Source: Radicibacter daui (GTDB taxonomy: Bacteria; Pseudomonadota; Alphaproteobacteria; Radicibacterales; Radicibacteraceae). From it: 64,000 bases of DNA. Shown piece after piece: positions 1 through 64,000 of this stretch. The notes beneath the pieces were generated by a model. It did no database searches and was not told the DNA's origin. It saw only the letters and a list, made by a program, of their open reading frames with translations. The stretch spans positions 699,001 through 763,000 of the forward strand of contig CP131056.1 of the NCBI GenBank assembly GCA_030657355.1, read 5' to 3'. The translations under genes were made by a program, and so were the position numbers. Numbering within the stretch: the stretch's first letter is position 1; the number at the start of each line of letters is the position of its first letter.

Positions 1-2496
1 ATGCCCGAAGCCTTCGCCACCGTGCGCGAGGCCTCCGTTCGTGCCCTCGGCATGCGCCCCTTCGATGTCCAGCTTGTCGGCGGCGCTGTGCTGCATCAGG
101 GCCGCATCGCCGAGATGAAGACCGGCGAAGGCAAGACGCTGGTTGCCACCCTCGCGGTCTATCTCAACGCTCTTGGCGGCAAGGGCGTGCATGTCGTCAC
201 CGTTAACGACTACCTCGCCAAGCGCGACGCCGAGACCATGTCCCGCCTTTACGGCTGGCTGGGGCTCACCACCGGCGTCATCGTGCATGGCAAGGACGAT
301 AACGAGCGCCGCGTCTCCTATGCGTGCGACGTTACCTACGGCACCAACAACGAATTCGGCTTCGACTACCTGCGCGACAATATGAAGTTCCGCCGCGCCG
401 ACATGGTGCAGCGTCCCTTCAACTTCGCCATCGTCGACGAAGTGGACTCGATCCTCATCGACGAGGCGCGCACCCCGCTCATCATCTCTGGCGCCGCGCA
501 GGACAGCTCGGAGATGTATGTCGCCGTCGATACGCTGATGCGCGGCCTTGGCGCCGAGGATTTCGAGAAGGACGAGAAGCTGCGCTCCGTCACCCTCACG
601 GAAGAGGGCATGGAGAAGGTGCAGAACCTTGCCCGCGAGCAGGGGCTGCTGCCGACCGGCGAGCTTTATGACGCCCACAACGTAAACCTTGTTGCCCACG
701 TCACTGCCGCCCTCAAGGCGCACACGCTCTTCCGCCGCGATACCGATTACATCGTCAAGGACGGCAAGGTCGTCATCATCGACGAGTTCACCGGCCGCAT
801 GATGGAAGGCCGGCGTTATTCCGAGGGCCTGCACCAGGCGCTGGAAGCCAAGGAACATGTGAAGATCCAGCAGGAAAACCAGACGCTGGCATCCATCACC
901 TTCCAGAACTACTTCCGCCTCTATCCCAAGCTGGCCGGCATGACCGGTACGGCCGCGACCGAGGCCGGCGAGTTCGCCGAGATCTACAATCTCGAAGTGG
1001 TCGAGATTCCGACCAACGTGCCGGTTGCGCGCATCGACAATAACGACGAGGTCTACAAGACCCGTGCCGCCAAGTACGACGCCATCGTCAAGCAGATCGA
1101 GGATTGCGCCACCCGTGGCCAGCCGGTTCTGGTCGGCACCGTCTCGATCGAGAAGTCCGAGCAGCTTTCCGCCGAGCTCACCCGCCGCAAGGTCAAGCAC
1201 CAGGTGCTAAACGCGCGCCATCATGAGCGCGAGGCCTACATCATCGCCCAGGCCGGCGAGCCGTCTGCGGTGACCATCGCCACCAACATGGCGGGCCGCG
1301 GCACCGACATCAAACTCGGCGGCAATGCCGAGATGCGCATCGAGAGCGAACTGGCCAGCGTCACCGACGAAGCCGAGCGCAAGGCGAAGGCCGAGGCGAT
1401 CACCGCCGAGGTTGCCGCCAACAAGGAAAAGGTGCTGGCCGCCGGCGGTCTCTACATCATCGGCACCGAACGGCATGAAAGCCGCCGCATCGACAACCAG
1501 CTGCGCGGCCGCTCCGGCCGTCAGGGCGACCCGGGCGCTTCCAAGTTCTTCCTGTCGCTGGAAGACGACCTGATGCGCATCTTCGGTTCCGACCGCATTG
1601 CCGGCATGCTGGACAAGCTGGGCCTCAAGGAAGACGAGGCTATCGACCATCCATGGCTCAACAAGGCTCTGGCCAAGGCGCAGTCCAAGGTCGAGGCCCA
1701 GCACTTCGACATGCGCAAGAACGTGCTGAAGTTCGACGACGTGATGAACGACCAGCGCAAGGTCGTTTACGAGCAGCGCCTCGAGATCATGGAAGCCGAG
1801 GATGTGTCGGAGACCATCGAGGATATGCGTCTTGCCACCATCAATGGACTGGTGACGGCCAATATCCCCGAAAACAGCTATGCCGAGCAGTGGAACGTCT
1901 CCGGCCTGCACGAGGAAGTGCGCCGTGTGCTGGCGCTCGATGCACCGGTGAGCGAGTGGGCGAAGGAAGAGGGTGTCGGCGGCGCCGAGATCGAGGAGCG
2001 CGTGCGGGCGCTGCACGACGCGCACATGGAAGGCCTGCGTGCCCAGTTCGAGAAAGTGGCCGCCGAGGCTGCCGCCCAGGGCTACAGCCTGCAGTTCTCC
2101 AGCTTCCGCGGTCTTGAGCGCGACATCCTGCTGACCCTGCTGGATCGTATCTGGAAGGAGCACCTGCTCGCTCTCGACCACCTGCGCCAGGGCATTTCCC
2201 TGCGTGCCTATGGCCAGCGCGATCCGCTCAATGAGTACAAGCGCGAGGCCTTCAACCTCTTCGAGGGCATGCTGGAGCGTCTGCGGGAGGAAGTGACCCT
2301 CTGGCTCTCCCGTGTGCAGATCCAGGCCGCTCCGCCGCCGCCCGCCGCGCCGGCCGGTCCGGCCGCGAATCCGGCGCTGGCGGACCTCAGCCCGCCCTAC
2401 CTGCCGCCGGAATGGGCCAATACCAGCCGTAACGCCGATTGCCCCTGCGGCAGCGGCCAGAAGTTCAAGCACTGCCACGGCCGGGTAACGGCCTGA
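1..2496 (+). CDS. secA: SecA preprotein translocase ATPase, 5' end outside window
   Basis: This is the motor ATPase that drives unfolded preproteins through SecYEG. The visible 831 residues begin inside nucleotide-binding domain 1. Walker A (MKTGEGKT) is near residue 39, the DEVDS DEAD-like motif near 148, the preprotein cross-linking region follows, and the NBD2 motif [10 protein letters not shown] is near 432. The C-terminus carries a proline/alanine-rich linker and the zinc-binding SEC-C tail [14 protein letters not shown], which binds SecB or ribosomes in this family. SecA is usually about 900 residues, so roughly 75 N-terminal residues lie upstream; the first ATG of the window is an internal codon. 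A strong terminator follows immediately. Identity is certain. Confidence 0.98.
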
Positions 2497-2513
2497 GGCT
2501 GGTTGTTTCTTCA

Positions 2514-2556
2514 AACAAAAAGGCCCCCTCCATCTGGAGGGGGCCTTTTTGTTTTT
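2514..2556. terminator. Bidirectional intrinsic terminator between secA and cdd
   Basis: A perfect GC-rich stem (AAAGGCCCCCTCC / GGAGGGGGCCTTT) with a 4-nt loop is flanked by A and T tracts, so it can end transcription of secA on the plus strand and of cdd on the minus strand. Confidence 0.9.
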
Positions 2557-2572
2557 GTGCGTTCCGGGGGGC

Positions 2573-3136
2573 TTAGCCGGCCGGGCCGCCGAAATTGAAG
2601 CCGTAGGGCAGCAGGCGTTCGATATCCATCACCTCACACAGCACGCCGCTGTTATCGCCGGTATCGATAAAGATCAGCGCGTCGTCGGCACTGAAATCCT
2701 TTGCGGTGAATTCCTTGATCGCCTGCCGGCAGATGCCGCAGGGCGAGCGGTCGGCAAGCGGGGCGTCGAGCGCCGAGGCGCAGGAGACGGCGAGGTACTT
2801 GATGCGCCGGAAGCCGAGCCCGGCGGCATGGTTGAGCGCGGTGCGCTCGCCGCAGGAACACACGCCGTAAGAGCTGTTCTCGATATTGGCGCCGGCATGG
2901 ATGCGCCCTTCCGGGTCGTCCGCCATTACGAGCGCAGCGCCGACATGGAAATGGGAGAAGGGGGCATAGGCGCGCCCCGCATTGGCGCGCGCCGCCTTCA
3001 CCAGATCGGCGACCAGCGCCGGGTCCACCTCCACCTTCTTTTCCGGCAGCCGGTGCCCCGGCACGACGATGCGCCCGTGGGCGGTGTCGATCACGCTGTC
3101 GGGCAGGTCGCGGGCGGGAAGGGTGATGGTAACCAT
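2573..3136 (-). CDS. cdd: Cytidine deaminase
   Basis: This enzyme hydrolytically deaminates cytidine and deoxycytidine to uridine and deoxyuridine in pyrimidine salvage. The active site is visible: substrate motif YAPFSHFHVGAAL (residues 57-69), NIENSSYG (84-91), zinc ligand C95 with catalytic E97 in CGERTA, and PCGIC supplying C133 and C136. The usual CAERTA motif reads CGERTA. At 187 residues it is longer than the approximately 130-residue dimer-type enzymes because of a 40-residue N-terminal extension with no recognised motif. ATG 3136 is chosen because GAAGAGGAT lies just upstream. It stands alone, convergent with secA and divergent from the heparinase-like gene. Confidence 0.93.
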   Translation of the reverse strand: MVTITLPARDLPDSVIDTAHGRIVVPGHRLPEKKVEVDPALVADLVKAARANAGRAYAPFSHFHVGAALVMADDPEGRIHAGANIENSSYGVCSCGERTALNHAAGLGFRRIKYLAVSCASALDAPLADRSPCGICRQAIKEFTAKDFSADDALIFIDTGDNSGVLCEVMDIERLLPYGFNFGGPAG

Positions 3137-3371
3137 GGATATCCTCTTCGGGAGCCAGATGCCGGCTGTTGCCGGCGCCTAACATTGCCCTTCGCCTCAC
3201 CGGCTACAAGCTCCCATTTGGGCACGCGGCAATGTAAGGCGCGTGAGGCTGTTGCCGTTGCGGCAATTTTCGGTTGTTATCCTGAAGATAAGGGGCCGAA
3301 GTGCGGGAGTTGACCAACTCGCCCATATAAAACGGCCCGCCTCGCGTTACGGGAACAGGGAGCCTGCCGTT

Positions 3372-5276
3372 ATGACTTCTTCCACCGGCCCGGTCCGCAT
3401 CGGCCGATCTGCCGCGCTGCATGCCGAACCGACGCTGCTGGCAACGCCGGCGCGGCTCGTCGCCGTCAAGGCTGCCATGGCGGCTGATCCGGCGGTGATG
3501 AAGCTCTATACCAAGATGATCGGCAAGGCGAACGACCTGCTGCAGCAACCGCCGCTCGATCCGGAATGGATCGATGTCGATAACGGCGCAACCGAGCCGA
3601 TCCTGCTCTATACCGCCCGCGAGGCGGAACGCCGCACCACCATTCTCGGCCTCAGCTGGCTGTTGAGCGAGGACGAGCGTTATGCCGAACGGCTGGTGGA
3701 CGAGCTGGACTCGCTCGTGTCCTTCCATGACTGGGAGCATCCGAGCGCCCCGCCGGAAGTCTTTCTGTCTGTCGCGCAGATGGGCGCCGCCGTGGCGCTC
3801 GGCACCGACTGGGCTGCCGGCTACATCAACCCCATCGAGCGCAAGCGGATGGAGGCGGGGCTGCACCGCCTCATCCTGAAGCCGGGCCTCGACCGGCTGC
3901 GCGTCGGCAACTTTACCCATTCCGGCTGGCCCTACTGGCCCAACAACTGGAACATCGTGTGCAACGGCGGCATTACCCTCGCCGCCCTGGTTGCCCGCGA
4001 GCATGATCCGGAAGCTGCCGAGGCGTTGGCTCTAGCGCTCGACAGCGTCAAGCTCGGTTTTGCCTTCTATGCGCCGGAAGGCGCGTGGAACGAAGGCCCC
4101 AGCTACTGGGCGCTTGCCACGCGCTATGCGGCGATGATGATCAGCGCGCTGGAGGATACCGCCACGCCCGATGGTGGCCTTTCCGCCTATGCCGGGTTTG
4201 CCACCACCGGCGATTTTGTGCTGCACACGGCCGGCCCCTCCGGCGTGCCGTTCAACTTCTCCGACTGCGACGACAGCATCGCCCTGGTGCCTCTCGGCTG
4301 GACGGGCACGCGCTTCAACCGTCCGCAGGATACCTGGCTTGGCTGGTACACCCTTACCAGCACGGGCTTTTCCAGCCCCAGCAGCAAGCGCCTTGCCTTT
4401 TCCCTTCTCTGGCAGAGCGGTCCCGGCCAGAGCCCGGCGGCGCTCGGCCTCAGCAACTGGGATTATTTCCCCTCGGTGGAGATGGTGGCCTGGCGCAGCC
4501 GCTGGGACGACAGCGATGCCGGCAAGGCGGTGCCGTTCTTTGCCTTCAAGGCCGGCACCATCCCCGGCCACCACACCCATTTCGATCTTGGCACCTTCGT
4601 CTATGAGGCGCTGGGGGAGCGCTGGGCCATTGATCTCGGCAACGACAATTATGGTCTGCCGGGGTATTTCGAGGACCTCTTGCGTGGGCGGTACTACAGG
4701 CTCTCCACCGCCGGCCACAACACGCTGGTGATCGGCGGGGTCAACCAGCTCGATACCGCCAGCACGCCGCTGGACGCTTCCGGTATGGATGATCCGCAGC
4801 CGCATGCCATCGCCGATCTTTCCGCCGCCTATTCCGCCCCCGCCGGCTCGGTGCGGCGCGGTCTGCGCGTGCTGGCGGATGCGGCGCTGATGGTGCGGGA
4901 CGAGATCGCCCCCTGGGTTAGCGCCGATATCGGCTGGGGGCTCCACACGCGGGCAACGGTCACCATCGCGGCGGACGGGCGTTCGGCGCTCATGGAGCAG
5001 AACGGCAAGAAGCTGGTGGCAAAGCTGCTGCTGCCGGCTTCGGCGACCTTTACGGTTGCCTCCGCCTGGCAGCCGCCGCCGCAGGATGCCAATACCGGCG
5101 TCAGCAAGCTGGCCATTGCCCTGCCGGAATGTGTCGGGCACCCTCGGCAGCGCGTGATCGAAGTGCTGCTGCTGCCGGAAGGAACGGTGGCCGGGCCGGA
5201 TGACAAGCCATTGGCGCACTGGCCGGTAGAGCGGCCGGTTACCTTCTCCGTCACCAGCCCCACCATCGCATCCTGA
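3372..5276 (+). CDS. Heparinase II/III-like polysaccharide lyase family protein
   Basis: The protein has 634 residues: an alpha-helical N-terminal half, then a C-terminal heparinase II/III-like beta-sandwich. Family-typical segments include [28 protein letters not shown], the [20 protein letters not shown] region and [12 protein letters not shown]. Relatives cleave uronic-acid polysaccharides by beta-elimination, and the conserved Asn/Tyr/His residues in these segments fit that role. The substrate is not predictable here. No signal peptide is seen, so a cytoplasmic role on imported oligosaccharides is possible. The reading frame stays open upstream to 3243, but ATG 3372 with CAGGGAG 9 nt upstream is the better start because the preceding codons lack family similarity. 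Confidence 0.8.
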
Positions 5277-5316
5277 ATCCCGGGCGGCGCAGCAGACACC
5301 AGCTAACGGAGTGACC

Positions 5317-5784
5317 ATGAAGATCGATATCGGGATCAGCAAATCCGACCGCGAAGGCATTGCCGAAGGGCTCTCGCACCTGCTGGCCGACAGCTACACG
5401 CTTTACCTCAAGACGCATTATTTTCACTGGAACGTCACCGGGCCGATGTTCCAGACGCTGCACCTGCTGTTCGAGCAGCAATATACCGAGCTGGCGCTGG
5501 CTGTGGACACCGTTGCCGAGCGTATCCGCGCCCTCGGCTTCACGGCGCCGGGCTCCTACAAGCAATATGCGGCGCTGACCTCCATTGAGGAGGAAACCGG
5601 CGTACCGAAGGCGGAAGAAATGATCCGCCAGTTGGTGCAGGGCCAGGAGGCCGTTATCAAGACGGCGCGCGGCATGTTCAAGCTGGCGGAAAAGGCGAGC
5701 GACGAGCCGACCTGCGATCTGCTGACCCAGCGCATGCAGGTGCACGAGAAGGCGGCCTGGATGCTGCGCAGCCTGCTTGAGTAG
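5317..5784 (+). CDS. dps: Dps-family DNA-binding ferritin-like protein
   Basis: This is a 155-residue mini-ferritin that oxidises and stores iron with peroxide and protects DNA in starvation or oxidative stress. All inter-subunit ferroxidase ligands of E. coli Dps have equivalents at the same spacing: H37 (in FHWNVTGP), H49, E53, D64 and E68. The N-terminus is short and not Lys-rich, so DNA binding by a mobile basic tail is not evident. GTG 5311 is in frame, but ATG 5317 sits 5 nt after ACGGAG and is preferred. It lies 40 bp after the heparinase-like gene and ends at a strong terminator. Confidence 0.92.
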
Positions 5785-5807
5785 GCCGGAAAACCCTTCA
5801 GGGAAGT

Positions 5808-5845
5808 AAAATAACGGCGCCCCGAAAGGGCGCCGTTATTTTTGG
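5808..5845. terminator. Bidirectional terminator of dps and the cytochrome c gene
   Basis: The stem AAAATAACGGCGCC / GGCGCCGTTATTTT has a short CGAAAG-type loop and T/A tracts on both sides. It overlaps the stop codon of the convergent cytochrome gene. Confidence 0.88.
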
Positions 5846-6276
5846 GCGGCTGCGAGGGTTGCCAGATAGGCGATGACATTCTGCCGGTCGGCTTCGTTGC
5901 CGAGGGCAAAGGTCATGCGCGAGCCGGGCAGGAAGTCGCGCGGGCTTGCCAGCCAGTGGTCGAGATGCGCGGCGTCCCAGTCGAAACCGGCGCCCTTGAG
6001 CGCAGGGGAATAGTTGAAGTCGCTTTCACTGCCGGCGGGCCGGCCGAGAATGCCGGCAAGGCTGGGGCCGACCTTGTTCTGTCCCGGTACCGGGCTGTGG
6101 CAGGCCGTGCAGCGGGTAAAGAACACACGCCTTCCCGCGGTTATATCGCCGGCCGTTGCGGCGTCATCTGCCCGTGCCGGGGTCAGCGTCCCGGCAAGCA
6201 GCCAGGTGGCACAGACCACGAGCGCCAGGCGGCGGGCGATAGGGGCGGGGTGGCTGTGCTGGGCTGATATGGACAT
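5836..6276 (-). CDS. Class I c-type cytochrome (cytochrome c2/c-550-like)
   Basis: A periplasmic monohaem electron carrier of 146 residues. A Sec signal with a hydrophobic core near residues 17-30 ends at ARADD. The haem site is CTACH (C56, C59, H60), followed by VGPSLAGILGRPAG, and the axial methionine is M121 in GSRMTF. This is the layout of cytochrome c2/c-550 family proteins. Its partner (bc1 complex, oxidase or dehydrogenase) cannot be told from the neighbours. It is followed in the same direction by no other gene and shares a terminator with dps. Confidence 0.9.
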   Translation of the reverse strand: MSISAQHSHPAPIARRLALVVCATWLLAGTLTPARADDAATAGDITAGRRVFFTRCTACHSPVPGQNKVGPSLAGILGRPAGSESDFNYSPALKGAGFDWDAAHLDHWLASPRDFLPGSRMTFALGNEADRQNVIAYLATLAAAQK

Positions 6277-6301
6277 CCTGCCGGCCCTCCCTTGCGTCCT
6301 T

Positions 6302-6341
6302 GAAAAAAGAAACGGGCGGCTGCCGGTGAGCAGCCGCCCGC
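6302..6341 (-). terminator. Terminator downstream of the IalB-like gene
   Basis: On the minus strand a perfect 10-bp stem GGGCGGCTGC / GCAGCCGCCC is followed by GTTTCTTTTTT. Confidence 0.8.
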
Positions 6342-6366
6342 CTCTGGCGGCAAAAGCGGGCAGCGA

Positions 6367-6882
6367 TCAGACCTTGCCGATCGCGCGCGAGAAGCCGAGC
6401 AGCGAGAAATCGCCGATCACGATCTCGCCATTGATCATGTAAGCCAGCTGGCCTTCATTGGCCGGCTTCAGCTTGTCGACCAGATCCTGCGCCTTGGTCG
6501 GGTCGATCAGGATTTCGCACCAGTTCGGGAAGCACTTGGTGACCTTGAGCGGTGCCTGCCAGCCATTGCTGAGGCGCAGTGAGGCCGGGCCGCCTTCGGT
6601 GGCCTTCGGGTCGATGCGCATGATCACGCGCAGCGTATTGTCCTTGGCGCTGCGACCGATGATTACGGCCGCGCCGTTGCCTTCAGTGCCGGCAATGCAG
6701 TGGCTCTTGGGATCGCACTTGGATTCCCAGTCCTGGAATTTCTCGGTCTTGACGTTGGCCGCATCGGCCGGGGCGGGCTGGGAACCGGCAGACTGCTGGG
6801 CGGCGGCGGGCAGCACCTGGGAGGCCAGCGCCACGCCGGCGGCTGCGATCGCGACAGTCAGGAGCGGTAGAAGACGACGCAT
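6367..6882 (-). CDS. Invasion-associated locus B (IalB)-like periplasmic protein
   Basis: A 171-residue exported protein. The signal peptide (MRRLLPLLTV core, Ala-rich cleavage near residue 29) is followed by a low-complexity Ser/Ala/Pro linker. The mature IalB-like domain begins with WESKCD and carries two cysteine pairs (C56/C62 and C117/C122) typical of the family and likely to form disulfides. IalB was named for Bartonella erythrocyte invasion, but homologues are common in free-living alphaproteobacteria with unknown function, so no virulence role is implied. The frame is open up to 7008, but ATG 6882 starts the signal peptide and has GGAG upstream. Confidence 0.78.
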   Translation of the reverse strand: MRRLLPLLTVAIAAAGVALASQVLPAAAQQSAGSQPAPADAANVKTEKFQDWESKCDPKSHCIAGTEGNGAAVIIGRSAKDNTLRVIMRIDPKATEGGPASLRLSNGWQAPLKVTKCFPNWCEILIDPTKAQDLVDKLKPANEGQLAYMINGEIVIGDFSLLGFSRAIGKV

Positions 6883-7059
6883 TACTGAAAGGGCTCCGGG
6901 TTGTTGGCACCGCTTCGGGTCCTTCGGCTGAAGGGGATGCGGCGGTGCGGCATGCAGCGATACTAGGGCAAGTCGGGCGCAGATCAATGTTCCGTGGCAT
7001 CGCGGCATAAGGACGCGTTCAAGGAAATCGGGAGCTGCTTCCGCTCTGGATGGCCCGTT

Positions 7060-7422
7060 TCACCGGTCCGGTTTGGCAAGGGCCAGTATGCTGGTCCGGG
7101 TCTTGTCGTCAAAACCCAGGAGGAGCTTTCCGCCCACGTCGAACAAGGGCCTTTTGATCAGGGCCGGGTACGCGAGCAGGAGCGCGCGTGCCTTCTGCGC
7201 ACTCATATCCGCCTTTTCAGCGTCCGGCAACTGCCGCCACGTCGTACCAGCCTTGTTCAAAAGTGCTTGCCAGCCAAGTGTGGCAATCCAGCGATCCAGA
7301 TCGGCCTCATCGAGCCCGTCCTTGCGGTGATCGTGCGGTTGCCAGGCAAGCCCCTGCTCGCCGAGCCATGCCTGGGCCTTGCGGTAGGTGGTGCAGGTGT
7401 GGATGCCGTAGACCGTGATCAT
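7060..7422 (-). CDS. ArsC/Spx-family thioredoxin-fold protein (YffB-like)
   Basis: A 120-residue protein of the ArsC/Spx/YffB family. The start MITVYGIHTCTTYRKAQAWL matches the family N-terminus, with a single redox-type cysteine at C10. KRPLFDVGGKLLLGF near residues 90-104 corresponds to the conserved KRP(I/V) loop. YffB-like members bind glutathione and their substrate is unknown. The arsenate reductase residues cannot be confirmed and no arsenic gene is nearby, so arsC is not assigned. ATG 7422 is the only sensible start. Confidence 0.8.
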   Translation of the reverse strand: MITVYGIHTCTTYRKAQAWLGEQGLAWQPHDHRKDGLDEADLDRWIATLGWQALLNKAGTTWRQLPDAEKADMSAQKARALLLAYPALIKRPLFDVGGKLLLGFDDKTRTSILALAKPDR

Positions 7423-7758
7423 GCGTCTTGAATCCCTGTCCTGATTCGCGAAAATTTTTTAGAAAAAACTACCCTGAGGGGTGTCGATTTTTCGCTGTGC
7501 CACCGGGCTGTAGCGGGTCAGCCATATGGCAGGTTCAGCTTTTACCATGCAAAACAAGGCTTTGGGATACTTTTACCCAGCCCTTTATCAAAAATTGCTG
7601 ATGTTTAAAAATTAATCTCTTCAGGGTTGTGGGTGTTGTCGGGAAAAACGGGAGGGCCAGCCCGAAGCGGGCGGTCGTGCCGGTCCGGAAGGCATGCCAA
7701 GCCGGGAATTGCCACCTCCGGCCGTTCCCCCGTCCAGTGACTAACGGAGAGCAATCAG
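7423..7758. other. AT-rich intergenic region upstream of the tandem unknown genes
   Basis: This 336-bp gap separates divergent genes. The part at about 7440-7620 is clearly AT-richer than its surroundings and is the probable promoter and control region of the downstream gene. A GGAGAG ribosome binding site lies 7 nt before ATG 7759. I could not place a -35/-10 pair with confidence and see no small ORF worth calling. Confidence 0.5.
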
Positions 7759-8376
7759 ATGAGCACCTACGTTCTCAATATCGATGTTGCCAGCAGCGAC
7801 CTTGCTACCATTGTCGGTTCCGGCCAGCAGCTGAGCATCATCAAGTCCGCTGCCGGCGGCACGCCCGTATCCTGGGTCACCTTCACCCCGTTCGAGAACA
7901 ACACCATTACCTGGACGGAGGACTACTACCTCTACGCCTCGCAGACCGAGGTGCAGGCCAGCGCCACCATCCAGAAGCTGTCGCAGACGGCCGGCATCGC
8001 CAATGAAAGTCAGGTCTACAGCTTCTCCAACAGCGTGTTCTCGCCGGGCTCGCCCTCCACGCTCGAGGGCTATCTCGTCCAGAACTCCATGACGATGTAC
8101 AACAGCCTGACCTTTGGCCTGGCCCAGGGCCTGACGGTCAACGGCACCGCCCAGCCCACCTCGCCGATCAATGCGCAGGTACTGCCGCGCGGCTTCCAGG
8201 CCCAGTTCATCCCCTATGAGACCGTGTTCCTGGTGTTCAACAACACCATCGTCACCTCTCAGGTCTATACCCGCACCACCAGCGAGTCCGATGAGATCAC
8301 CTTCGGACCGGGCACCTCGACGCAGACCGTGTCCTTCTCCGCCGGCAAGTGGCTCACCGGCCCGCTGCCGGCCTGA
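7759..8376 (+). CDS. Unrecognised protein, first member of a tandem paralogous pair
   Basis: The protein has 205 residues, with no signal peptide or membrane segment. It is rich in Ser, Thr, aromatic residues and alternating hydrophobics, which suggests a beta-sandwich fold. I do not recognise the family. It aligns end to end with the next gene: YVLNIDVASSDLATI with FRLDIRIAPAEVRRI, the SNSVFS / RSSVFS block, NSLTFGLAQ..VNG with RALTFGLAQ..VNG, VLPRGF with VLPPGF, and GKWLTG with GRWLAG near the C-terminus. The strong ribosome binding site and AT-rich upstream region suggest an individually regulated, possibly well expressed gene. No neighbour suggests a function. Confidence 0.82.
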   Translation: MSTYVLNIDVASSDLATIVGSGQQLSIIKSAAGGTPVSWVTFTPFENNTITWTEDYYLYASQTEVQASATIQKLSQTAGIANESQVYSFSNSVFSPGSPSTLEGYLVQNSMTMYNSLTFGLAQGLTVNGTAQPTSPINAQVLPRGFQAQFIPYETVFLVFNNTIVTSQVYTRTTSESDEITFGPGTSTQTVSFSAGKWLTGPLPA

Positions 8377-8381
8377 GCGCG

Positions 8382-8402
8382 GCCGCCCGCCCTCGGGCGG
8401 CC
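8382..8402. repeat. GC hairpin after the first unknown gene
   Basis: The perfect inverted repeat GGCCGCCCG / CGGGCGGCC has a 3-nt loop just after the stop codon. No T tract follows, so it may stabilise a 3' end or attenuate rather than terminate strongly. Confidence 0.45.
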
Positions 8403-8456
8403 AGCCGGGAGCGGTACCCCTCCCCCCTGACCGGTCCCGGGCCTGATCGCCTGAGG

Positions 8457-8502
8457 CGACGCCGGGTCCTCAAAAGCCGTTGGCTTGGCGGATCCGGCGT
8501 CG
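8457..8502. repeat. Long imperfect hairpin between the paralogous genes
   Basis: Arms CGACGCCGGGTCC and GGATCCGGCGTCG pair over 13 positions with one G-U. They enclose a smaller AAGCC/GGCTT hairpin and end 55 nt before the second gene. Role unknown. Confidence 0.45.
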
Positions 8503-8557
8503 TTGCAGGTGCTCTCACAACAGCGACTTTCATCCGGCGACGGGAGGCGCCTTCATC

Positions 8558-9166
8558 ATGGATCAACCCTTCAGGCTGGACATCCGCATTGCTCCGGCCG
8601 AGGTGAGGCGCATCGCGGCAGCGGGGTACGAGCTTTGCCTGCTGGCACCGGATGCCGGTGCTGCCGCGACCGTCTGGCTGGCACTGCCGGTCGCCGAGCG
8701 GCAGGTCGTTCGCTGGGGGAGCGCGGCAGAACTCTTCGTCTCGCAGGTGGCTCCGCTGCCGGGCCGCGTCCTCGTCCCGCATTCCCGTACCCGCACCGGA
8801 GGCCTTGCCGAAGGGTCGCTCTGGCACTTGCGCAGCAGTGTTTTTTCTTGTGCGGGCAGCGTTGCCGCCGGCTTCGCCGTGCGCAACGAGATGGCCCGGT
8901 TCAGGGCGCTTACCTTCGGTCTTGCCCAGGCGGCGGAGGTCAATGGCCAGCCGCTTGGCCCCCGGCCACTGGCCGGCACGGTGCTGCCGCCGGGGTTTGG
9001 CAGCATCTTTCATCTGCCCGCCTCGGTCGTGGCTTTCTTTGCGCCACGGGGTAGCCAGTCAGCCGTTGGTGCCTTGCGTGCACCTGGCAGCCTGCGGCTT
9101 GATTTCTCACGCCGCTGTCCCGATCAGCGCCTCGTCTTCCAGGACGGGCGCTGGCTCGCCGGGTAA
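8558..9166 (+). CDS. Unrecognised protein, diverged second member of the tandem pair
   Basis: The protein has 202 residues with no signal peptide or membrane helix. It is homologous over its whole length to the preceding gene product, as judged by co-linear blocks (SSVFS, LTFGLAQ, VNG, VLPPGF, GRWLAG). Composition differs sharply: the first copy is rich in Ser/Thr/Asn, while this one is rich in Ala/Arg/Pro/Leu with several cysteines, suggesting old duplication and divergence of role. The frame is open from 8480, but ATG 8558 is chosen for GGGAGG about 10 nt upstream and because homology to the first copy starts there. It ends 14 bp before the convergent nudC. Confidence 0.8.
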   Translation: MDQPFRLDIRIAPAEVRRIAAAGYELCLLAPDAGAAATVWLALPVAERQVVRWGSAAELFVSQVAPLPGRVLVPHSRTRTGGLAEGSLWHLRSSVFSCAGSVAAGFAVRNEMARFRALTFGLAQAAEVNGQPLGPRPLAGTVLPPGFGSIFHLPASVVAFFAPRGSQSAVGALRAPGSLRLDFSRRCPDQRLVFQDGRWLAG

Positions 9167-9180
9167 CTAACGGGTAGCCG

Positions 9181-10152
9181 TCAGCCGCCGATATTTCCCG
9201 CCGCCCATTCCCGGATCAGCCAGTGGGCGATGGAGATGGTGGTCGGCACCTTGACCGGGGCTTCCGGATCACCGGCGAGCGCCGCCAGAATGTCCCGGCG
9301 ATGATACCAGTGCGCGGCATCGATCTCTTCCGGATCGATGGTGAGGGCGCCGTCCTCGGCCGGATCCAGCGTCTCGGCGGTAAAACCCACCATCAACGAC
9401 TGCGGAAATGGCCAGGGCTGGCTTGCCTGATAGACCGGCCGCGCCACCCGCACGCCCACCTCTTCCATCAGTTCGCGATGCACACAGTCTTCCAGCGTTT
9501 CGGCGGCCTCGACAAAGCCGGCCAGGGTGGAAAAGACACCTGCCGGCAGGCGGTGGCTGCGCCCGAGCAGGCACATATCGCCCTTGTGGACCAGCACGAT
9601 GACGGCAGCGTCGTTGCGCGGATAGACAGTGTGGCCGCAGGGCTCGCCGGTAACAGCGTCCAGCCCGGTGCAGCGGCGGGCATTGCCGGCTTCCACCGGC
9701 TCCGTCGGTGCGCCGCAGCGCCCGCAAAAGCGGTGGGTCCGGTGAAACCAGGAAAGGGCACGGGCGTGCGCGGCAAGGCCGGCATCGCGGTCGCTGAGCG
9801 TCGCGGCGGCCGAGCGCAGGTCAAGTGCGGCGGCCCCTTGCCATGAGCTGAGAAGCGGCGCGCCGGCAGCGGCTTCCGCTGCAGCCTGGCCGAAGGCGGT
9901 GACATCGAGGCTGAAGAGGCGGGCGCCGGCCTCGTCCAGCCCGTGAAAGGCAAGCTGCGTCAGCAAATCTTCCGGCAGGGCGCTTGCCGGGCGCAGTGCC
10001 AGTTTCGGGTCGCTGTCGCCGGTATCCACCAGTACGCCGGTCTGGTCGACGATGAAGACCTTGTCGCTGCCGGCAAGCGGCAGGGTCGGGCGATGACGCA
10101 GATGGGCCGCGCGGTCGACGGCGGCGGACATGAAGGCGGGCAGGGACGGCAT
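9181..10152 (-). CDS. nudC: NADH pyrophosphatase (NAD+ diphosphatase) NudC
   Basis: This Nudix hydrolase cleaves NAD(H) to NMN(H) and AMP, and in E. coli also removes NAD caps from RNA. The 323-residue protein has an N-terminal NudC domain and a zinc ribbon with C143, C146, C161 and C172. YPRNDAAVIV precedes a perfect Nudix box from G212 through R226-E227 to E230-E231. The NudC-specific SQPWPFPQSLM motif follows. ATG 10152 is chosen over the open frame to 10212 because AAAAGG lies 8 nt upstream. It is flanked by convergent and co-directional unrelated genes. Confidence 0.95.
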   Translation of the reverse strand: MPSLPAFMSAAVDRAAHLRHRPTLPLAGSDKVFIVDQTGVLVDTGDSDPKLALRPASALPEDLLTQLAFHGLDEAGARLFSLDVTAFGQAAAEAAAGAPLLSSWQGAAALDLRSAAATLSDRDAGLAAHARALSWFHRTHRFCGRCGAPTEPVEAGNARRCTGLDAVTGEPCGHTVYPRNDAAVIVLVHKGDMCLLGRSHRLPAGVFSTLAGFVEAAETLEDCVHRELMEEVGVRVARPVYQASQPWPFPQSLMVGFTAETLDPAEDGALTIDPEEIDAAHWYHRRDILAALAGDPEAPVKVPTTISIAHWLIREWAAGNIGG

Positions 10153-10243
10153 AGGATGGCCTTTTGAGCTCCGGGCGGCATCAAGCCGCCGGCCATCCCG
10201 TAAATGGGTCAATTCCCGGATCGGATCAAGTGGGTTGCAGGCG

Positions 10244-10275
10244 GGCGGTGGCCGCTTTGAGGCGCAGCCACCGCC
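10244..10275. repeat. Inverted repeat downstream of the first soluble receptor gene
   Basis: A 9-bp perfect stem GGCGGTGGC / GCCACCGCC lies 15-46 bp after the receptor stop codon on the minus strand. No T tract follows, so termination is possible but unproven. Confidence 0.35.
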
Positions 10276-10289
10276 GGCATATCCGCTGC

Positions 10290-11411
10290 TCAGGAAGCAG
10301 GTTCAGGCTCCTGCACCAGGCAGCCATACCAGCCAAGGCCGCGATAGGTCTCATATCCCGGCGTCAGCGAATAGCCGGTGAGCGTTCCGTCGGCAGAGGC
10401 GGTGAAGCCCTGCTGGTGGCGGCCCACTTCCAGCGGCACATGGTCGCTGAGGATGCCCTGCCCGTCGGAGGAGGCGATGACCCTGTGCTCGCGGTCCAGC
10501 AGCATCACGCGGGTGCGCTCGCGTTCTTCCGGCGTCAGCCTTACGCCGTCGACGATGGCACGGGCCTGCGGCTCCCAGTCGAAATGGATACCGAGCACGC
10601 CGATGATGCGCCCGTCGCGCCGTGCCCCCTCGCGGATGGCCGCAGCATAGGTTGCAGCCAGTGCGCCCTTGAGCGGCGGGCACGGGCTGATGTCGGCCAC
10701 AACATAATCATCGCCGGTCTGGGTGCGCATCGCGTCGCGAAACCAGCTCTCGCGCGAGACGTCCTGGCCTTTGATCGGATAACGCTCCGGCCGGCCGTTG
10801 GCGATGATCCGGCCGTTGGTGTCGGCCACCCACAGGTCGAGATAGACGGTGTAGGCATCGAGGATGACGCCCAGCCGTTCGCAGGCATAGTCGCAGGCTG
10901 CCGTACTGGGGTTGGCGGCGGCTTCCACGATGGCACTGTCGGTTGCCCACCAGCGTACATCGCAGGTGCGCTCATAGAGATTGCGGTCAATGAGCTCGAC
11001 GGCGTTGAGCGCCAGATCGGCAAGGCGCTGGCCCTGGATCTTGCTCACCTCGCTGATGAGCCGGCCGCCGACGGCTTCCAGCGCGCTGACGCGGGAGAGC
11101 AGCTCTTCCTCAAGATCGCCGACCACCTGAGCAATCTGGGCAGAGACATCCTTGACCTCGTTGGCAACAACCGAAAAACCGCGGCCGGCATCGCCGGCAC
11201 GGGCACTTTCGATCATCGCATTAAGGGCGAGGATGCGGGTCCTGCTGGTGATGGTGCGGATGGACGCCGTGCGCTGGCGCACGGACTCACCCACACTCGC
11301 CGCCAGTTCGAAAACCAGCTCGGGGCTTGCCCTGTCGTCAGCAGGAAGGGCGGGCGGGGCCAGCCCGCCGATGGCGGCAGTCTGGGCCGTGGTCAAAGCA
11401 GAGATCGTCAT
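10290..11411 (-). CDS. Soluble receptor: short N-terminal MCP tip plus C-terminal Cache-like sensor (copy 1)
   Basis: The protein has 373 residues and no transmembrane segment. Residues 30-130 form a short helical hairpin containing the conserved chemoreceptor tip (LALNAMIESARAGDAGRGF, 60-79, then SVVANEVKDVS), which contacts CheA/CheW in typical receptors. Residues 150-370 resemble a double Cache-type sensor: VADTNGRIIANG, SWFRDAM, IGVLGIHFDWE and MLLDREHRVIASSDG. The order is inverted relative to classical receptors and there is no room for the long methylation bundle. It is paralogous to the gene at 12484-13584. ATG 11411 has GGAGAG upstream. The ligand is unknown and coupling to CheA is inferred only. 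Confidence 0.8.
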   Translation of the reverse strand: MTISALTTAQTAAIGGLAPPALPADDRASPELVFELAASVGESVRQRTASIRTITSRTRILALNAMIESARAGDAGRGFSVVANEVKDVSAQIAQVVGDLEEELLSRVSALEAVGGRLISEVSKIQGQRLADLALNAVELIDRNLYERTCDVRWWATDSAIVEAAANPSTAACDYACERLGVILDAYTVYLDLWVADTNGRIIANGRPERYPIKGQDVSRESWFRDAMRTQTGDDYVVADISPCPPLKGALAATYAAAIREGARRDGRIIGVLGIHFDWEPQARAIVDGVRLTPEERERTRVMLLDREHRVIASSDGQGILSDHVPLEVGRHQQGFTASADGTLTGYSLTPGYETYRGLGWYGCLVQEPEPAS

Positions 11412-11892
11412 GGATGTAAAACTCTCCGGGGGGCTGCGAGTTATCCATTCCGAGTGATCCAAACCATGTTTACGGGACTGTTTATGCCTCTGCCGCAAAA
11501 GGCAGGGCTCGCCCGCTTTTACAACACACCTCATGCCTCGTTGCGGGCACATTGGGTCAAATGCGTTGCTGTTAAGCCGAGGCTAGAGGCTGGGAATCCA
11601 CCACCGCAAGCAGAATGCACTTGCAGGGGGAAACTTTTTAGATTGCATGCAATTTTTATATAAATTGGTATTCCTCGATCCGGGAAAATGCCGCGTTCGC
11701 GAACAGATGGATGAAGAAATAAGCACCCTTGGTAGTTGTCTATACTTATGGCCGCCCGTTTTGGCCGAAGTTCATACGTCTTTCGGGCGAATCACTTTGC
11801 ACAAAAGGATAGGTCAGCCTGGCCGGTGTTTACGCAGTCGCGAAAGGATCCCCGGGTCGCCAGCTGCCTCAAAGTGAAATTGGTTACATAGA
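11412..11892. other. Intergenic region upstream of the soluble receptor gene
   Basis: The gap of about 480 bp holds no convincing gene. A stretch near 11630-11680 is AT-rich and may carry a promoter. A 76-codon frame at 11647-11877 on the plus strand lacks a good ribosome binding site and coding character, so it is not called. Confidence 0.5.
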
Positions 11893-11930
11893 AAACCCGG
11901 CTTGCGGAGGTCCACAAGCCGGGTTTCGGT
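11893..11930 (-). terminator. Terminator of the glycine-zipper lipoprotein gene
   Basis: The 12-bp perfect stem AAACCCGGCTTG / CAAGCCGGGTTT has a 10-nt loop. On the minus strand it ends in TTTTCT. Confidence 0.8.
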
Positions 11931-11950
11931 GCCCCGATGGCCCGGAGGGC

Positions 11951-12178
11951 TTACTTGTCGAGGTCGATCTGCTTTGAGTTGGTGAGCGCACCGGTGGCGG
12001 CACCCACGCCGCCGCCTACCAGGGCGCCGGTGACGGGATTTGCACCCATGACGGCAGAGCCGACAGCGCCAACGCCCGCGCCGATCCCGGCGCCGGTCAG
12101 GGCGCGGTGGCCGGTGCCTTCGCCGCATGCGGCAACCGCCAGAACCGCGGCGCCAAGAAAGAGAGCTCGGATAATCAT
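11951..12178 (-). CDS. Small glycine-zipper lipoprotein
   Basis: A 75-residue lipoprotein. The signal peptide MIIRALFLGAAVLAVAAC ends in a lipobox whose cysteine is C18. The rest is two glycine-zipper segments (GAGIGAGVGAVGSAVMG and GALVGGGVGAATGAL) resembling the OmpA-like/YMGG glycine-zipper families, which insert into or oligomerise at membranes. Function is unknown; such proteins are often envelope-stress genes. GGAGGAGAC lies 9 nt before ATG 12178, a strong site that settles the start, and the gene has its own terminator. Confidence 0.85.
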   Translation of the reverse strand: MIIRALFLGAAVLAVAACGEGTGHRALTGAGIGAGVGAVGSAVMGANPVTGALVGGGVGAATGALTNSKQIDLDK

Positions 12179-12399
12179 TTTATGGGTCTCCTCCAGCAAA
12201 GCTCCGCCGTCACCGCCCGGGGTCGGGTGGCGCTTTATGCCGTTACTCGGGTTGTCCGATACGCCGTCCGCTCTTGACGCCGCTTTCCCGCCTGATCATG
12301 GCAAGGGGGGAAGGGCCGGCAGTGGGCGCTTCATGCAATCAAAACGCCGGGCATGGCGCCCGGGTTCCCGGTTTCTGGAAACCGGAGAGAGGCGCGGCG

Positions 12400-12441
12400 A
12401 AAACAAAACGCCTCCGGCTCATGGTCGAGGCCGGAGGCGTT
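12400..12441 (-). terminator. Terminator of the second soluble receptor gene
   Basis: The stem AACGCCTCCGG / CCGGAGGCGTT is followed on the minus strand by TTGTTTT. It lies 43 bp past the stop codon. Confidence 0.78.
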
Positions 12442-12483
12442 CTGGAACTGATACAGAAACTGGAGCGGAGACCCTGGCTGTCT

Positions 12484-13584
12484 TCAGCCTGCCTTCGGCG
12501 GCGTATAGACAAGGCAGCCATACCAGCCGAGGCCCCGATAGGTCTCGTAACCCGGCGTCAGTGAATAGGCGACGATCTCGCCCTCCCGGCCTTCGTAGAA
12601 ACCGCGGTCGCCGGCCGCCAGATCCAGCTGCACGCTCTGGCTCAGCACGCCCTTGCCGTCGGCCGAGGCGATGATCCGGTGGCGGCTGTCGAGCAGCATC
12701 ACGCGGGTGCGGCTCCATTCCTCGTCGGAGAGGCGCACGCCGCCCACGATAGCCTTGGCCTGGGGTTCCCAGTCGAAGTGAATGCCGAGCACGCCGATGA
12801 TCTTGCCGTCCCGCTCGCCGCCTTCACGGATGGCTGCGGCATAGGTTGCCACCAGGGCGCCGCCGAGTGTGGCGCTGGGGGCGATGTCGGCCGCGACGTA
12901 ATCATCGCCGCTGGCTGTCTGCATGGCCTGCTGGAACCAGCTTTCCCGTGCGACATTGAGGCCCCGCGTGCTGAAGCGGTCGGGCCGGCCGTTGGAGATC
13001 ACGTTACCGTCGGTATCCGCCACCCAAAGATCGAGATAGACGGTATAGGCATCGAGGATGACGCCGAGGCGCTGCGAGGCGTGGCGTGTGGTGGCTTCCG
13101 ACGGTCCGGCTGCCGCTTCCACGATGGCGCTGTCAGTGGCCCACCAGCGCACGTCGCAGGTGCGCTCATAAAGATTGCGGTCGATGAGTTCCACGGCGTT
13201 GAGCGCCAGGTCGGCAAAACGCTGGCCGCGCACCTGGCTCACCAGCAGGCGTCCGATGGTCTCCAGCTCTTCCACCCGGCTCATCAGTTCGCGCTCAAGG
13301 TCGCTCACCACGCGGGCGATCTCGGAGGAGACGTCCTTCACCTCGTTGGCGACCACGGAAAAGCCGCGTCCGGCATCGCCGGCACGGGCGCTTTCGATCA
13401 GGGCGTTGAGCGCCAGGATACGGGTGCGGCTGGTAATCGCGCGGATCGCTGCGGTGCGCTCGCGGACGGACTCGCCGACATTGGCGGCAAGATTGAAGAC
13501 CCGCTCGGGACTGGCATCGGCCTTGGCATTGGACTGGAGGTTCTGCTCGGAAGCAGGGGCCGGGGTGCGGGATTGATGCATCAT
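12484..13584 (-). CDS. Soluble receptor: short N-terminal MCP tip plus C-terminal Cache-like sensor (copy 2)
   Basis: A 366-residue paralogue of the 10290-11411 product with the same inverted layout. A Pro/Gln-rich N-terminus is followed by the chemoreceptor tip at residues 57-85 (LALNALIESARAGDAGRGF), a short return helix, and a Cache-like sensor with VADTDGNVISNG, ESWFQQAMQ, IGVLGIHFDWE and MLLDSRHRIIASADG. The C-terminal GYETYRGLGWYGCLV block is nearly identical in both. There is no membrane segment. The frame opens at 13635, but AGGGA lies directly before the twin ATG at 13584/13581. The long AT-rich region upstream suggests its own promoter. Confidence 0.8.
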   Translation of the reverse strand: MMHQSRTPAPASEQNLQSNAKADASPERVFNLAANVGESVRERTAAIRAITSRTRILALNALIESARAGDAGRGFSVVANEVKDVSSEIARVVSDLERELMSRVEELETIGRLLVSQVRGQRFADLALNAVELIDRNLYERTCDVRWWATDSAIVEAAAGPSEATTRHASQRLGVILDAYTVYLDLWVADTDGNVISNGRPDRFSTRGLNVARESWFQQAMQTASGDDYVAADIAPSATLGGALVATYAAAIREGGERDGKIIGVLGIHFDWEPQAKAIVGGVRLSDEEWSRTRVMLLDSRHRIIASADGKGVLSQSVQLDLAAGDRGFYEGREGEIVAYSLTPGYETYRGLGWYGCLVYTPPKAG

Positions 13585-14091
13585 ATTTCCCTGAAGGCCA
13601 GCGGTCGCTGACATCAATGCAGATGAACCAGTCAAAAGCCGAAAGTTAGGCAGTGAAAGGTATAAGTCATTGTATGCAACTTGTCATACGAAATGATGAA
13701 TCTTTGCTCATGGGGTGACAAAAATGATCTCTGACAACTATTTAGGTCTAGAGTCTTTTGCAGTTTCATGTCATTGAGTGCTTAAAATATATGCAGAGTT
13801 GCTTAAAAATATAGCTATCTAATTATTTTTAGTTGGATTTCATTTTTATTTTCGCCATAAATAAGTGTAAAATTAATCTTAAGGTTAAAGCGCCCTATCC
13901 TAAAAAGCCGATCAGGGGCCGCGTCACCCTGCCGCGCCAGGTGTTTTCAGGAGCGGCCGTGCTGAATTGATCTGCCCCAATAGTCATGGGCGGCAAGCCG
14001 CGCACCTTTACCGCCAGGACGCGGGCCAATATATCCAAGATCGAGGGCGGGCAGGCCGCCTTGCCTGTGGATTGCGTCAGGACGGTCACCG
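13585..14091. other. Intergenic region with AT-rich promoter-like tract
   Basis: About 500 bp between divergent genes. From about 13640 to 13890 the sequence is strongly AT-rich, unlike almost everything else in the first 48 kb, and is the likely control region of the receptor gene on the minus strand. From 13890 to 14091 it is GC-rich with no convincing ORF; a 64-codon minus-strand frame at 13895-14089 lacks coding features. Confidence 0.5.
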
Positions 14092-15369
14092 ATGGACAAG
14101 CCAGCAGCTGAAAATGCAGCCGAGCAGAGCGATGTGATCGTTGCCGGTGCCGGTCCTGCCGGTTTGTCGCTGGCGGGTGCCCTTGCAGGCTGCGGCCTCA
14201 AGGTTACCGTCGTGGAGCGTCAGGGCGAGGCTGCGCTTGCCGATCCCGCCTTCGACGGCCGCGAGATCGCGCTGACCCACCCCTCGATCGACGAACTTGG
14301 CCGCCTTGGCGCCTGGCAGTTTATTGACGAGGGGGATGTCTCTGCGCTGGCCCATGCCCATGTCATGAATGGCCGCTCCCCAGCCCTTTTGCAGTTCGAT
14401 CCACCGGCGGGCATGCCCGTTACGGGTGCTGCCGGCAGCGCGCTCGGAGCGCTGGTGCCCAATCATGTGATCCGCCGTGCCCTCTATCGCGCTGTTGCCG
14501 GCCTGCCCGGTGTCCGGCTGCTGACCGGTCGCAGTGTCGCTTCGGTGGAGGGCTCGGGTGATGCGGCCACGGCGCATCTCGATGATGGCAGTGTGCTGGT
14601 CTCCCGCCTTGTCGTGGCCGCCGATACGCGCTTTTCAAAGTTGCGCGAGCAGCAGGGCATCAAGACCGAGATCACCCGTTATCCCAGCACCATCCTTGTC
14701 TGCCGGCTGGCGCATGAGGCGGATCACGGCCATGTCGCGACCGAATGGTTCCGCTATGGCGAGACAATGGCGCTGCTGCCGGTCAATGGCCGCATCACCT
14801 CTATCGTGCTCACGGTTAAACCCGATGAGGCCGAGCGGCTGAAGGGGCTGGAGGAAAGCGCCTTCGAAGCGGAAATGGCGCGCCGGCTGGGGGGCAAGCT
14901 GGGGGCGGTGAAGCTGGCCAGCACCCGCCATACCTATCCGCTGGTCACCACCTTCGCCCGTCACTTTGCCGCGCCGCGTTTCCTGCTGGCCGGCGATGCC
15001 GCTGTCGGCATGCATCCCATGACGGCACATGGCTTCAATCTGGGCCTCAGCGCCGCCCGTATCCTCGGCTCGGTCATGACGACGGCGCTGGCGAAGGGGG
15101 AGGATATCGGCGCGCCGCCGGTGCTGAAACGCTATGAAAACCGCCTGCGGCTGGAGGCCGCCCCGCTTTATGGCGCAACCCGCCTTATCGCCGCGCTCTA
15201 CACCAATGACAGCGCGCCGGCCCGCGTTGCCCGCCATGCCGTGCTCAGGCTGGGGCAGGTGCTCTCCCCGGTGCGCGGGGCCGTCTCCGCCACGCTCATG
15301 GGGCGCTCCCCGCTCGACGGCCTTGCCCCGCCCGTGCCGGGGCCGCTGAAGCGCCTGCTGCCGCGCTGA
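14092..15369 (+). CDS. FAD-dependent hydroxylase of the UbiH/UbiF/COQ6 family, UbiM-like
   Basis: A flavoprotein monooxygenase of 425 residues. It has the N-terminal dinucleotide motif VIVAGAGPAGLSLAGALA (residues 15-32) and the second FAD motif LLAGDAAVGMHPMTAHGFN near 300-318, with GFNLGL typical of ubiquinone hydroxylases. The early FDGREIALTHPS segment resembles UbiM, a hydroxylase of the ubiquinone ring described in proteobacteria lacking some of UbiI/H/F. The exact ring position cannot be assigned. It stands alone, convergent with uvrB with 9 bp between stops. Confidence 0.8.
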   Translation: MDKPAAENAAEQSDVIVAGAGPAGLSLAGALAGCGLKVTVVERQGEAALADPAFDGREIALTHPSIDELGRLGAWQFIDEGDVSALAHAHVMNGRSPALLQFDPPAGMPVTGAAGSALGALVPNHVIRRALYRAVAGLPGVRLLTGRSVASVEGSGDAATAHLDDGSVLVSRLVVAADTRFSKLREQQGIKTEITRYPSTILVCRLAHEADHGHVATEWFRYGETMALLPVNGRITSIVLTVKPDEAERLKGLEESAFEAEMARRLGGKLGAVKLASTRHTYPLVTTFARHFAAPRFLLAGDAAVGMHPMTAHGFNLGLSAARILGSVMTTALAKGEDIGAPPVLKRYENRLRLEAAPLYGATRLIAALYTNDSAPARVARHAVLRLGQVLSPVRGAVSATLMGRSPLDGLAPPVPGPLKRLLPR

Positions 15370-15378
15370 GCCTGTTCG

Positions 15379-17541
<2,163 letters not shown>

Positions 17542-17546
17542 GATGA

Positions 17547-17561
17547 GAACAAAACTAGACC
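17547..17561. promoter_or_regulatory. Candidate LexA (SOS) box upstream of uvrB
   Basis: On the minus strand the sequence reads GGTC-N7-GTTC against the alphaproteobacterial LexA consensus GTTC-N7-GTTC, 7 of 8 defined positions. It sits just upstream of the uvrB start codon, and uvrB is commonly SOS-induced. Confidence 0.42.
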
Positions 17562-17713
17562 GCCGCCCTGCCGCTGGCAATCGCCCGTAAGCGGCGCTGT
17601 GAAGCGCGGCATAAGGCGCGGACATTTCCCGCACGCGTCTTTCACGAATGCCAGCTTTGCCTTCCGGGCAAGGGTGCGGCGGCTTCGCCGTCTTGCACCG
17701 TTGGCGGCCGGCT

Positions 17714-17755
17714 GATAGTGATTATGCGAATGACTGTCAGAATCGTTATCGATTC
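17714..17755. promoter_or_regulatory. Candidate Fur-type iron-regulatory site upstream of tonB
   Basis: Three consecutive hexamers GATAGT-GATTAT-GCGAAT resemble the GATAAT repeat of Fur boxes (5/6, 5/6 and 4/6), and a GTTATC inverse half-site follows. It lies about 60 bp upstream of the TonB start, where iron control is expected. Confidence 0.35.
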
Positions 17756-17790
17756 ACCTGACATCGATCCAAAGCTTTGCCGCCTCAAGG

Positions 17791-19011
17791 ATGCCGCTGC
17801 CAATGCTGGTGCTGAAAAGCCGCGTGGCTTCACCTTCTGCTTCGCACGCCGCGCAGGCCCCGTTCCTGCGGGATGAAGTGCTGTGTGCCCGCCGCCTGAC
17901 CCACAGCCTCAAGGGCGGTCATCATAGTTTGCACGATCTGGTGGCCTGGCTCGCGGCGCGTTGCCACTACCCCGTCAGTCACGAGGCGGTTGGCGCGCCG
18001 GACTATCTGCACTCCGCTCAGGCGCCGGAACTTTCAACGGTGGCGGAGCCGCTTGACCATGGAGTGCTGGAGCGGGCCATGCGGGCGCTGCGCGGCGGGC
18101 TTGGCCGCCCGCTGCTCATTGCTGCCCTGTTGCTGCTCGCCCTTTCCTGGCCGTTCTGGCACTTGCTGCGGGCCGCCATGTCCGGTGCGCCCGAAATGCC
18201 GGAGACCGTCGCGGTCGAAATGGTGGTGCTGCCGCCCGAGCCGGCGCCGGAGGCCAAGCCGGATATCCCGACGATAGAAGAGCCGCAGCAACTGCAGGCG
18301 CAGCCGGAAGTGCCGCCGCCTCCGCTGCCGGAAGAGGTGCCACCGCCCCCCGAGACGGCGGTCGTCGAACCCACCCCTCCGGAGCCGCCGCCGATGGAAG
18401 AACTGGCGCCGCGTCCGCCGGAAGAGGTGGTGCAGACATACGAGCCGGTGGCCGCTCCCGAGCCTGAGCCCGAGCCGGTCCCTGAACCGGAACCGGTGGT
18501 GGCCAAACCCGAGCCGCCTCCCCCGCCTGTGGTGCCGGTACGCCGTCCGCCGCCGCAGCCGCAGAAAACCCCGCCCAAGGTGGTGCAGCAGGCCCGTCCG
18601 GCACCGCCGCAAGCCCAACCTGTCACCGCTCCGCCGGTGGTTGCCGCTGTTCCCGTACGTCCTGCTCCGCCAGCCACGACGGCTGCTCCGCAGATCGGCA
18701 GTGCCGGCACGCGGGCTGCCACAATCCAAGAGCAGTACGAGGCGCGGATCCAGGCATGGGTAGCGCGCTACAAGCGTTATCCTGCCCGCGCCAAGATACG
18801 AAACATCGAAGGCGAAGTTTGGCTGAGGTTGGTCATCGGTTCAGACGGAACCGTGCTCTCTGCTGAAGTCAGGAAGGGTTCCGGTTCTTCAATACTTGAT
18901 GAGGGCGCGTTAGGAATGGTGGAACGTGCCGGAAAGGCGCCGAGTATTCCCGATGAATTGAACCGAGAGACTTTCCTGGTAGATTTACCAATTCCCTTCC
19001 GGTTGAACTGA
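17791..19011 (+). CDS. tonB: TonB-family energy transducer
   Basis: This protein couples the inner-membrane proton motive force (through ExbB/ExbD) to outer-membrane TonB-dependent receptors. The 406 residues comprise an approximately 105-residue N-terminal region, one membrane helix (about 107-127, PLLIAALLLLALSWPFWHLL), a long Pro/Glu-rich periplasmic spacer of about 170 residues, and a C-terminal TonB domain with YPARAKIRNIEGEVWLRLVI and SILDEGAL. The cytoplasmic N-terminus is unusually long. ATG 18079, preceded by GGAG, would give a classical short TonB, so the true start is open. No exbBD genes are adjacent. Confidence 0.88.
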   Translation: MPLPMLVLKSRVASPSASHAAQAPFLRDEVLCARRLTHSLKGGHHSLHDLVAWLAARCHYPVSHEAVGAPDYLHSAQAPELSTVAEPLDHGVLERAMRALRGGLGRPLLIAALLLLALSWPFWHLLRAAMSGAPEMPETVAVEMVVLPPEPAPEAKPDIPTIEEPQQLQAQPEVPPPPLPEEVPPPPETAVVEPTPPEPPPMEELAPRPPEEVVQTYEPVAAPEPEPEPVPEPEPVVAKPEPPPPPVVPVRRPPPQPQKTPPKVVQQARPAPPQAQPVTAPPVVAAVPVRPAPPATTAAPQIGSAGTRAATIQEQYEARIQAWVARYKRYPARAKIRNIEGEVWLRLVIGSDGTVLSAEVRKGSGSSILDEGALGMVERAGKAPSIPDELNRETFLVDLPIPFRLN

Positions 19012-19065
19012 ACCGCAACTATCGGGTGGGCCGGCGGCGCAGAAGTCGCTTTTCTTGAGATCGGA

Positions 19066-19089
19066 CCGGGGCTTCTCCTTACGCCCCGG
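19066..19089. repeat. Hairpin after tonB
   Basis: CCGGGGC / GCCCCGG with a 10-nt loop lies 55 bp after the tonB stop. No T tract follows, so it is a weak terminator candidate at best. Confidence 0.35.
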
Positions 19090-19113
19090 CGATTTCAGGA
19101 AAGAGCCCCCGAA

Positions 19114-19641
19114 ATGTCACCCGATGCCCTCGATCTGGTTGAAACGCTGCCGGCGCGTGGTGCCGGCCTTTCTGCGCTGCGTTATGTCGCCCTTTCCACG
19201 GCGGCGGTACGGGCCGTACAGGCGGGCGGGCCGGATGCCCATGGCCAGCCGGCGGAGCACCATATCAGCGATGGTGGCGGCAACCCCTGCCGCCACTGCC
19301 TTGAAGATATTGCGGCCGGGGAGGAGATGCTGATCCTTGCCTGGCGCCCGTTCGACGGCGCGCAGCCCTATGCCGAAACCGGGCCGATCTTCCTGCATGC
19401 CCGGCCCTGCAGGCGGCATGACGAAAAGGCCGGCACGCCGCCCGTCGTCAAAAGCCGCCCGGCCTTCATGATGCGGGCCTATGGCGCGGACGGACGCATC
19501 CGCTACGGCACGGGTGGCCTTGTGGAAACGCCCGCGCTGGAGGCGCGGGCGCTTGACCTGCTGGCAGACCGGGAGACGGCGTGGGTCGATCTGCGCTCAC
19601 GCGGTTATGGTTGTTTCCAGTGCCGTCTTGAGCGGGCCTGA
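19114..19641 (+). CDS. DUF1203 domain protein
   Basis: A 175-residue cytoplasmic protein matching DUF1203: NPCRHCLEDIAAGEEMLI followed by AWRPF, PYAETGPIFLHARPC and a C-terminal GCFQC. Conserved Cys/His residues suggest metal binding, but no biochemical role is known. It starts 102 bp after tonB, and its 3' end overlaps the convergent GST gene by 45 bp, so the last 15 codons encode protein on both strands. Confidence 0.82.
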   Translation: MSPDALDLVETLPARGAGLSALRYVALSTAAVRAVQAGGPDAHGQPAEHHISDGGGNPCRHCLEDIAAGEEMLILAWRPFDGAQPYAETGPIFLHARPCRRHDEKAGTPPVVKSRPAFMMRAYGADGRIRYGTGGLVETPALEARALDLLADRETAWVDLRSRGYGCFQCRLERA

Positions 19642-20355
19642 GCCGGCCGTCAGGGGCCGCACCTTGCCAGTGGGGACACCGGCGGGTGCCGGCGCCCGCG
19701 GCGCTTCAACGAGCGGCCGGCCGGCGGTGCGGCGGGCGCGGTTGGCTTCGGCCAGCGTCTTTTTCACCGCCGGTCGGTCAGCAAGGCGGCGGGCGTAGCG
19801 GTCCAGCCGCTCGAAGCCGCTAAAAGGGTGCAGCAGGGCCAGATGGCCGAGTGCCGGTGCCGCCGCGCAATCTGCCAGAGAGAACATGTCACCGGCCAGC
19901 CAGGGGCCGCCATGGACCGTCAGCTTCTCCTCGAACACGGCATAGGCGCGGTGGATGAGATCGAGCGCCTGCTCGTCGCGCAGGGCGGCGCGTTTCTCGG
20001 CCGTGGTGCCACTGCCGTAGAGAATGTCATCCAGCGTATCGTTCAGATAGAAGTCGGCGATACGGTCAAGCATGCGCACCCGGCGGGCGACTGTGCTATC
20101 GGCCGGCAGCAGGCGGGTGCCGGCATCGGCGTGGTATTCCTCCAGCCATTCGATGATGAGCGAGCTTTCCGGGATGGTTTCCCCGGTCTGCTCCAGCTTC
20201 AGCATCGGCAGCCGCTCCAGCGGCCGCAGGCTGCCCGTGAACTCGCGCGAGGTGCGGGCACCGATCTTTTCGCGTTTGCAGGCAATGCCCTTCTCTTCCA
20301 GCGCGATCAGGACTTTTTGCGCATAGAGGGAATTCGGGCTGTAATAGAGCTTCAT
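19597..20355 (-). CDS. Glutathione S-transferase family protein
   Basis: A 252-residue GST-like protein. The N-terminal thioredoxin-fold domain begins MKLYYSPNSLYAQKVLIALE and contains the glutathione-binding ESSLIIEWLEE segment (about residues 62-73). The helical domain contains WLAGDMFSLADCAAAP, the conserved N-capping motif. Homology appears to stop near residue 205; the last 47 residues form an Ala/Pro/Thr-rich tail, part of which overlaps the convergent DUF1203 gene. ATG 20355 is chosen with GGGAG upstream; ATG 20364 is in frame but would abut the ribosome binding site. The substrate is unknown. Confidence 0.85.
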   Translation of the reverse strand: MKLYYSPNSLYAQKVLIALEEKGIACKREKIGARTSREFTGSLRPLERLPMLKLEQTGETIPESSLIIEWLEEYHADAGTRLLPADSTVARRVRMLDRIADFYLNDTLDDILYGSGTTAEKRAALRDEQALDLIHRAYAVFEEKLTVHGGPWLAGDMFSLADCAAAPALGHLALLHPFSGFERLDRYARRLADRPAVKKTLAEANRARRTAGRPLVEAPRAPAPAGVPTGKVRPLTAGSGPLKTALETTITA

Positions 20356-20597
20356 CCTTGCCATCTCCCTGCTTGACCACCGCTGCCGGGCGGGCTGCCT
20401 CATTGGGAGCCGGAAGGCCCGACGGAGTTCGTCGACGGAAGTTTAACGTAAAAGCTGCGCCGCGGTTGCTGCCTTAATGATTACCGAAGCGGCAGTTTTG
20501 TTACGTTTCCAGCGAATCCGGCGAGTCGCGCTGCGAAAGTTTTTTGCAGCGCACAAGGGGGCATTCGGCAAGGATGAAACCGTAAAGGGAGGGCCGT

Positions 20598-21797
20598 TCA
20601 GTCGAGCTGCATCACCCGGCATTTGAGATACTCGCTCTCCGCCAGGAACGGATGCACCGGATGGTCCGGCCCGGCCCCGCCGACATGCAGGATGCGGCCC
20701 GTGCGACCTGCTTCGGAAACGCCGCGCGCTACCTCCAGAGCAAAGGCCGCGGGCTCGGCATTGTGGCTGCAGGATGCCATCAAGAGGATGCCGCCGGGCG
20801 CAACACGCTGGGCGGCAAGGCGGGCAAGCTTGCGGTATCCGCGAAGGCCCGCCGCCAGATCCTTGCGCGATTTGATGAAGGCCGGCGGATCGGCAATGAC
20901 GATGTCGAATTTTTCGCCGCGTCCACCCATCTCCTCCAGCGCACGGAACACTTCGGCCTCGCGCGCCTCCACGATATCCGCCACGCCGTTGGCCTCGGCC
21001 GCCCGGCGCACCAGCTCGATGGCCCCGGCGGAGCGGTCCATGGAAACCACGCGTTTGGCCCCGGCTTTAGCCACCGGCATGGAAAAGGCGCCGCCGTAAC
21101 AATAAAGGTCGAGCACGCTTGCCCCCCTGGCCAGCTTGGCCACGAAGGCCCGGTTGGGGCGGTGGTCATAGAACCAGCCGGTCTTCTGCCCGCCAAGCGG
21201 ATCGCAGAAGAAGGTGCAGCCATTCTCCTCCAGCGAAATGCCGCTTTCGAGGCTGCCATGGACCAGCTTCACGTCGCTCTCCAGCCCCTCGGTCTGGCGG
21301 GCGGCGCTGTCGTTGCGGGCCACGATGGCGCGCGGGGAGATGAGGCTGACCAGCGCGGCGGTGATCTGCGGCATCAGCCGGTCCATGCCGGCCGTATTGG
21401 CCTGCACCACCAGGACATCGCCGAACCGGTCGACGATGAGCCCCGGCAGCGCGTCGGATTCGGCATGCACCAGCCGGTAGAACGGCCGGTCGAACAGCCG
21501 CTCGCGCAGATTCAGCGCCGCGGCAAAACGCTGGGCAAAGAAAGCCTCGTCAATGTCGGCATCCATCTCGCGCGTCAGCTGGCGCAGGCAGATGAGGACA
21601 TGCGGGTTGAAGAAAAAGGTGCCAAGCCCCTCGCCGTCGGCCGCGCGCAGACTGACCAGCGTGCCGCCCGGCAGGGCCTTTACCGCCGGGGTCATGACGA
21701 TCTCGTTGGAGTAGCCCCACGGATGGCCGTTGCGGATGCGCTTGTGGCGGCCGGCCTGCATCTGGAGTTGGGGGCGGTCGGCGGCAGGGCTGGTCAT
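20598..21797 (-). CDS. Class I rRNA large-subunit methyltransferase, RlmI family
   Basis: A SAM-dependent RNA methyltransferase of 399 residues, resembling RlmI, which makes m5C1962 in 23S rRNA. An N-terminal PUA-type RNA-binding region (RIRNGHPWGYSNEI) precedes a central EEHEE-like region (SDALPGLIVDRFGDVLVVQ) and a Rossmann methyltransferase domain with VLDLYCYGGAFSM, the catalytic-loop DPPAFIKSRKD and SCSHN containing the likely catalytic cysteine. The RNA target is inferred from family only. It stands alone between a 195-bp gap and the dCache chemoreceptor. Confidence 0.87.
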   Translation of the reverse strand: MTSPAADRPQLQMQAGRHKRIRNGHPWGYSNEIVMTPAVKALPGGTLVSLRAADGEGLGTFFFNPHVLICLRQLTREMDADIDEAFFAQRFAAALNLRERLFDRPFYRLVHAESDALPGLIVDRFGDVLVVQANTAGMDRLMPQITAALVSLISPRAIVARNDSAARQTEGLESDVKLVHGSLESGISLEENGCTFFCDPLGGQKTGWFYDHRPNRAFVAKLARGASVLDLYCYGGAFSMPVAKAGAKRVVSMDRSAGAIELVRRAAEANGVADIVEAREAEVFRALEEMGGRGEKFDIVIADPPAFIKSRKDLAAGLRGYRKLARLAAQRVAPGGILLMASCSHNAEPAAFALEVARGVSEAGRTGRILHVGGAGPDHPVHPFLAESEYLKCRVMQLD

Positions 21798-21930
21798 GGG
21801 GTGGGATCCGGGGTCTGCGGTGCGGGCGGGCGAGGGCCCGCTCTTTCGGCGGCTCTAGCACCGAAAGGCGGGTTTCCTCCACGTAAAAAACGCGTCTGGC
21901 AAAATCGTGTCCGCCGTGCCGGCCGGAATT

Positions 21931-24024
21931 TTACCCGGCGCGCACGCGGGCGATGAAGTTGTCGACTTCCGAGCGCAGCGCCTCGGCCTGACGGGCAAGC
22001 TCGCCCGAGGCCATCATCACCTGCTCGGCGGCATTGCCGGCTTCGGAAGCCGCCGTGCGTACGCCATCGACATTGCGCGCCACCTCGTCCGTCCCGGCTG
22101 CCGCCTGGGCGGCGTTGCCGGAGATCTCGTTGGTCGCGGCCGATTGCTGCTCCACTGCCGCAGCGATGGCGCTGGCAATCGTCTCCACCTTGCCGATGGT
22201 GCCGCGCACTTCTTCCATCGCGCTTACGGCGGTGCCGGTTACGCTCTGAATGCGCTGGATGCGGCTGGTGATGTCTTCCGCCGCCTTGCCGGTCTGGTTG
22301 GCGAGGTTCTTTACTTCGCTGGCGACGACGGCAAAGCCCTTGCCGGCCTCGCCCGCCCGCGCGGCCTCGATGGTGGCGTTGAGCGCCAGGAGGTTGGTCT
22401 GGCTGGCAATGTCGCCGATGAGCTTGACGATATCGCCGATCTCTTCGGCCGCCCGTGCCAGTTCCTGGATGGTTTCGCTGGCTGCCGCCGTCTCCGTCAC
22501 CGCACCATGCGCGGCGCCCGAACTTTCGGCCACCCGGCGGCTGATTTCGGCGATGGAGGCAGACATTTCTTCCGAGGCGGCTGCCACCGTCGACACATTG
22601 CTGGAGGCCTCCACCGTGGCGGCGGAAACGGCGGCCGATTTACGCGTGGCTTCCTCGGCGACGGAGGACATGGCCTGCGCATTGGCGTCCAGCTCGACGG
22701 CGGAGGCGGAGACCGCCTGCACCACGCCCTGGACGCTGGCCTCGAAACTGTCGGCCATCTCCAGCATGGCCTTGCGGCGGGAGGCCTGGGCTTCTTCCTC
22801 TGCTTCCTGGTTGCGCCGGCGCAAGGCGTCGATCTCGATCAGGCGCTGGCGGAAGAACTCGATGGCCTTGGCCATGATGCCAAGCTCGTCGCCGCGCTCC
22901 GTCAGGGGCACGGTGATGCCGGTTTCTTCGTGCGCCAGCTTGTCGATGGCGCCGGCCAGCTGCCGCACCGGCCGCGCTGCCAGCCGGCGGATCAGAAACA
23001 CCATCGCCAGCACCAGCACCACGATCAGCACAATGGCAATCAGGATAGTGCGCGACAGGATGGCGCGCGCCGGCGCATCCACCGTGCCGGCGACAAGGTT
23101 GGTCACCAGCACCCAGGGGGCGTTGAGGTCGGCAACCCGCACCGGCTCGATCAGCCGGTAGACCTCGCTCTGCATCGAGCTGGAATATTCAAGATTCTGC
23201 ACAGGCTTGCCGCCACGGGCCGTCTCCAGCTCTCCCTTCAGCTCCGGCTGGGTGTTCTCGATGCTCTTGCCGAGCCAGTCCTTGTTGTTGTGGGAGACCC
23301 AGAGGCCGCCGGAAGAGACCAGATAGGTCTTGCCGTCCCCCAGCGGGGCAAGGGCTTCCAGCTGGGCGTTCAACTGGTCGAGCGGGATATCCACGCCGCA
23401 TACGCCGATCACCTTGCCATTCTCGATGATGGGGGCGGTTACGCTCGCCATCATCACTTCCTTGCCGTTCACCGGCCAGAGATAAGGCTCGGTCACCGCC
23501 TCCTTGCCGCTCTTGTAGGCAAGGGTGAAATATTCCTGTGTCATCACGTCGAGCGTGGGGTCCGGCTTCTTCTGCAGCACGATCTTTCCGTTTTCCCACA
23601 CGGCATAGATGGTGATGCGGCCTTTGGCGTCGTTAAGGGTGTAGCCGGGGTCGATATGATCCTTGTCGGTGCCGTCATAGGCATCGGGGGCAAACTCGTA
23701 CCAGGCACCGACAAAGTCCGGGTTGGCCTTGTCGGTATAGGCAGCTTCCTCCCCCAGTGCCGTGCGCGGCGCATCGGCGGCCTTCAGGGCCAGGGCACGC
23801 ACCGCAAGCCCGCGCGCCGCGCGCAGGGCTGTTTCAAAGCGCTGGTTGAGTGCTCCTTCCGCCTTGCCGGTGCTCTCCCGTGCCAGCGCCATGGAAACCG
23901 CGGTCATCTCGTCCGAGGTTTTTATCGCCGTCAGCGTGGTGGAAAGGGCAAGTCCCGCAATCAGGACGACGCAGATGGGAAGGATGATCTTGGCTGCCAG
24001 CGGCAACCGGTTCCAGAAGGGCAT
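21931..24024 (-). CDS. Transmembrane methyl-accepting chemotaxis protein with dCache sensor
   Basis: A classical inner-membrane chemoreceptor of 697 residues. TM1 is about 11-33, the periplasmic double Cache domain about 40-320 ([35 protein letters not shown]), TM2 about 326-346 and HAMP about 346-398. The signalling domain has its conserved tip at 543-575 ([20 protein letters not shown] then [11 protein letters not shown]). The VCGVDI..D segment resembles amino-acid-binding dCache receptors, but the ligand cannot be assigned. No CheW-binding C-terminal pentapeptide is seen. No che genes are nearby, so it would serve a chemotaxis system elsewhere. Confidence 0.93.
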
Positions 24025-24361
24025 CGTCTACCAGCTCCAGCAGGGGGCGACCGGTGGCCGCCCGGGTCACGTTCGGTGCAGGGCCGCCGGCGACAAGGGC
24101 GCCGGCGTGCCTTTCCTATCCGGTGGCTTCCTGCCTGACGGAGCTGGAAGAACCGGCCCATCATACCCACGCGCTGCCGGCCTTGATCCGGCCGGTCTGG
24201 CACTACAAGCCTGCGAAGCATTCTCGTAGTGTTTTGAAATGACATAACATTTTAAACAGATGTTTAGCGCCGGATAAACATCATTATGATTACTCCGTTG
24301 TTTCTGTTCCGTGACATACGGTTCCGGCCGATGACTTGGCCGGAAATGTTTGTTGTGAAAG
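24025..24361. other. Intergenic region upstream of the dCache chemoreceptor
   Basis: About 337 bp with no gene. The stretch 24225-24310 is AT-rich and promoter-like. It contains the perfect inverted repeat GATGTTTA-N8-TAAACATC (24259-24282) and the overlapping palindrome AAACA-GA-TGTTT, possibly an operator. Confidence 0.5.
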
Positions 24362-24395
24362 AAAAAGCCCGCCGGATTTCTCCGGCGGGCTTTTA
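24362..24395. terminator. Terminator of rimO
   Basis: The 13-bp perfect stem AAAGCCCGCCGGA / TCCGGCGGGCTTT has a 4-nt loop and A/T tracts on both sides. It lies 20 bp after the rimO stop on the minus strand. Confidence 0.88.
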
Positions 24396-24413
24396 TCTGG
24401 CATCGGGGCGTCC

Positions 24414-25760
24414 TTAGCGGACGACATCGCCCCAGAGATCGTATTCGTCGGATTCGAAGATGGTGGCCTTGACCATATCGCCCACCTTCAGCTCGCTCTC
24501 GCCATTGAGGAAGACGCTGCCGTCGATTTCCGGCGCATCGGCATAGGAGCGGCCAACGGCCCCTTCCTCATCCACCTCGTCGATCAGCACATCAAGTGTG
24601 CGGCCGACGCGGGTGGCAAGGCGCTGGGTGGAAACTTCCTGCTGAGCCGCCATGAAGCGATGCCAGCGCTCTTCCTTCACTTCTTCCGGCACGGCGTTCG
24701 GCAGGTCGTTGGCGCGCGCACCATGCACCGGCTCGAACTTGAAGCAGCCGGCGCGGTCGATGCCGGCCTCCGGCAGCCAGTCGAGCAGCATCTGGAAGTC
24801 TTCTTCCGTCTCGCCGGGAAAGCCGACGATGAAGGTGGAGCGCAGGGCAAGGTCCGGGCACATCTGGCGCCAGCGCTGGATGCGCTCCAGCGTCTTTTCC
24901 TGATGCGCCGGGCGGCGCATGGCCTTCAGCACGCTGGGGCTGGCATGCTGGAAGGGGATGTCGAGATAGGGCAGCAGCGCCCCTTCCGCCATCAGGGGGA
25001 TGACCTCATCCACATGCGGATAGGGGTACACATAGTGCAGGCGCACCCAGACGCCCATTTCACTGAGCGCGCGGGAGAGATCCTGGAAGCTCGCCTTCGC
25101 GGTGCGGCCCTTCCAGCTGCCTTCGGCATATTTGATGTCCACGCCATAGGCGCTGGTGTCCTGCGAGATCACCAGCAGTTCCTTCACGCCGGCCTTCACC
25201 AGGCTCTCGGCTTCGGCCAGCACATTCTTGACCGGGCGGCTCACCAGTTTGCCGCGCATGTCGGGGATGATGCAGAAGGAGCAGGTGTGGTTGCAGCCTT
25301 CGGAAATCTTCAGGTACGCGTAGTGGCGCGGCGTCAGGCGCACGCCGGCGGGCGGCACCAGATCCATGAAGGGGTCGTGCGGGCGGGCGATATGCTCGTG
25401 CACCGCGCCCATCACCGCCTCATACTGGTGGGGGCCGGTCACGGCCAGCACGTCCGGGTGATGCTGGCGGATAAGGTCGGCCTCATGGCCGAGGCAGCCG
25501 GTCACCACCACCTTGCCGTTCTTGTTCAGCGCTTCGCCGATGGCATCCAGCGACTCATCGCGTGCGCTGTCCAGAAAACCGCAGGTATTGACCACCACCA
25601 TGTCGGCGCCCTGATAGTCCGGGGCGATCTCGTACCCTTCGGCACGCAGCTGGGTGATGATGCGCTCGCTGTCGACCAGCGCCTTGGGGCAGCCGAGGCT
25701 GACGATACCCACCTTCGGGGCGGGCTGCGGCGTACGCGGGGTGGTGCTGGTCATGGTCAT
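24414..25760 (-). CDS. rimO: Ribosomal protein uS12 methylthiotransferase RimO
   Basis: A radical-SAM enzyme that adds a methylthio group to the conserved Asp of ribosomal protein S12. The 448-residue protein has an N-terminal UPF0004 domain with cluster cysteines in [19 protein letters not shown] and VVTGCLG. The radical-SAM motif is CNHTCSFC in a RimO-typical context ([20 protein letters not shown]). A C-terminal TRAM domain follows. The start could be ATG 25760 or ATG 25754; neither has a strong ribosome binding site. A monocistronic unit with its own terminator. Confidence 0.96.
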
Positions 25761-25940
25761 ACTCGGGTTTTGCACCCCCGGGGCCGGTCTTGTTGAGCCG
25801 GTGCCCACGGGCGGCAACATCGTCGTTTCAGGTCTGGGGTAATCGCGGGCGCTTTCCTATACCTCAGGCGGCCGGGGCGCAAGGTTTGGCATAACAGTGC
25901 CCTTAACCGGTCCAGTCCGCGGGATGGGCTTTCGCAGCAG

Positions 25941-26546
25941 CTAGTCGGATCGGTTGCGGGCGCTGCCGACCGGAAAGATGGCGACCAGCTCCTGATAATG
26001 CACGGCAACACCCAGCAGCATGTTGATCGCCTGCCCGTCGGCCGACAGGGGCAGCACCAGCGTCTGGTACCAGCGCCGCAGGCCGACACCGGTTTCGTAG
26101 ACGAGCCATTGCATCATCGGTTGCCGTTCCTTCACGGCGGCAGCGTAGAGCCGTGCCAGATTATACTGACTTCCCTGCGCCACCAGCTGCGAAAGCAGGC
26201 GGCCGGTATTGTCGCGCACGGTGTGGTTCACGATATCGGTGCCCACCAGCCGGTAGCGGAAATCACGGCCCGCCTCGATCACATCGGTCAGGAACAGGAA
26301 AGGCAGCAGCCCCCCGAGCGCAACGGGGTCGATGTCGGCGCGGGCCGGGAAGGGCTGGTCCGGCGGGCAGACGCTTTGCCAGTAGGCCTGCACGCTGTCG
26401 ATGATGCTGGAGCCGGTGGAGCCTTTTTCAGCCGGCCATGGCTGCGCCTCGCCCGGTCCTTCCGGCATCGGGCGGTGACAGTCTTCCGGAGTGGGCCCGA
26501 GTGGCGGCTGGAGCGAGAGCATGGCTATAGTATAGGCCGGCGGCAT
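25941..26546 (-). CDS. PAS_5-type PAS-domain protein
   Basis: A 201-residue cytoplasmic protein consisting of one PAS domain of the PAS_5 type common in Rhodospirillales: YWQSVCPPDQPFPARADIDP, LPFLFLTDV, FRYRLVGTDIV and DNTGRLLSQL, ending with a core strand QTLVLPLSADG. No output domain is attached, so it may sense a small molecule or act through protein contacts. The start is uncertain: ATG 26546 and ATG 26522 are both in frame without a clear ribosome binding site. It is divergent from the pseudouridine synthase gene with 45 bp between. Confidence 0.78.
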   Translation of the reverse strand: MPPAYTIAMLSLQPPLGPTPEDCHRPMPEGPGEAQPWPAEKGSTGSSIIDSVQAYWQSVCPPDQPFPARADIDPVALGGLLPFLFLTDVIEAGRDFRYRLVGTDIVNHTVRDNTGRLLSQLVAQGSQYNLARLYAAAVKERQPMMQWLVYETGVGLRRWYQTLVLPLSADGQAINMLLGVAVHYQELVAIFPVGSARNRSD

Positions 26547-26591
26547 CGCCGCATCGTCTTAAGGTTCGTAAAGCAGGGTTACCCTTCAATC

Positions 26592-27377
26592 ATGACGTCG
26601 AAACCGACACCCGGCCCGCAGCGCGCGCGTTCTTTCCGGTCTTCAGCCGGCGGGGTAACCGCCGGGCGGCAGAAGCCTGCGCCGGCCCGCCGGGGGCCGC
26701 CGCCGCCAACCCCGCTCGTGCTCTATGAGGATGCGCACCTGCTGGTGATCGACAAGCCGGCCGGCCTTGCCGTCCATGCCGGCCCCTCCACGCCTGTCAG
26801 CCTTGAGGATTGCCTGCCGGCCCTGCGTTTCGGTTTCCAGCGCCTGCCGCAGCCGGCCCACCGGCTTGACCGTGATACCAGCGGCTGCCTTGCCCTCGGC
26901 CGCTCGCCCAAGGCGCAGGCGCGCCTTGGCGAGGCGTTTGCCAATGGCGCGGTCACCAAAACCTATCTCGCCCTGCTGCCGCGCCGGCCCCCGGCTCCTG
27001 CCGGCCGCATCGATGCGCCGATCCTGAAGCGCAACGACAAGACCGGCTGGACCATGGCGGTGGATGCCGCCGGGCAGCAGGCCGTCACACTCTACCGCTT
27101 TCTGGCCGAAGCGCCGGGAGGACGGGCATGGGTCGCCCTGCGCCCGCTCACCGGCCGCACCCACCAGCTGCGTGTCCATTGCGCCCATCTGGGCCTGCCG
27201 ATCGTCGGGGACACGCTTTATGGCGGAGCCACGGCACCCCGCCTCATGCTGCATGCGGTTGAGCTGCAGCTGCCCTCCCTTACGGCCTCGCAGCCGCCCG
27301 TTACGGTGCGCGCGCCGTGGGCCGAGGCGCCGGACTTCGCCCCGCCGGGGGATGAGGATTTTTTCAGCGGGCTTTGA
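26592..27377 (+). CDS. RluA-family RNA pseudouridine synthase
   Basis: The protein isomerises specific uridines in rRNA or tRNA. It has 261 residues: a basic Pro-rich N-terminal tail instead of an S4 domain, then the RluA catalytic domain with VIDKPAGLAVH, HRLDRDTSG (catalytic Asp D93), KTYLALL, and RPLTGRTHQLRVHCAHLGLP. Absence of S4 makes it closer to RluA or tRNA-type enzymes than to RluC/RluD; the target is not assignable. The frame is open far upstream, but ATG 26592 avoids overlap with the divergent PAS gene and matches the family length. Confidence 0.88.
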   Translation: MTSKPTPGPQRARSFRSSAGGVTAGRQKPAPARRGPPPPTPLVLYEDAHLLVIDKPAGLAVHAGPSTPVSLEDCLPALRFGFQRLPQPAHRLDRDTSGCLALGRSPKAQARLGEAFANGAVTKTYLALLPRRPPAPAGRIDAPILKRNDKTGWTMAVDAAGQQAVTLYRFLAEAPGGRAWVALRPLTGRTHQLRVHCAHLGLPIVGDTLYGGATAPRLMLHAVELQLPSLTASQPPVTVRAPWAEAPDFAPPGDEDFFSGL

Positions 27378-27380
27378 AGC

Positions 27381-28733
27381 CTAGCCGCGCAGGCGCTGCA
27401 ACAGCCGCTCGACCGTGCTGTCCAGCCTTGAGGCTTCCTGCGCCAGCAGGTGGGACTGCGAGCCCACCTCGTCGGCGCTGCTGCCGGCAGCGGTGGCATT
27501 GCCGACGATCGATTGCAGCTGGCGCGAGACGGAGCTGACACCTGCCGCCGCTTCTTCCGAATTGGTGGCGATCTGGCGGGAGGTGGCGGTCTGCTGCTCC
27601 GAGGCGCCGGCAATTGCCGCCATCATCGACAGGCTTTCTTCGATGGCAACCCGCAGGGCGGCAATCGCTTCGGAGGTTTCCTGGGTGGCGTGCTGGATTT
27701 CGCTGACGAGCGAGCCAATCTGATCGGTCGCGCGGCTGGTCTGGCCGGCGAGATTCTTGACCTCCTGCGCCACAACGGCAAAGCCCTTGCCGGCTTCGCC
27801 TGCCCGCGCCGCCTCGATGGTGGCGTTGAGCGCCAGCAGGTTGGTCTGCTCGGCAATCTCGCTGATCAGCTTGACCGCTTCGCCGATGCGCTCTGCCGCA
27901 CCGGTCAGGCTACGCATCAGATCGTCGGCGGCGTCGGCCCGGGTGACACTCTGCTGCGTCAGATCATGGCTCTGGGTAATGCGGGCGGTGATGTCGCGAA
28001 TGGAGGTCGACATGTGCTCCACCGCGCTCGCAATCGAAGCGACGCCGCCGGACGTTTGCTCGGAGGCGGTCGCCGCTATGGTGCAGTTCTGCCGGCTTTC
28101 CGTAAGGGTGCCGCCCAACTGGTCCACGGCGCCGCGCAGTTTGCCGGCCGCCTCGCTGACGGTGGCCACCAGCCCGCCGATTTCGCGTTGCAGTTCGTCG
28201 GCGATCCCGGCCCGGGCGCGCTGGCGCTCGGCGCGCCCTTCCTCGATATAAACGGAAAGGGCGAGGTCCATGTCCAGCATCGCCGCCACGGTTACCGCCT
28301 TCTGCAGCCGCTTGCAGCGGTCGCGGCCGGCCTGCCGGTTAAAGAAGCCTCTCGGCAGCGTTTCTTCGGCAACCGCATCGGTAAGGCCGGTTACCAGCAG
28401 CGCATAGCCGCCGATATACCAGCGCGGCTCCAGCCCCAGCCGGTGATGGGCAAGGCCGATGCGGCGGATGCTTTGCAGATAGTCCTCATCAAACCGTGCC
28501 GTCAGCAGCCGCTCCCAGTGCTTCATCTGGGCGGCTTTGGCCGCCATCATGTGCTCACGGTTGCGGAACATGGCGCTGGTGAGGCCGAAGCGGGACAGGT
28601 GATCGTAGAAGCCGTCGAGGATGCGGCCCATGTGGCGGGCGATGATGGGCTTCAGCTCGGCGAAATCCTGCTGCATCGAACTGTCGATGCCGATGAAAGC
28701 CAGCCTTTTTTCCAGATCGCCCGTCGCCGTCAT
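27381..28733 (-). CDS. Globin-coupled sensor chemoreceptor (HemAT-like)
   Basis: A soluble 450-residue chemoreceptor with an N-terminal protoglobin haem domain (about 1-170) and a C-terminal MCP signalling domain. The globin part shows the family motif [20 protein letters not shown] with probable proximal haem ligand H96. The signalling tip is [20 protein letters not shown] followed by [14 protein letters not shown]. HemAT-type proteins bind O2 (sometimes CO/NO) and mediate aerotaxis. The start ATG 28733 is fixed by GGAGAGG immediately upstream, although the frame is open to 28844. It is convergent with the pseudouridine synthase gene, with stops 3 bp apart. Confidence 0.93.
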
Positions 28734-28837
28734 TATCCTCTCCGTTGCTGCCTGATTTTCGCCGCTTGCCTTGGCTGGCCCGGCGCGCTTTCTTATCAGG
28801 CTGTTTCTTGCCTTGAGCGGTTGTTCCGGGTGAGCGG

Positions 28838-28884
28838 AAGGCATAATGCCTTAATTCAAAATTAGGCATAAGCATCTAATTTTG
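28838..28884. promoter_or_regulatory. Twin palindromes in the receptor/M24 divergent promoter region
   Basis: Two adjacent palindromes: AAGGCAT-A-ATGCCTT (28838-28852) and CAAAATTAG-N10-CTAATTTTG (28857-28884). The shared octamer AGGCATAA occurs in each. They lie in the 228-bp gap between the globin-coupled sensor and the M24 gene and are plausible repressor or activator sites. The regulator is unknown. Confidence 0.45.
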
Positions 28885-28961
28885 CCTGATAATCTGGCGC
28901 CGTAGGGCAAGCCGGAAGGCACCGGATCCTCTTCCGGCAAACAAGAACAGGAACCCCGTCC

Positions 28962-30113
28962 ATGCCCCTGCATTTTGCTACCGAGGAATATGCTGCCCGC
29001 CGCGCAAAGGCCATTGCCGCGATGGAGGCGGCGGGCCTCGACGGGATGCTGATGTTCCGCCAGGAGAGCATGTATTACCTGACGGGCTACGACACCTTCG
29101 GTTACGTGTTCTTCCAGTGTCTTTATCTGGGTGTCGACGGGCACATGATGCTGCTGACGCGCGCGCCCGACCTGCGGCAGGCGCAGCAAACCTCCGTCAT
29201 TCAGGATATCCGTATCTGGGTGGATCGCGATGGCGCGAACCCGGCGCTGGAGCTCAAGGATGCGCTCGTTGATTTTGATGTCGCCGGCAAGAAGATCGGC
29301 GTGGAGTGGGAGGCTTATGGCCTGACCGCCCGCAACGGCCAGCGCCTTTCTGCCGCGCTTGAGGGCTGGTGTACGCTCACCGACGCCTCCGATCTCATCT
29401 CCCGCCTGCGCATCATCAAGTCTTCTGCCGAGCTGGTTTATGTGCGCCGCGCTGCCAAGCTGGCGGACGATGCGCTGACGGCGGCGGAAAAGCTCACCCA
29501 TGCCGGCACCTTCGAGGGCGACATCCTCGCCGCCATGCATGGTGCCATCTACAAGGGCGGCGGCGATGATCCGGCCAACGAGTTCATCATCGGCTCCGGC
29601 CCGCAGGCGCTGCTGTGCCGCTACCAGTCCGCCCGGCGCCACCTCAGTGAGGATGACCAGCTGACGCTGGAATGGGCGGGCGTCTATCACCACTATCATG
29701 CCGCCATGATGCGCACGCTGCTGGTCGGCCGGGTGCCGGACCGCCAGCGCGAGATGCATGAGGCGACCGTTGCTGCCATGGAAGCCTGCGTGGAGGCGGT
29801 GAAGCCCGGCAATCCCATGGGCCAGGTCTTCGATGCCTATGCCGGCGTGCTCGACAAACGCGGCTTCCGCGAAGGCCGCCTCAATGCCTGCGGTTACGGC
29901 ATGGGCACCACCTTCGCCCCCAACTGGATGGACTGGCCGATGTTCTACACCGGCAACCCGGTCATCATGCAGCCGGGCATGGTCTTCTTCCTGCACATGA
30001 TCCTCTATGACGATGTGCATGGCCTCGCCATGGCGCCGGGCCAGAGCGTGCTGGTAACGGCAGATGGCTGCGAGGTTCTCTCCCGCAAGCCGCTCGATCT
30101 TTTCGTGCGCTGA
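28962..30113 (+). CDS. Creatinase/M24-like (pita-bread fold) hydrolase with atypical active site
   Basis: A 383-residue protein with an N-terminal creatinase domain (MYYLTGYDTFGY, residues 37-48) and an M24 pita-bread domain. Where M24 peptidases have two metal-binding Asp residues, this has LEWAGVYHHYHAAMMRT (236-252), with E and H in those places. The usual GHGIG motif reads GYGMG, and the Glu ligands of the C-terminal half are not apparent (MVFFLHMILYDD). It is therefore closer to creatinase, ectoine hydrolase or lyase-type members than to metal-dependent prolidase. The substrate is unknown. It is convergent with an SDR of the adjacent cluster. Confidence 0.8.
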   Translation: MPLHFATEEYAARRAKAIAAMEAAGLDGMLMFRQESMYYLTGYDTFGYVFFQCLYLGVDGHMMLLTRAPDLRQAQQTSVIQDIRIWVDRDGANPALELKDALVDFDVAGKKIGVEWEAYGLTARNGQRLSAALEGWCTLTDASDLISRLRIIKSSAELVYVRRAAKLADDALTAAEKLTHAGTFEGDILAAMHGAIYKGGGDDPANEFIIGSGPQALLCRYQSARRHLSEDDQLTLEWAGVYHHYHAAMMRTLLVGRVPDRQREMHEATVAAMEACVEAVKPGNPMGQVFDAYAGVLDKRGFREGRLNACGYGMGTTFAPNWMDWPMFYTGNPVIMQPGMVFFLHMILYDDVHGLAMAPGQSVLVTADGCEVLSRKPLDLFVR

Positions 30114-30147
30114 TCGGCGGACGGGGCGGCTTTCGCCGCCCCTCTGG

Positions 30148-30981
30148 TCAAAGCGCTTCGGCCGGGGCGGGGGAGGCGTCATAGGCGCCCCAGATGCCCT
30201 GGTCGAAATTGATGACCGATCCGGTCATGAGGCCGGATTCCTCGCAGGAGAGATAGGCCGCCGCCCGCGCCACCTCCTCCGGATCCACCAGCCGGCCAAA
30301 GGGCATGGCTGCGCTTGCCCGCTCCAGCCAATGCTCGTCCGCGCCGTGGAACTCGCGCTGTATGCGGTCCTCCCCCTCGCTCGCCATCCAGCCGATATTG
30401 AGCGCGTTGATGCGGATGCGGTTGCGCAGCACGGCATAGGCGGTGTTGCGGGTCAGCGTCGCCAGCGCTCCCTTTGAGCTGCAATAGGCGGCGATGAAGG
30501 GCTGGCCCGCCATCGCCGACATCGAGCCGATATTGACGATGGTGCCTTCCGTACCCTCGCGCCGCATGATCTTCAGCGTGTCCTGCATCAGGAAAAACGG
30601 TGCGCGGACATTGACGGCAAAGATGCGGTCGAAGAGTTCGGGCGAGGTGTCGAGGATGGTGCCCCGGTCGGTCATGCCGGCGGCGTTCACCAGCGCATCG
30701 ACCCGACCGAAACTCTCATCCGCCGCCCGGATGATGGCGCGGCAATCTTCCACCCGGGCAAGGTCGGCCTCGACATAGCGGGTGGGGGTGCCGCTTTCTC
30801 TGGAAAGCTCGCTGGCAAGGGCCTCGCCCTTGGCGCGGCTGCGCCCGCAGATGATCAGGCCATCGGCGCCGCGCTCGGCAAAAAGGCGGGCAATCGCCTC
30901 GCCGAGGCCCTGGGTGCTGCCGGTGATGACGGCGATCTTGCCGGCCAGTTGCCGGTTGAAAAGCTGGGCTGGCTGGTTCAT
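30148..30981 (-). CDS. Short-chain dehydrogenase/reductase
   Basis: An NAD(P)-dependent oxidoreductase of 277 residues. It shows the Rossmann motif TGSTQGLG (residues 21-28), NAAG, NIGSMSA containing the catalytic Ser, and YCSSK with catalytic Tyr/Lys. The dinucleotide-binding loop [11 protein letters not shown] with Arg suggests NADPH preference, weakly. GGAAGGAAAC precedes ATG 30981. It lies 132 bp downstream of the PhyH-type dioxygenase gene on the same strand and probably acts in the same pathway. The substrate is not predictable. Confidence 0.88.
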
Positions 30982-31014
30982 CGGCTGTTTCCTTCCCGGT
31001 TCTGATTATGGCTG

Positions 31015-31042
31015 CTGCCCGGGCAGAGGGATGCCCGGGCAG
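31015..31042. repeat. Strong hairpin between the dioxygenase and SDR genes
   Basis: The 11-bp perfect inverted repeat CTGCCCGGGCA / TGCCCGGGCAG has a 6-nt loop. A second small hairpin CACCCC/GGGGTG follows at 31046-31064. No T tract; possible attenuation or mRNA processing between the two genes. Confidence 0.45.
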
Positions 31043-31113
31043 TTGCACCCCTCTTTTCGGGGGTGATGCTGGAGGGGAGATATTACACCCGCCGGCGGCA
31101 GCGGGGGACTGCC

Positions 31114-32310
31114 TCACGCCAGACGGCGTGCGGCCTGTGCGGCGAGTGCCTCTTCAAACCGTGCCGCCGTCCAGCCTTCCGCCAGTGCCTGCCGCATGAG
31201 CGCCTGCTGGGTCTGCGGGGCAAGGCCGCCAACGGGCGGGTCGCTGTCGAGATTGGTGGGGAAGGAATACCCTTCCGCCGCCGCCGCTATCGCATTGTCG
31301 GCTTCAGCCGGGCTCAGCGTGCCCGTGCGCAGGCCGTCGAGGATCGCTGGGTAGACCTTTGCCGAAAGCCGCATGCGGTCCACGCTTTCCATCGCCCGCC
31401 CATAGGCGGAGGAAACCTGAAGCAGGTTCGCCATCCGGTAGATGGTACTGGTGCGGTTATGGCCGGCGGCGTGGAAAAGCGCGGGGTTGAAGAAAACCGC
31501 ATCGCCTTTTTCAAGCGGCAGCTGGACATGGTGCCGGTCGAAATAGTCCCGGAACTCCGGCAAGCGCCAGGCGAGGTAACCGGGCAGATAGGCTTGCGAA
31601 AACGGCAGGTAAAGCGTCGGCCCGCTCTCTATCGGCATGTCACAGTGGGCAACGGCGCCCTGCAGCGTCAGCACCGGGCTCAGCCGGTGCACATGGGCGG
31701 GATACCGCGCCACCACCTCGGCCTCCTGAAAACCCAGGTGATAGTCGCGGTGGGCGGACTGCGCGGCCCCGCCGGGGTTCACCACATTGGCCTGCGCCGT
31801 GATCTGGTAACAGGGGCCGAGCCAGGCTTCGCTTACCAGCGCAATGAGCGGGTTGCCGTAATAGGCGGCAAAGCTCTCCGGGTCGCGGCTTCCATGTTTC
31901 TCCAGCGCATTCCAGATGCGGTCATTGGCGCCGGGTTTGGCAAAATGGTCACCATGGGCACCGCCTGCGGCGTGCTGCTCGGTTATGATGGTGCGGAAAA
32001 GCTCGCTTGTGCGGTCAACCGGCGCCACATCGTCAAAGGCCCGCTTCAGCACGATGATGCCGGGCCCCTCCAGCATCGCACTCACCCATTCATCCATCAG
32101 CGCCTGCCGGGCAACAGGATCGCCGGCGGCGCGGCGCGCGGCATCGCCGTCATAAACCGGCACATTGCGCTCGATGGCACTGGCAAGCGGGTAGTCCGCC
32201 GGGTCGGTGCGGCGGTCGATAAGCGCGATGAACTCCTCGATCCGGCAGTCGGCGGGTTTCATCCAGTGCGTGGCGGCATTTCGCGCCTCGGGGGTGCGGT
32301 CCAGCGGCAT
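31114..32310 (-). CDS. Phytanoyl-CoA dioxygenase (PhyH)-type Fe(II)/2-oxoglutarate oxygenase
   Basis: A 398-residue member of the PhyH superfamily. The facial triad is suggested by the HxD motif in AHRDYHLG with a distal His in NPALFHAAGHNRT, and the following Arg would bind 2-oxoglutarate. Such enzymes hydroxylate diverse small molecules; here the substrate is unknown. GGAGGAC lies before ATG 32310. The gene is divergent from a LacI-family regulator 60 bp away and is followed by an SDR, a layout suggesting a small substrate-induced catabolic unit. Confidence 0.82.
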   Translation of the reverse strand: MPLDRTPEARNAATHWMKPADCRIEEFIALIDRRTDPADYPLASAIERNVPVYDGDAARRAAGDPVARQALMDEWVSAMLEGPGIIVLKRAFDDVAPVDRTSELFRTIITEQHAAGGAHGDHFAKPGANDRIWNALEKHGSRDPESFAAYYGNPLIALVSEAWLGPCYQITAQANVVNPGGAAQSAHRDYHLGFQEAEVVARYPAHVHRLSPVLTLQGAVAHCDMPIESGPTLYLPFSQAYLPGYLAWRLPEFRDYFDRHHVQLPLEKGDAVFFNPALFHAAGHNRTSTIYRMANLLQVSSAYGRAMESVDRMRLSAKVYPAILDGLRTGTLSPAEADNAIAAAAEGYSFPTNLDSDPPVGGLAPQTQQALMRQALAEGWTAARFEEALAAQAARRLA

Positions 32311-32370
32311 GGGGGTGTCCTCCAGAATGGCCCCGCCGGTTTGTTTGTCCGTGCGATTTGCGGGGGCGTT

Positions 32371-33507
32371 ATGGAGGGGAGTATAAAAAGCGGTGAGGGG
32401 GCCGTGCGCTCACAAACCCCTCAAAAATCCATCAATTGGATAGAGCCGCGGCTGCCGGAGGTTTCCCTGTCTCATCCCTTCCTTATCAAGGATATCGCCT
32501 TTCAGGCCGGCCTCAGCGTGGCGACGGTGGACCGGGTGCTGAACGGCCGCGACGGGGTGCGCCAGCACACGCGCCGGCGGGTGGAGCAGGCGATTGCCGA
32601 GCTGGAGCGGCAGAGCACGCAGATCGGCCTTGCCGGTCGCAAGCTCACGCTCGATCTGGTGATGGAAGCGCCGGCCCGGTTTTCCGGCATGGTGCGCGCG
32701 GCGCTGGAGGCCGAAATGCCCTCCCTTGCGCCGGCCGTCTTCCGCGCGCGCTATCATCTTGCCGAGCAGATGGGGCCAGCGGCCATGGCGGCCCTGCTGG
32801 AGCGTATCACCCGGCGCGGCAGTGACGGCGTACTGCTCAAGGCGCCGGATGTGCCGGAGGTGGCCGCCGCCGTAACCGGGCTGATCGCCGCCGGCATCCC
32901 CGTCATCACGCTGGTAACCGACCTGCCCTTTTCCGGCCGCACCGCCTATGTCGGCATGGATAACCGCGCCGCAGGCGAAACCGCGGCCTATCTCGCCGGC
33001 CACTGGCTGGGGCCTGAGCCGGCGCAAATTCTGGTGACGCTCAGCAGCAGCCGGTTTCGTGGGGAGGAGGAGCGGGAGATCGCCTTCCGCCGTGCGATCC
33101 GGGAGCATTATCCGCATCTGGGGCTGGTCGAGATCAGCGAAGGCTTCGGCATCGATGGTGCCACCGGCGATCTTGTCATCCGCGCCCTGCGGGAGGAGCC
33201 GGGCATCTGCGCCGTCTATTCCATCGGCGGCGGCAACCGGGCGGTGCTGGAGGCTTTTGCCCGCCTGCGCAAGACGTGCCGCTTTTTCCTCGCCCATGAT
33301 CTGGACGGCGACAATCTGCGCCTGCTGCGCGAGGGGCACATCGATATCGTGCTTCACCATGATCTGCGGCAGGACATGCATGCCGCCTGCCGCCAGATCA
33401 TGATCGAGGCCCGTCTGTTACCATCGGCGGCCCGGCCGGGTCTCACCTCCAGCGTGCAGCTTGTCACCCGCTACAACATGCCCACCGAGCCGCTGCTGGT
33501 GGACTGA
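32371..33507 (+). CDS. LacI-family transcriptional regulator
   Basis: A DNA-binding regulator with an N-terminal LacI helix-turn-helix (IKDIAFQAGLSVATVDRVLN) and a periplasmic-binding-protein-like effector domain (VLLKAPDVPEVAAAVTGLIA, VGMDNRAAGETAAYLAGHWL). The VATVDRVLNGR hinge variant is typical of the sugar- and polyol-type LacI subgroup. The start is unsettled: ATG 32371 (378 aa) or GTG 32404, which has GAGGGG just upstream. The frame continues open further upstream without homology. Its probable target is the divergent dioxygenase-SDR unit. I see no clean operator in the 60-bp gap. Confidence 0.87.
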   Translation: MEGSIKSGEGAVRSQTPQKSINWIEPRLPEVSLSHPFLIKDIAFQAGLSVATVDRVLNGRDGVRQHTRRRVEQAIAELERQSTQIGLAGRKLTLDLVMEAPARFSGMVRAALEAEMPSLAPAVFRARYHLAEQMGPAAMAALLERITRRGSDGVLLKAPDVPEVAAAVTGLIAAGIPVITLVTDLPFSGRTAYVGMDNRAAGETAAYLAGHWLGPEPAQILVTLSSSRFRGEEEREIAFRRAIREHYPHLGLVEISEGFGIDGATGDLVIRALREEPGICAVYSIGGGNRAVLEAFARLRKTCRFFLAHDLDGDNLRLLREGHIDIVLHHDLRQDMHAACRQIMIEARLLPSAARPGLTSSVQLVTRYNMPTEPLLVD

Positions 33508-33510
33508 TCT

Positions 33511-34545
33511 TCACGCAAGCGTAAAGAGCCCGAGCCCTGACCGAACCCGGTCCAGCACTCCCTGCGTGCGCTCGCGCGCAGCCTCCGTGCCGGCCTTGAG
33601 CAGGCCCAGCACATAGGCCGGATCCCCGGCCAGCTGCCGCCGCCGTTCGCGGATGGGGCCGATCAGTTCCTGCAAAATACCGTCGATACGGTGTTTGAGC
33701 GACACGTCGCCAAGGCCGCCCTGCCGGTACTGCTCCTTGAGCGCGGCGACCGCGGCCTTGTCCGGGTCGAAGGCATCCAGATAGGTGAAGACCACATTGC
33801 CCTCCACCCGGCCCGGGTCACTCACCTTCAAATGTTGCGGGTCGGTGTACATGCGCTTTACCGCCTCGCTGATCTCTTCCGGGCTGGCGCCGAGGTGGAT
33901 GGCGTTACCCTGCGACTTGCTCATCTTCGCCTTGCCATCCACGCCCGGCAGGCGGCCCGCCTCGGGGATCAGCGCGGTTGCTTCCAAAAGCAGTTCCCGC
34001 CCGGCCTGATGGTTGATGCGGCGCACCACCTCGTTGGTCTGCTCGATAAGTGGGGCCTGATCCTCCCCTACCGGCACCAGCGTAGCGTCAAAGCCGGTGA
34101 TGTCGGCGGCCTGCGCCACGGGATAACAGAGAAAGCCGGCCGGAATATCGCGCCCGAAACCGCGCTGGGCGATCTCGTCCTTGATGGTCGGGTTGCGCTC
34201 CAGCCGGGCGACGGTGACGTAGTTAAGATAAAGCAGCGTCAGTTCGGCAAGCGCGGGCAGGCCGGATTGCAGGCAGATGGTCGTTTCGACCGGGTCGATA
34301 CCAACGGCGAGATAGTCGAGCGCCACTTCCAGCACATTGCGGCGCACCTTGTCCGGGTCGCGGGCATTGTCGGTCAGCGCCTGGGTGTCCGCCACCAGCA
34401 GAAACTGGCGATGGGTCTTTTGCAGCGCCACGCGGTTTCTTAGCGATCCGGCATAATGGCCGATATGCAGCGGTCCCGTCGGGCGGTCGCCGGTCAGGAT
34501 CACAGGTTTGACGGTTGCTGCGGGGGGCAGAAGGCTGTCGGGCAT
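33511..34545 (-). CDS. trpS: Tryptophanyl-tRNA synthetase, auxiliary/Firmicutes-like type
   Basis: A class I synthetase that charges tRNA-Trp. The 344-residue protein has the ATP-binding motif [15 protein letters not shown] (HIGH at 27-30) and KMSKS. The [13 protein letters not shown] form and the [13 protein letters not shown] block resemble TrpRS of streptococci and relatives rather than the GxQPTGxLHLGNY form usual in proteobacteria, so it may be an additional or horizontally acquired copy. ATG 34545 is preceded by GAAAGGA at 10 nt. A 16-codon Trp-rich leader ORF lies upstream on the same strand. The stop is 3 bp from that of the convergent LacI gene. Confidence 0.94.
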
Positions 34546-34682
34546 GGTTTGGGTTCCTTTCAGGGAAAGGCCGCCGTGCCGGACGAAGGATGCTTCTGGG
34601 ATCAATAGCCGCTGCCTGCCGGTATCACGGCGGCAACGGTCGATGTTTGAACAGGACGACGTGCCGCTCCTTAAAAGGAGCG
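34546..34682 (-). promoter_or_regulatory. Putative trpS attenuator RNA (segments 1-4 and Shine-Dalgarno hairpin)
   Basis: Minus-strand complementarities: segments 1:2 CGCTCC/GGAGCG (34677-34682 with 34665-34670); 2:3 GCGGCA/TGCCGC (34662-34667 with 34630-34635); 3:4 GCCGCCGTG/CACGGCGGC (34626-34634 with 34570-34578). Pairing 2:3 excludes both 1:2 and 3:4. A further hairpin CCTTTC-CCT-GAAAGG (34556-34570) covers the trpS ribosome binding site. No clear U run follows 3:4, so control could be translational rather than by termination. Confidence 0.6.
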
Positions 34683-34721
34683 CCACCAGCTAAAGCAGCA
34701 CAGGGTCGTCGTGGTCGTCAT
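34671..34721 (-). CDS. Candidate trpS leader peptide with tandem Trp codons
   Basis: A 16-codon ORF reading [16 protein letters not shown] and ending with TAA, located 125 nt upstream of trpS on the same strand. Two adjacent TGG codons sit directly before attenuator segment 1 (CGCTCC), so a ribosome stalled for lack of Trp-tRNA would cover that segment. The Trp pair is notable because tryptophan is the rarest residue. A weak point is the absence of a strong ribosome binding site before the ATG. Leader peptides with Trp runs are well known for trp operons, and a similar arrangement is known for an auxiliary indolmycin-resistant trpS of Streptomyces. Confidence 0.62.
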
Positions 34722-34736
34722 GGTGCTGCATGATGT

Positions 34737-34779
34737 GCCATGAGGGTTAGGGTGCTGGCAAGTACCCGGCCCTCATGGC
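34737..34779. repeat. Inverted repeat between gcdH and the trpS leader
   Basis: The perfect 10-bp repeat GCCATGAGGG / CCCTCATGGC has a 23-nt loop that itself contains GGGT/ACCC. It lies 10 bp after the gcdH stop and 16 nt before the leader ATG. It could end gcdH transcription or belong to the trpS leader. Confidence 0.55.
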
Positions 34780-34788
34780 AGCCAGTCC

Positions 34789-36003
34789 TCAAAAGAACGC
34801 CTGAATGCCGGTCTGTGCCCGGCCCAGGATCAGGGCGTGCACATCATGCGTGCCCTCATAGGTGTTGACCGTCTCCAGATTGACCATGTGGCGCATGACG
34901 TGAAATTCGTCGGCAATGCCATTGCCGCCGTGCATGTCGCGCGCCTGCCGGGCAACATCCAGCGCCTTGCCGCAATTGTTGCGCTTGATGAGCGAGATCA
35001 TCTCCGGCGCCACCTTGCCTTCGTCGAAAAGGCGCCCCACCCGAAGCGCCGCCTGCAGGCCGAGGGTAATTTCCGTCTGCATGTCGGCCAGCTTCTTCTG
35101 GATCAGCTGGTTGGCGGCCAGCGGCCGGCCGAACTGCTTGCGATCAAGCGTGTATTTGAGCGCGCCGTGCCAGCAGAACTCCGCCGCGCCCATCACGCCC
35201 CAGGCAATGCCATAGCGCGCGCGGTTGAGGCAGCCGAACGGACCCTTGAGGCCGGAGACGTTGGGCAGCAGCGCCTCCTCGCCCACTTCCACGCCATCCA
35301 TCACGATCTCGCCGGTAATGGAGGCGCGCAGGGAAAGTTTGCCTTCAATCTTGGGGGCGGTGAGGCCCTTCATGCCCTTTTCCAGCACGAAACCGCGGAT
35401 CGCGCCGTCATGGGCAGCGGACTTGGCCCAGACGACAAACACATCGGCAATCGGGGAGTTGGAGATCCACATCTTGTTGCCGGTGAGCCTGTAGCCGCCG
35501 TCAATCTTCTCCGCCCGCGTGCGCATGCCGGCCGGGTCGGAGCCGGCATCGGGTTCGGTCAGGCCAAAGCAGCCCACCCATTCGCCGGTCGCGAGCTTCG
35601 GCAGGTATTTGAGGCGCTGTTCTTCGCTGCCGTAAGCATAGATGGGATACATGACGAGCGAGCTTTGCACGCTCATGGCGGAGCGATAGCCGCTATCCAC
35701 CCGCTCTACCTCACGGGCCACCAGCCCGTAAGCGACATAACTCGCCTCCGCGCCGCCATAGGCCTCCGGCAGGGTGGGGCCCAGCAGGCCCAGTTCGCCC
35801 AGCTCGTTCATGATCTCGCGGTCAAAGCGCTCTTCACGATAGGCAGTCAGCACTCGCGGCTGCAGCTTTTCCTGAGCGTAGGCGCGGGCCGCATCGCGGA
35901 TCAGCCGCTCTTCCTCCGTCAACTGCCCGTCCAGCAGCAGGGCATCGGCCCAGTCAAAGGCGGCGGGGGAGGGCTGGTCCTTGGTTTTGAGCGAAGTGGC
36001 CAT
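34789..36003 (-). CDS. gcdH: Glutaryl-CoA dehydrogenase-like acyl-CoA dehydrogenase
   Basis: A flavoenzyme of 404 residues that oxidatively decarboxylates glutaryl-CoA to crotonyl-CoA in lysine and tryptophan degradation. GcdH-typical features are the N-terminal [52 protein letters not shown], the [19 protein letters not shown] block, and the C-terminal [18 protein letters not shown] containing the catalytic Glu in YEGT. ATG 36003 is preferred to ATG 36033 because GAAAGAGC precedes it. It lies 83 bp after DUF1850 and upstream of trpS on the same strand. Confidence 0.92.
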
Positions 36004-36086
36004 GTCGGGCTCTTTCGGGATCGTCAGGGTCATCGGGTTCTGCGTCGTCGGCGTCGAGGCCGGGGTGCGAGCAGTATGTTTGTCAG

Positions 36087-36554
36087 TCAGCCGGGGCTGC
36101 CATGCGCCGGATCAAGAATAGCGGCGCCGGCCGGGGCTTCAGTGCAGGGGGTCATCACCAGCGGGTTCTGTCCGCCATCATCCTGGCCCTCCGGCAGGGG
36201 CACACATTCGCTGTCCACTCCCGTGCCACGCCCGGTCGGGCCGCCATGGCCGGGGGCGCACAGATGCCAGGCGCCCGCTTCGCCGGAGCGGCCCAGCACC
36301 ACACGCGGCTGCGGCGGCACATGGGGTGTATAGTGCCACCATTCGCCGTCAAAGACTGCATCGGCCGGCGGATCCATGCCGGCGCCGGAGCCCTTGATGC
36401 GGGCGGAGACCACCTTCAGCCCGTCCGGGCCGACAATCCAGTCTTCCTGCCAGCCGGTCTTCTCGACCGAATGCGTCCAGGTAAGGGTAAAGGCGGCAAG
36501 GGCTGCATAGAGCACCTTGCCGCCGCTTGCGATGCAGAGGCCGAGACTTGCCAT
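36087..36554 (-). CDS. DUF1850 protein of the TAXI-TRAP transporter operon
   Basis: A 155-residue DUF1850 protein. It has an N-terminal hydrophobic signal or anchor ([20 protein letters not shown]), then the conserved [31 protein letters not shown] and WWHYTP blocks. DUF1850 genes are regularly found next to TAXI-type TRAP transporters and are presumed accessory to uptake, with unknown mechanism. ATG 36554 is 16 bp from the stop of the permease gene, indicating translational coupling or co-transcription. The Pro/Gly-rich tail of about 35 residues is poorly conserved by eye. Confidence 0.83.
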
Positions 36555-36570
36555 CCCTGTTCGCCGGTGC

Positions 36571-38667
36571 TTACGCCGTGCCGGGGGCAGTGCGGCGGGC
36601 ACGCAGCCAATGCTGGCCGATCACCACGGCGCAAAGCAGGAAGCCGATCTCGTCGGTCGCCGGCAGGGCTGCTACCAGCAGCGCCGCAGCGGCGAACGCG
36701 CAAAGCCGCTCCCACCACGGCATCGGCCGGATGAGGAAGCCGATACCGGCCGCGCCCCAGAGCCCGATGGCGATCAGCGCCTTGAAGACGATATAGCCGA
36801 CAGCCACGGTGTAACCCATCTCGGCGGCCAGCGGCCCGCCATCCTGCAGCATCAGGGCCGGGGTATAGACGGCCATGAAGGGGATGACGAAACCGGCAAA
36901 GGCGACCCTCAGGGCTTCCATGCCGATCTTGAGCCCGCTTTCCTTGGCAATCGGTGCCGCCGCGAAGGCGGCAAGCGCCACCGGCGGCGTCAGGTCCGCC
37001 AGAATGCCGAAATAGAACACGAACATGTGGCTGACGATGAGCGGCACACCCAGCTGCAACAGTGCCGGCCCGGCAAGGGACGAGGTGATGATGTAGTTGG
37101 GAATGGTGGGGATGCCCATGCCCAGCACAAGGCAGGTCACCATTGTGAGCAGCAGCGAGGCGAGCAGATTGTGCTGCCCGATGCCGACGATGAACTGGCC
37201 GAAGGTGGTGGCCGCGCCGGTCAGCGTCATGGTGCCGATGATGATGCCGACGATGGCGCAGGCAAGCGCGATCGGCAGCGCGGTCTTGGAGCCGTCAGCC
37301 AGGCTGTCACGGCAGTCGGCAAGGGTCTGCCGGCCGCCCCGGCGCAGGGCGTTGACGAGGATCAGCGCCGCCACCAGCAGCAGGACGATCCCGACGCCAT
37401 AGCGCACGAAGCTGGCCGCGATGACGCCGATGGCGATCCAGAACAGGGCGCGCAGCAGCAGGGAGGGCACGCCTAGCAGGATGGAGCCGCCCAGGATCAG
37501 CACGGCGGTGAGCGCAAGGCCGATGGTGCCGGCAAAAAGCGGCGTGTAACCGGTAAAGAGCAGGTAGATCAGCACGGCGAGCGGCGCCAGCAGGTACCAG
37601 CTCTTGCGCAGCGCACGACCAGCCGAGGGCAGCTCTTCCTTCGGCAACCCGAGCAGCGAGCGCTTGCCGGCCTCCAGATGCACCATCCAGAAGGCGGAGA
37701 CGAAATAGAGCAGCGCCGGGATCAGCGCGGCCTTGACGATATCGGCATAAGGCACACCGAGCGTCTCCGCCATGATGAAGGCAACGGCGCCCATCACCGG
37801 CGGCATGATCTGCCCGCCCATGCTGGCCGTCGCCTCCACGCCGCCGGCAAAGGCGGCGCGATACCCGAAGCGCTTCATCAGCGGGATGGTGAACTGGCCG
37901 GTCGTCACCACATTGGCGACACCCGAGCCCGAGATGGTCGCCATCAGGGCAGAGGAGATGACCGCCACCTTGGCCGGTCCGCCGCGCGCATGGCCGACGA
38001 GGCCGAGCGAGATGTCGGTGAAAAGCTGGATCATCCCGGCGCGTTCCAGGAAGCTGCCGAAGAGGATGAAAAGGAAGATGTAGGTGGAGGAAACCAGTGT
38101 CGGGATGCCGTAGATGCCCTCGGTGCCGAACGCCATGTGGTCGATCACCTGCTCGAAGGCGTAACCGCGATGGTCAAGCGGCGCCGGCAGATACTGGCCG
38201 AGGAAGCAGTAGGCCAGGAAGACGCCGGAGATCACCGGCAGCGCCGCGCCCATGATGCGCCAGGCGGCGATGAACAGCAGCGCCAGCGATACGGCGCCGA
38301 TGGCCAGATCCATCGGGATCAGATCACCGGAGCGGAAGATGAGATCTTTATAGAATATCCATTGATAGGCGCCGACACCCATGCCGGCGATGCCCAGTGC
38401 CCAGCCGAGCCCTTTCATGACCGGGTTCTTCGCCGTCAGCGAGAAGGCCAGCGGCATCCCCAGCAGCAGAACGAAACCGACATGGATCGAGCGCACCACC
38501 TGGCTCGGCAGGATGGCGTAGGCGGCGGTGAAGAGCTGGAAGACGGAGAAAAGAACAGCAATCCAGAACAGCAGCCGGCCTTCAAGGCTGAGGCCGAAAC
38601 TCTGCGGCAGGTGATGGCCCGGAACTTCCTCTTCAGGGGCGGCTACCGGGGCGATTGTGTCGGTCAT
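36571..38667 (-). CDS. TRAP transporter fused permease (TAXI type, DctQM fusion)
   Basis: The inner-membrane secondary transporter component in which small (4-TM) and large (12-TM) TRAP subunits are fused, 698 residues with about 16-18 hydrophobic helices. Landmarks are the DctM-type GSGVANVVTTGQFTIPLM, MGGQIMPPVMGAVAFIM, LVLGMGIPTIPNYI and DLTPPVALAAFAAAPIA blocks. It would import organic anions using a cation gradient with the adjacent TAXI binding protein. The substrate is unknown; TAXI systems often carry glutamate or dicarboxylates. It lies 91 bp after the binding protein gene, with a hairpin between them. Confidence 0.93.
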   Translation of the reverse strand: MTDTIAPVAAPEEEVPGHHLPQSFGLSLEGRLLFWIAVLFSVFQLFTAAYAILPSQVVRSIHVGFVLLLGMPLAFSLTAKNPVMKGLGWALGIAGMGVGAYQWIFYKDLIFRSGDLIPMDLAIGAVSLALLFIAAWRIMGAALPVISGVFLAYCFLGQYLPAPLDHRGYAFEQVIDHMAFGTEGIYGIPTLVSSTYIFLFILFGSFLERAGMIQLFTDISLGLVGHARGGPAKVAVISSALMATISGSGVANVVTTGQFTIPLMKRFGYRAAFAGGVEATASMGGQIMPPVMGAVAFIMAETLGVPYADIVKAALIPALLYFVSAFWMVHLEAGKRSLLGLPKEELPSAGRALRKSWYLLAPLAVLIYLLFTGYTPLFAGTIGLALTAVLILGGSILLGVPSLLLRALFWIAIGVIAASFVRYGVGIVLLLVAALILVNALRRGGRQTLADCRDSLADGSKTALPIALACAIVGIIIGTMTLTGAATTFGQFIVGIGQHNLLASLLLTMVTCLVLGMGIPTIPNYIITSSLAGPALLQLGVPLIVSHMFVFYFGILADLTPPVALAAFAAAPIAKESGLKIGMEALRVAFAGFVIPFMAVYTPALMLQDGGPLAAEMGYTVAVGYIVFKALIAIGLWGAAGIGFLIRPMPWWERLCAFAAAALLVAALPATDEIGFLLCAVVIGQHWLRARRTAPGTA

Positions 38668-38701
38668 CGGGGGCGGGACCTCGGCTCGAAGGCGGCAGGA
38701 A

Positions 38702-38745
38702 AGGAAAACCGGCCGGGCTTCCCGGAAGGGGAGGCCCGGCCGGTT
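38702..38745 (-). terminator. Intra-operon terminator-like hairpin after the TAXI binding protein gene
   Basis: On the minus strand a 12-bp perfect stem AACCGGCCGGGC / GCCCGGCCGGTT is followed by TTCCTTTCC. It probably reduces read-through into the permease, keeping the binding protein in excess. Confidence 0.65.
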
Positions 38746-38758
38746 GTCAGCTCAAGGC

Positions 38759-39715
38759 TCAGAGCAGCCCCTTTTCCTTGTAGTAACGCTCGGCGCCCGG
38801 ATGCAGCGGCACCGGCATGCCGGAAAGTGCCTTCTTGATGTCGATGGCCGCGGCAGCCTTGTGGGCAGCCACCAGCTGGTCAAGATTTTCGAACAGCTGC
38901 TTGGTCATCTGGTAGGCCATGTCGTCGCTGACATCCGCCCGGGTGATGAGGAAGTTGACGACGGCAACAGTGCTCACATCGCCGTCCTGCCCGTCATAGG
39001 TGCCGCCGGGAATGGTGGCAGCGACATAGGGCGCGCCGATCTTGCCGGCCACATCTTCCGGCACCGCCACGACGGTGGTCGGCAGCGAGGTGGCAAGGTC
39101 ACGGATGGAGGCAACGCCGAGGCCGGCGGACTGCAGCGTGGCATCCAGCTGGCGGTTCTTGATCAGCTCGACCGATTCCGCAAACGGCAGATATTCCGTG
39201 CGGGAGAAGTCGTTGTAGCTCATGCCGGCGGCTTCAAGGATGGCACGGGCATTGAGCTCGGTGCCTGATTTCGGCGCGCCGACGGAAACGCTGTGGCCCT
39301 TGAGGTCGGCCAGCGACTTGATGCCGCTTTCCTTGGAGGCAACGATCTGGATGTAGTTGGGATAGATGCCGGCAATGCCGCGCAGCTTGTCGAGCTTCTG
39401 CTTGAAGCCGGCTTCCTCATTGCCTTCGGCAGCCAGCTTAACGCTGTCGCCGAGCGCAAAGGCGATCTCGCCGCGGCCCTGCTGCAAGAGGTTGAGGTTC
39501 TCGACCGAGGCCTTGGTGGCCTGCACCTGCGTGCGCACGCCCGGAATCTTGTCGGAGTAGACTTTGGCGAGCGCCACGCCGAGCGGGTAATAAACGCCGC
39601 TGGTACCGCCGGTCAGGACATTGATGAACTCGTCCGCGCGCGAGGCGGCGGGGGTTGCTGCCAGGGAAATCAGGGCAGCGGCGCCGGCAAGGCGGCGGAA
39701 TCTGGATCCAAACAT
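38759..39715 (-). CDS. TAXI-family TRAP transporter solute-binding protein
   Basis: A periplasmic substrate-binding protein of 318 residues with a Sec signal peptide cleaved near ASRADEF. The TAXI fold signature is visible: LTGGTSGVYYPLGVALAKVY, RGEIAFALGDS, LADLKGHSVSVGAPKSGTE and AGLGVASIRDLA. It captures the ligand for the fused TRAP permease encoded downstream on the same strand and is followed by DUF1850, the standard TAXI operon order. The ligand is not predictable. A strong terminator separates it from the upstream sugar operon. Confidence 0.94.
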   Translation of the reverse strand: MFGSRFRRLAGAAALISLAATPAASRADEFINVLTGGTSGVYYPLGVALAKVYSDKIPGVRTQVQATKASVENLNLLQQGRGEIAFALGDSVKLAAEGNEEAGFKQKLDKLRGIAGIYPNYIQIVASKESGIKSLADLKGHSVSVGAPKSGTELNARAILEAAGMSYNDFSRTEYLPFAESVELIKNRQLDATLQSAGLGVASIRDLATSLPTTVVAVPEDVAGKIGAPYVAATIPGGTYDGQDGDVSTVAVVNFLITRADVSDDMAYQMTKQLFENLDQLVAAHKAAAAIDIKKALSGMPVPLHPGAERYYKEKGLL

Positions 39716-39783
39716 GTATGCGTCTCCCGTTTTGTCGTAATTTTTATGGGATCCATTTATGCCGCTGTGGCGCCGGCAGGCAA

Positions 39784-39826
39784 CAAAAAGGGCGCCCGGA
39801 TGTCTCCGGGCGCCCTTTTTGTTCTT
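39784..39826. terminator. Strong terminator of the sugar ABC operon
   Basis: The 16-bp perfect stem beginning AAAAAGGGCGCCCGGA has a 4-nt loop and T/A tracts on both strands. It follows the D-lyxose isomerase gene and insulates the TAXI-TRAP operon. Confidence 0.9.
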
Positions 39827-39838
39827 TGGCCTCAGGCC

Positions 39839-40522
39839 TCAGGCGAGTTTTGCGTAATCGCCGACCAGCAGGCGATAGGCCGCCTCGTCTTCCTCGATGG
39901 AGGGGAAACGGCCGACCTTGTCGCGGAAATAATTGTCCGTCAGGTCGTTGTTGACGGTGGAAACCTCGCCGATCAGCACGTCCGCCTTCTCGCCCCAGAA
40001 GGCGTGATAGACGCCCGGCAGCAGCGTTACGCTCTCGCCGGGGCCGAGGGCGATCTTGCCGCCGGCCTTCACCGTGCGGGCAATGCCGTCGCAATAGACG
40101 GTCACGTCCTTGTCCGGATCGGTGCCGCCGTCGGGTGTGGACTGGAATAGCTCGATCACCAGCTGGCCGCCGCCGCGGTTGATGATGTCTTCCGCTTTCA
40201 CCTTGTGGAAGTGCATGGGCGAGAGCTGGTCCTTGCGCGAGATCATGATCTTCTCGGCGTAGAGCATGCCCATGCCCTTGGCGAGATCCGCCTCGTTGCC
40301 GTTGCGCACGGTAAAGAGGAAAAGCCCCACCTCGTCGAACTTGCCGAGGCCGTAGTCGGTAATGTCCCAGCCGAGCGAGGCCTTGCGGATCGCTTCCGTC
40401 TCGCCATAACGCTGGCGCCAGGTCTCGGGCGTCCAGTCGGCAAAGGGCGGCATGATGTAGCCGAAGGAATTGATGAAGGAGGCCGCCTTGCGGAGGATCT
40501 CGTTGATTTCGGAGCGTTGCAT
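39839..40522 (-). CDS. D-lyxose/D-mannose family sugar isomerase
   Basis: A cupin-type ketol isomerase of 227 residues. It shows MHFHKVKAEDIINRGGGQL (metal-binding His residues followed by Glu), the GESVTLLPGVYHAFW second cupin motif with another His, and the D-lyxose isomerase N-terminus RSEINEILRKAASFINSFGY. Characterised relatives interconvert D-lyxose/D-xylulose and D-mannose/D-fructose with Mn2+. As the last gene of the CUT1 operon it probably converts the imported sugar to a ketose. ATG 40522 has a GGAA site. It is separated by 37 bp from the ATPase gene. Confidence 0.9.
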   Translation of the reverse strand: MQRSEINEILRKAASFINSFGYIMPPFADWTPETWRQRYGETEAIRKASLGWDITDYGLGKFDEVGLFLFTVRNGNEADLAKGMGMLYAEKIMISRKDQLSPMHFHKVKAEDIINRGGGQLVIELFQSTPDGGTDPDKDVTVYCDGIARTVKAGGKIALGPGESVTLLPGVYHAFWGEKADVLIGEVSTVNNDLTDNYFRDKVGRFPSIEEDEAAYRLLVGDYAKLA

Positions 40523-40559
40523 TTTCCGGGGTTCCGGGAAGAGGTTTCGAAAGACGGTC

Positions 40560-41672
40560 TTAGTGCAGGCGGGTGCCCTTGTCGGGGTCGAACAGCACGA
40601 CGCCGGCGGTGTTGACGGCAAGGCGCAGCATCTCGCCGCTGCGGGCGCTGGCCTCCGCGGCAAGGCGGCCGATGACTTCCTTGCCACCCAGATGGGTGAC
40701 CATGAAGGTGTCGGCGCCGGCCGGCTCCACCACATCCACCATCACATCGCAGAAGCGCACGCTCGGCCCGTAGCTCTGGGCGTCAGTAAACTCGGTGATG
40801 TTTTCCGGGCGGATGCCGAGGATAATTTCCTTGTCCTTCCAGCTGGCAAGCTTGCCGGCCGGAATATCAAGCTCCAGCGCGATCTCGCCTTCCCGGCGCT
40901 TGAGGCCCAGCACCGGCTTGTCGCCGGCAAAACCGACACGCGCCCTGACCAGGTTCATCGCCGGCGAGCCCATGAAATCGGCCACGAAGGTGTTGACCGG
41001 GTCGCGGTAGATTTCCTGCGGTGTGCCCACCTGTTGCAGCACGCCGTCCTTGAGTACGGCGATCTTGGTGGCGAGCGTCATCGCCTCGATCTGGTCGTGC
41101 GTCACATAAACCATCGTGCGTCCCAGCGACTGGTGCAGGCGCTTGATCTCGGTGCGCATCTCGACACGCAACTTGGCGTCGAGGTTGGAAAGCGGCTCGT
41201 CGAAGAGGAAGACCTGCGGCTTGCGCACCAGCGCCCGGCCCATGGCCACACGCTGGCGCTGGCCGCCGGAGAGCTGGCCCGGCCGGCGGTCGAGCAGATG
41301 GTCGATCTGCAGCATCTTCGCCACGTCGGCGATGGCCTGGTCGCGCTCGGCCCTGGGCACCTTGCGCATTTCCATGCCGAAACCGATGTTCTCGCGCACA
41401 TTCATGTTCGGGTAGAGCGCATAGCTCTGGAACACCATGGCAATGTCGCGTTCGGACGGGTGTACCCCGTTCATGCTCTTGCCGTTGATGCGCAGATCGC
41501 CGCCGGTGATCTCCTCAAGGCCCGCGATGGTGTTGAGCAGGGTGGACTTGCCGCAGCCGGACGGGCCGACAAGCACCAGAAAGCCGCCTTCCTCCACCTC
41601 GAGCGAGATGTTCTTCAGCACCTCGACGCTGCCGTAACGCTTTTGCAGTTTGTCGATTTCGAGAAAAGCCAT
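40560..41672 (-). CDS. ugpC: CUT1 sugar ABC transporter ATPase (UgpC/MsmK type)
   Basis: The nucleotide-binding subunit of a carbohydrate importer, 370 residues. It has Walker A GPSGCGKST, Q-loop MVFQSYALYPNM, signature LSGGQRQRVAMGRAL, Walker B VFLFDEPLSNLDA and H-loop VYVTHDQ, plus a C-terminal TOBE/MalK-like regulatory domain. The symbol is the generic family name; ATPases of this type often energise several CUT1 importers. It lies 4 bp after the MalG-type permease stop and is co-transcribed with the permeases. Confidence 0.95.
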   Translation of the reverse strand: MAFLEIDKLQKRYGSVEVLKNISLEVEEGGFLVLVGPSGCGKSTLLNTIAGLEEITGGDLRINGKSMNGVHPSERDIAMVFQSYALYPNMNVRENIGFGMEMRKVPRAERDQAIADVAKMLQIDHLLDRRPGQLSGGQRQRVAMGRALVRKPQVFLFDEPLSNLDAKLRVEMRTEIKRLHQSLGRTMVYVTHDQIEAMTLATKIAVLKDGVLQQVGTPQEIYRDPVNTFVADFMGSPAMNLVRARVGFAGDKPVLGLKRREGEIALELDIPAGKLASWKDKEIILGIRPENITEFTDAQSYGPSVRFCDVMVDVVEPAGADTFMVTHLGGKEVIGRLAAEASARSGEMLRLAVNTAGVVLFDPDKGTRLH

Positions 41673-41676
41673 GGGT

Positions 41677-42558
41677 TTACCCTTTGACGGCGCCCGCCAT
41701 CAGGCCGCGCACGAAGTAGCGGCCCGACACGATGTAGACGATGAGAGTGGGAAGCGCGGCGAGGATCGCACCGGCGAAGTGCACATTATATTCCTTCACG
41801 CCGGTGGAGCTGCTCACCAGATTGTTGAGCGCCACGGTCATGGGCAGGCTGGAGAAGTCTGCGAACGAGGCGCCGAACAGGAAGTCGTTCCAGATATTGG
41901 TGAACTGCCAGATCACCGTTACCACGATGATCGGCCCGGAGGAGGGCAGCAGGATGCGGGTAAAGATGCGGAAGAACCGCGCCCCGTCCATCGTCGCCGC
42001 CCGGATCAGCTCCGTCGGGAACGCTTCATAATAATTGCGGAAGAAGAGCGTGGTGAAGCCGAGGCCATAGACCACATGCACCAGCACAAGGCCGCTGGTG
42101 GTGCCCGCCAGATGCAGGAGCCCGAGGATGCGCGCCATGGGAATGAGCACGATCTGGAACGGGATGAAGCAGGCAAACAGCATGAGGCCGAAGATGATCC
42201 GGTCACCCTTGAAGCGCCATTTGGTCAGCACATAACCATTGAGCGCGCCAAGCGTGGTGGAGATGGTGACGGCCGGCACCACCATCAGGAAGGAATTGAT
42301 GAAATAGGGCTTGAGACCGGTGGGCTGCACGCCGATCTGCGCGGTGCTCCACGCCTTGGTCCACGGCTCCAGCGTGAAAACCTGCGGCAGCGCCAGCATG
42401 TTGCCCTGCCGGATTTCCTCCAGCGGCTTCACCGAATTGACCAGCATGACGAAGAGCGGCAGCAGGTAATAGACGGCAAAGACCAGCAGCACGGAATACA
42501 GCGCTGCGCGCAGCAGGCGGCTGGTTGAGAAGGCGTTGTTCTGGCTCTGGAAGCTCAT
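41677..42558 (-). CDS. CUT1 sugar ABC permease (MalG/GtsC type)
   Basis: An inner-membrane permease of 293 residues with six predicted helices. The cytoplasmic EAA loop that docks to the ATPase reads YEAFPTELIRAATMDGARFFRIFTRILLPSS with the conserved EAA-like and G residues. The start overlaps the preceding permease gene by 4 bp (ATGA-type coupling), a sign of equimolar synthesis. Together with the MalF-type partner it forms the translocation pore for the glucose/mannose-like sugar. Confidence 0.93.
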   Translation of the reverse strand: MSFQSQNNAFSTSRLLRAALYSVLLVFAVYYLLPLFVMLVNSVKPLEEIRQGNMLALPQVFTLEPWTKAWSTAQIGVQPTGLKPYFINSFLMVVPAVTISTTLGALNGYVLTKWRFKGDRIIFGLMLFACFIPFQIVLIPMARILGLLHLAGTTSGLVLVHVVYGLGFTTLFFRNYYEAFPTELIRAATMDGARFFRIFTRILLPSSGPIIVVTVIWQFTNIWNDFLFGASFADFSSLPMTVALNNLVSSSTGVKEYNVHFAGAILAALPTLIVYIVSGRYFVRGLMAGAVKG

Positions 42559-43472
42559 TGCTTGCGCTCCCTGAGTTCGCCGTAGAGATAGGGCACGATG
42601 ATCGAGGCGATCATGATCAGCATGATGACGGCGGACGAGGCGCCGACGCCCATCTCGTTACGGGTGAAGGTGTAGGAATACATGAAGGTCGCCGGCAGTT
42701 CGGTGGACCGGCCCGGTCCGCCATTGGTCAGGGCGACGACGAGGTCGTAGGCCTTGATGGCAAGGTGCGCCAGCACGACGAAGGCGGACATGAAGGCCGG
42801 ACGCAGGATGGGGATGATGATGCGGCGATAGGTGTTCCACATCGAGGCGCCGTCGATCTGGGCGGCCTTGAGGATCTCGTTATCCACCCCGCGCAGGCCG
42901 GCCAGGAACATCGCCATCACGAAACCGGAGGATTGCCACACCGCGGCGATGACCACGGTATAGATGGCCATCTTGGTGTCCTTGATCCAGGTGAAGGAAA
43001 AACTCTCCCAGCCCCAGACATGCAGCGTGTGCTCAAGGCCGATGCCGGGGTCGAGGAACCATTTCCACGCCGTGCCGGTCACGATGAAGCTGAGCGCCAT
43101 CGGGTAGAGATAGATCGGGCGCAGGAAGCCTTCGATGCGGATCTTCTGGTCCAGCATGATGGCGAGCGTCAGGCCCAGCACCGTGCAGATGACGATGTAG
43201 AGAATGCCGAAGATCGCGAGGTTGGCGAGGGCGATGTCCCACGAGCGCTGACCGAACAGCCGGTCATAATTGGCCAGCCCCACCAGATTGAAGCTCGGCA
43301 ACATCGTGCTGTCGGTAAAGGAGAGGTAACCGGTAAAGGCGATGAAGCCATAAACGAACAGCAGGATGACGGCAAAACTGGGGGCCAGGACCAGCCGGGG
43401 GAGCAGGGACTGCAGGCGTTCTTTCAACAGCAGGCCTCCGAAATGGGCGCCGGGGCGTGGCGGCGATTTCAT
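42555..43472 (-). CDS. CUT1 sugar ABC permease (MalF/GtsB type)
   Basis: An inner-membrane permease of 305 residues with six predicted helices and an EAA-type loop (DNEILKAAQIDGASMWNTYRRIIIPIL). It pairs with the MalG-type permease. The sequence is close in style to GtsB-like glucose/mannose importers. It lies 99 bp downstream of the binding protein gene, beyond a terminator-like hairpin, and overlaps the next gene by 4 bp. Confidence 0.93.
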   Translation of the reverse strand: MKSPPRPGAHFGGLLLKERLQSLLPRLVLAPSFAVILLFVYGFIAFTGYLSFTDSTMLPSFNLVGLANYDRLFGQRSWDIALANLAIFGILYIVICTVLGLTLAIMLDQKIRIEGFLRPIYLYPMALSFIVTGTAWKWFLDPGIGLEHTLHVWGWESFSFTWIKDTKMAIYTVVIAAVWQSSGFVMAMFLAGLRGVDNEILKAAQIDGASMWNTYRRIIIPILRPAFMSAFVVLAHLAIKAYDLVVALTNGGPGRSTELPATFMYSYTFTRNEMGVGASSAVIMLIMIASIIVPYLYGELRERKQ

Positions 43473-43508
43473 ACCGCAGTATGAGAGCGCAGCGGACGCT
43501 TGTCAGAG

Positions 43509-43552
43509 GTAAAAAAGGTGCCTGACCAGCCGGGAGGGTGATCAGGCACCTC
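43509..43552 (-). terminator. Intra-operon attenuating terminator after the sugar-binding protein gene
   Basis: The minus-strand stem AGGTGCCTGA / TCAGGCACCT is followed by TTTTTACC. A typical intrinsic terminator placed 20 bp after the binding-protein stop, likely giving more binding protein than permease. Confidence 0.8.
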
Positions 43553-43571
43553 ACGAGTTAAGGATCAGCTC

Positions 43572-44822
43572 TTACTTGGCGTCTTCGACGGCGCTGACCA
43601 GCTCCTTGACCGCGGTGGCGCTGTCATACTCGCCGTTGAAATGGGCGGTGATGACGTCATACATCGCGTTCTTGATGGAAGCCGGCTGGGCGTAGCCATG
43701 GGCCATGGAGCCGAGCAGGTGGTTGCTGGCAGCAGCTTCCGCGAGGTCCTTGATGCCCTTCTGGCCGCAGGCGTCGAACTTCTCGCCCGACACGTCGGTG
43801 CGTGCCGGCACCGAGCCCTTGACGGTGTTGAAGGCGACCTGGAATTCCGGCGATTCGATATCGCTGGCCAGCGTCATCTGCGGGGCGGTGCTGCCCTTGC
43901 CCTTGAACATCACGAACTGGTCGGCGTTGAAGGTCACGGTGCCCTGGGTGCCCGGGAAGCGGAAGCACATGAAATCATCGCCCGGCTTCTTGCCGGCGCC
44001 GAGGAATTCACCCTTGGCCCAGTCGCCCATGAACTGCACGCCGGCCTTGCCCTCGATCACCATGGCGGTGGCGAGGTTCCAGTCACGGCCGGAGAAGTTG
44101 TCGTCGACATAGGTGCGCAGCTTGGCCACGCGGTCGAACACCGTCTTCATGGTGTCGGAGCCGAGCGCGTCCTTGTCGAGGTCGATCATGGCCTTCTTGT
44201 AGAAGTCCGGACCGCCGGTGGAGAGCAGCACGGCTTCCCACAGGGTCGCTTCCTGCCACGGCTGGCCGCCCTGGGCGATCGGGGTGATGCCGGCGGCCTT
44301 CATCTTGTCGAGCGCGGCGATCAGGTCGTCCCAGGTTTCCGGCTGCTTCAGGCCCAGCTTGTCGAACACGGCCTTGTTCGCCCACACCCAGTTGGTGGAG
44401 TGCACATTGACCGGGGCGGCAATCCAGTGGCCGTCATATTTGGAGAAATTTTGCAGGGCGGCGGGGATAACCTTGCCCCAGCCTTCCTTGTTGGCGACTT
44501 CGTCGAGGCTGGTCAGCTGACCCTGCTTGGCCCAGTCGGTGATGTCGAAGCCAAGCAGCTGCACGGCGGTCGGCGGGTTGCCGGCGGTCACGCGTGCGCG
44601 CAGCACGGTCATGGCCTGTTCGCCGCCGCCGCCGGCGACCGGCATGTCTTCCCAGGTGATGCCCTGCTTTTCGAGCATCTGCTTCAGCACGTTGAGGGCC
44701 TTGGCCTCGCCGCCGGAGGTCCACCAGTGCAGGACCTCGATCTTTTCCGCAGCGAAGGCAGAGCTGGCCATAAGCGCAATAGCGGCAGCACCGCCAAGTG
44801 TCTTGGCAATCCGGAATGCCAT
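43572..44822 (-). CDS. CUT1 sugar-binding protein (GtsA-like, glucose/mannose type)
   Basis: A periplasmic binding protein of 416 residues with signal peptide [20 protein letters not shown] cleaved near [26 protein letters not shown] and the [19 protein letters not shown] region match glucose/mannose-type binding proteins. The start is fixed by the GGGAGGAAAT site just before ATG 44822; the frame is open much further upstream but without homology. First gene of the operon binding protein-MalF-MalG-ATPase-isomerase, divergent from a LacI regulator. Specificity for glucose, mannose or lyxose is inferred from the isomerase. Confidence 0.93.
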
Positions 44823-44891
44823 TATTTCCTCCCAGGTTCCGTAACCGCGGCAGTGGTTCGCCCGAAGGTCTGTCCTGCCGCTTGGGCCAGA

Positions 44892-44905
44892 CTGTAACGT
44901 TGCAG
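44892..44905. promoter_or_regulatory. Candidate LacI-type operator
   Basis: CTGTAACGTTGCAG is a palindrome with central AACGTT (one mismatched pair), the half-site geometry of LacI/GalR operators with a central CG. It lies 70-83 bp upstream of the sugar-binding protein start in the divergent region. Confidence 0.5.
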
Positions 44906-45109
44906 ATTTCGCATTGTCAACCGGGCCCGCTTGGGGAACACTCCGGCCCATGCAGGAGGTGCGGCCCTGCCAAGCCGCTTCGGCGCTGGGCAAAACCCCT
45001 GCGGCAGAATAAGACCGGCCAGTAATCATGGCCGCGAACCGGCGGCGGGTTTTTGCCAGACAGGGCAAGGACATCGCCCCCGGTGCGGGAGGAAGAACCG
45101 GAAACCCAG

Positions 45110-46126
45110 ATGTCCGACCAGCCAGGTGCGGGCCGCAAGGCTGCACCAACACTCAAGACGATTGCCGAGCTTACCGGCCTTGGGGTGACCACGGTGTCGC
45201 GGGCCCTCAAGAACGGGCCCGAACTCAAGGGGGAAACGATCGCCCGTGTGCAGCGCGTGGCGGCGGAGATCGGTTATCGCCCCAACCGGGCGGGGGTGCG
45301 CCTGCGCACCGGCAAGACGCATGTCATCTCTTTCATCCTCAACCAGGCGGATGACATGAGCGACTATGCGCGCCGGCTGATCATGGGCATTTCCAGCGAG
45401 CTGAGCGGCACCGGGTACCACATGCTCGTCATCCCGCAGGACATGGCGGAGGATGAGGTGGCGCCGGTGCGCTATGTGCTGGAGAATGCCGCCAGCGACG
45501 GCATCATAATTACGCATACCGAGCCGCATGACCGCCGCGTGGCGCTGTTGCAGCAGCATGGCTTTCCCTTCGTCTCGTTCGGCCAGACGGAGGCGGGCGG
45601 GCACCCGTTCTTCGACTATGACAATGACGATTTTGCCTTCCGGGCGACGCAGGAGATGCTGCGGCGCGGGCGCAAGCGAATCGCCATCCTGCTGCCGCCG
45701 CGGCGCTACAGCTATAGCGGCCACCAGCTTGCCGGGTACATGCGGGCGCTCGGCCCGGCCGGTCTGGAGCCGATGCCGCTCGATGACCTGACGCTGTTTT
45801 CCGCCCCGCCGCTGATGCGCGACTATGCCCGCCGCATCGCCACCCTGCCGGAGCGGCCGGACGGCATCATCTGCGGTTCGGAAGGGCAGGCGATGGGGCT
45901 GATGCTGGGTTTGCAGCAGGCGGGCCTGCGGATCGGCGAGGATATCGACCTTGCCAGCAAGAAGACGACCCCGCTGCTCGATCTCGTGAATGCCCCGATG
46001 CTGCGCTATTTCGAGGATCTGGAATATGCAGGCCGCACGCTCGCCGGCATCATGCTGCGCCAGCTGGCCGGCGATGCGCACGAGCCGGAGGCGGTGCTCG
46101 TCCTCAATGACCGTGTGCCGGACTAG
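45110..46126 (+). CDS. LacI-family regulator of the sugar ABC operon
   Basis: A 338-residue repressor-type protein. The N-terminal helix-turn-helix ([20 protein letters not shown]) and hinge region ([15 protein letters not shown]) precede an effector-binding domain with [27 protein letters not shown] and [19 protein letters not shown] 45110 fits the family N-terminus, with GGAGGA about 13-15 nt upstream. Divergent from the sugar transporter operon, whose expression it most likely controls through the palindrome near 44892-44905. It ends at a terminator shared with the phosphatase gene. Confidence 0.92.
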
Positions 46127-46156
46127 GTCCCGGGGGTCTCTCCGCGCCCTGCCATG

Positions 46157-46186
46157 AAAAACGCCGCCCGAAGGGGCGGCGTTTTC
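46157..46186. terminator. Bidirectional terminator between LacI regulator and phosphatase
   Basis: The 12-bp perfect stem AAAACGCCGCCC / GGGCGGCGTTTT has a 4-nt loop. Convergent genes end on both sides. Confidence 0.87.
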
Positions 46187-46211
46187 CGTTTTGGGCAGAA
46201 GGTCGCGGTCC

Positions 46212-47087
46212 TTACTGGGCCGGCTTCCAGCCTTCCAGCTGGTCGATCTTCATCTTGCGCTGCTCGTCGGCGGGCAGCTTGTAGTTGTTGCCGAACATGG
46301 TCGATTCCCACGAGCCGTAGCTCGGGTTCGGCAGCATCATCCAGTCCTTGGTCCAGTGGGACATGTTCTTTTCGTAAACGGCCATGCGGGCGGCGGCATC
46401 GCCGTTATAATCGTCAACGAAGTCGCCGAGATTGTCGCCGAGCAGCATCAGCACCCGGTAGTCCTTGGCCACATAGGCGCGGCGGGTGCCCTTGGCGGAT
46501 TTCCAGTCTTCCTTCTCGCCCTTGGTCAGCAGCGTATCCACATCACCTCCCATCGGGAAACCGAGCTTGGTCATGTTCTCAAGCGTGGCCGGGTCTTCTT
46601 CCTTGGTGCGGTTGGTCACGTAGAACACCTTGACCCCGCGCGAGGCGGCGTACTGGGTGAACTCGACCGCACCCGGAATGGCCTTGGTGACCTCGTCCTT
46701 CACATAGGCCGTCCATTCCTTGCCGCTGAAGCTGGTGCCGCGCTGGATGAGCGAGGCTTCATAGACGGAGTTGTCGAGCACGGTCTCGTCGGCATCGAGG
46801 ATGATGGCAGCCGGTTTGCCGGAATAGTCGGCGCCCTGCTCATCGGGAATAGCCGTCCAGTTCTTGTCGGCCAGCGCGGCGTCGAGCTGCATTTTCGCGA
46901 GCGCGTAGATCGCCAGCGTATTGGCCTTGTACTCGACGGATTTCTGCATCCAGAGCGTGGCGTTCAGCAGGTCGTTCTGCGGCACCGCATCCTGGGCGGA
47001 GGCGGCCTGCGGCAGGGCAATCAGCATGCTCGTTGCCATCAGCGTGGCGGCGATGGCCGTCAGGCGGAACACGGGTGTGTGCGTCAT
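46212..47087 (-). CDS. HAD-superfamily acid phosphatase, class B/C (e(P4)-like)
   Basis: A secreted phosphatase of 291 residues with a Sec signal cleaved near AASAQD. HAD motifs: DADETVLDNS (nucleophile Asp and general acid Asp), YVTNRT (motif II), and GDNLGDFVDD (motif IV metal ligands). e(P4)-type enzymes dephosphorylate nucleotides such as NMN or 5'-nucleotides in the periplasm. No lipobox is seen, unlike Haemophilus e(P4). ATG 47087 is preferred to TTG 47093 because AAGGGGA is then 9 nt away. Not obviously linked to neighbouring sugar genes. Confidence 0.88.
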   Translation of the reverse strand: MTHTPVFRLTAIAATLMATSMLIALPQAASAQDAVPQNDLLNATLWMQKSVEYKANTLAIYALAKMQLDAALADKNWTAIPDEQGADYSGKPAAIILDADETVLDNSVYEASLIQRGTSFSGKEWTAYVKDEVTKAIPGAVEFTQYAASRGVKVFYVTNRTKEEDPATLENMTKLGFPMGGDVDTLLTKGEKEDWKSAKGTRRAYVAKDYRVLMLLGDNLGDFVDDYNGDAAARMAVYEKNMSHWTKDWMMLPNPSYGSWESTMFGNNYKLPADEQRKMKIDQLEGWKPAQ

Positions 47088-47365
47088 CTGCAAGGATCCC
47101 CTTTGCTCATATCCTGTTCATGCCGGGCTGGTCTCTCCCCTCGCCTGGCGGATTTTTGGCCGTGGCCTGAAGCGCGGCTGTTAGTCGCGCTGACCATCGG
47201 GCGATAGACTGTCCGTTGACCTGCGGCGAGCGTCAAGCCAAAGCGCCCATTGCGCATATGATAGTCTGCATTTGCGGAAAGCAGCGGCAGTCCTGGCCGG
47301 CAGGGCCCGTTTGCGCACCCTCATTCTCTTTCCGGCGCCATCCCTTATAAGGAGAGGGCGGTTTC

Positions 47366-48535
47366 GTGAAATCGGGGAGGGGTGTCGTGGCAGAAAACTA
47401 CCGTCTGGCGGCCGGAGGCATCGAGCTGGAGGTTGACCTCACCGTCGGCCATCTGGCGGCGCTGCGGGTGGAGAGCAACGGCCCCGACGGGCACCGCATT
47501 CTCGAGCCGCTGCACAGGGCGCCCTGGCGGGACGATCCGGCCATCCAGGCCGATGAGAACATCGCCCCCAATGTGCGCCGCCTTGCCGGCGATTTTTTCT
47601 GTGCGCCGTTCGGTATCCATGGCGATGGCACCGACCCGGTGAGCGGCGAGGCGTTGCCGCCCCATGGCTGGCCCGGCAACAGCCGCTGGCAGGTTGTGGA
47701 CGAGACGCAGGATGGCAAGGGCGGCCACACGCTGACGCTGGCGCTGGAAAAACCGGTGCAGGGGGGGCGCCTTATCAAGGAATTGACGCTGCGGGACGGT
47801 CACCCCTTCGTCTATCAGCGCCATATCTTTGAGGGCGGCAGCGGAATGATCCCGGTTGCCCATCATGTGATGACGCAGTTCAGCGGCAGCGGTCAGTTGG
47901 CCTTTTCCCCCAAACGTTTTGCCGTGACCCCGCCGGCCCCGCAGGAAACCGATCCCGCCCGCGGCCGCTCCCTTTTCGGGCGCGGCGTGCTGACCCACGA
48001 CCTCACCCGCCTGCCCGGCCACGAGCCGGGCACCAGCTTCGATCTCACGCAGTATCCGGCGGCGGCCGGTCATGAGGATTTTGTGCTGCTGGTGGAAGAT
48101 CCCGCCAACCAGATCGGCTGGACGGCGGCATTGCGCGAGGAAGAGCAGGACATGCTCATCACCCTGCGCGATGCCCGCCAACTCCCCGTCACCATGCTCT
48201 GGTACTCCAGCGCCGGCCGCCACTACAGCCCCTGGAACAGCCGCCATAAAGGCGTGTTGGGCATTGAGGACGGCTGTGCCCTTCCGGGATTCGCCGCAAG
48301 TGGCATGAGCGAGGCGGAACGGGCGCTTGAGCAGTCGATTGTGCAGCGCGGCATACATCTTAATGCAGTAATGCGAACGGAAATTCGGCACGTGTTGGGT
48401 GTATTTGCGACATCGGGTAACCCAAAAAAAGCACGGGATGTCTTCGCAGCGTCATTAGCAGGAAAAAAGCCAATTTCTGCGGTGCAGTTTTGCCAAGATT
48501 TTCTCTTGTCTCGACGCGTCGGGAAACACGCCTGA
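47366..48535 (+). CDS. Aldose 1-epimerase-like (galactose mutarotase fold) protein
   Basis: A 389-residue protein of the aldose epimerase/DUF4432-like fold: GHLAALRVESNGPDGHRILEP, LPPHGWPGNSRW containing the catalytic-type His, and WYSSAGRHYSPWNSRHKGVLGIEDGC. It would interconvert sugar anomers or bind sugars, fitting the adjacent sugar import locus. The start is GTG 47366 (after AAGGAGAG) or GTG 47387 (after GGGGAGGGG). From about 48350 the last 60 codons become AT-richer than the rest of the gene, foreshadowing the polysaccharide island. Confidence 0.8.
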   Translation: MKSGRGVVAENYRLAAGGIELEVDLTVGHLAALRVESNGPDGHRILEPLHRAPWRDDPAIQADENIAPNVRRLAGDFFCAPFGIHGDGTDPVSGEALPPHGWPGNSRWQVVDETQDGKGGHTLTLALEKPVQGGRLIKELTLRDGHPFVYQRHIFEGGSGMIPVAHHVMTQFSGSGQLAFSPKRFAVTPPAPQETDPARGRSLFGRGVLTHDLTRLPGHEPGTSFDLTQYPAAAGHEDFVLLVEDPANQIGWTAALREEEQDMLITLRDARQLPVTMLWYSSAGRHYSPWNSRHKGVLGIEDGCALPGFAASGMSEAERALEQSIVQRGIHLNAVMRTEIRHVLGVFATSGNPKKARDVFAASLAGKKPISAVQFCQDFLLSRRVGKHA

Positions 48536-48830
48536 GGTGTCTATAGCCACTAGATTGCAGAAATTCTGTGAGATTGCCGACTCTAGTAGTGAGAATCACT
48601 TCCATCGGTGCTTCGCCTGTTTGGCGCGCGCGCAGACTTTAGCGTCACTGCGAAACTAAATTACTGAAAGTGGCCTTTGTTTGCAACTTATGAAGGGGTT
48701 GGTCGTTGTTGCCAAGGGAGATCAGCCTTGAGCAAGGCAATCGGTAAATTCAGGTTGCATTGGATTTTACCTGTTGCGATAAGTGTCCCAAGTCGTGTTG
48801 GGATCGCGCTTGGAGATTGGGGAGAACATC
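48536..48830. other. Intergenic region at the left edge of the polysaccharide island
   Basis: This 295-bp gap of lowered GC precedes the YjbE-like gene and probably holds its promoter. GGGGAGAAC lies before ATG 48831. I see no reliable promoter hexamers, no gene and no integrase site. Confidence 0.5.
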
Positions 48831-49127
48831 ATGAGCGTTAAGAAGTTTACCGCCGTAGCGGTTTCTGCTGTGGCTCTCGTCTTGGCGCCGATGGCGGCCA
48901 TGGCTCAGGCTGCCAGCGGTGCTGGTGGTGCAGGAACGACCGGTACTGCCACTGGCGGTGCAGCTGCAGCCGGTGCCGGTGCCGCGTCTACGGCGGCTGT
49001 CGGTGGCATTACGGCCGGTACTCTGGCTGTCGGTGTGGCCGCTGCGGCGGCAGTCGGTGTTGCTGTTGCCGTTGCTTCCAATGACAATAACTCTGGTTCG
49101 ACCACTTCGACCGGTACTTCGCACTAA
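48831..49127 (+). CDS. YjbE/GfcA-like small secreted Ala/Gly-rich protein
   Basis: A 98-residue exported protein: signal peptide MSVKKFTAVAVSAVALVLAP cleaved near AMAQA, then a low-complexity Gly/Ala/Thr region, a hydrophobic Ala/Val segment (TLAVGVAAAAAVGVAVAVAS) and a Ser/Thr tail. This resembles YjbE/GfcA, the first gene of yjbEFGH and of group 4 capsule loci, whose function is unclear. Similarity rests on composition, length and context, not on motifs. It has its own terminator. Confidence 0.72.
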   Translation: MSVKKFTAVAVSAVALVLAPMAAMAQAASGAGGAGTTGTATGGAAAAGAGAASTAAVGGITAGTLAVGVAAAAAVGVAVAVASNDNNSGSTTSTGTSH

Positions 49128-49160
49128 AAGAATCTTCTGTTATTTTGGAAGCTCTACGAT

Positions 49161-49196
49161 AAAAAGCTGCCTGTATTTCGGGCAGCTTTTTATTTT
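49161..49196. terminator. Terminator between the YjbE-like and YjbF-like genes
   Basis: The 11-bp perfect stem AAAAAGCTGCC / GGCAGCTTTTT has a 9-nt loop and is followed by TATTTT. It serves the convergent genes on both strands. Confidence 0.87.
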
Positions 49197-49854
49197 ACCC
49201 ACTATAAGGCTTCAGTATCTTTAAGGTGAATTCCGGCACGTAGGGTATTGGGGTTTGAGTGCTTTGCCAGACGGTTCCTGCTTCATCTTGCCAGTATTTG
49301 CTTTCCGATGACCAATCAAGTGATTTTGATTTGCTTATCTCAATATAAATCGTTGTCAATATTTTCTGTCCGTAAATATCTATTTCCTCTTTGCTGTCTT
49401 TATGTACTTCGGACTCTATTAAAACGCCGTACCGGTTTGATTCCGGAAGGTCGATCATTCGCAATGTGCGCTGGCCATCTTCAAATGTCATACCGTGCCT
49501 CGCCTCGGGCGCGATCCAATTGGTTTGGCCGAGGTTTTGAGGCAGCCCTGCCGTTTTGACGATCCTCAGATTAGTGGTGATGAGTTGAGTGCGGTCATGG
49601 GAAAACCAATGAAGATAATCATTGTCTTCTACCTCACCCAGGACCAGCAACGCCGGAGCTGCGCGCCCTATTTTTGCGTCAAGCGTCGCATAAGGTAGTT
49701 GTCGGGCCTGGGTCGGGTTGTAAACGGGGGTGGAACTCCCCCAGGCGAGGTTAATTGTGCTGCCAACTTGGGCAAAATTGCTCTGGCCACATCCGCTCAA
49801 TAGGGCCGCTGTGGAAGCCGAAAGTAGTGAGCGTCTGGAAAAGGTTGCGGCCAT
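49195..49854 (-). CDS. yjbF: YjbF/GfcB-like outer-membrane lipoprotein
   Basis: A 219-residue lipoprotein. The N-terminus FSRRSLLSASTAALLSGC combines a twin-arginine-like motif (SRRSLL) with a lipobox. The YjbF family body follows: LPYATLDAKIGRAAPALLVLG, the LHWFSHDRTQLITTNLRIVK segment and TAGLPQNL. YjbF/GfcB lipoproteins belong to exopolysaccharide or capsule secretion loci. Unlike the E. coli operon order, this gene points opposite to the YjbE-like and SLBB genes, leaving 57 bp of shared divergent promoter space before the SLBB gene. Confidence 0.83.
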   Translation of the reverse strand: MAATFSRRSLLSASTAALLSGCGQSNFAQVGSTINLAWGSSTPVYNPTQARQLPYATLDAKIGRAAPALLVLGEVEDNDYLHWFSHDRTQLITTNLRIVKTAGLPQNLGQTNWIAPEARHGMTFEDGQRTLRMIDLPESNRYGVLIESEVHKDSKEEIDIYGQKILTTIYIEISKSKSLDWSSESKYWQDEAGTVWQSTQTPIPYVPEFTLKILKPYSG

Positions 49855-49911
49855 CCTGTGACTCAGCGATAGTTCGGAACTGAATTTTGAAGGTGTTTCC
49901 TTGGGGGGGCT

Positions 49912-52818
49912 GTGTCTACTCGTTTTTTGCCCGTAGTCGGCGCCTTATTGATTTTTTTCAATGCTCTGCCCGGCCTGGCTCAAGGGCAATCCTTTAATTT
50001 TGGAGATGATTCACTCGGCGTTTCTTCGCAAGATTTGTTGCAGGGGCTGCAGCAAATGAGGGGCACCCAGGGGGGCGACGAAACTGGTAGCGCGGCAGGT
50101 TCTGCTTCGAGAGCTGGTGCCCTCAGTACTCTATCCGGCGACGTGGTGCCGCCGCCCGCAGTTGAGCCAAGCCAGGTTGAGGTGGATTACTCGCGGCGCG
50201 CAGGGCAAAAGCTGCGTTTGATTGGTTATGACGCCGTTAATAATATAAATCAGCTAGCACGTGGCGCACCTATGGGCGCCGTCAGTGACGACTATCGACT
50301 TGGCGTGGGGGATGAAATCATCGTCTCCATCCGCGGTCAGCGTAACACAACGCAGCGAACATTGGTGGATGTGTCCGGACAGGTTACTGTGCCGTCGCTT
50401 CCCCCTATTGCGGCTGCCGGAAAAACGTTTGGTGAGTTCCGGACCGAGCTGGAGCGACAGGTCCAGGAAGGCTTTTTACAGTCTCAGGTCTATGTCTCGC
50501 TTGGCGCGATCCGGCAGCTTTCGGTGCTGGTGGCAGGAGAAGTCAGCCGCCCAGGGCTGAAAACAGTGACGGGAGTGTCGTCGGTCATCGACGCGCTGGT
50601 CGCGGCAGGCGGTATTAAGAAGAGTGGCTCGCTGAGGCGGGTTGTGCTTGTTCGCGAAGGGCGTGAAACCGTCCTCGATCTCTATCCTGTACTCCTCGGA
50701 ACGGCCAAGGCCTCCGATATAAGTTTGCGAGATGGCGACCGTCTGGTTGTGCCGGTCCTTGGTCCGACTGTTGCCATTTCGGGCGATGTGATGCGTCCTG
50801 GGATCTATGAACTTAATGCAGACAAACTTGATGCCGCTGCCGCCATGGCTTGGGCGGGCGGTGGAATTAGCGCCGAGGGAAATGTTCTTTCCCGTCTGCG
50901 GGTGACATCAACGGGTCAGCGGGAGGTAACGGACCTTGGCTCCGGCGCCAAGCTGTCGCTTGCCCGGGGTGACATTCTGAAGGTTGCGCGGCGCGGCGGC
51001 GGTGATATCGGAACAGTGTCGCTTGTTGGCAATGTAGCGGTTCCAGGCGAGCGGCCGCTTGCGCGCTACCCTTCCGTATTTGCCCTTATTCGTGACCCCG
51101 GTGTCCTGCAGGGCGCTTCCTATCTGCCGTTCGTTGTGGTTATCACGACGGACAAGGTGAGTGGTGCCCAGCGCTATGTGGCCGTCGATGCGGCTGGTGC
51201 GCTCGGCGGGGGGGCCACGCAGGCTCAATCCGATTTTCCGTTGAGCAGTGGCGATCAGGTGGTCGTCCTGAGCCTGTCGGATGTCCGCTACCTGTCTTCC
51301 GCCGACGTGCAGAATGTGTTGCGCGGTGAGCTGCCCGTTTATGGTCTCGTGGACAGGAAGAAGCTCCAGAATCAAGGGAACGGCCTTGATGGAAGGTCGG
51401 AAGTTGGTGATGAAGAGCCGTTACTTGCCCAGTACAAAAATCAGCGTGCTTCTTTGGCTACTGCTGGAGGCGGTAAGGACGGCCTGAATCAGTCAGCGAC
51501 GGCTAACAGGAGTTTGTTGGCAGCGCAATTGACACCGCAGCAAAGTGCCGAGAATGGCACCTCTCCTTTGGGGATGGCAGACACTGGGCCGGCTGCCAGT
51601 CAGCCGTTAGATGCCCTGAAGTATTGTGCGGGCCTGCGCCAACTGATCGCGAATGTTATCCGGCGGGGCAATGCGGTTTCCCCGGCTGGTGGGTTGCGGC
51701 CGGCTAACGATCCTGCAGCAGATTCGGGTGCCGCCTTTGATATTCAGCCCTGCCCGGTTGTCTTTGATCAGATCGCAGACCTTCTTCCATTCGTTGTGGA
51801 TCACGCAAGTCAGGTCCAGGGTGAGGTCCGGAACCCGGGCATCTACCCCGTAGCCCAGAGTCTGCCGGCCAACGTACTTGTCAATGTCGCGGGCGGTTTA
51901 AGCGACGCGGCGGATTCGTCCCATGTCGAGGTGACGAACTATCGGGTTGCGCAAGCCGGGGCGACAGTGCGGCAGGTAGTTTCATACAGCGCTGCCGCCG
52001 CGGTTGCCGTTATGCCAGGTGATGCCGTTCGCGTCGGGGCAAGATACTCGGACCGAGACGCGGGTGGCGTTATGATAAGCGGTGAAGTTGAACGCCCTGG
52101 ACTCTACAACATCACGCGTGGCGAAAAGTTATCGGATTTGATAGCCCGGGCCGGTGGGCTGACACCACAGGCCTATCCGATCGGGAGTGTTTTTACCCGC
52201 GAGGCCGTACGCCGCCAGGAACAGGAAGGGTACGAAATAACGGCTCGCGAGCTGGAGTCTGGAATCGGCCCGGCGTTGATCAGCATTTCAAGCACTGCGG
52301 CCGGCTCTTCTGCCCAGACCGCGGCGGCTACAGTGAGCGCCATTCAGCAACTGGTGCGTTCTTTGCGGTCGGCAAAAGCTGTCGGACGTGTTGTGACTGA
52401 AACTGATCCCGCAATTCTCAGTGTAAGGCCTGAGCTCGACACTGTTTTGCAAGTTGGCGATGCACTGTTCGTTCCCAAACGGCCCAATCACGTCTCAATC
52501 TCGGGTGAGGTACTTCACCCGGGTGCCCAGCGGTTTGAAGACGGTCTGGCGGCAGGGGATTATATCCGGAACAGCGGTGGCTTCACGGCAAATGCGGACG
52601 ATTCCAGAATCTATATGATACTGCCGTCCGGGCAGGCGAAACCGATCAAGAGTTCATTCTGGAATTTCAGTCGGGAGAATGTCCCCCCCGGGACCACGGT
52701 GGTTGTCCCGCGTGATCTGACACCCTTTAATTTCTGGGCAATCACCAAGGATTTGACCCAGATCCTCAGTCAGGTCGCACTCTCAGCGGCATCGCTCGCT
52801 GTTATTTCTAATAACTGA
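49912..52818 (+). CDS. Large multi-SLBB polysaccharide export protein (Wza/GfcE-like)
   Basis: A 968-residue periplasmic/outer-membrane export protein. A signal peptide (MSTRFLPVVGALLIFFNALP, cleaved near LAQG) lacks a lipobox. A Poly_export domain follows at about 120-210 (DDYRLGVGDEIIVSIRGQ), then repeated SLBB-type modules recognised by VAGEVSRPGLK, ISGDVMRPGIYEL, VQGEVRNPGIYPV, ISGEVERPGLYNI and ISGEVLHPGAQRF. The C-terminus is hydrophobic (LSQVALSAASLAVIS), reminiscent of the Wza outer-membrane helix. It is much larger than Wza (about 380 aa). The start is GTG 49912 after a G-tract. It is followed by yjbH with 1 bp between. Confidence 0.87.
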   Translation: MSTRFLPVVGALLIFFNALPGLAQGQSFNFGDDSLGVSSQDLLQGLQQMRGTQGGDETGSAAGSASRAGALSTLSGDVVPPPAVEPSQVEVDYSRRAGQKLRLIGYDAVNNINQLARGAPMGAVSDDYRLGVGDEIIVSIRGQRNTTQRTLVDVSGQVTVPSLPPIAAAGKTFGEFRTELERQVQEGFLQSQVYVSLGAIRQLSVLVAGEVSRPGLKTVTGVSSVIDALVAAGGIKKSGSLRRVVLVREGRETVLDLYPVLLGTAKASDISLRDGDRLVVPVLGPTVAISGDVMRPGIYELNADKLDAAAAMAWAGGGISAEGNVLSRLRVTSTGQREVTDLGSGAKLSLARGDILKVARRGGGDIGTVSLVGNVAVPGERPLARYPSVFALIRDPGVLQGASYLPFVVVITTDKVSGAQRYVAVDAAGALGGGATQAQSDFPLSSGDQVVVLSLSDVRYLSSADVQNVLRGELPVYGLVDRKKLQNQGNGLDGRSEVGDEEPLLAQYKNQRASLATAGGGKDGLNQSATANRSLLAAQLTPQQSAENGTSPLGMADTGPAASQPLDALKYCAGLRQLIANVIRRGNAVSPAGGLRPANDPAADSGAAFDIQPCPVVFDQIADLLPFVVDHASQVQGEVRNPGIYPVAQSLPANVLVNVAGGLSDAADSSHVEVTNYRVAQAGATVRQVVSYSAAAAVAVMPGDAVRVGARYSDRDAGGVMISGEVERPGLYNITRGEKLSDLIARAGGLTPQAYPIGSVFTREAVRRQEQEGYEITARELESGIGPALISISSTAAGSSAQTAAATVSAIQQLVRSLRSAKAVGRVVTETDPAILSVRPELDTVLQVGDALFVPKRPNHVSISGEVLHPGAQRFEDGLAAGDYIRNSGGFTANADDSRIYMILPSGQAKPIKSSFWNFSRENVPPGTTVVVPRDLTPFNFWAITKDLTQILSQVALSAASLAVISNN

Positions 52819-52819
52819 A

Positions 52820-55270
52820 GTGCTCAAGGTTAAGGCAATCTATGCCGGGAAGCGAGGACTGACGGCCGCTGTAATCTGCGTTTGCAGCGGCCTCGGTTTC
52901 TTGCCTGCCCATGCCCAGGAAGAAAATCAGCTTCGTGGCGCATTTGGGCAGCATGGCACTACGGCGGCGATCAACATGCCAAACGGCCGTATGGCGCCTG
53001 ATGGAGAGTTCGGGCTGGGATATTCCGAGGTCTCTCCCTATCGGCGTTACTTTTTTACGCAGCAATTTCTTCCCTGGTTGCAAGGGACTTATCGTTATAC
53101 CGCAATTAGTTATCTGCGTTATGGCAGTGGAGATTTTGCCCAAAATCAAAGCTACAAGGACAAGGCGGTAGATGTAAAAATTCGCCTTGTTCGCGAGGGG
53201 CGATATGTCCCTGATCTTTCTTTGGGGTTCAGGGATATCGGCGGTACCGGACTTTTCTCCAGCGAGTATCTGGCGGCAACGCGCAGAATATATGACTTCG
53301 ATATTACAACTGGTCTCGCTTGGGGGAATATGGGGTCGCGGGGAGGTTTGACCAATCCTTTCGGCTATTTTTCTGACCGCTTCAAGGATGAGAGCCGCAC
53401 CTCCAGAACAACGGGTACGATCGGATCTGCGTTTTTTAGTGGCGAGGAGGTGGCACCTTACGCCGCCGTGGAGTGGTATCCTTCCAGTCTGCCGAATTTG
53501 AGCCTCAAGGCAGAGTTTGATGGAAATAACTACCAGTCAGAGCCGTTCGGTGCTGTTCTGGATACTAACAGTCCTCTAAATTTTGGCTTGGTTTACAGGC
53601 CATTTAGCTGGGTTGATCTGGCGGCTAGTTATGAACGCGGTAATACGGTTGGGCTGCGGGTCATTCTGCACAGCAATTTCAATGCTTCCGCCGGTGTTCC
53701 CAAGGTCGATGAAAAGCCTCCTTTTCCGGTTCCCTTGCAAGCCGTAGAACAGCCCCGGCAAGAGGGGCTGACCAACCCTGTGGACGTGCCCGCGCTGGTA
53801 GCCTCCGCGGGGAGTGCCGGAGTGCGATTGGCTTCGGTGGACTTGAGGGCTCAGAGCGCACTATTTCGGACGATGTCAATCCCGACCCCCGAAGCTTTGG
53901 CCTCTGCTGAACGGAATATATATAGCCACTCCGATATGGAGCAGTTCGACACAATCAGCTTTGTCGGGCCGGATGGGCAATTGCTGCGCACCCTGACCGG
54001 GCTACGGACATCTGATAGAAGCCGTTCAGATCTGGCCGGCCAGGACTCCGCCGGGCGCCTTGAGGGAGCCCAGAAAAATTCTCCGCCGACCATAGATAAC
54101 CAGTCGATAAAACAGCGGGTGTTCGCCGCACTCAAGGCTATCGACATGAGGGGTGAAGCTTTTTTTTTAAAGGATAAGCGCGCATATCTGAAATACTCAC
54201 AGGCTCTTTATCGTGATCGGGACGAGGCACTTATCCGCGCGTCGCGCGCGTTGGCGGCCGCAGTTCCCGATAGTGTAGAAGTGCTTGATCTGTCGGAGCA
54301 GGAGGAAGGGGTAGTCGTCAAGCGGGCGGTGTTCCTGAAGCGGGATATCGCTCTGGCAGCCAATTATCAACGAAGCTTCGACGAGGCTTGGGTTAATGCT
54401 TCAACACTCGATACGCAGGAGCTGGTTTCGGGCTGGAGTGAAAATGCAGAAAACTACCCAGATTACTCCTGGGGACTGTCGCCGAAGTTGCGGCAAAGTG
54501 TCGGCGGCCCGGATAATTTTTATCTATACCAGATTTACGGAAGCGCTAACGGAGAGGTTAGATTCAATAAAAATTTCAGCGTAGATGGAAGTGTGGGCGC
54601 CAACATAAAGAATAATTTTGATAACTTTACATACGAAGCTCCAAGCGAATTGCCGAGAGTTCGTACAAAAATTAAGGACTATCTAAAGGGTGCGCCTGTT
54701 TGGATTGGCAGTCTCAATGCTAACTACATAAATCAAATAGACCAGAATTTATATTATAGACTTTCTGCGGGTGTATTCGAATGGATGTATTCGGGTGTCG
54801 GTGGAGAAGTTCTATATAAAAAACCTGAAGCGCGGTGGGCGCTCGGACTGGATGCCAATTATGTTTGGCAAAGAGACTTTGATGGTGGCTTTGGGTTGCT
54901 CGACTATAGCACCGCCGTTGGTAACCTGACCTACTATCAGGATTTGCCCTTCTGGGATCTGAACCTCCAATTAAGTGTCGGCCGCTATCTTGCCGGTGAT
55001 GTTGGCGCAACCTTGACGTTGTCACGGCTCTTCAAAAATGGTGTCCGTGTCGGCGTGTGGGGAACGAAAACCAACGTGTCGGCCGAGCAGTTTGGCGAAG
55101 GGTCCTTCGACAAGGGTTTCAAGGTATCAATTCCATTCTCGGTGTTTTCAACCCGCCCCTCTACCTCTTCGGCAGAGTTCGCTTTCGCTCCTCTGACGAG
55201 GGACGGTGGGCAAAAAGTCATAACGCCCAAGCCTCTCTATTCGACTCTTTTTCAGGCCGGAGGTAGCTAG
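52820..55270 (+). CDS. yjbH: YjbH/GfcD-like outer-membrane protein
   Basis: An 816-residue outer-membrane protein of the YjbH family. The signal sequence (GLTAAVICVCSGLGFLPAHA) is followed by GAFGQHGTTAAINMPNGRMAPDGEFGLGYS, typical of the family start, and many alternating aromatic/hydrophobic beta-strand segments. YjbH/GfcD is thought to form a beta-barrel used in polysaccharide secretion. The start GTG 52820 lies 1 nt after the stop of the SLBB gene, so translation is probably coupled. GC content is lower than in flanking regions. Confidence 0.86.
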   Translation: MLKVKAIYAGKRGLTAAVICVCSGLGFLPAHAQEENQLRGAFGQHGTTAAINMPNGRMAPDGEFGLGYSEVSPYRRYFFTQQFLPWLQGTYRYTAISYLRYGSGDFAQNQSYKDKAVDVKIRLVREGRYVPDLSLGFRDIGGTGLFSSEYLAATRRIYDFDITTGLAWGNMGSRGGLTNPFGYFSDRFKDESRTSRTTGTIGSAFFSGEEVAPYAAVEWYPSSLPNLSLKAEFDGNNYQSEPFGAVLDTNSPLNFGLVYRPFSWVDLAASYERGNTVGLRVILHSNFNASAGVPKVDEKPPFPVPLQAVEQPRQEGLTNPVDVPALVASAGSAGVRLASVDLRAQSALFRTMSIPTPEALASAERNIYSHSDMEQFDTISFVGPDGQLLRTLTGLRTSDRSRSDLAGQDSAGRLEGAQKNSPPTIDNQSIKQRVFAALKAIDMRGEAFFLKDKRAYLKYSQALYRDRDEALIRASRALAAAVPDSVEVLDLSEQEEGVVVKRAVFLKRDIALAANYQRSFDEAWVNASTLDTQELVSGWSENAENYPDYSWGLSPKLRQSVGGPDNFYLYQIYGSANGEVRFNKNFSVDGSVGANIKNNFDNFTYEAPSELPRVRTKIKDYLKGAPVWIGSLNANYINQIDQNLYYRLSAGVFEWMYSGVGGEVLYKKPEARWALGLDANYVWQRDFDGGFGLLDYSTAVGNLTYYQDLPFWDLNLQLSVGRYLAGDVGATLTLSRLFKNGVRVGVWGTKTNVSAEQFGEGSFDKGFKVSIPFSVFSTRPSTSSAEFAFAPLTRDGGQKVITPKPLYSTLFQAGGS

Positions 55271-55357
55271 TCGCCAGGCGCCATCTCGGCCTAAGATGTT
55301 CGCTCAGTGAGTGAGGCTTGATAGACAACGGACGACTGGACTTTCATCGACTCTCTC

Positions 55358-56956
55358 TTGTCGGTGAGCGTGTCACCGCTCGTGACGTGGATGTATAAAA
55401 GCCTTTTTCAAGATTTTTTGATATTGTTGTCTAGGGTAGGTTCGAAAAAGATGATAACGGAAGAAAATAAATTCTTCGAGGGTTTCAGTTGTGGTAGTAA
55501 ATACGGAATAATATTTGTTAATTTAATTAGAAGAATTGCTATGATATTTTCTGATGTGTTGGGGTTGGTAATTCCATTTTTTGTAATTAGAAAAAACTTC
55601 ATAGATGCATCTTTGTATATTTATAAAATGCAAGAAAATGGTACCGCTTCCAGGGTCGATACCGGAGTGGACTGGTATTTTATTTTAATATCAGTTGCTT
55701 TGGTTTTGATGATAATTCTCGGATTTTACGGTGAAAGAAAGAGTCTATGGGATGAAATATATGTTTATGTTCGTGCTTTTTTCTTTATGATTTTATTCGA
55801 TTTTGTTGTTCTGTTCACTGCTGGATACTCTGGCGGTGGTGTTTATTTTTTTTCTTTCTGGGTGTTCGCTTTTGTTTTCGTTTTGTTTATTCGGGCAATG
55901 TTCAAGGCGGTATTAAATCGCTTGGGGTTGTGGAGCATTGCGACTGTCGTCGTCGGAAGCGAGACGAATATAGAACATGCCGTTGAGGCGGTTAGTAAGC
56001 AGGCGACGGTAGGTTATGCCATCCGGGATGTTCTGGTGTTGACCGATCGGGGCAGTCTGCAGGGGAGCCTTGCTGTCGCTGGATACAATTCGACGTCGGC
56101 GTCGGATGTTGGCGATATCATCAATTATATTGAACGCCGTCCGGATGTTCATGTTGTCCTTGCGTCCGATGAGAGGTTTTCTGATGCCTTCTATAAAATT
56201 ACCGACTTTTTGGCCTCTCGTCCAAATACACTTGATTTACTTCCGAGTATAAAGGGGTTACCGCTTTACGGGACGGATATCATACATCTGTTCGGTGAAG
56301 AGATTTTGATGCTCAGGGTGCGGAATAACCTGAGTCGTCGTGTTCCAAAATTATTTAAAAGGGTGATGGACGTATTTATTTCTTTAATTATGATTCTTAT
56401 TCTTGCGCCAGTTTTTCTTTTTCTGGCACTGCTCATAAAGTCGGAAGATGGCGGGTCGCCAATCTATGTCCAAACCAGAGTTGGTCGGAACGGTAGACTT
56501 TTTAACTGTTACAAGTTTCGTAGTATGAAGGTTGACGCGGAGCAGGTTTTGTCTCGATGGCAAGGCGAAAATCCAGCACTGTTCGCTGAGTACAAGGCAG
56601 GAAATTTCAAACTCAGGAACGACCCGCGGATTACCAGAATTGGCCGCTTCATTCGTGCCCATAGTCTCGATGAGCTGCCGCAGCTCTTCAACGTGCTGTT
56701 GGGGCAGATGGCTCTGATTGGGCCTCGTCCATTAATTGAACGCGAAGTTCCGGATTATGGGGGGCGGATCATACATTACTATCGCACCCGGCCAGGAATA
56801 ACCGGCCTGTGGCAGGTCAGTGGGAGAAGCGAGACGACCTTTGTGGATCGTGCCGCCTATGATGAATGGTACGTAAAGAACTGGTCTGTTTGGCTGGATG
56901 TCGTAATTTTGATCAAGACCGTTCGGGTGGTATTGGGGCGAGGCGGCGCGTACTGA
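55358..56956 (+). CDS. Polyprenyl-phosphate sugar-1-phosphate transferase (WbaP/WcaJ type)
   Basis: The initiating enzyme of repeat-unit synthesis, transferring a sugar phosphate from a UDP-sugar to undecaprenyl phosphate. The 532-residue protein has four N-terminal membrane helices, a central Rossmann-like domain, one more helix ([21 protein letters not shown]), then the catalytic bacterial transferase domain with [39 protein letters not shown] and [14 protein letters not shown]. The N-terminal third is strikingly AT-rich. The start is unclear: GTG 55358, ATG 55391 or ATG 55451 all lack good ribosome binding sites. The sugar cannot be predicted. Confidence 0.9.
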
Positions 56957-57087
56957 AAGATGTGGGCGCGGGTTGCAGCGGGCCTCCGGCTGCCGCTCAC
57001 GCGTTGCCGATTCTATATTAATTGGCGCGTCTGCCGTGTTCGGACAGGTTTTTGCGTATGACGCCGAAAGAGCCTTGGCGTTAAAAG

Positions 57088-58236
57088 TCAAACAGTAGAG
57101 GGAAACGTGAGGCCGGACTTGAAAATGCAGTCTTTTACGAAAGCCGAAAACTCGTCGCGGAATTTTTTCTCAGAGAACTGTTCGGCATTGTTCTGACACG
57201 TCGCAGCATTGAAATTATTGATATTTTCCTCAAACTTCTGGACGGCCAGCTGGATCGCTTCCGCGGTTTGTTGGGTGAAAAATACGCCGGTCGGATTGGG
57301 TTGGTCCAACGGAGTCACCGACTCCAAAACGCCGCCCCGGCCATATGCGATGACCGGGGCGCCGGCTGCTTGAGCCTCCACGGCAATGATGCCGAAATCC
57401 TCTTTGGCCGCAAATACAAAGGCACGGGCGCGCTGCATGAGATCTCGTAGCACCTCGTTTGGCTGGTAGCCGAGGACTTCGATATTGGGAGAGTTGGCAG
57501 CAAGTTCTTTGACGCGCTTGAACTCCGGACCATCTCCCACCACGACAAGGCGCCTGGATGGCAGGCTCCGAAAGGCTTCGACGATGAGTGCGATTTTTTT
57601 ATATGGAACCATCCGGGAGGCGGTCAGATAAAAATTGTCCCTGGTTTCACTGGGGGCAAATTTATGCACGGAGACCGGGGGGTAAATAATTTTGGCCTCT
57701 CGTCTATAGTATTTTTTTATGCGCTTAGCCACAAACTGAGAATTTGAGGCGTAGAAATCTACGAGATTCGCTGAATTCGTGTCCCAGCTTCTCAAATTAA
57801 AAAGTATAATGCGCGCCAGCATTCCTTTAAGGCCGCGTTCCCAACCTCGTTCTCGTAGGTATTCTTCTTGAAGATCCCATGCATAACGTACCGGACTATG
57901 ACAGTAACACACGTGAAGTTGCTCTGGGGAGGTTACTATTCCCTTTGCTACTGCATAGGAACTTGAAATTACGAGATCGTAATCTTCGAAGTTGAACTGC
58001 TGTATAGCAAAAGGGAAAAGAGGCAGGTATGTCCGATATTTCTTTCGGGCCATCGGCAGCTTCTGTATGAAACTTGTATGTGCCCGACGCCCGCCTAGGA
58101 AATGGCGGTTGTGGTCATCTAAAAAATCTACAAGTGAAAACAGCTCGGCCTGCGGGAAAAGCTTCAGAATTTGTTCGAGAACACGCTCTGCACCAGCGTA
58201 GACTACCAGCCAGTCGTGAACGATAGCGACCCGCAT
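57088..58236 (-). CDS. GT4-family glycosyltransferase
   Basis: A GT-B fold retaining glycosyltransferase of 382 residues. The N-terminus MRVAIVHDWLVVYAGAERVL has the Gly-rich acceptor loop; PVRYAWDLQEEYLRERG is typical of mannosyl- or glycosyltransferases of exopolysaccharide loci. The donor-binding domain shows ASRMVPYKKI, VVVGDGPE and the EX7E motif within EDFGIIAVEAQAAGAPVIAY. It probably adds a sugar to the lipid-linked intermediate begun by the adjacent, convergent sugar transferase. Donor and acceptor are unknown. Last gene of the island. Confidence 0.9.
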   Translation of the reverse strand: MRVAIVHDWLVVYAGAERVLEQILKLFPQAELFSLVDFLDDHNRHFLGGRRAHTSFIQKLPMARKKYRTYLPLFPFAIQQFNFEDYDLVISSSYAVAKGIVTSPEQLHVCYCHSPVRYAWDLQEEYLRERGWERGLKGMLARIILFNLRSWDTNSANLVDFYASNSQFVAKRIKKYYRREAKIIYPPVSVHKFAPSETRDNFYLTASRMVPYKKIALIVEAFRSLPSRRLVVVGDGPEFKRVKELAANSPNIEVLGYQPNEVLRDLMQRARAFVFAAKEDFGIIAVEAQAAGAPVIAYGRGGVLESVTPLDQPNPTGVFFTQQTAEAIQLAVQKFEENINNFNAATCQNNAEQFSEKKFRDEFSAFVKDCIFKSGLTFPSTV

Positions 58237-58346
58237 TTGTCGGACTTGCTCCTGGGAAATCGTGTTGCATCACCTTCAAACCTATATCTGTCAGATTGTC
58301 TACCGGCTACCTGCCCTGGCCGGACGGGCAACTACTCATCTACCGA

Positions 58347-58784
58347 TTAGCTCTCCACCCCCATCCTCATCAAAATCCGCTCGGCGCTATCGTTCCACAC
58401 CTCCATCCGGGTGATGAGGCCGTTGGTCACTTCGTAGCGGTCGACATAGCGGTTGCCTTCGAACGGCGTGCCGTCAGGCCATTCGCCGTAGAGTGTGCCG
58501 AGATTGTAGACGACGGTATGGCCGTCTCCCCCGGCGACGTCGGTGCGCTCCATGCGCTTCTTCACCCACTTGTAGCGCCGGGCGTTGAAGGCGGCGGTGT
58601 CGGCCGGGCCGGTCATTTCGCGCCCGCCGGTGAAGGTCACCCGCATGCCGGAGGCGACATAGCGCATGGCGCTCTCCGGGTCGGGGATCATCACCGTCTC
58701 CAGGAACAGCCGCACCGTCTCCGCATCGCGCGCCAGAGTCGCGTCCTTGTCTTCGCTCTTCGTTACCCCGGTTGCCGCGGTCAT
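58347..58784 (-). CDS. NTF2-like (SnoaL-type) small protein
   Basis: A 145-residue protein with the NTF2/SnoaL cone fold pattern: an N-terminal helix (DAETVRLFLETVMIPDPESAM), MRYVASGMRVTFTGG, and C-terminal strands NRYVDRYEVTNGLITRMEVWND. Relatives are isomerases, hydrolases or ligand-binding proteins; the catalytic residue cannot be identified. Return to high GC shows that it lies outside the polysaccharide island. It is divergent from the amidohydrolase gene across a 14-bp inverted repeat and may belong to that catabolic unit. Confidence 0.75.
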   Translation of the reverse strand: MTAATGVTKSEDKDATLARDAETVRLFLETVMIPDPESAMRYVASGMRVTFTGGREMTGPADTAAFNARRYKWVKKRMERTDVAGGDGHTVVYNLGTLYGEWPDGTPFEGNRYVDRYEVTNGLITRMEVWNDSAERILMRMGVES

Positions 58785-58832
58785 TCCTTTAATCTCCTTG
58801 AAGCACCTGTTTTTCCTGAGGCTTGTTGTTCG

Positions 58833-58870
58833 TCAGCATATTGCATGCAGGAGTGTATGCAATATGCTGA
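58833..58870. promoter_or_regulatory. Large inverted repeat in the NTF2-like/amidohydrolase divergent promoter
   Basis: TCAGCATATTGCAT-N10-ATGCAATATGCTGA is a perfect 14-bp inverted repeat. It contains GntR-like half-sites (TTGCATGCA and TGTATGCAA) and lies 83 bp upstream of the amidohydrolase start and 49 bp from the NTF2-like start. Most likely an operator for both directions. Confidence 0.6.
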
Positions 58871-58952
58871 GGCGGTTTAAGGGGCTTGTCGGCGTTACCG
58901 GAAGGGGCTGGCGGCAAGAGCCGTAACCGGGAGCGGCGAAGAGGAGGGGTTG

Positions 58953-60233
58953 GTGGATCTGGTTTTGCGCAATCTTCTGCTGGCGCCGGGTCGTAGTGGC
59001 GGCGTGGGGAAGGCTGGCATTGGCGCCGGTGTCAACGGTGGGCCAGTCGACATCGCCATTGCCGGCGGGCGCATCGCCGCGCTGGCGCCGCATGACGACG
59101 GCGCTTTTGTCGGCGCGGCGCAGGAGCATGATCTCGGTGGCCTGCTCGCCCTGCCGGGCTTCATCGAAACCCATATCCATCTCGACAAGGCCTGCATTCT
59201 GGAGCGCTGCCCGCTCCATCACGGCACGCTGGCCGAGGCGATCAGCCTGACGGCTACCGCCAAGGCGGCTTTTACCGAAGAGGATATCGAGGTCCGCGGG
59301 GCGCGGGTGATCGAGAAGGCGATCGCCCAGGGCACCATGCGCCTGCGCACCCATGTGGAGATCGATCCCGGCATCGGTCTTGCCGGTTTTCATGCCGTGC
59401 AGCGCCTTGCCGAACGTTATCGCTGGGCCGTGCAGATCGAGATCTGCGTCTTTCCGCAGGAAGGCCTGCTGAATCGGCCCGGAACGGAAGAGCTGCTGGT
59501 AACGGCGCTGGAAGAGGGAGCGCGGCTGCTGGGCGGCTGCCCCTATACCGACAGCGATCCCGAAGGCCAGATCATCCGGCTCTTTGCCCTTGCCCGCCGT
59601 TTCGATGTCGATCTCGATTTCCATCTGGATTTTGACCTCGACCCGAAGGGCATGACCATCGAGGCGGTGTGCGACGCTACCGACGCCGCCGGTTGGGGCG
59701 GGCGGGTCACCATCGGCCATGCCAGCAAACTTTCCGCCCTGCCGCCGGCGGACCTCACCCGCATCGCCCGCCGCATGGCAGCCTCCGGTGTTGCGCTCAC
59801 CGTGCTGCCGGCCACCGATCTGTTCCTGATGGGGCGCGGGCACGATCATCTGGTGCCGCGCGGCATGGCGCCGGCGCACCGGCTGCTGGCCGAGGGCGTC
59901 AATTGCTCACTCTCCACCAACAATGTGCTGAACCCCTTCACCCCCTTCGGCGATCTGTCGCTGACGCGCATGGCCAATCTTTATGCCAACATCGCCCAGC
60001 TCGGCCGCCCGGCGGAGATGGCCGAGTGTCTGGAGATGGTTACCAGCCGCTCCGCCCGGCTGATGAACCTTGCCGATTACGGCATCGCCGTCGGTAATCC
60101 GGCCGACCTTGTGCTGGTCGATTGCAAGCAGCCCTGGCAGGCGGTGGCGGAAATTGCGCCGCCGCTGATGGGTTTTCATCGTGGCCGGTTGACCTTCGAG
60201 CGTCCGCGGACGCGCCTTTATCCCCCTTCCTGA
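58953..60233 (+). CDS. Amidohydrolase of the cytosine-deaminase-like family
   Basis: A metal-dependent hydrolase of 426 residues in a TIM-barrel amidohydrolase fold. It shows the N-terminal beta segment VDLVLRN, HIHLDK (metal His pair), RTHVEID, LDFHLDFDLD, VTIGHASKL and STNNVLNPFTPFGD with the late metal-ligand region. The HxHLDK and TNN.LNPFTPFG motifs match cytosine deaminase and related deaminases acting on cyclic amides. The substrate is not settled. GTG 58953 lies 5 nt after AGGAGG; TTG 58950 is in frame but too close. It is followed after 18 bp by an amidase gene, presumably one operon. Confidence 0.85.
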   Translation: MDLVLRNLLLAPGRSGGVGKAGIGAGVNGGPVDIAIAGGRIAALAPHDDGAFVGAAQEHDLGGLLALPGFIETHIHLDKACILERCPLHHGTLAEAISLTATAKAAFTEEDIEVRGARVIEKAIAQGTMRLRTHVEIDPGIGLAGFHAVQRLAERYRWAVQIEICVFPQEGLLNRPGTEELLVTALEEGARLLGGCPYTDSDPEGQIIRLFALARRFDVDLDFHLDFDLDPKGMTIEAVCDATDAAGWGGRVTIGHASKLSALPPADLTRIARRMAASGVALTVLPATDLFLMGRGHDHLVPRGMAPAHRLLAEGVNCSLSTNNVLNPFTPFGDLSLTRMANLYANIAQLGRPAEMAECLEMVTSRSARLMNLADYGIAVGNPADLVLVDCKQPWQAVAEIAPPLMGFHRGRLTFERPRTRLYPPS

Positions 60234-60251
60234 CCTGACCAAGGGCACCCC

Positions 60252-61454
60252 ATGACCGGCACCGAAACGGCAGTTCTGGACGACAACCTCGGGGCCTTTG
60301 CCACCCGGCTGGAGCTGGCACCCACAGCCAGCGGCCCGCTCGACGGGCTGACATTCGCCGCCAAGGATCTGTTCGCCGTTGCAGGCTATATAACCGGCGC
60401 CGGCAATCCGCGCTGGAAGGCAACGCATCCACCCGCCCGCGAAACCGCGCCGGCGATCGCCCGCCTGCTGGCCGCGGGAGCGGGCCTTGCCGGCATGACG
60501 CACACCGACGAGCTGGCCTACAGCCTGATGGGCGAGAATGCCCATTACGGCACGCCGCTCAATCCGGCAGCGCCCGGGCGCGTGCCCGGTGGTTCTTCCA
60601 GCGGATCGGCCTCAGCGGTAGCCGGAGGGGCAGTGGATTTTGCCCTCGGCACCGATACCGGCGGTTCCGTGCGGTTGCCGGCGAGTTTTTGCGGCATTCT
60701 CGGCCTGCGCCCCACCCATGGCCGCCTGCCTCTTGCCGCCGCGGTGCCGCTTGCCCCGTCCTTCGATACTTGCGGCGTGCTGGCGCGGGATATTGGCGTG
60801 TTGACGCTGGCCGCGCAGGCACTCGGCCTTGGGGCACTACCAGAGGAGGAACTGCCGGTCTCTCGCCTGCTGGTGCCGGAGGATTTGTGGGGTGCCGCAG
60901 GGCCGGCGGTGAGTGACGTGCTGCGGCCGTTCTTGCAAAAGCTCGGACCGCTAGCGGGTGGTTTGCCGCTTGAAACCATCACCCTGGCACCGCAAGGCCT
61001 GCCGGCCTGGCGCGAGGTCTTCCGCATCGCCCAGGCTGCCGAGGCCTGGCAGTCGCATGGCGGCTGGATCAGCAGCACCGATCCGGGTTTGGGCCCGGGT
61101 GTGCGCGAGCGTTTTGAGGCGGCATCGAAACTGGAGGCTGTCGCCGTGGTGGCGGCTACTGCCGAGCGGGAGCTGATCCGGGGTTATCTCGAGCGCCTGC
61201 TCTCCGGCGGGGCGGTTTTGTGTTTTCCCACGGCGCCGGGCCCGGCGCCCTTGCGCGGCGGTGATCCGGCTGCGCTGGACCGGTACCGTGCAAACGCGCT
61301 GGCCCTGCTGTGTCCGGCCGGGCTCGGCGGTTTGCCGCAGATATCGCTGCCGCTGGGGGCGGTAGAGGGCGCGCCGGTCGGCCTTTCCCTCGTGGCGGCT
61401 GCCGGCGGGGACGAGCTGCTGCTCGCGCTGGCCGCCCGCTTGCTGGCGGCCTAA
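60252..61454 (+). CDS. Amidase signature family hydrolase
   Basis: A Ser-cisSer-Lys amidohydrolase of 400 residues. The catalytic lysine is in FAAKDLF (about residue 38), the signature is VPGGSSSGSASAVAGGAVDF and the nucleophile lies in GTDTGGSVRLPAS. The family hydrolyses amides, carbamates or ureides to acid and ammonia. Coupling to a cyclic-amide deaminase suggests stepwise breakdown of a nitrogen-rich ring compound, but the substrate is inferred from context only. Its 3' end overlaps the convergent GNAT gene by 4 bp. Confidence 0.88.
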   Translation: MTGTETAVLDDNLGAFATRLELAPTASGPLDGLTFAAKDLFAVAGYITGAGNPRWKATHPPARETAPAIARLLAAGAGLAGMTHTDELAYSLMGENAHYGTPLNPAAPGRVPGGSSSGSASAVAGGAVDFALGTDTGGSVRLPASFCGILGLRPTHGRLPLAAAVPLAPSFDTCGVLARDIGVLTLAAQALGLGALPEEELPVSRLLVPEDLWGAAGPAVSDVLRPFLQKLGPLAGGLPLETITLAPQGLPAWREVFRIAQAAEAWQSHGGWISSTDPGLGPGVRERFEAASKLEAVAVVAATAERELIRGYLERLLSGGAVLCFPTAPGPAPLRGGDPAALDRYRANALALLCPAGLGGLPQISLPLGAVEGAPVGLSLVAAAGGDELLLALAARLLAA

Positions 61455-61969
61455 AGCAGGTCGTGCACCATCAAGATGGCGTCGGCGTCATAATCCTTCA
61501 GCGCGGCCACGATTGCCGGGTCGGTGTGCTCGGCAAAACCGGTTCGGCGCCAGTAGTCGCGCGCCGCGGAAATCGCGGTCAATGACAGGCTGGCAAAACC
61601 CTCGCGGCGGGCATGGCCGGCAATGGCATCGACAATGCGCCGGGCAGCGCCAAAGCCGCGCGCCGTTTCATCCAGCGCGATGTCATGGATGTAGAAGGTG
61701 TCGGTGCGCGCCGGCAGGCCGCCCATCAGCTGATTGAGCTTCGGCGGGGCGCCGAGGCGCCAGGGGTGGCTCAGCGCATAACCGGCAAGGCTGCCATCGT
61801 CATTTTCCAGCACGAAGCAGCCGGCGGGATAGAGCACCAGTTTCTCGGCCAGCACCTCGATCGTCTCGGGATAATCGGGGTGGATCAGGTCGGCAAGGCG
61901 GCTGACTTCATGCAGGTCCAGCGGGCTCATGGGGGCCCAGGAAGGGGCCGAGATGGCAAGTGCGCTCAT
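61451..61969 (-). CDS. GNAT-family N-acetyltransferase
   Basis: An acetyl-CoA-dependent acetyltransferase of 172 residues. The GNAT core is visible: CFVLENDDGSLAGYALSHPW (strands 2-3), FYIHDIALDETARGFGAARRIV (strand 4 and pyrophosphate loop, variant of RxxGxG/A) and LSLTAISAARDYWRRTGF. The substrate (amine, amino acid or protein N-terminus) is unknown. The stop overlaps that of the amidase gene, so no terminator separates them. Confidence 0.87.
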   Translation of the reverse strand: MSALAISAPSWAPMSPLDLHEVSRLADLIHPDYPETIEVLAEKLVLYPAGCFVLENDDGSLAGYALSHPWRLGAPPKLNQLMGGLPARTDTFYIHDIALDETARGFGAARRIVDAIAGHARREGFASLSLTAISAARDYWRRTGFAEHTDPAIVAALKDYDADAILMVHDLL

Positions 61970-62232
61970 ATGGAAACGGTTTCAGCTACAGGTTACCCGA
62001 AAAGGCGGCCGGGAACGGCGCCATCCGGGCGGTCAAGGGGAGGCCGGGCACAAAGGTATCCCTGCGGCGAAAACCGCCGCCCGGCACCCGTACATGCTCC
62101 GTAATGTGTAGCGCTTGGCTAGCGGGTGCCCGGCTTCCTGTAAAGAGCACGCAAGTGCATAGCCGCCCTGCCGTGAGCAGCTTCACAGGTTACGTAAAAT
62201 TGAAGCTATTTCCGCAGAGTTTCAGCCGGGTT
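61970..62232. other. Intergenic region between GNAT and threonine aldolase genes
   Basis: This 263-bp gap has no convincing gene. An imperfect inverted repeat with GGCACCCG / CGGGTGCC arms about 45 nt apart lies near 62085-62135. No terminator with a T tract is evident. Confidence 0.4.
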
Positions 62233-63306
62233 TCAGCTTTCGGCCACGGCCTTGATATCGCTGGCAAGTTCGTCCACACGCGCCGGGCTTGCATCCCAGG
62301 CGAACATGAAGCGGGCGCCGCCGCCGATGAAGGTATAAAAGCGCCAGCCGCGGGCCCGCAGCTTTTCCAGCACCCCTTCCGGCGCACGCAGGAACACGGC
62401 ATTCGCCTCCACCGGGAACATCAGCTCCACACCGGGCACATCGGCAATCTGCGCGGCAAGGCGTTTGGCGCAATGGTTGCTGTGGCGGGCATTGCTGATC
62501 CAGGCGCCGGTTTCCATCAGCCCGACCCAGGGCGCCGCCAGAAAACGCATCTTGGAGGCAAGCTGCCCCGCCTGCTTGCAGCGATAGTCAAAATCCTCCG
62601 CCAGCACCGGGTTGAAGAACAGCACCGCCTCGCCCACGCCCATGCCGTTCTTGGTGCCGCCGAAACACAAGACGTCGACGCCGGATTGCCAGGTCATCTC
62701 CGCCGGGCTGCAACCCAGATGCGCGCAGGCATTGGCAAAGCGTGCGCCGTCCATATGTAGCTTGAGGCCCAGCTCGCGGCAGGTGGCCGAAATCGCGCGG
62801 ATTTCCGCAAGGCTATAGACCTGCCCCGTCTCGGTGGACTGGGTGATGGTGACGACCCGCGGCTTGGGATAGTGGATATCCTGCCGCTTGAGCGCCACCT
62901 CGCGGATCGAGTCCGGCGTCAGCTTGCCGCCGGGGCTGGCGGCAACCAGCAGCTTGGAGCCGTTGGAGAAAAATTCTGGCGCGCCGCACTCGTCGGTTTC
63001 CACATGGGCACTCTCGGCGCAGATGACGCTGTGATAGCTCTGGCAAAGAGCCGAGAGGGCCAGAGAGTTGGCTGCCGTGCCGTTGAAGACGAAGAAGATT
63101 TCGCAGTTGGTTTCGAACAGCTGGCGAAAGGCGTCGGAGGCACGCTGCGTCCACGGGTCCTCGCCATAGGCCGGGGCATAACCGCTATTGGCCTCGGCCA
63201 TTGCCGCCCAGGCCTCCGGGCAGATGCCGGAATAATTGTCCGAAGCGAATTGCTGCGGCTGAGGGATGGCGCCGGCCACCGGGCGGGTTTGCGACTGAAC
63301 GGTCAT
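62233..63306 (-). CDS. ltaE: Threonine aldolase family PLP enzyme
   Basis: A PLP-dependent lyase of 357 residues that cleaves L-threonine or allo-threonine (and often other beta-hydroxy amino acids) to glycine and an aldehyde. Family signs: FASDNYSGICPEAW at the N-terminus, FVFNGTAANSLAL, LKLHMDGARFANA with the Asp that pairs with the pyridine nitrogen, and FGGTKNGMGVGEAV with the PLP lysine. The start ATG 63306 is set by GAAGGAGGACAGC immediately upstream, although the frame is open to 63387. An XRE-cupin regulator lies 52 bp upstream on the same strand. Confidence 0.91.
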   Translation of the reverse strand: MTVQSQTRPVAGAIPQPQQFASDNYSGICPEAWAAMAEANSGYAPAYGEDPWTQRASDAFRQLFETNCEIFFVFNGTAANSLALSALCQSYHSVICAESAHVETDECGAPEFFSNGSKLLVAASPGGKLTPDSIREVALKRQDIHYPKPRVVTITQSTETGQVYSLAEIRAISATCRELGLKLHMDGARFANACAHLGCSPAEMTWQSGVDVLCFGGTKNGMGVGEAVLFFNPVLAEDFDYRCKQAGQLASKMRFLAAPWVGLMETGAWISNARHSNHCAKRLAAQIADVPGVELMFPVEANAVFLRAPEGVLEKLRARGWRFYTFIGGGARFMFAWDASPARVDELASDIKAVAES

Positions 63307-63358
63307 GCTGTCCTCCTTCGAGAGGCCGCAACATGCAGCATCACGGATTATTTGTCCA

Positions 63359-63973
63359 CTATATCGGAATATCCGCCATGGCGACAATCATCAGCGCCCG
63401 GGCCGGCTGGTCGGAGCGGTTGTGGATGGCGTGGGGCACATCCACGGCATAACGCGCCGTCGCGCCGGCCCCCACGCTGTTTTCCTCCGCGCCGGAGCGC
63501 ACTTCCAGGATGCCGTCCAGTACGGTCAGATGTTCGGTGGCGCCGGGCGCGTGCGGATCGGAGATAAGGGCGCCGCCCGGCGCCATTTCCAGCTCGTACC
63601 ACTCCATGCGCGACGAGTTGGCGGCAGGGCTCAGGATGCGCAGCAGGCAGCGGCCATCCTCGCTTTTGATCTCGGGCGTGAAGTGGCGCGGCACGATTTC
63701 CATCGCCCGCCGCGCACTGCCGCTATGGCCTTCCACCAGCGCGGAAAGGTCGAGCCCCAGCGCCCGTGTCAGGTTCCACAGCGTGGCGAAGGTGGGGTTG
63801 GTCTGCCCGCGTTCAATCTGGCTCAGCATGGAGCGCGAGACGCCGGAAAGCGCCGCCAGATCATCCAGCGTCAGCTTGCGCTTCTTGCGGATCTGCTGCA
63901 GGCGGGGGCCAAGAAGGGGCGGGTCGAAGCTCACCGGAATTCCACTATGCTGGAGAAAATTTCCGCTGATCAT
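63359..63973 (-). CDS. XRE-family regulator with C-terminal cupin
   Basis: A transcription factor of 204 residues. It has an N-terminal HTH_3 domain (LQQIRKKRKLTLDDLAALSG and SRSMLSQIERGQTNPTFATL) and a C-terminal cupin_2 sensor (GATEHLTVLDGILEVRSG, VPHAIHNRSDQPARAL). Such regulators commonly control adjacent amino-acid or polyamine metabolism genes, and the threonine aldolase 52 bp downstream is the obvious candidate. ATG 63973 is the longest start; GTG 63934 after GGAATTCC is an alternative. The region upstream leaves the window. Confidence 0.88.
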   Translation of the reverse strand: MISGNFLQHSGIPVSFDPPLLGPRLQQIRKKRKLTLDDLAALSGVSRSMLSQIERGQTNPTFATLWNLTRALGLDLSALVEGHSGSARRAMEIVPRHFTPEIKSEDGRCLLRILSPAANSSRMEWYELEMAPGGALISDPHAPGATEHLTVLDGILEVRSGAEENSVGAGATARYAVDVPHAIHNRSDQPARALMIVAMADIPI

Positions 63974-64000
63974 ACGCCTTCGCAGACGGCCCGGCCATCC

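Follow-up and report, generated by a model that had tools for sequence, protein, structure and literature searches.

A tandem pair of diverged paralogues from an undescribed protein family: a possible conserved core with an exchangeable downstream partner

Two adjacent genes on the plus strand, gene A (7759-8376; 205 aa) and gene B (8558-9166; 202 aa; both sets of coordinates were checked), encode homologous proteins that we read as one module of an undescribed family, i.e., of ~205-residue predicted beta-sandwich proteins in which no export signal is visible. Within this module, A would be the conserved core and B a fast-diverged paralogue that occupies an exchangeable downstream partner slot, with both proteins acting together. 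We consider this core/partner reading as a whole plausible but tentative. The partner slot would be taken by a peptidase or nuclease in many other genomes and by a diverged copy in others, the window (the whole stretch of 64,000 nucleotides analysed here) included. Since no hydrolase adjoins the A/B pair in the window, the link from these relatives to A and B is itself one that we infer.

The earlier note had described A and B as a tandem pair of homologues, and this holds: in a single comparison, they align end to end over ~200 residues with 28% identity (E 2e-25). In addition, a family profile picks up B in its own genome (E 9e-35). Given this alignment and profile match, the homology is not due to chance. 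Rather than being placed in unrelated families by profile searches, both proteins match one and the same family profile over its full length (positions 1-197 of 206). No further family copies were found by searches of the window's genome. The reported split in composition is present as well: A contains 12.7% Ser, 13.7% Thr and no Cys, while B is composed of 16.3% Ala, 10.4% Arg and 7.9% Pro and has 3 Cys. The net charges are -7 (A) and +8 (B). Also in agreement with the earlier note, neither protein begins with a signal-like stretch (judged by eye) or contains a membrane-like segment (peak 19-residue hydropathy of 1.0 for A and 1.5 for B). Flanking the pair are genes for an ArsC-like (7060-7422) and a NudC-like (9181-10212) protein, both named from sequence reading.

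The family had been called unrecognised, which we can uphold within the libraries searched (Pfam, NCBIfam, PHROGs, PADLOC and PDB sequences). Searches of A and B against Pfam, NCBIfam and PDB sequences gave no convincing match (for Pfam, 0 families at E≤10), and the comparison of 57 members with Pfam, PDB profiles, PADLOC, NCBIfam and PHROGs resulted in scattered weak single-member matches only. Among open-licence papers, nothing was found on the family or its motifs. A scan of a genome collection, using an alignment of four relatives as query, identified 53 loci in 7 phyla (Pseudomonadota, Bacillota, Bacteroidota, Myxococcota, Cyanobacteriota, Actinomycetota and Acidobacteriota), and a search of a plasmid collection provided two relatives, from Rhizobium rhizoryzae and Alicyclobacillus. 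The family is rare, i.e., 2/385 sampled genomes of the class match a single-protein query and 6/398 genomes of the phylum match the family profile (in a sample not chosen for the family), with the window's genome among them in both cases. Five of the six phylum genomes have 2 or 3 neighbouring matches each; the sixth (G729) has one profile match and, on closer reading, a second adjacent copy. A phage or viral origin was rejected, as no relative was found in 50,697 phage records nor, by one narrow pattern search, in viral contigs. Independently, we observed that the plasmid copy of Alicyclobacillus sp. TC (L004:5992-7920) is split by a TnpB-carrying insertion, such that its two parts correspond to the two profile halves.

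To compare folds, AlphaFold models of A (pLDDT 95.9, pTM 0.90) and B (pLDDT 90.9, pTM 0.86) were built from 56 family sequences. Both models show a strand and one helix first, followed by strands in matching order. That is, the models are similar in strand order, as judged without superposition. Foldseek reports no match at E≤0.001 against the PDB (both models) or against viral models (A only), and a second look at the fold (VIA) gave generic sandwiches only. The top fold match for both models is the CBM41 carbohydrate-binding module (PDB 2j71; Z 6.9, rmsd 3.1, 89 residues for A; Z 4.5, rmsd 3.4, 86 residues for B), but the match spans less than half of the protein at 8% identity, such that its Z may reflect only a common arrangement. 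Neither aegerolysin nor staphostatin chains are among the fold matches listed for the models. The absence of a close PDB fold does not show that the predicted fold is new, the comparison having covered the PDB and viral models; still, a protein with a confident model and no close PDB counterpart lends itself well to structure determination.

The 53 loci comprise 36 with one copy, 15 with two, one with three and one (L062) with a broken copy. The latter, which the script had scored as two, was counted as single, resulting in 37 single-copy and 16 multi-copy loci. An always co-occurring pair is thus not what the neighbourhood survey gives: most loci (37/53, including the broken one) have one copy, often beside a hydrolase. 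Where diverged pairs exist, the identity between copies is 22-47%. In a tree of 81 rows, from which near-duplicate loci (L011, L025, L026, L027, L039, L054) and fragments below 150 aa were omitted, the second copies are spread over more than one clade, and the tandem arrangement therefore probably arose repeatedly.

The divergence within pairs is directional. The downstream copy is less identical to the 30 single-copy relatives in 17/17 comparisons (mean identity) and lies farther from them by tree path in 19/20 listed pair comparisons, with locus L032 as the exception. We also merged the loci by hand into lineages, i.e., 12 diverged pair lineages and 17 single-copy lineages in which the downstream side could be read. 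For diverged same-strand pairs, the downstream copy is faster-evolving in 12/12 of these hand-collapsed lineages (sign test, p 0.0005); adding two recent duplications (L012 and L032; closer pairs, 64-66% identical) changes this to 12/14 lineages (p 0.013). In L012, the upstream of two minus-strand copies is slightly longer-branched (0.28 vs. 0.25) and has the lower score (213.6 vs. 226.8 bits); this same-strand pair is outside the identity and tree-path comparisons, and its status as an exception comes from tip lengths and scores. All loci were found through conserved copies, which favours neither gene order.

One could explain such pairs by duplication and subsequent subfunctionalisation into two independent paralogues, where B took another target and no physical complex is formed. 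The low identity within diverged pairs and the probably repeated duplication agree with this scenario, but the order of a conserved 5' and a diverged 3' copy recurs across lineages and independent drift would impose no order, which is why we regard independent paralogues as distinctly unlikely. The earlier suggestion of a two-component complex or specialised paralogues is partly supported, in that the recurrence of pairs and their directional asymmetry agree with specialised partners. With charges of opposite sign, A and B would be suited to a physical complex, yet such a contrast is no rule in other pairs. As a family rule, charge complementarity was rejected, since the majority of second copies resemble the first in being acidic.

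Gene B marks the extreme of the tree with the longest end branch of all 81 rows (3.73, compared with 0.40 for A). Across phyla, 32 positions are near-invariant, i.e., conserved in at least 85% of the 30 single copies. A keeps 27 of these and B 14. All seven of W39, W52, S61, N109, G120, L121 and Q123 (A numbering) are retained in both proteins, while K29, E54, Y56, Y59 and A60 are changed in B. K29 and E54 are altered in many second copies and retained in nearly all first copies. Together with the preserved LTFGLAQ and VNG blocks, the sequence pattern suggests that B retains the scaffold and that one conserved site is lost or altered.

The long branch, the 18/32 changed near-invariant positions and a third-position GC of 0.75 (0.88 for A) would also be expected if B were a copy decaying under relaxed selection. 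We consider such decay improbable: the frame of B is intact and preceded by a ribosome-site-like stretch, its model is confident, both sequence blocks are preserved, and intact diverged second copies exist in many other lineages. Apart from the family copies, unmatched ORFs of 80-100 residues were seen between copies (L003:6663-6905, L061:10757-11056) or just before them (L076:8675-8971).

The partner slot of the core/partner reading derives from the neighbours of single copies. A same-strand hydrolase gene lies no more than 320 bp downstream at 21/37 single-copy loci vs. 1/16 multi-copy loci, in a survey that was seeded with conserved copies and for which the neighbours given to Pfam (40 proteins) were picked by eye. 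The 21 hydrolases of single-copy loci are 11 S1 trypsin-like, 5 EndoU, 2 neprosin, 1 M10 matrixin, 1 M12A astacin and 1 C25 (gingipain-type) proteins, identified by Pfam on chosen representatives and, for the remaining loci, by tblastn to these representatives; some neighbour matches are below the Pfam cut-off (L019 Trypsin_2, L012 NAL1/S64). At L043, the neighbour was identified by its similarity to the PDB sequence of a serine protease (E 1e-11). When hand-collapsed lineages are compared, a verified downstream hydrolase is present in 8/17 single-copy vs. 1/12 pair lineages, a barely significant difference that is sensitive to the merging of lineages (Fisher test, p 0.043). Among the neighbours, the His and Ser motifs of serine proteases are intact in the six S1 proteins for which the full sequence was read, and so are the HExxH zinc motifs of the astacin, matrixin and M43-type proteins.

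Several further neighbours are outside the count, namely a second astacin at the opposite flank of the family gene (L013), M43/reprolysin-like genes ~0.9 kb upstream (L044, L057), an Exo_endo_phos gene adjoining the L079 copies as well as a weak one beside L059, and a weakly NAL1-like gene (L084). As a background, we used 52 genes located 4-9 kb away, for which the best 50 of 64 matched families include no peptidase of the hydrolase classes above. They do include DJ-1/PfpI, transglutaminase and adenosine deaminase domains; the adenosine deaminase domain beside L014 was not counted as evidence because the same domain occurs in these background genes. If peptidases make up ~3-5% of genes, 7/17 lineages with a peptidase would be very unlikely to arise by chance. 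A separate observation concerns Clostridium cibarium, where three family copies occur together with a divergent NAL1/S64-like serine protease gene (L012:8782-12455).

From the relatives, one conserved, leaderless beta-sandwich protein might serve different genomes as a shared carrier or docking component whose partner is exchangeable, i.e., a peptidase (S1, M10, M12A, C25 or neprosin), an EndoU nuclease or its own rapidly diverging copy; this is a possibility to which we commit only guardedly, with some doubt. The conserved first protein points to a conserved task, and the variable second gene accordingly to a variable specificity or activity. For the window, A would supply the conserved binding or assembly function (a common surface, assembly or carrying), with B contributing the variable side, be it specificity or effector. 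The two genes would be expressed together, and their products would form a hetero-oligomer with a joint function, probably exerted on the surface of the producing cell or outside it. Should this be correct, a modular system spanning at least 7 phyla would have as its hallmark a family that the searched libraries lack, and it would combine a single constant component with partners drawn from unrelated classes of enzymes. It would also supply many natural pairings for asking whether this component serves its partner as a carrier or dock or acts as a restraint on it.

Restraint is the essence of the main rival, according to which the family acts as a cytosolic guard or immunity protein that binds and silences a hydrolase exported by the same cell, with the hydrolase-less tandem copies being orphan or multi-target guards. 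The short same-strand spacing of family gene and hydrolase is in line with this, and so is the missing signal peptide of the family proteins, while the Rhizobiales trypsin-like, EndoU, neprosin and M43-type neighbours start with signal-like stretches (both judged by eye). There is also a precedent in the staphostatin-staphopain pairs, where a small inhibitor protein is encoded beside a protease gene and, in the cases reported in PMC2873492, co-transcribed with it. Such a protease adjacency is present in many relatives and absent at the window, where no hydrolase accompanies the pair. Staphostatin-type inhibitors furthermore face cysteine proteases, whereas the neighbours of the family are unrelated enzyme classes, i.e., one fold would need to silence peptidases of the S1, M10, M12A, C25 and neprosin types as well as the EndoU nuclease. 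The near-invariant positions across phyla are unlike the face of a fast-coevolving inhibitor, and the peptidase neighbours at the Gram-positive loci L013, L016, L021 and L028 have no signal-like start. We therefore rate the guard model as rather unlikely; even under it, the family would represent an unusually broad inhibitor fold.

Variable hydrolases beside a constant protein and the patchy occurrence over 7 phyla could further be taken as signs of a conflict or defence module composed of sensor and effector, with the hydrolase or B as the effector. This we deem highly improbable: PADLOC yields 0 families for the 57 members at E≤0.01, the phage and viral-contig searches found no relatives, and no defence genes were noticed nearby.

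Returning to the core/partner reading, two known systems invite comparison. Aegerolysins (Pfam PF06355) comprise ~140 residues, in contrast to the ~205 residues of the A/B family. Aegerolysins, too, are small beta-structured proteins, and their distribution over the tree of life is likewise patchy. They can act together with a different protein encoded next to them, as described for two-gene systems in PMC9505663, and the A/B family may be somewhat alike in operation. The partners differ, being hydrolases or a paralogue in the A/B family and not pore-forming proteins. Membership by profile was rejected, with no aegerolysin match for A or B in Pfam (E≤10) and none among the ten families listed for the 57 members (E≤1). 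The second system, PUD-1/PUD-2 of C. elegans (PDB 4jde), consists of homologous small beta-sandwich proteins forming a heterodimer (PMC3683130). A and B may be similar as two homologous small beta-sandwich proteins, for which a heterodimer would be the expected counterpart. On the other hand, PUD proteins are a nematode family without sequence match to A or B, and the fold match of 4jde_B to the A model is weak (Z 3.9, rmsd 3.8, 86 residues) and tied with many unrelated sandwiches.

For the region upstream of the pair, an AT-rich control region had been proposed. The AT-rich part of this claim stands: the presumed control region (7423-7622) has a GC content of 43.5% vs. 62.8% for the window, which falls into the bottom 0.5% of 200-bp segments (window 1-46000). 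A sigma-70-like site was not found there. A purine-rich, ribosome-site-like stretch precedes the ATG of both genes, i.e., GGAGAG (7746-7751, plus strand) for A and GGGAGG (8542-8547, plus strand) for B, both from sequence reading.

The long hairpin between the genes is confirmed as an imperfect structure at 8445-8514, and folding of 8370-8560 provides a second, perfect 9-bp GC hairpin just past gene A (8381-8402; both on the plus strand). The intergenic region folds better than shuffled versions (z -3.2; 1/200 shuffles equally good). No terminator was called in this hairpin region, and an Rfam search of it gave one sub-threshold match only. The long hairpin is single-copy in the genome, which rules out a repeated mobile element.

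Relatives often show local regulators. Rhizobiales loci frequently carry a divergent serine recombinase gene (PF00239) within ~0.4 kb of the family gene. Between the two, 10 of the 14 loci examined (L022, L024, L025, L026, L027, L029, L031, L050, L051, L054) contain two conserved inverted sites, 173-191 bp apart, which flank the promoter region and may be binding sites. An invertible promoter was considered and rejected: every comparable inner segment has the same orientation, and inversion is therefore not supported. At all seven loci of the Kiloniella/Thalassospira group (L034, L038, L039, L041, L047, L058, L060), a divergent gene ~160 bp upstream encodes a ~160-residue protein with a C-terminal helix-turn-helix, which we take to be reminiscent of Mor-type activators, and at L003 an AraC-type gene lies upstream of the family gene. 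In the window, no serine recombinase, helix-turn-helix or AraC-type regulator is located next to A/B, and PF00239 recombinases are absent from the window's genome.

Two other features of the window were observed. The GC content drops to 46-60% within 48001-58000, compared with ~63-65% around it, which may mark a foreign island. Closer to A/B, two similar proteins, apparently of the sensory cache type (judged by eye), are encoded at 10290-11552 and 12484-13635 and form another diverged pair.

Follow-up and report, generated by a model that had tools for sequence, protein, structure and literature searches.

A probable tryptophan attenuator upstream of an auxiliary tryptophanyl-tRNA synthetase gene in Radicibacter daui

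The auxiliary tryptophanyl-tRNA synthetase (TrpRS) gene of Radicibacter daui, trpS2, is probably controlled by a ribosome-mediated tryptophan attenuator, a reading to which we give a probability of roughly 0.8. The region examined was a window of 64,000 nt (CP131056.1, positions 699,001–763,000 of the forward strand), and all coordinates are window positions unless another locus is named. An earlier note on this DNA had suggested probable ribosome-mediated attenuation upstream of trpS, and the suggestion is supported by a conserved leader, conserved Trp codons, and covarying helices among relatives of the gene.

The auxiliary gene and its Trp-codon leader

The trpS2 gene lies on the minus strand (33511..34545) and encodes a 344-aa enzyme of the TrpRS II type, which passes the curated cut-off of the NCBIfam model TIGR00233 (225.4 vs 176.75 bits). 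The other TrpRS of the genome is approximately 30% identical to the trpS2 product, has a higher family score, and shows the usual alphaproteobacterial sequence. The trpS of the window is therefore the auxiliary copy, a point that the earlier note had overlooked. The best PDB match of the trpS2 product is TrpRS II of Deinococcus (1yi8/2a4m, 394 bits). Few relatives exceed about 65% identity; they occur in the gene's own genome and 5 others among 385 sampled genomes of the class. A nitric oxide synthase, considered as a partner of the TrpRS II-type gene, was searched for in the genome and is absent. No conserved neighbours of trpS2 were seen when flanking ORFs were read by eye at 10 loci, and no tRNA genes were found within the 64-kb window.

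The leader peptide ORF, which had been read correctly from the sequence, comprises 16 codons on the trpS strand (34671..34721, minus strand, ATG at 34721) and carries tandem Trp codons, TGG TGG, at 34683..34688 as the putative sensor. Its stop codon is separated from the trpS ATG (34545) by 125 nt. The leader region folds more stably than dinucleotide shuffles (z −2.7), and shuffling the region upstream of trpS in the window yields a leader ORF with WW or WxW in 3.2% of cases. At this shuffle rate the single window sequence is weak evidence, and the case rests on conservation.

Eighty relatives of trpS2 were taken from genome contigs and more from whole genomes, and 85 genes were counted. Leaders were defined as ORFs with WW or WxW that end at least 30 nt before trpS. 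Such an ORF precedes 46/85 genes of the trpS2 type in alpha-, beta-, and gammaproteobacteria, compared with 3/56 for the remaining TrpRS genes in these genomes (of the three, one is a third auxiliary-type copy), 4/69 housekeeping trpS genes from other alphaproteobacterial genomes, and a shuffle background of 1.7–4.2%. The peptides vary freely outside WW, which is near the C-terminal end in most; examples come from Aeromonas (MNMTAFNHNYWWCCS), Ruegeria (MDNLMLLSTLWWLAPK), Chromobacterium (MKIAPAFAIRFWWWRLS), and Pseudoalteromonas luteoviolacea (MNILSNLRHITISWWRSY). The earlier note proposed to look in relatives for Trp codons and compensatory stem changes, and both were found. A third trpS copy in Bradyrhizobium valentinum (L127) has a nearly identical Trp leader, MTVVVITLANLWWRST. 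The housekeeping trpS of L271 has a TTG-started LLRSHPRWRGWWRA close upstream, which may be chance or a separate leader.

Genomes with two TrpRS have the leader in 43 cases and lack it in 14, vs 1 and 25 for genomes with a single TrpRS (Fisher p 2.8e-10), but when the tree is taken into account the association comes down to approximately five independent contrasts, of which 3.3 agree with it and 0.1 oppose it (median p 0.25). Within Cupriavidus, the leader occurs in C. basilensis, where both enzymes are present, and is missing from four relatives that have the trpS2-type enzyme alone. No leader precedes trpS2 in the two-TrpRS relatives Pandoraea, Noviherbaspirillum, and Salinarimonas, and some two-TrpRS relatives from Duganella and Undibacterium have a single Trp codon and no WW. 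In Vineibacter terrae (L010, ~522–660), the RNA structure before trpS2 is kept and the WW codons are lost.

A putative −35 box, TTGCCA (34756..34761, minus strand), which the earlier note had missed, lies 40 nt before the leader ATG and is conserved in relatives. The motif TTG[AC][ACG] is present at −41 to −34 from the leader ATG in 31/43 leaders (26 of them at −36/−35); the expectation in shuffles is 1.66, and 0/2000 shuffles reach the observed count. With a generic sigma-70 scan, no promoter was detected upstream of the leader in the window. Judging from the position of the box, transcription is predicted to start at the leader ATG or within approximately 5 nt before it. The leader mRNA would thus be leaderless, which would account for the missing ribosome-binding site of the leader. 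That absence had previously been listed as a weak point, and the predicted leaderless mRNA removes the worry. A transcription start downstream of 34671 had been named as an argument against the attenuator; the conserved −35 box instead predicts that the leader is in the mRNA. A 9-bp inverted repeat (CCATGAGGG/CCCTCATGG, 34778–34738) flanks the putative −35 box and may be an operator or, alternatively, the terminator of the acyl-CoA dehydrogenase gene that lies upstream.

Alternative helices and their covariation

All the pairings claimed for the leader RNA can be found in the sequence of the minus strand. Segment 1 (CGCTCC, 34682–34677) pairs with GGAGCG (34670–34665) of segment 2 (GGAGCGGCA, 34662..34670), and GCGGCA of segment 2 (34667–34662) pairs with TGCCGC (34635–34630) of segment 3 (TGCCGCCGTG, 34626..34635). 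The 9-bp helix upstream of trpS joins GCCGCCGTG of segment 3 (34634–34626) to segment 5 (CACGGCGGC, 34578–34570; segment 4 of the earlier note), which adjoins the anti-Shine–Dalgarno (anti-SD) strand. Segment 2 possibly also pairs with segment 5 and the anti-SD. Finally, CCTTTC (34570–34565) pairs with GAAAGG (34561–34556) in the anti-SD:SD hairpin CCTTTC-CCT-GAAAGG (34556..34570), which covers the SD in the trpS ribosome-binding site. No U run follows the long 3:5 helix, as had been stated. What had been missed is a local hairpin of segment 3 with a further partner, 3b (approximately 34601..34644), which is found in the minimum-free-energy fold and likewise has no U run. The idea of mutually exclusive stems thus holds as far as the alternatives are concerned; segment 3 has an extra covarying local partner, and the step that blocks expression was not seen by folding.

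Co-evolution of the helices other than 1:2 was tested in the window subgroup, alignment A1, for all members and for representatives. The 1:2 hairpin is predicted in 46/46 WW leaders. Over 23 representatives, its arms pair better with each other (−15.6 kcal/mol) than with swapped arms (−12.9 kcal/mol), a sign of co-evolution (P<1e-5). The leader stop is usually 12 or 15 nt from the first TGG, within the 1:2 loop, and comes later in 8/46. Covariation of 2:3 is weak because the pairing is nearly invariant: its GCGGC:GCCGC core hardly varies in A1, and the outer helix co-evolves with P=0.03 (all) and 0.09 (representatives). For the pairing of segment 2 with segment 5 and the anti-SD, P is 0.05/0.07. 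The anti-SD:SD hairpin co-evolves as well (P=0.015 for all, 0.026 for representatives).

Segment 3 has two covarying partners in A1, the local 3b (P<1e-4) and the distal segment 5. With two divergent relatives added, 94.5% of the 3:5 cells are paired and two-sided changes occur in 6 pairs, amounting to 20 cells vs 6.0 in shuffled data (0/500 shuffles reach this), and the duplex swap test gives P=2e-5. In most relatives, the invariant motifs GCCGCC and GGCGG served to anchor the 3:5 arms, which means that the variable positions were not selected for their fit. The arms of L013 and L081 were located by complementarity, and the result without these two (P=0.0006 for all, 0.006 for representatives) is therefore the stricter one.

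In the mechanism that we propose, transcription would begin at the leader ATG. When Trp-tRNA is sufficient, the ribosome would reach the stop inside the 1:2 loop and cover segment 2, leaving segment 3 to pair with 3b or with segment 5, next to the SD, and trpS would be held off by the anti-SD:SD hairpin. Under a shortage of Trp-tRNA, the ribosome would stall at TGG TGG and cover segment 1. The freed segment 2 would then capture segment 3 (or perhaps, in the window, segment 5 together with the anti-SD), and trpS would be made. Many relatives would run the same switch through a real terminator.

Terminator or translation as the output step

Between the leader and trpS, 29/46 relatives have an intrinsic terminator, recognised as a GC hairpin with a T run behind it, including Rhodobacterales, one Bradyrhizobium, most betaproteobacteria, and Aeromonas; a few of these calls are marginal, such as L016 and L090, both in the window's alignment. 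No intrinsic terminator with a U run was found in the window or in most other members of its alignment. The local 3:3b hairpin of the window aligns in place with the terminator of other relatives, and the window form therefore resembles a tail-less terminator hairpin combined with a distal segment beside the SD. Distal pairing persists in weak form in some terminator-type relatives (P ~0.04–0.05).

When folding was constrained with segment 2 free vs masked, the SD of the window was unpaired at 0.75 vs 0.14, and a rise was also seen in L027; SD accessibility was not raised in most other relatives. Constrained folding thus gave no general opening of the SD, and the output step is inferred: control in the window's subgroup is most likely translational rather than by a terminator. 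A role of segment 2 as a decoy for the anti-SD is plausible in the window and L027; it shows no covariation and was set aside.

The strongest competing explanation retains the same sensing and lets the window's subgroup terminate transcription without a U run, for example by Rho, instead of masking the SD. Many relatives use transcription terminators, modelling gives no SD opening in most relatives, and an untranslated leader of ~125 nt could admit Rho, whereas the SD hairpin co-evolves and the distal segment abuts it in terminator-less relatives; we regard such termination as rather unlikely. It is very improbable that the copy in the window is a terminator-type attenuator that has decayed and lost its regulation. 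The window has no U run and Vineibacter lost its Trp codons while keeping the RNA, but the terminator-less form is common to about 12 lineages with compensatory changes, which argues that it is maintained. Action of the leader peptide or RNA in trans, with cis control secondary, would resemble peTrpL and rnTrpL of Sinorhizobium meliloti, where the peTrpL mRNA is leaderless too and encodes WWW (PMC7298713); this is hardly credible here, as the peptide varies freely outside WW, and what is conserved is the RNA in cis and its position ahead of trpS. Chance co-occurrence of an ORF and stems, for which the shuffle rate of the WW leader might speak, is refuted by conservation in all the comparative results.

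Role of the enzyme and comparison with known systems

Under tryptophan attenuation, the trpS2 enzyme would probably be a backup for situations in which the housekeeping TrpRS is inhibited or overloaded. Since the arrangement recurs across Proteobacteria, the backup is probably switched on when charged tryptophan tRNA is short. The positions equivalent to F5, Q9, H43, and M129 of the Bacillus stearothermophilus enzyme are L, R, Q, and Q in 91/91 family sequences, vs F, Q, H, and M in 30/30 alphaproteobacterial housekeeping TrpRS. Indolmycin sensitivity has been linked to H43, and the H43N substitution confers resistance (PMC4899734). With the H43 equivalent lost, an inducible inhibitor-insensitive backup is a reasonable idea, and the auxiliary family may be insensitive to indolmycin. 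The same four residues are found in single-copy enzymes of the family (Acinetobacter, Cupriavidus); they are therefore a family trait and by themselves no sign of a resistance role. In P. luteoviolacea (L081:4084–6945), trpS2 lies beside apparent violacein genes, vioE, vioD, and vioC, identified by eye. The violacein pathway consumes tryptophan, and these neighbours suggest another role for trpS2, namely, supply under heavy tryptophan use.

A wider scenario can be offered tentatively, and we hold it to be rather less than an even bet. A leader-plus-trpS cassette may have spread across Proteobacteria as an inducible backup, in which an inhibitor-insensitive TrpRS is induced by failed Trp-tRNA charging. 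A branch that includes the window would have lost the terminator and act on translation via the long-range helix next to the ribosome-binding site, and the attenuator would have disappeared where the housekeeping TrpRS did, several Cupriavidus being examples.

Outside the training alignment, all covariance-model matches above 60 bits precede trpS, except one. This exception, in the betaproteobacterium L192 (1501–1637, plus strand, 69.8 bits, leader MNGTPVSIIVAQWWRFQ), precedes trpG-trpD and thus ties the element to tryptophan. A 32-codon ORF lies between this window-type attenuator and trpG. In L193 (1501–1642, plus strand), a single-Trp version (MTSNRSTRFKAYWRSFT, 45 bits) with a T run precedes an apparent GNAT acetyltransferase gene and is perhaps an orphan left after loss of trpS. 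Matches below ~35 bits away from trpS were counted as chance. The trpE of the window's genome was considered as a further target and has no WW leader upstream.

The Rfam family RF00513 (Trp_leader) has no match in the window at E<=5, and a Rhodobacterales relative, L017, scores 32.7 bits, under the gathering score of 41. No T-box or other described riboswitch in Rfam matches the window element; the only Rfam match obtained in the window, M23, was attributed to chance. A Guanidine-II riboswitch match above the gathering score occurs near the Silicibacter trpS2 locus (L017:5322–5275, minus strand). Our literature search found no description of the proteobacterial trpS2 element; priority is uncertain given the 2010 survey by Lopatovskaya of attenuation upstream of tRNA ligase genes, which may already predict trpS attenuators. 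The element would be a known mechanism in a place that is probably undescribed, together with a terminator-less form.

The findings suggest that control of a backup tRNA ligase by a codon-stalling switch, an arrangement documented to date for trpS of Streptomyces, occurs widely among Gram-negative bacteria. They also provide a natural series, in which one sensor drives either a transcription terminator or what is probably a block of translation, and in which the change of output is open to study. Moreover, they predict which Proteobacteria hold a ready-made inducible TrpRS that may escape inhibitors such as indolmycin.

Attenuators of auxiliary trpS genes have been predicted for Streptomyces avermitilis trpS2 (PMC1262725) and described for Streptomyces lividans trpL2 (PMC8079986). 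They share with the window the trpS gene, a Trp-codon leader, and alternative stems, and S. lividans trpL2 resembles it further in its leaderless leader, as predicted for the window, and in the lack of a U run; in contrast, they belong to another phylum, and trpL2 has a single Trp codon (MMTRTCTQLWRAA). TrpRS II of Deinococcus (1yi8, 2a4m) is likewise auxiliary and the closest structural homologue of the window enzyme, whereas its described partner, nitric oxide synthase, is missing from the window's genome. The earlier note named no precedent for alphaproteobacterial trpS, which is only partly right: in Caulobacter crescentus, likewise an alphaproteobacterium, ribosome profiling showed a small leader CDS on trpS mRNA (PMC4117421). 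The rhizobial trpL attenuator of trpE(G) in S. meliloti and Bradyrhizobium has a leaderless mRNA, as predicted here, and likewise tandem Trp codons near the stop, and the end of the Bradyrhizobium peptide, WWRTS, is close to the WWRST/WWRSF of trpS2 leaders (PMC7298713). Unlike rhizobial trpL, which governs biosynthesis through a terminator, the element of the window would work without one and control a tRNA ligase.
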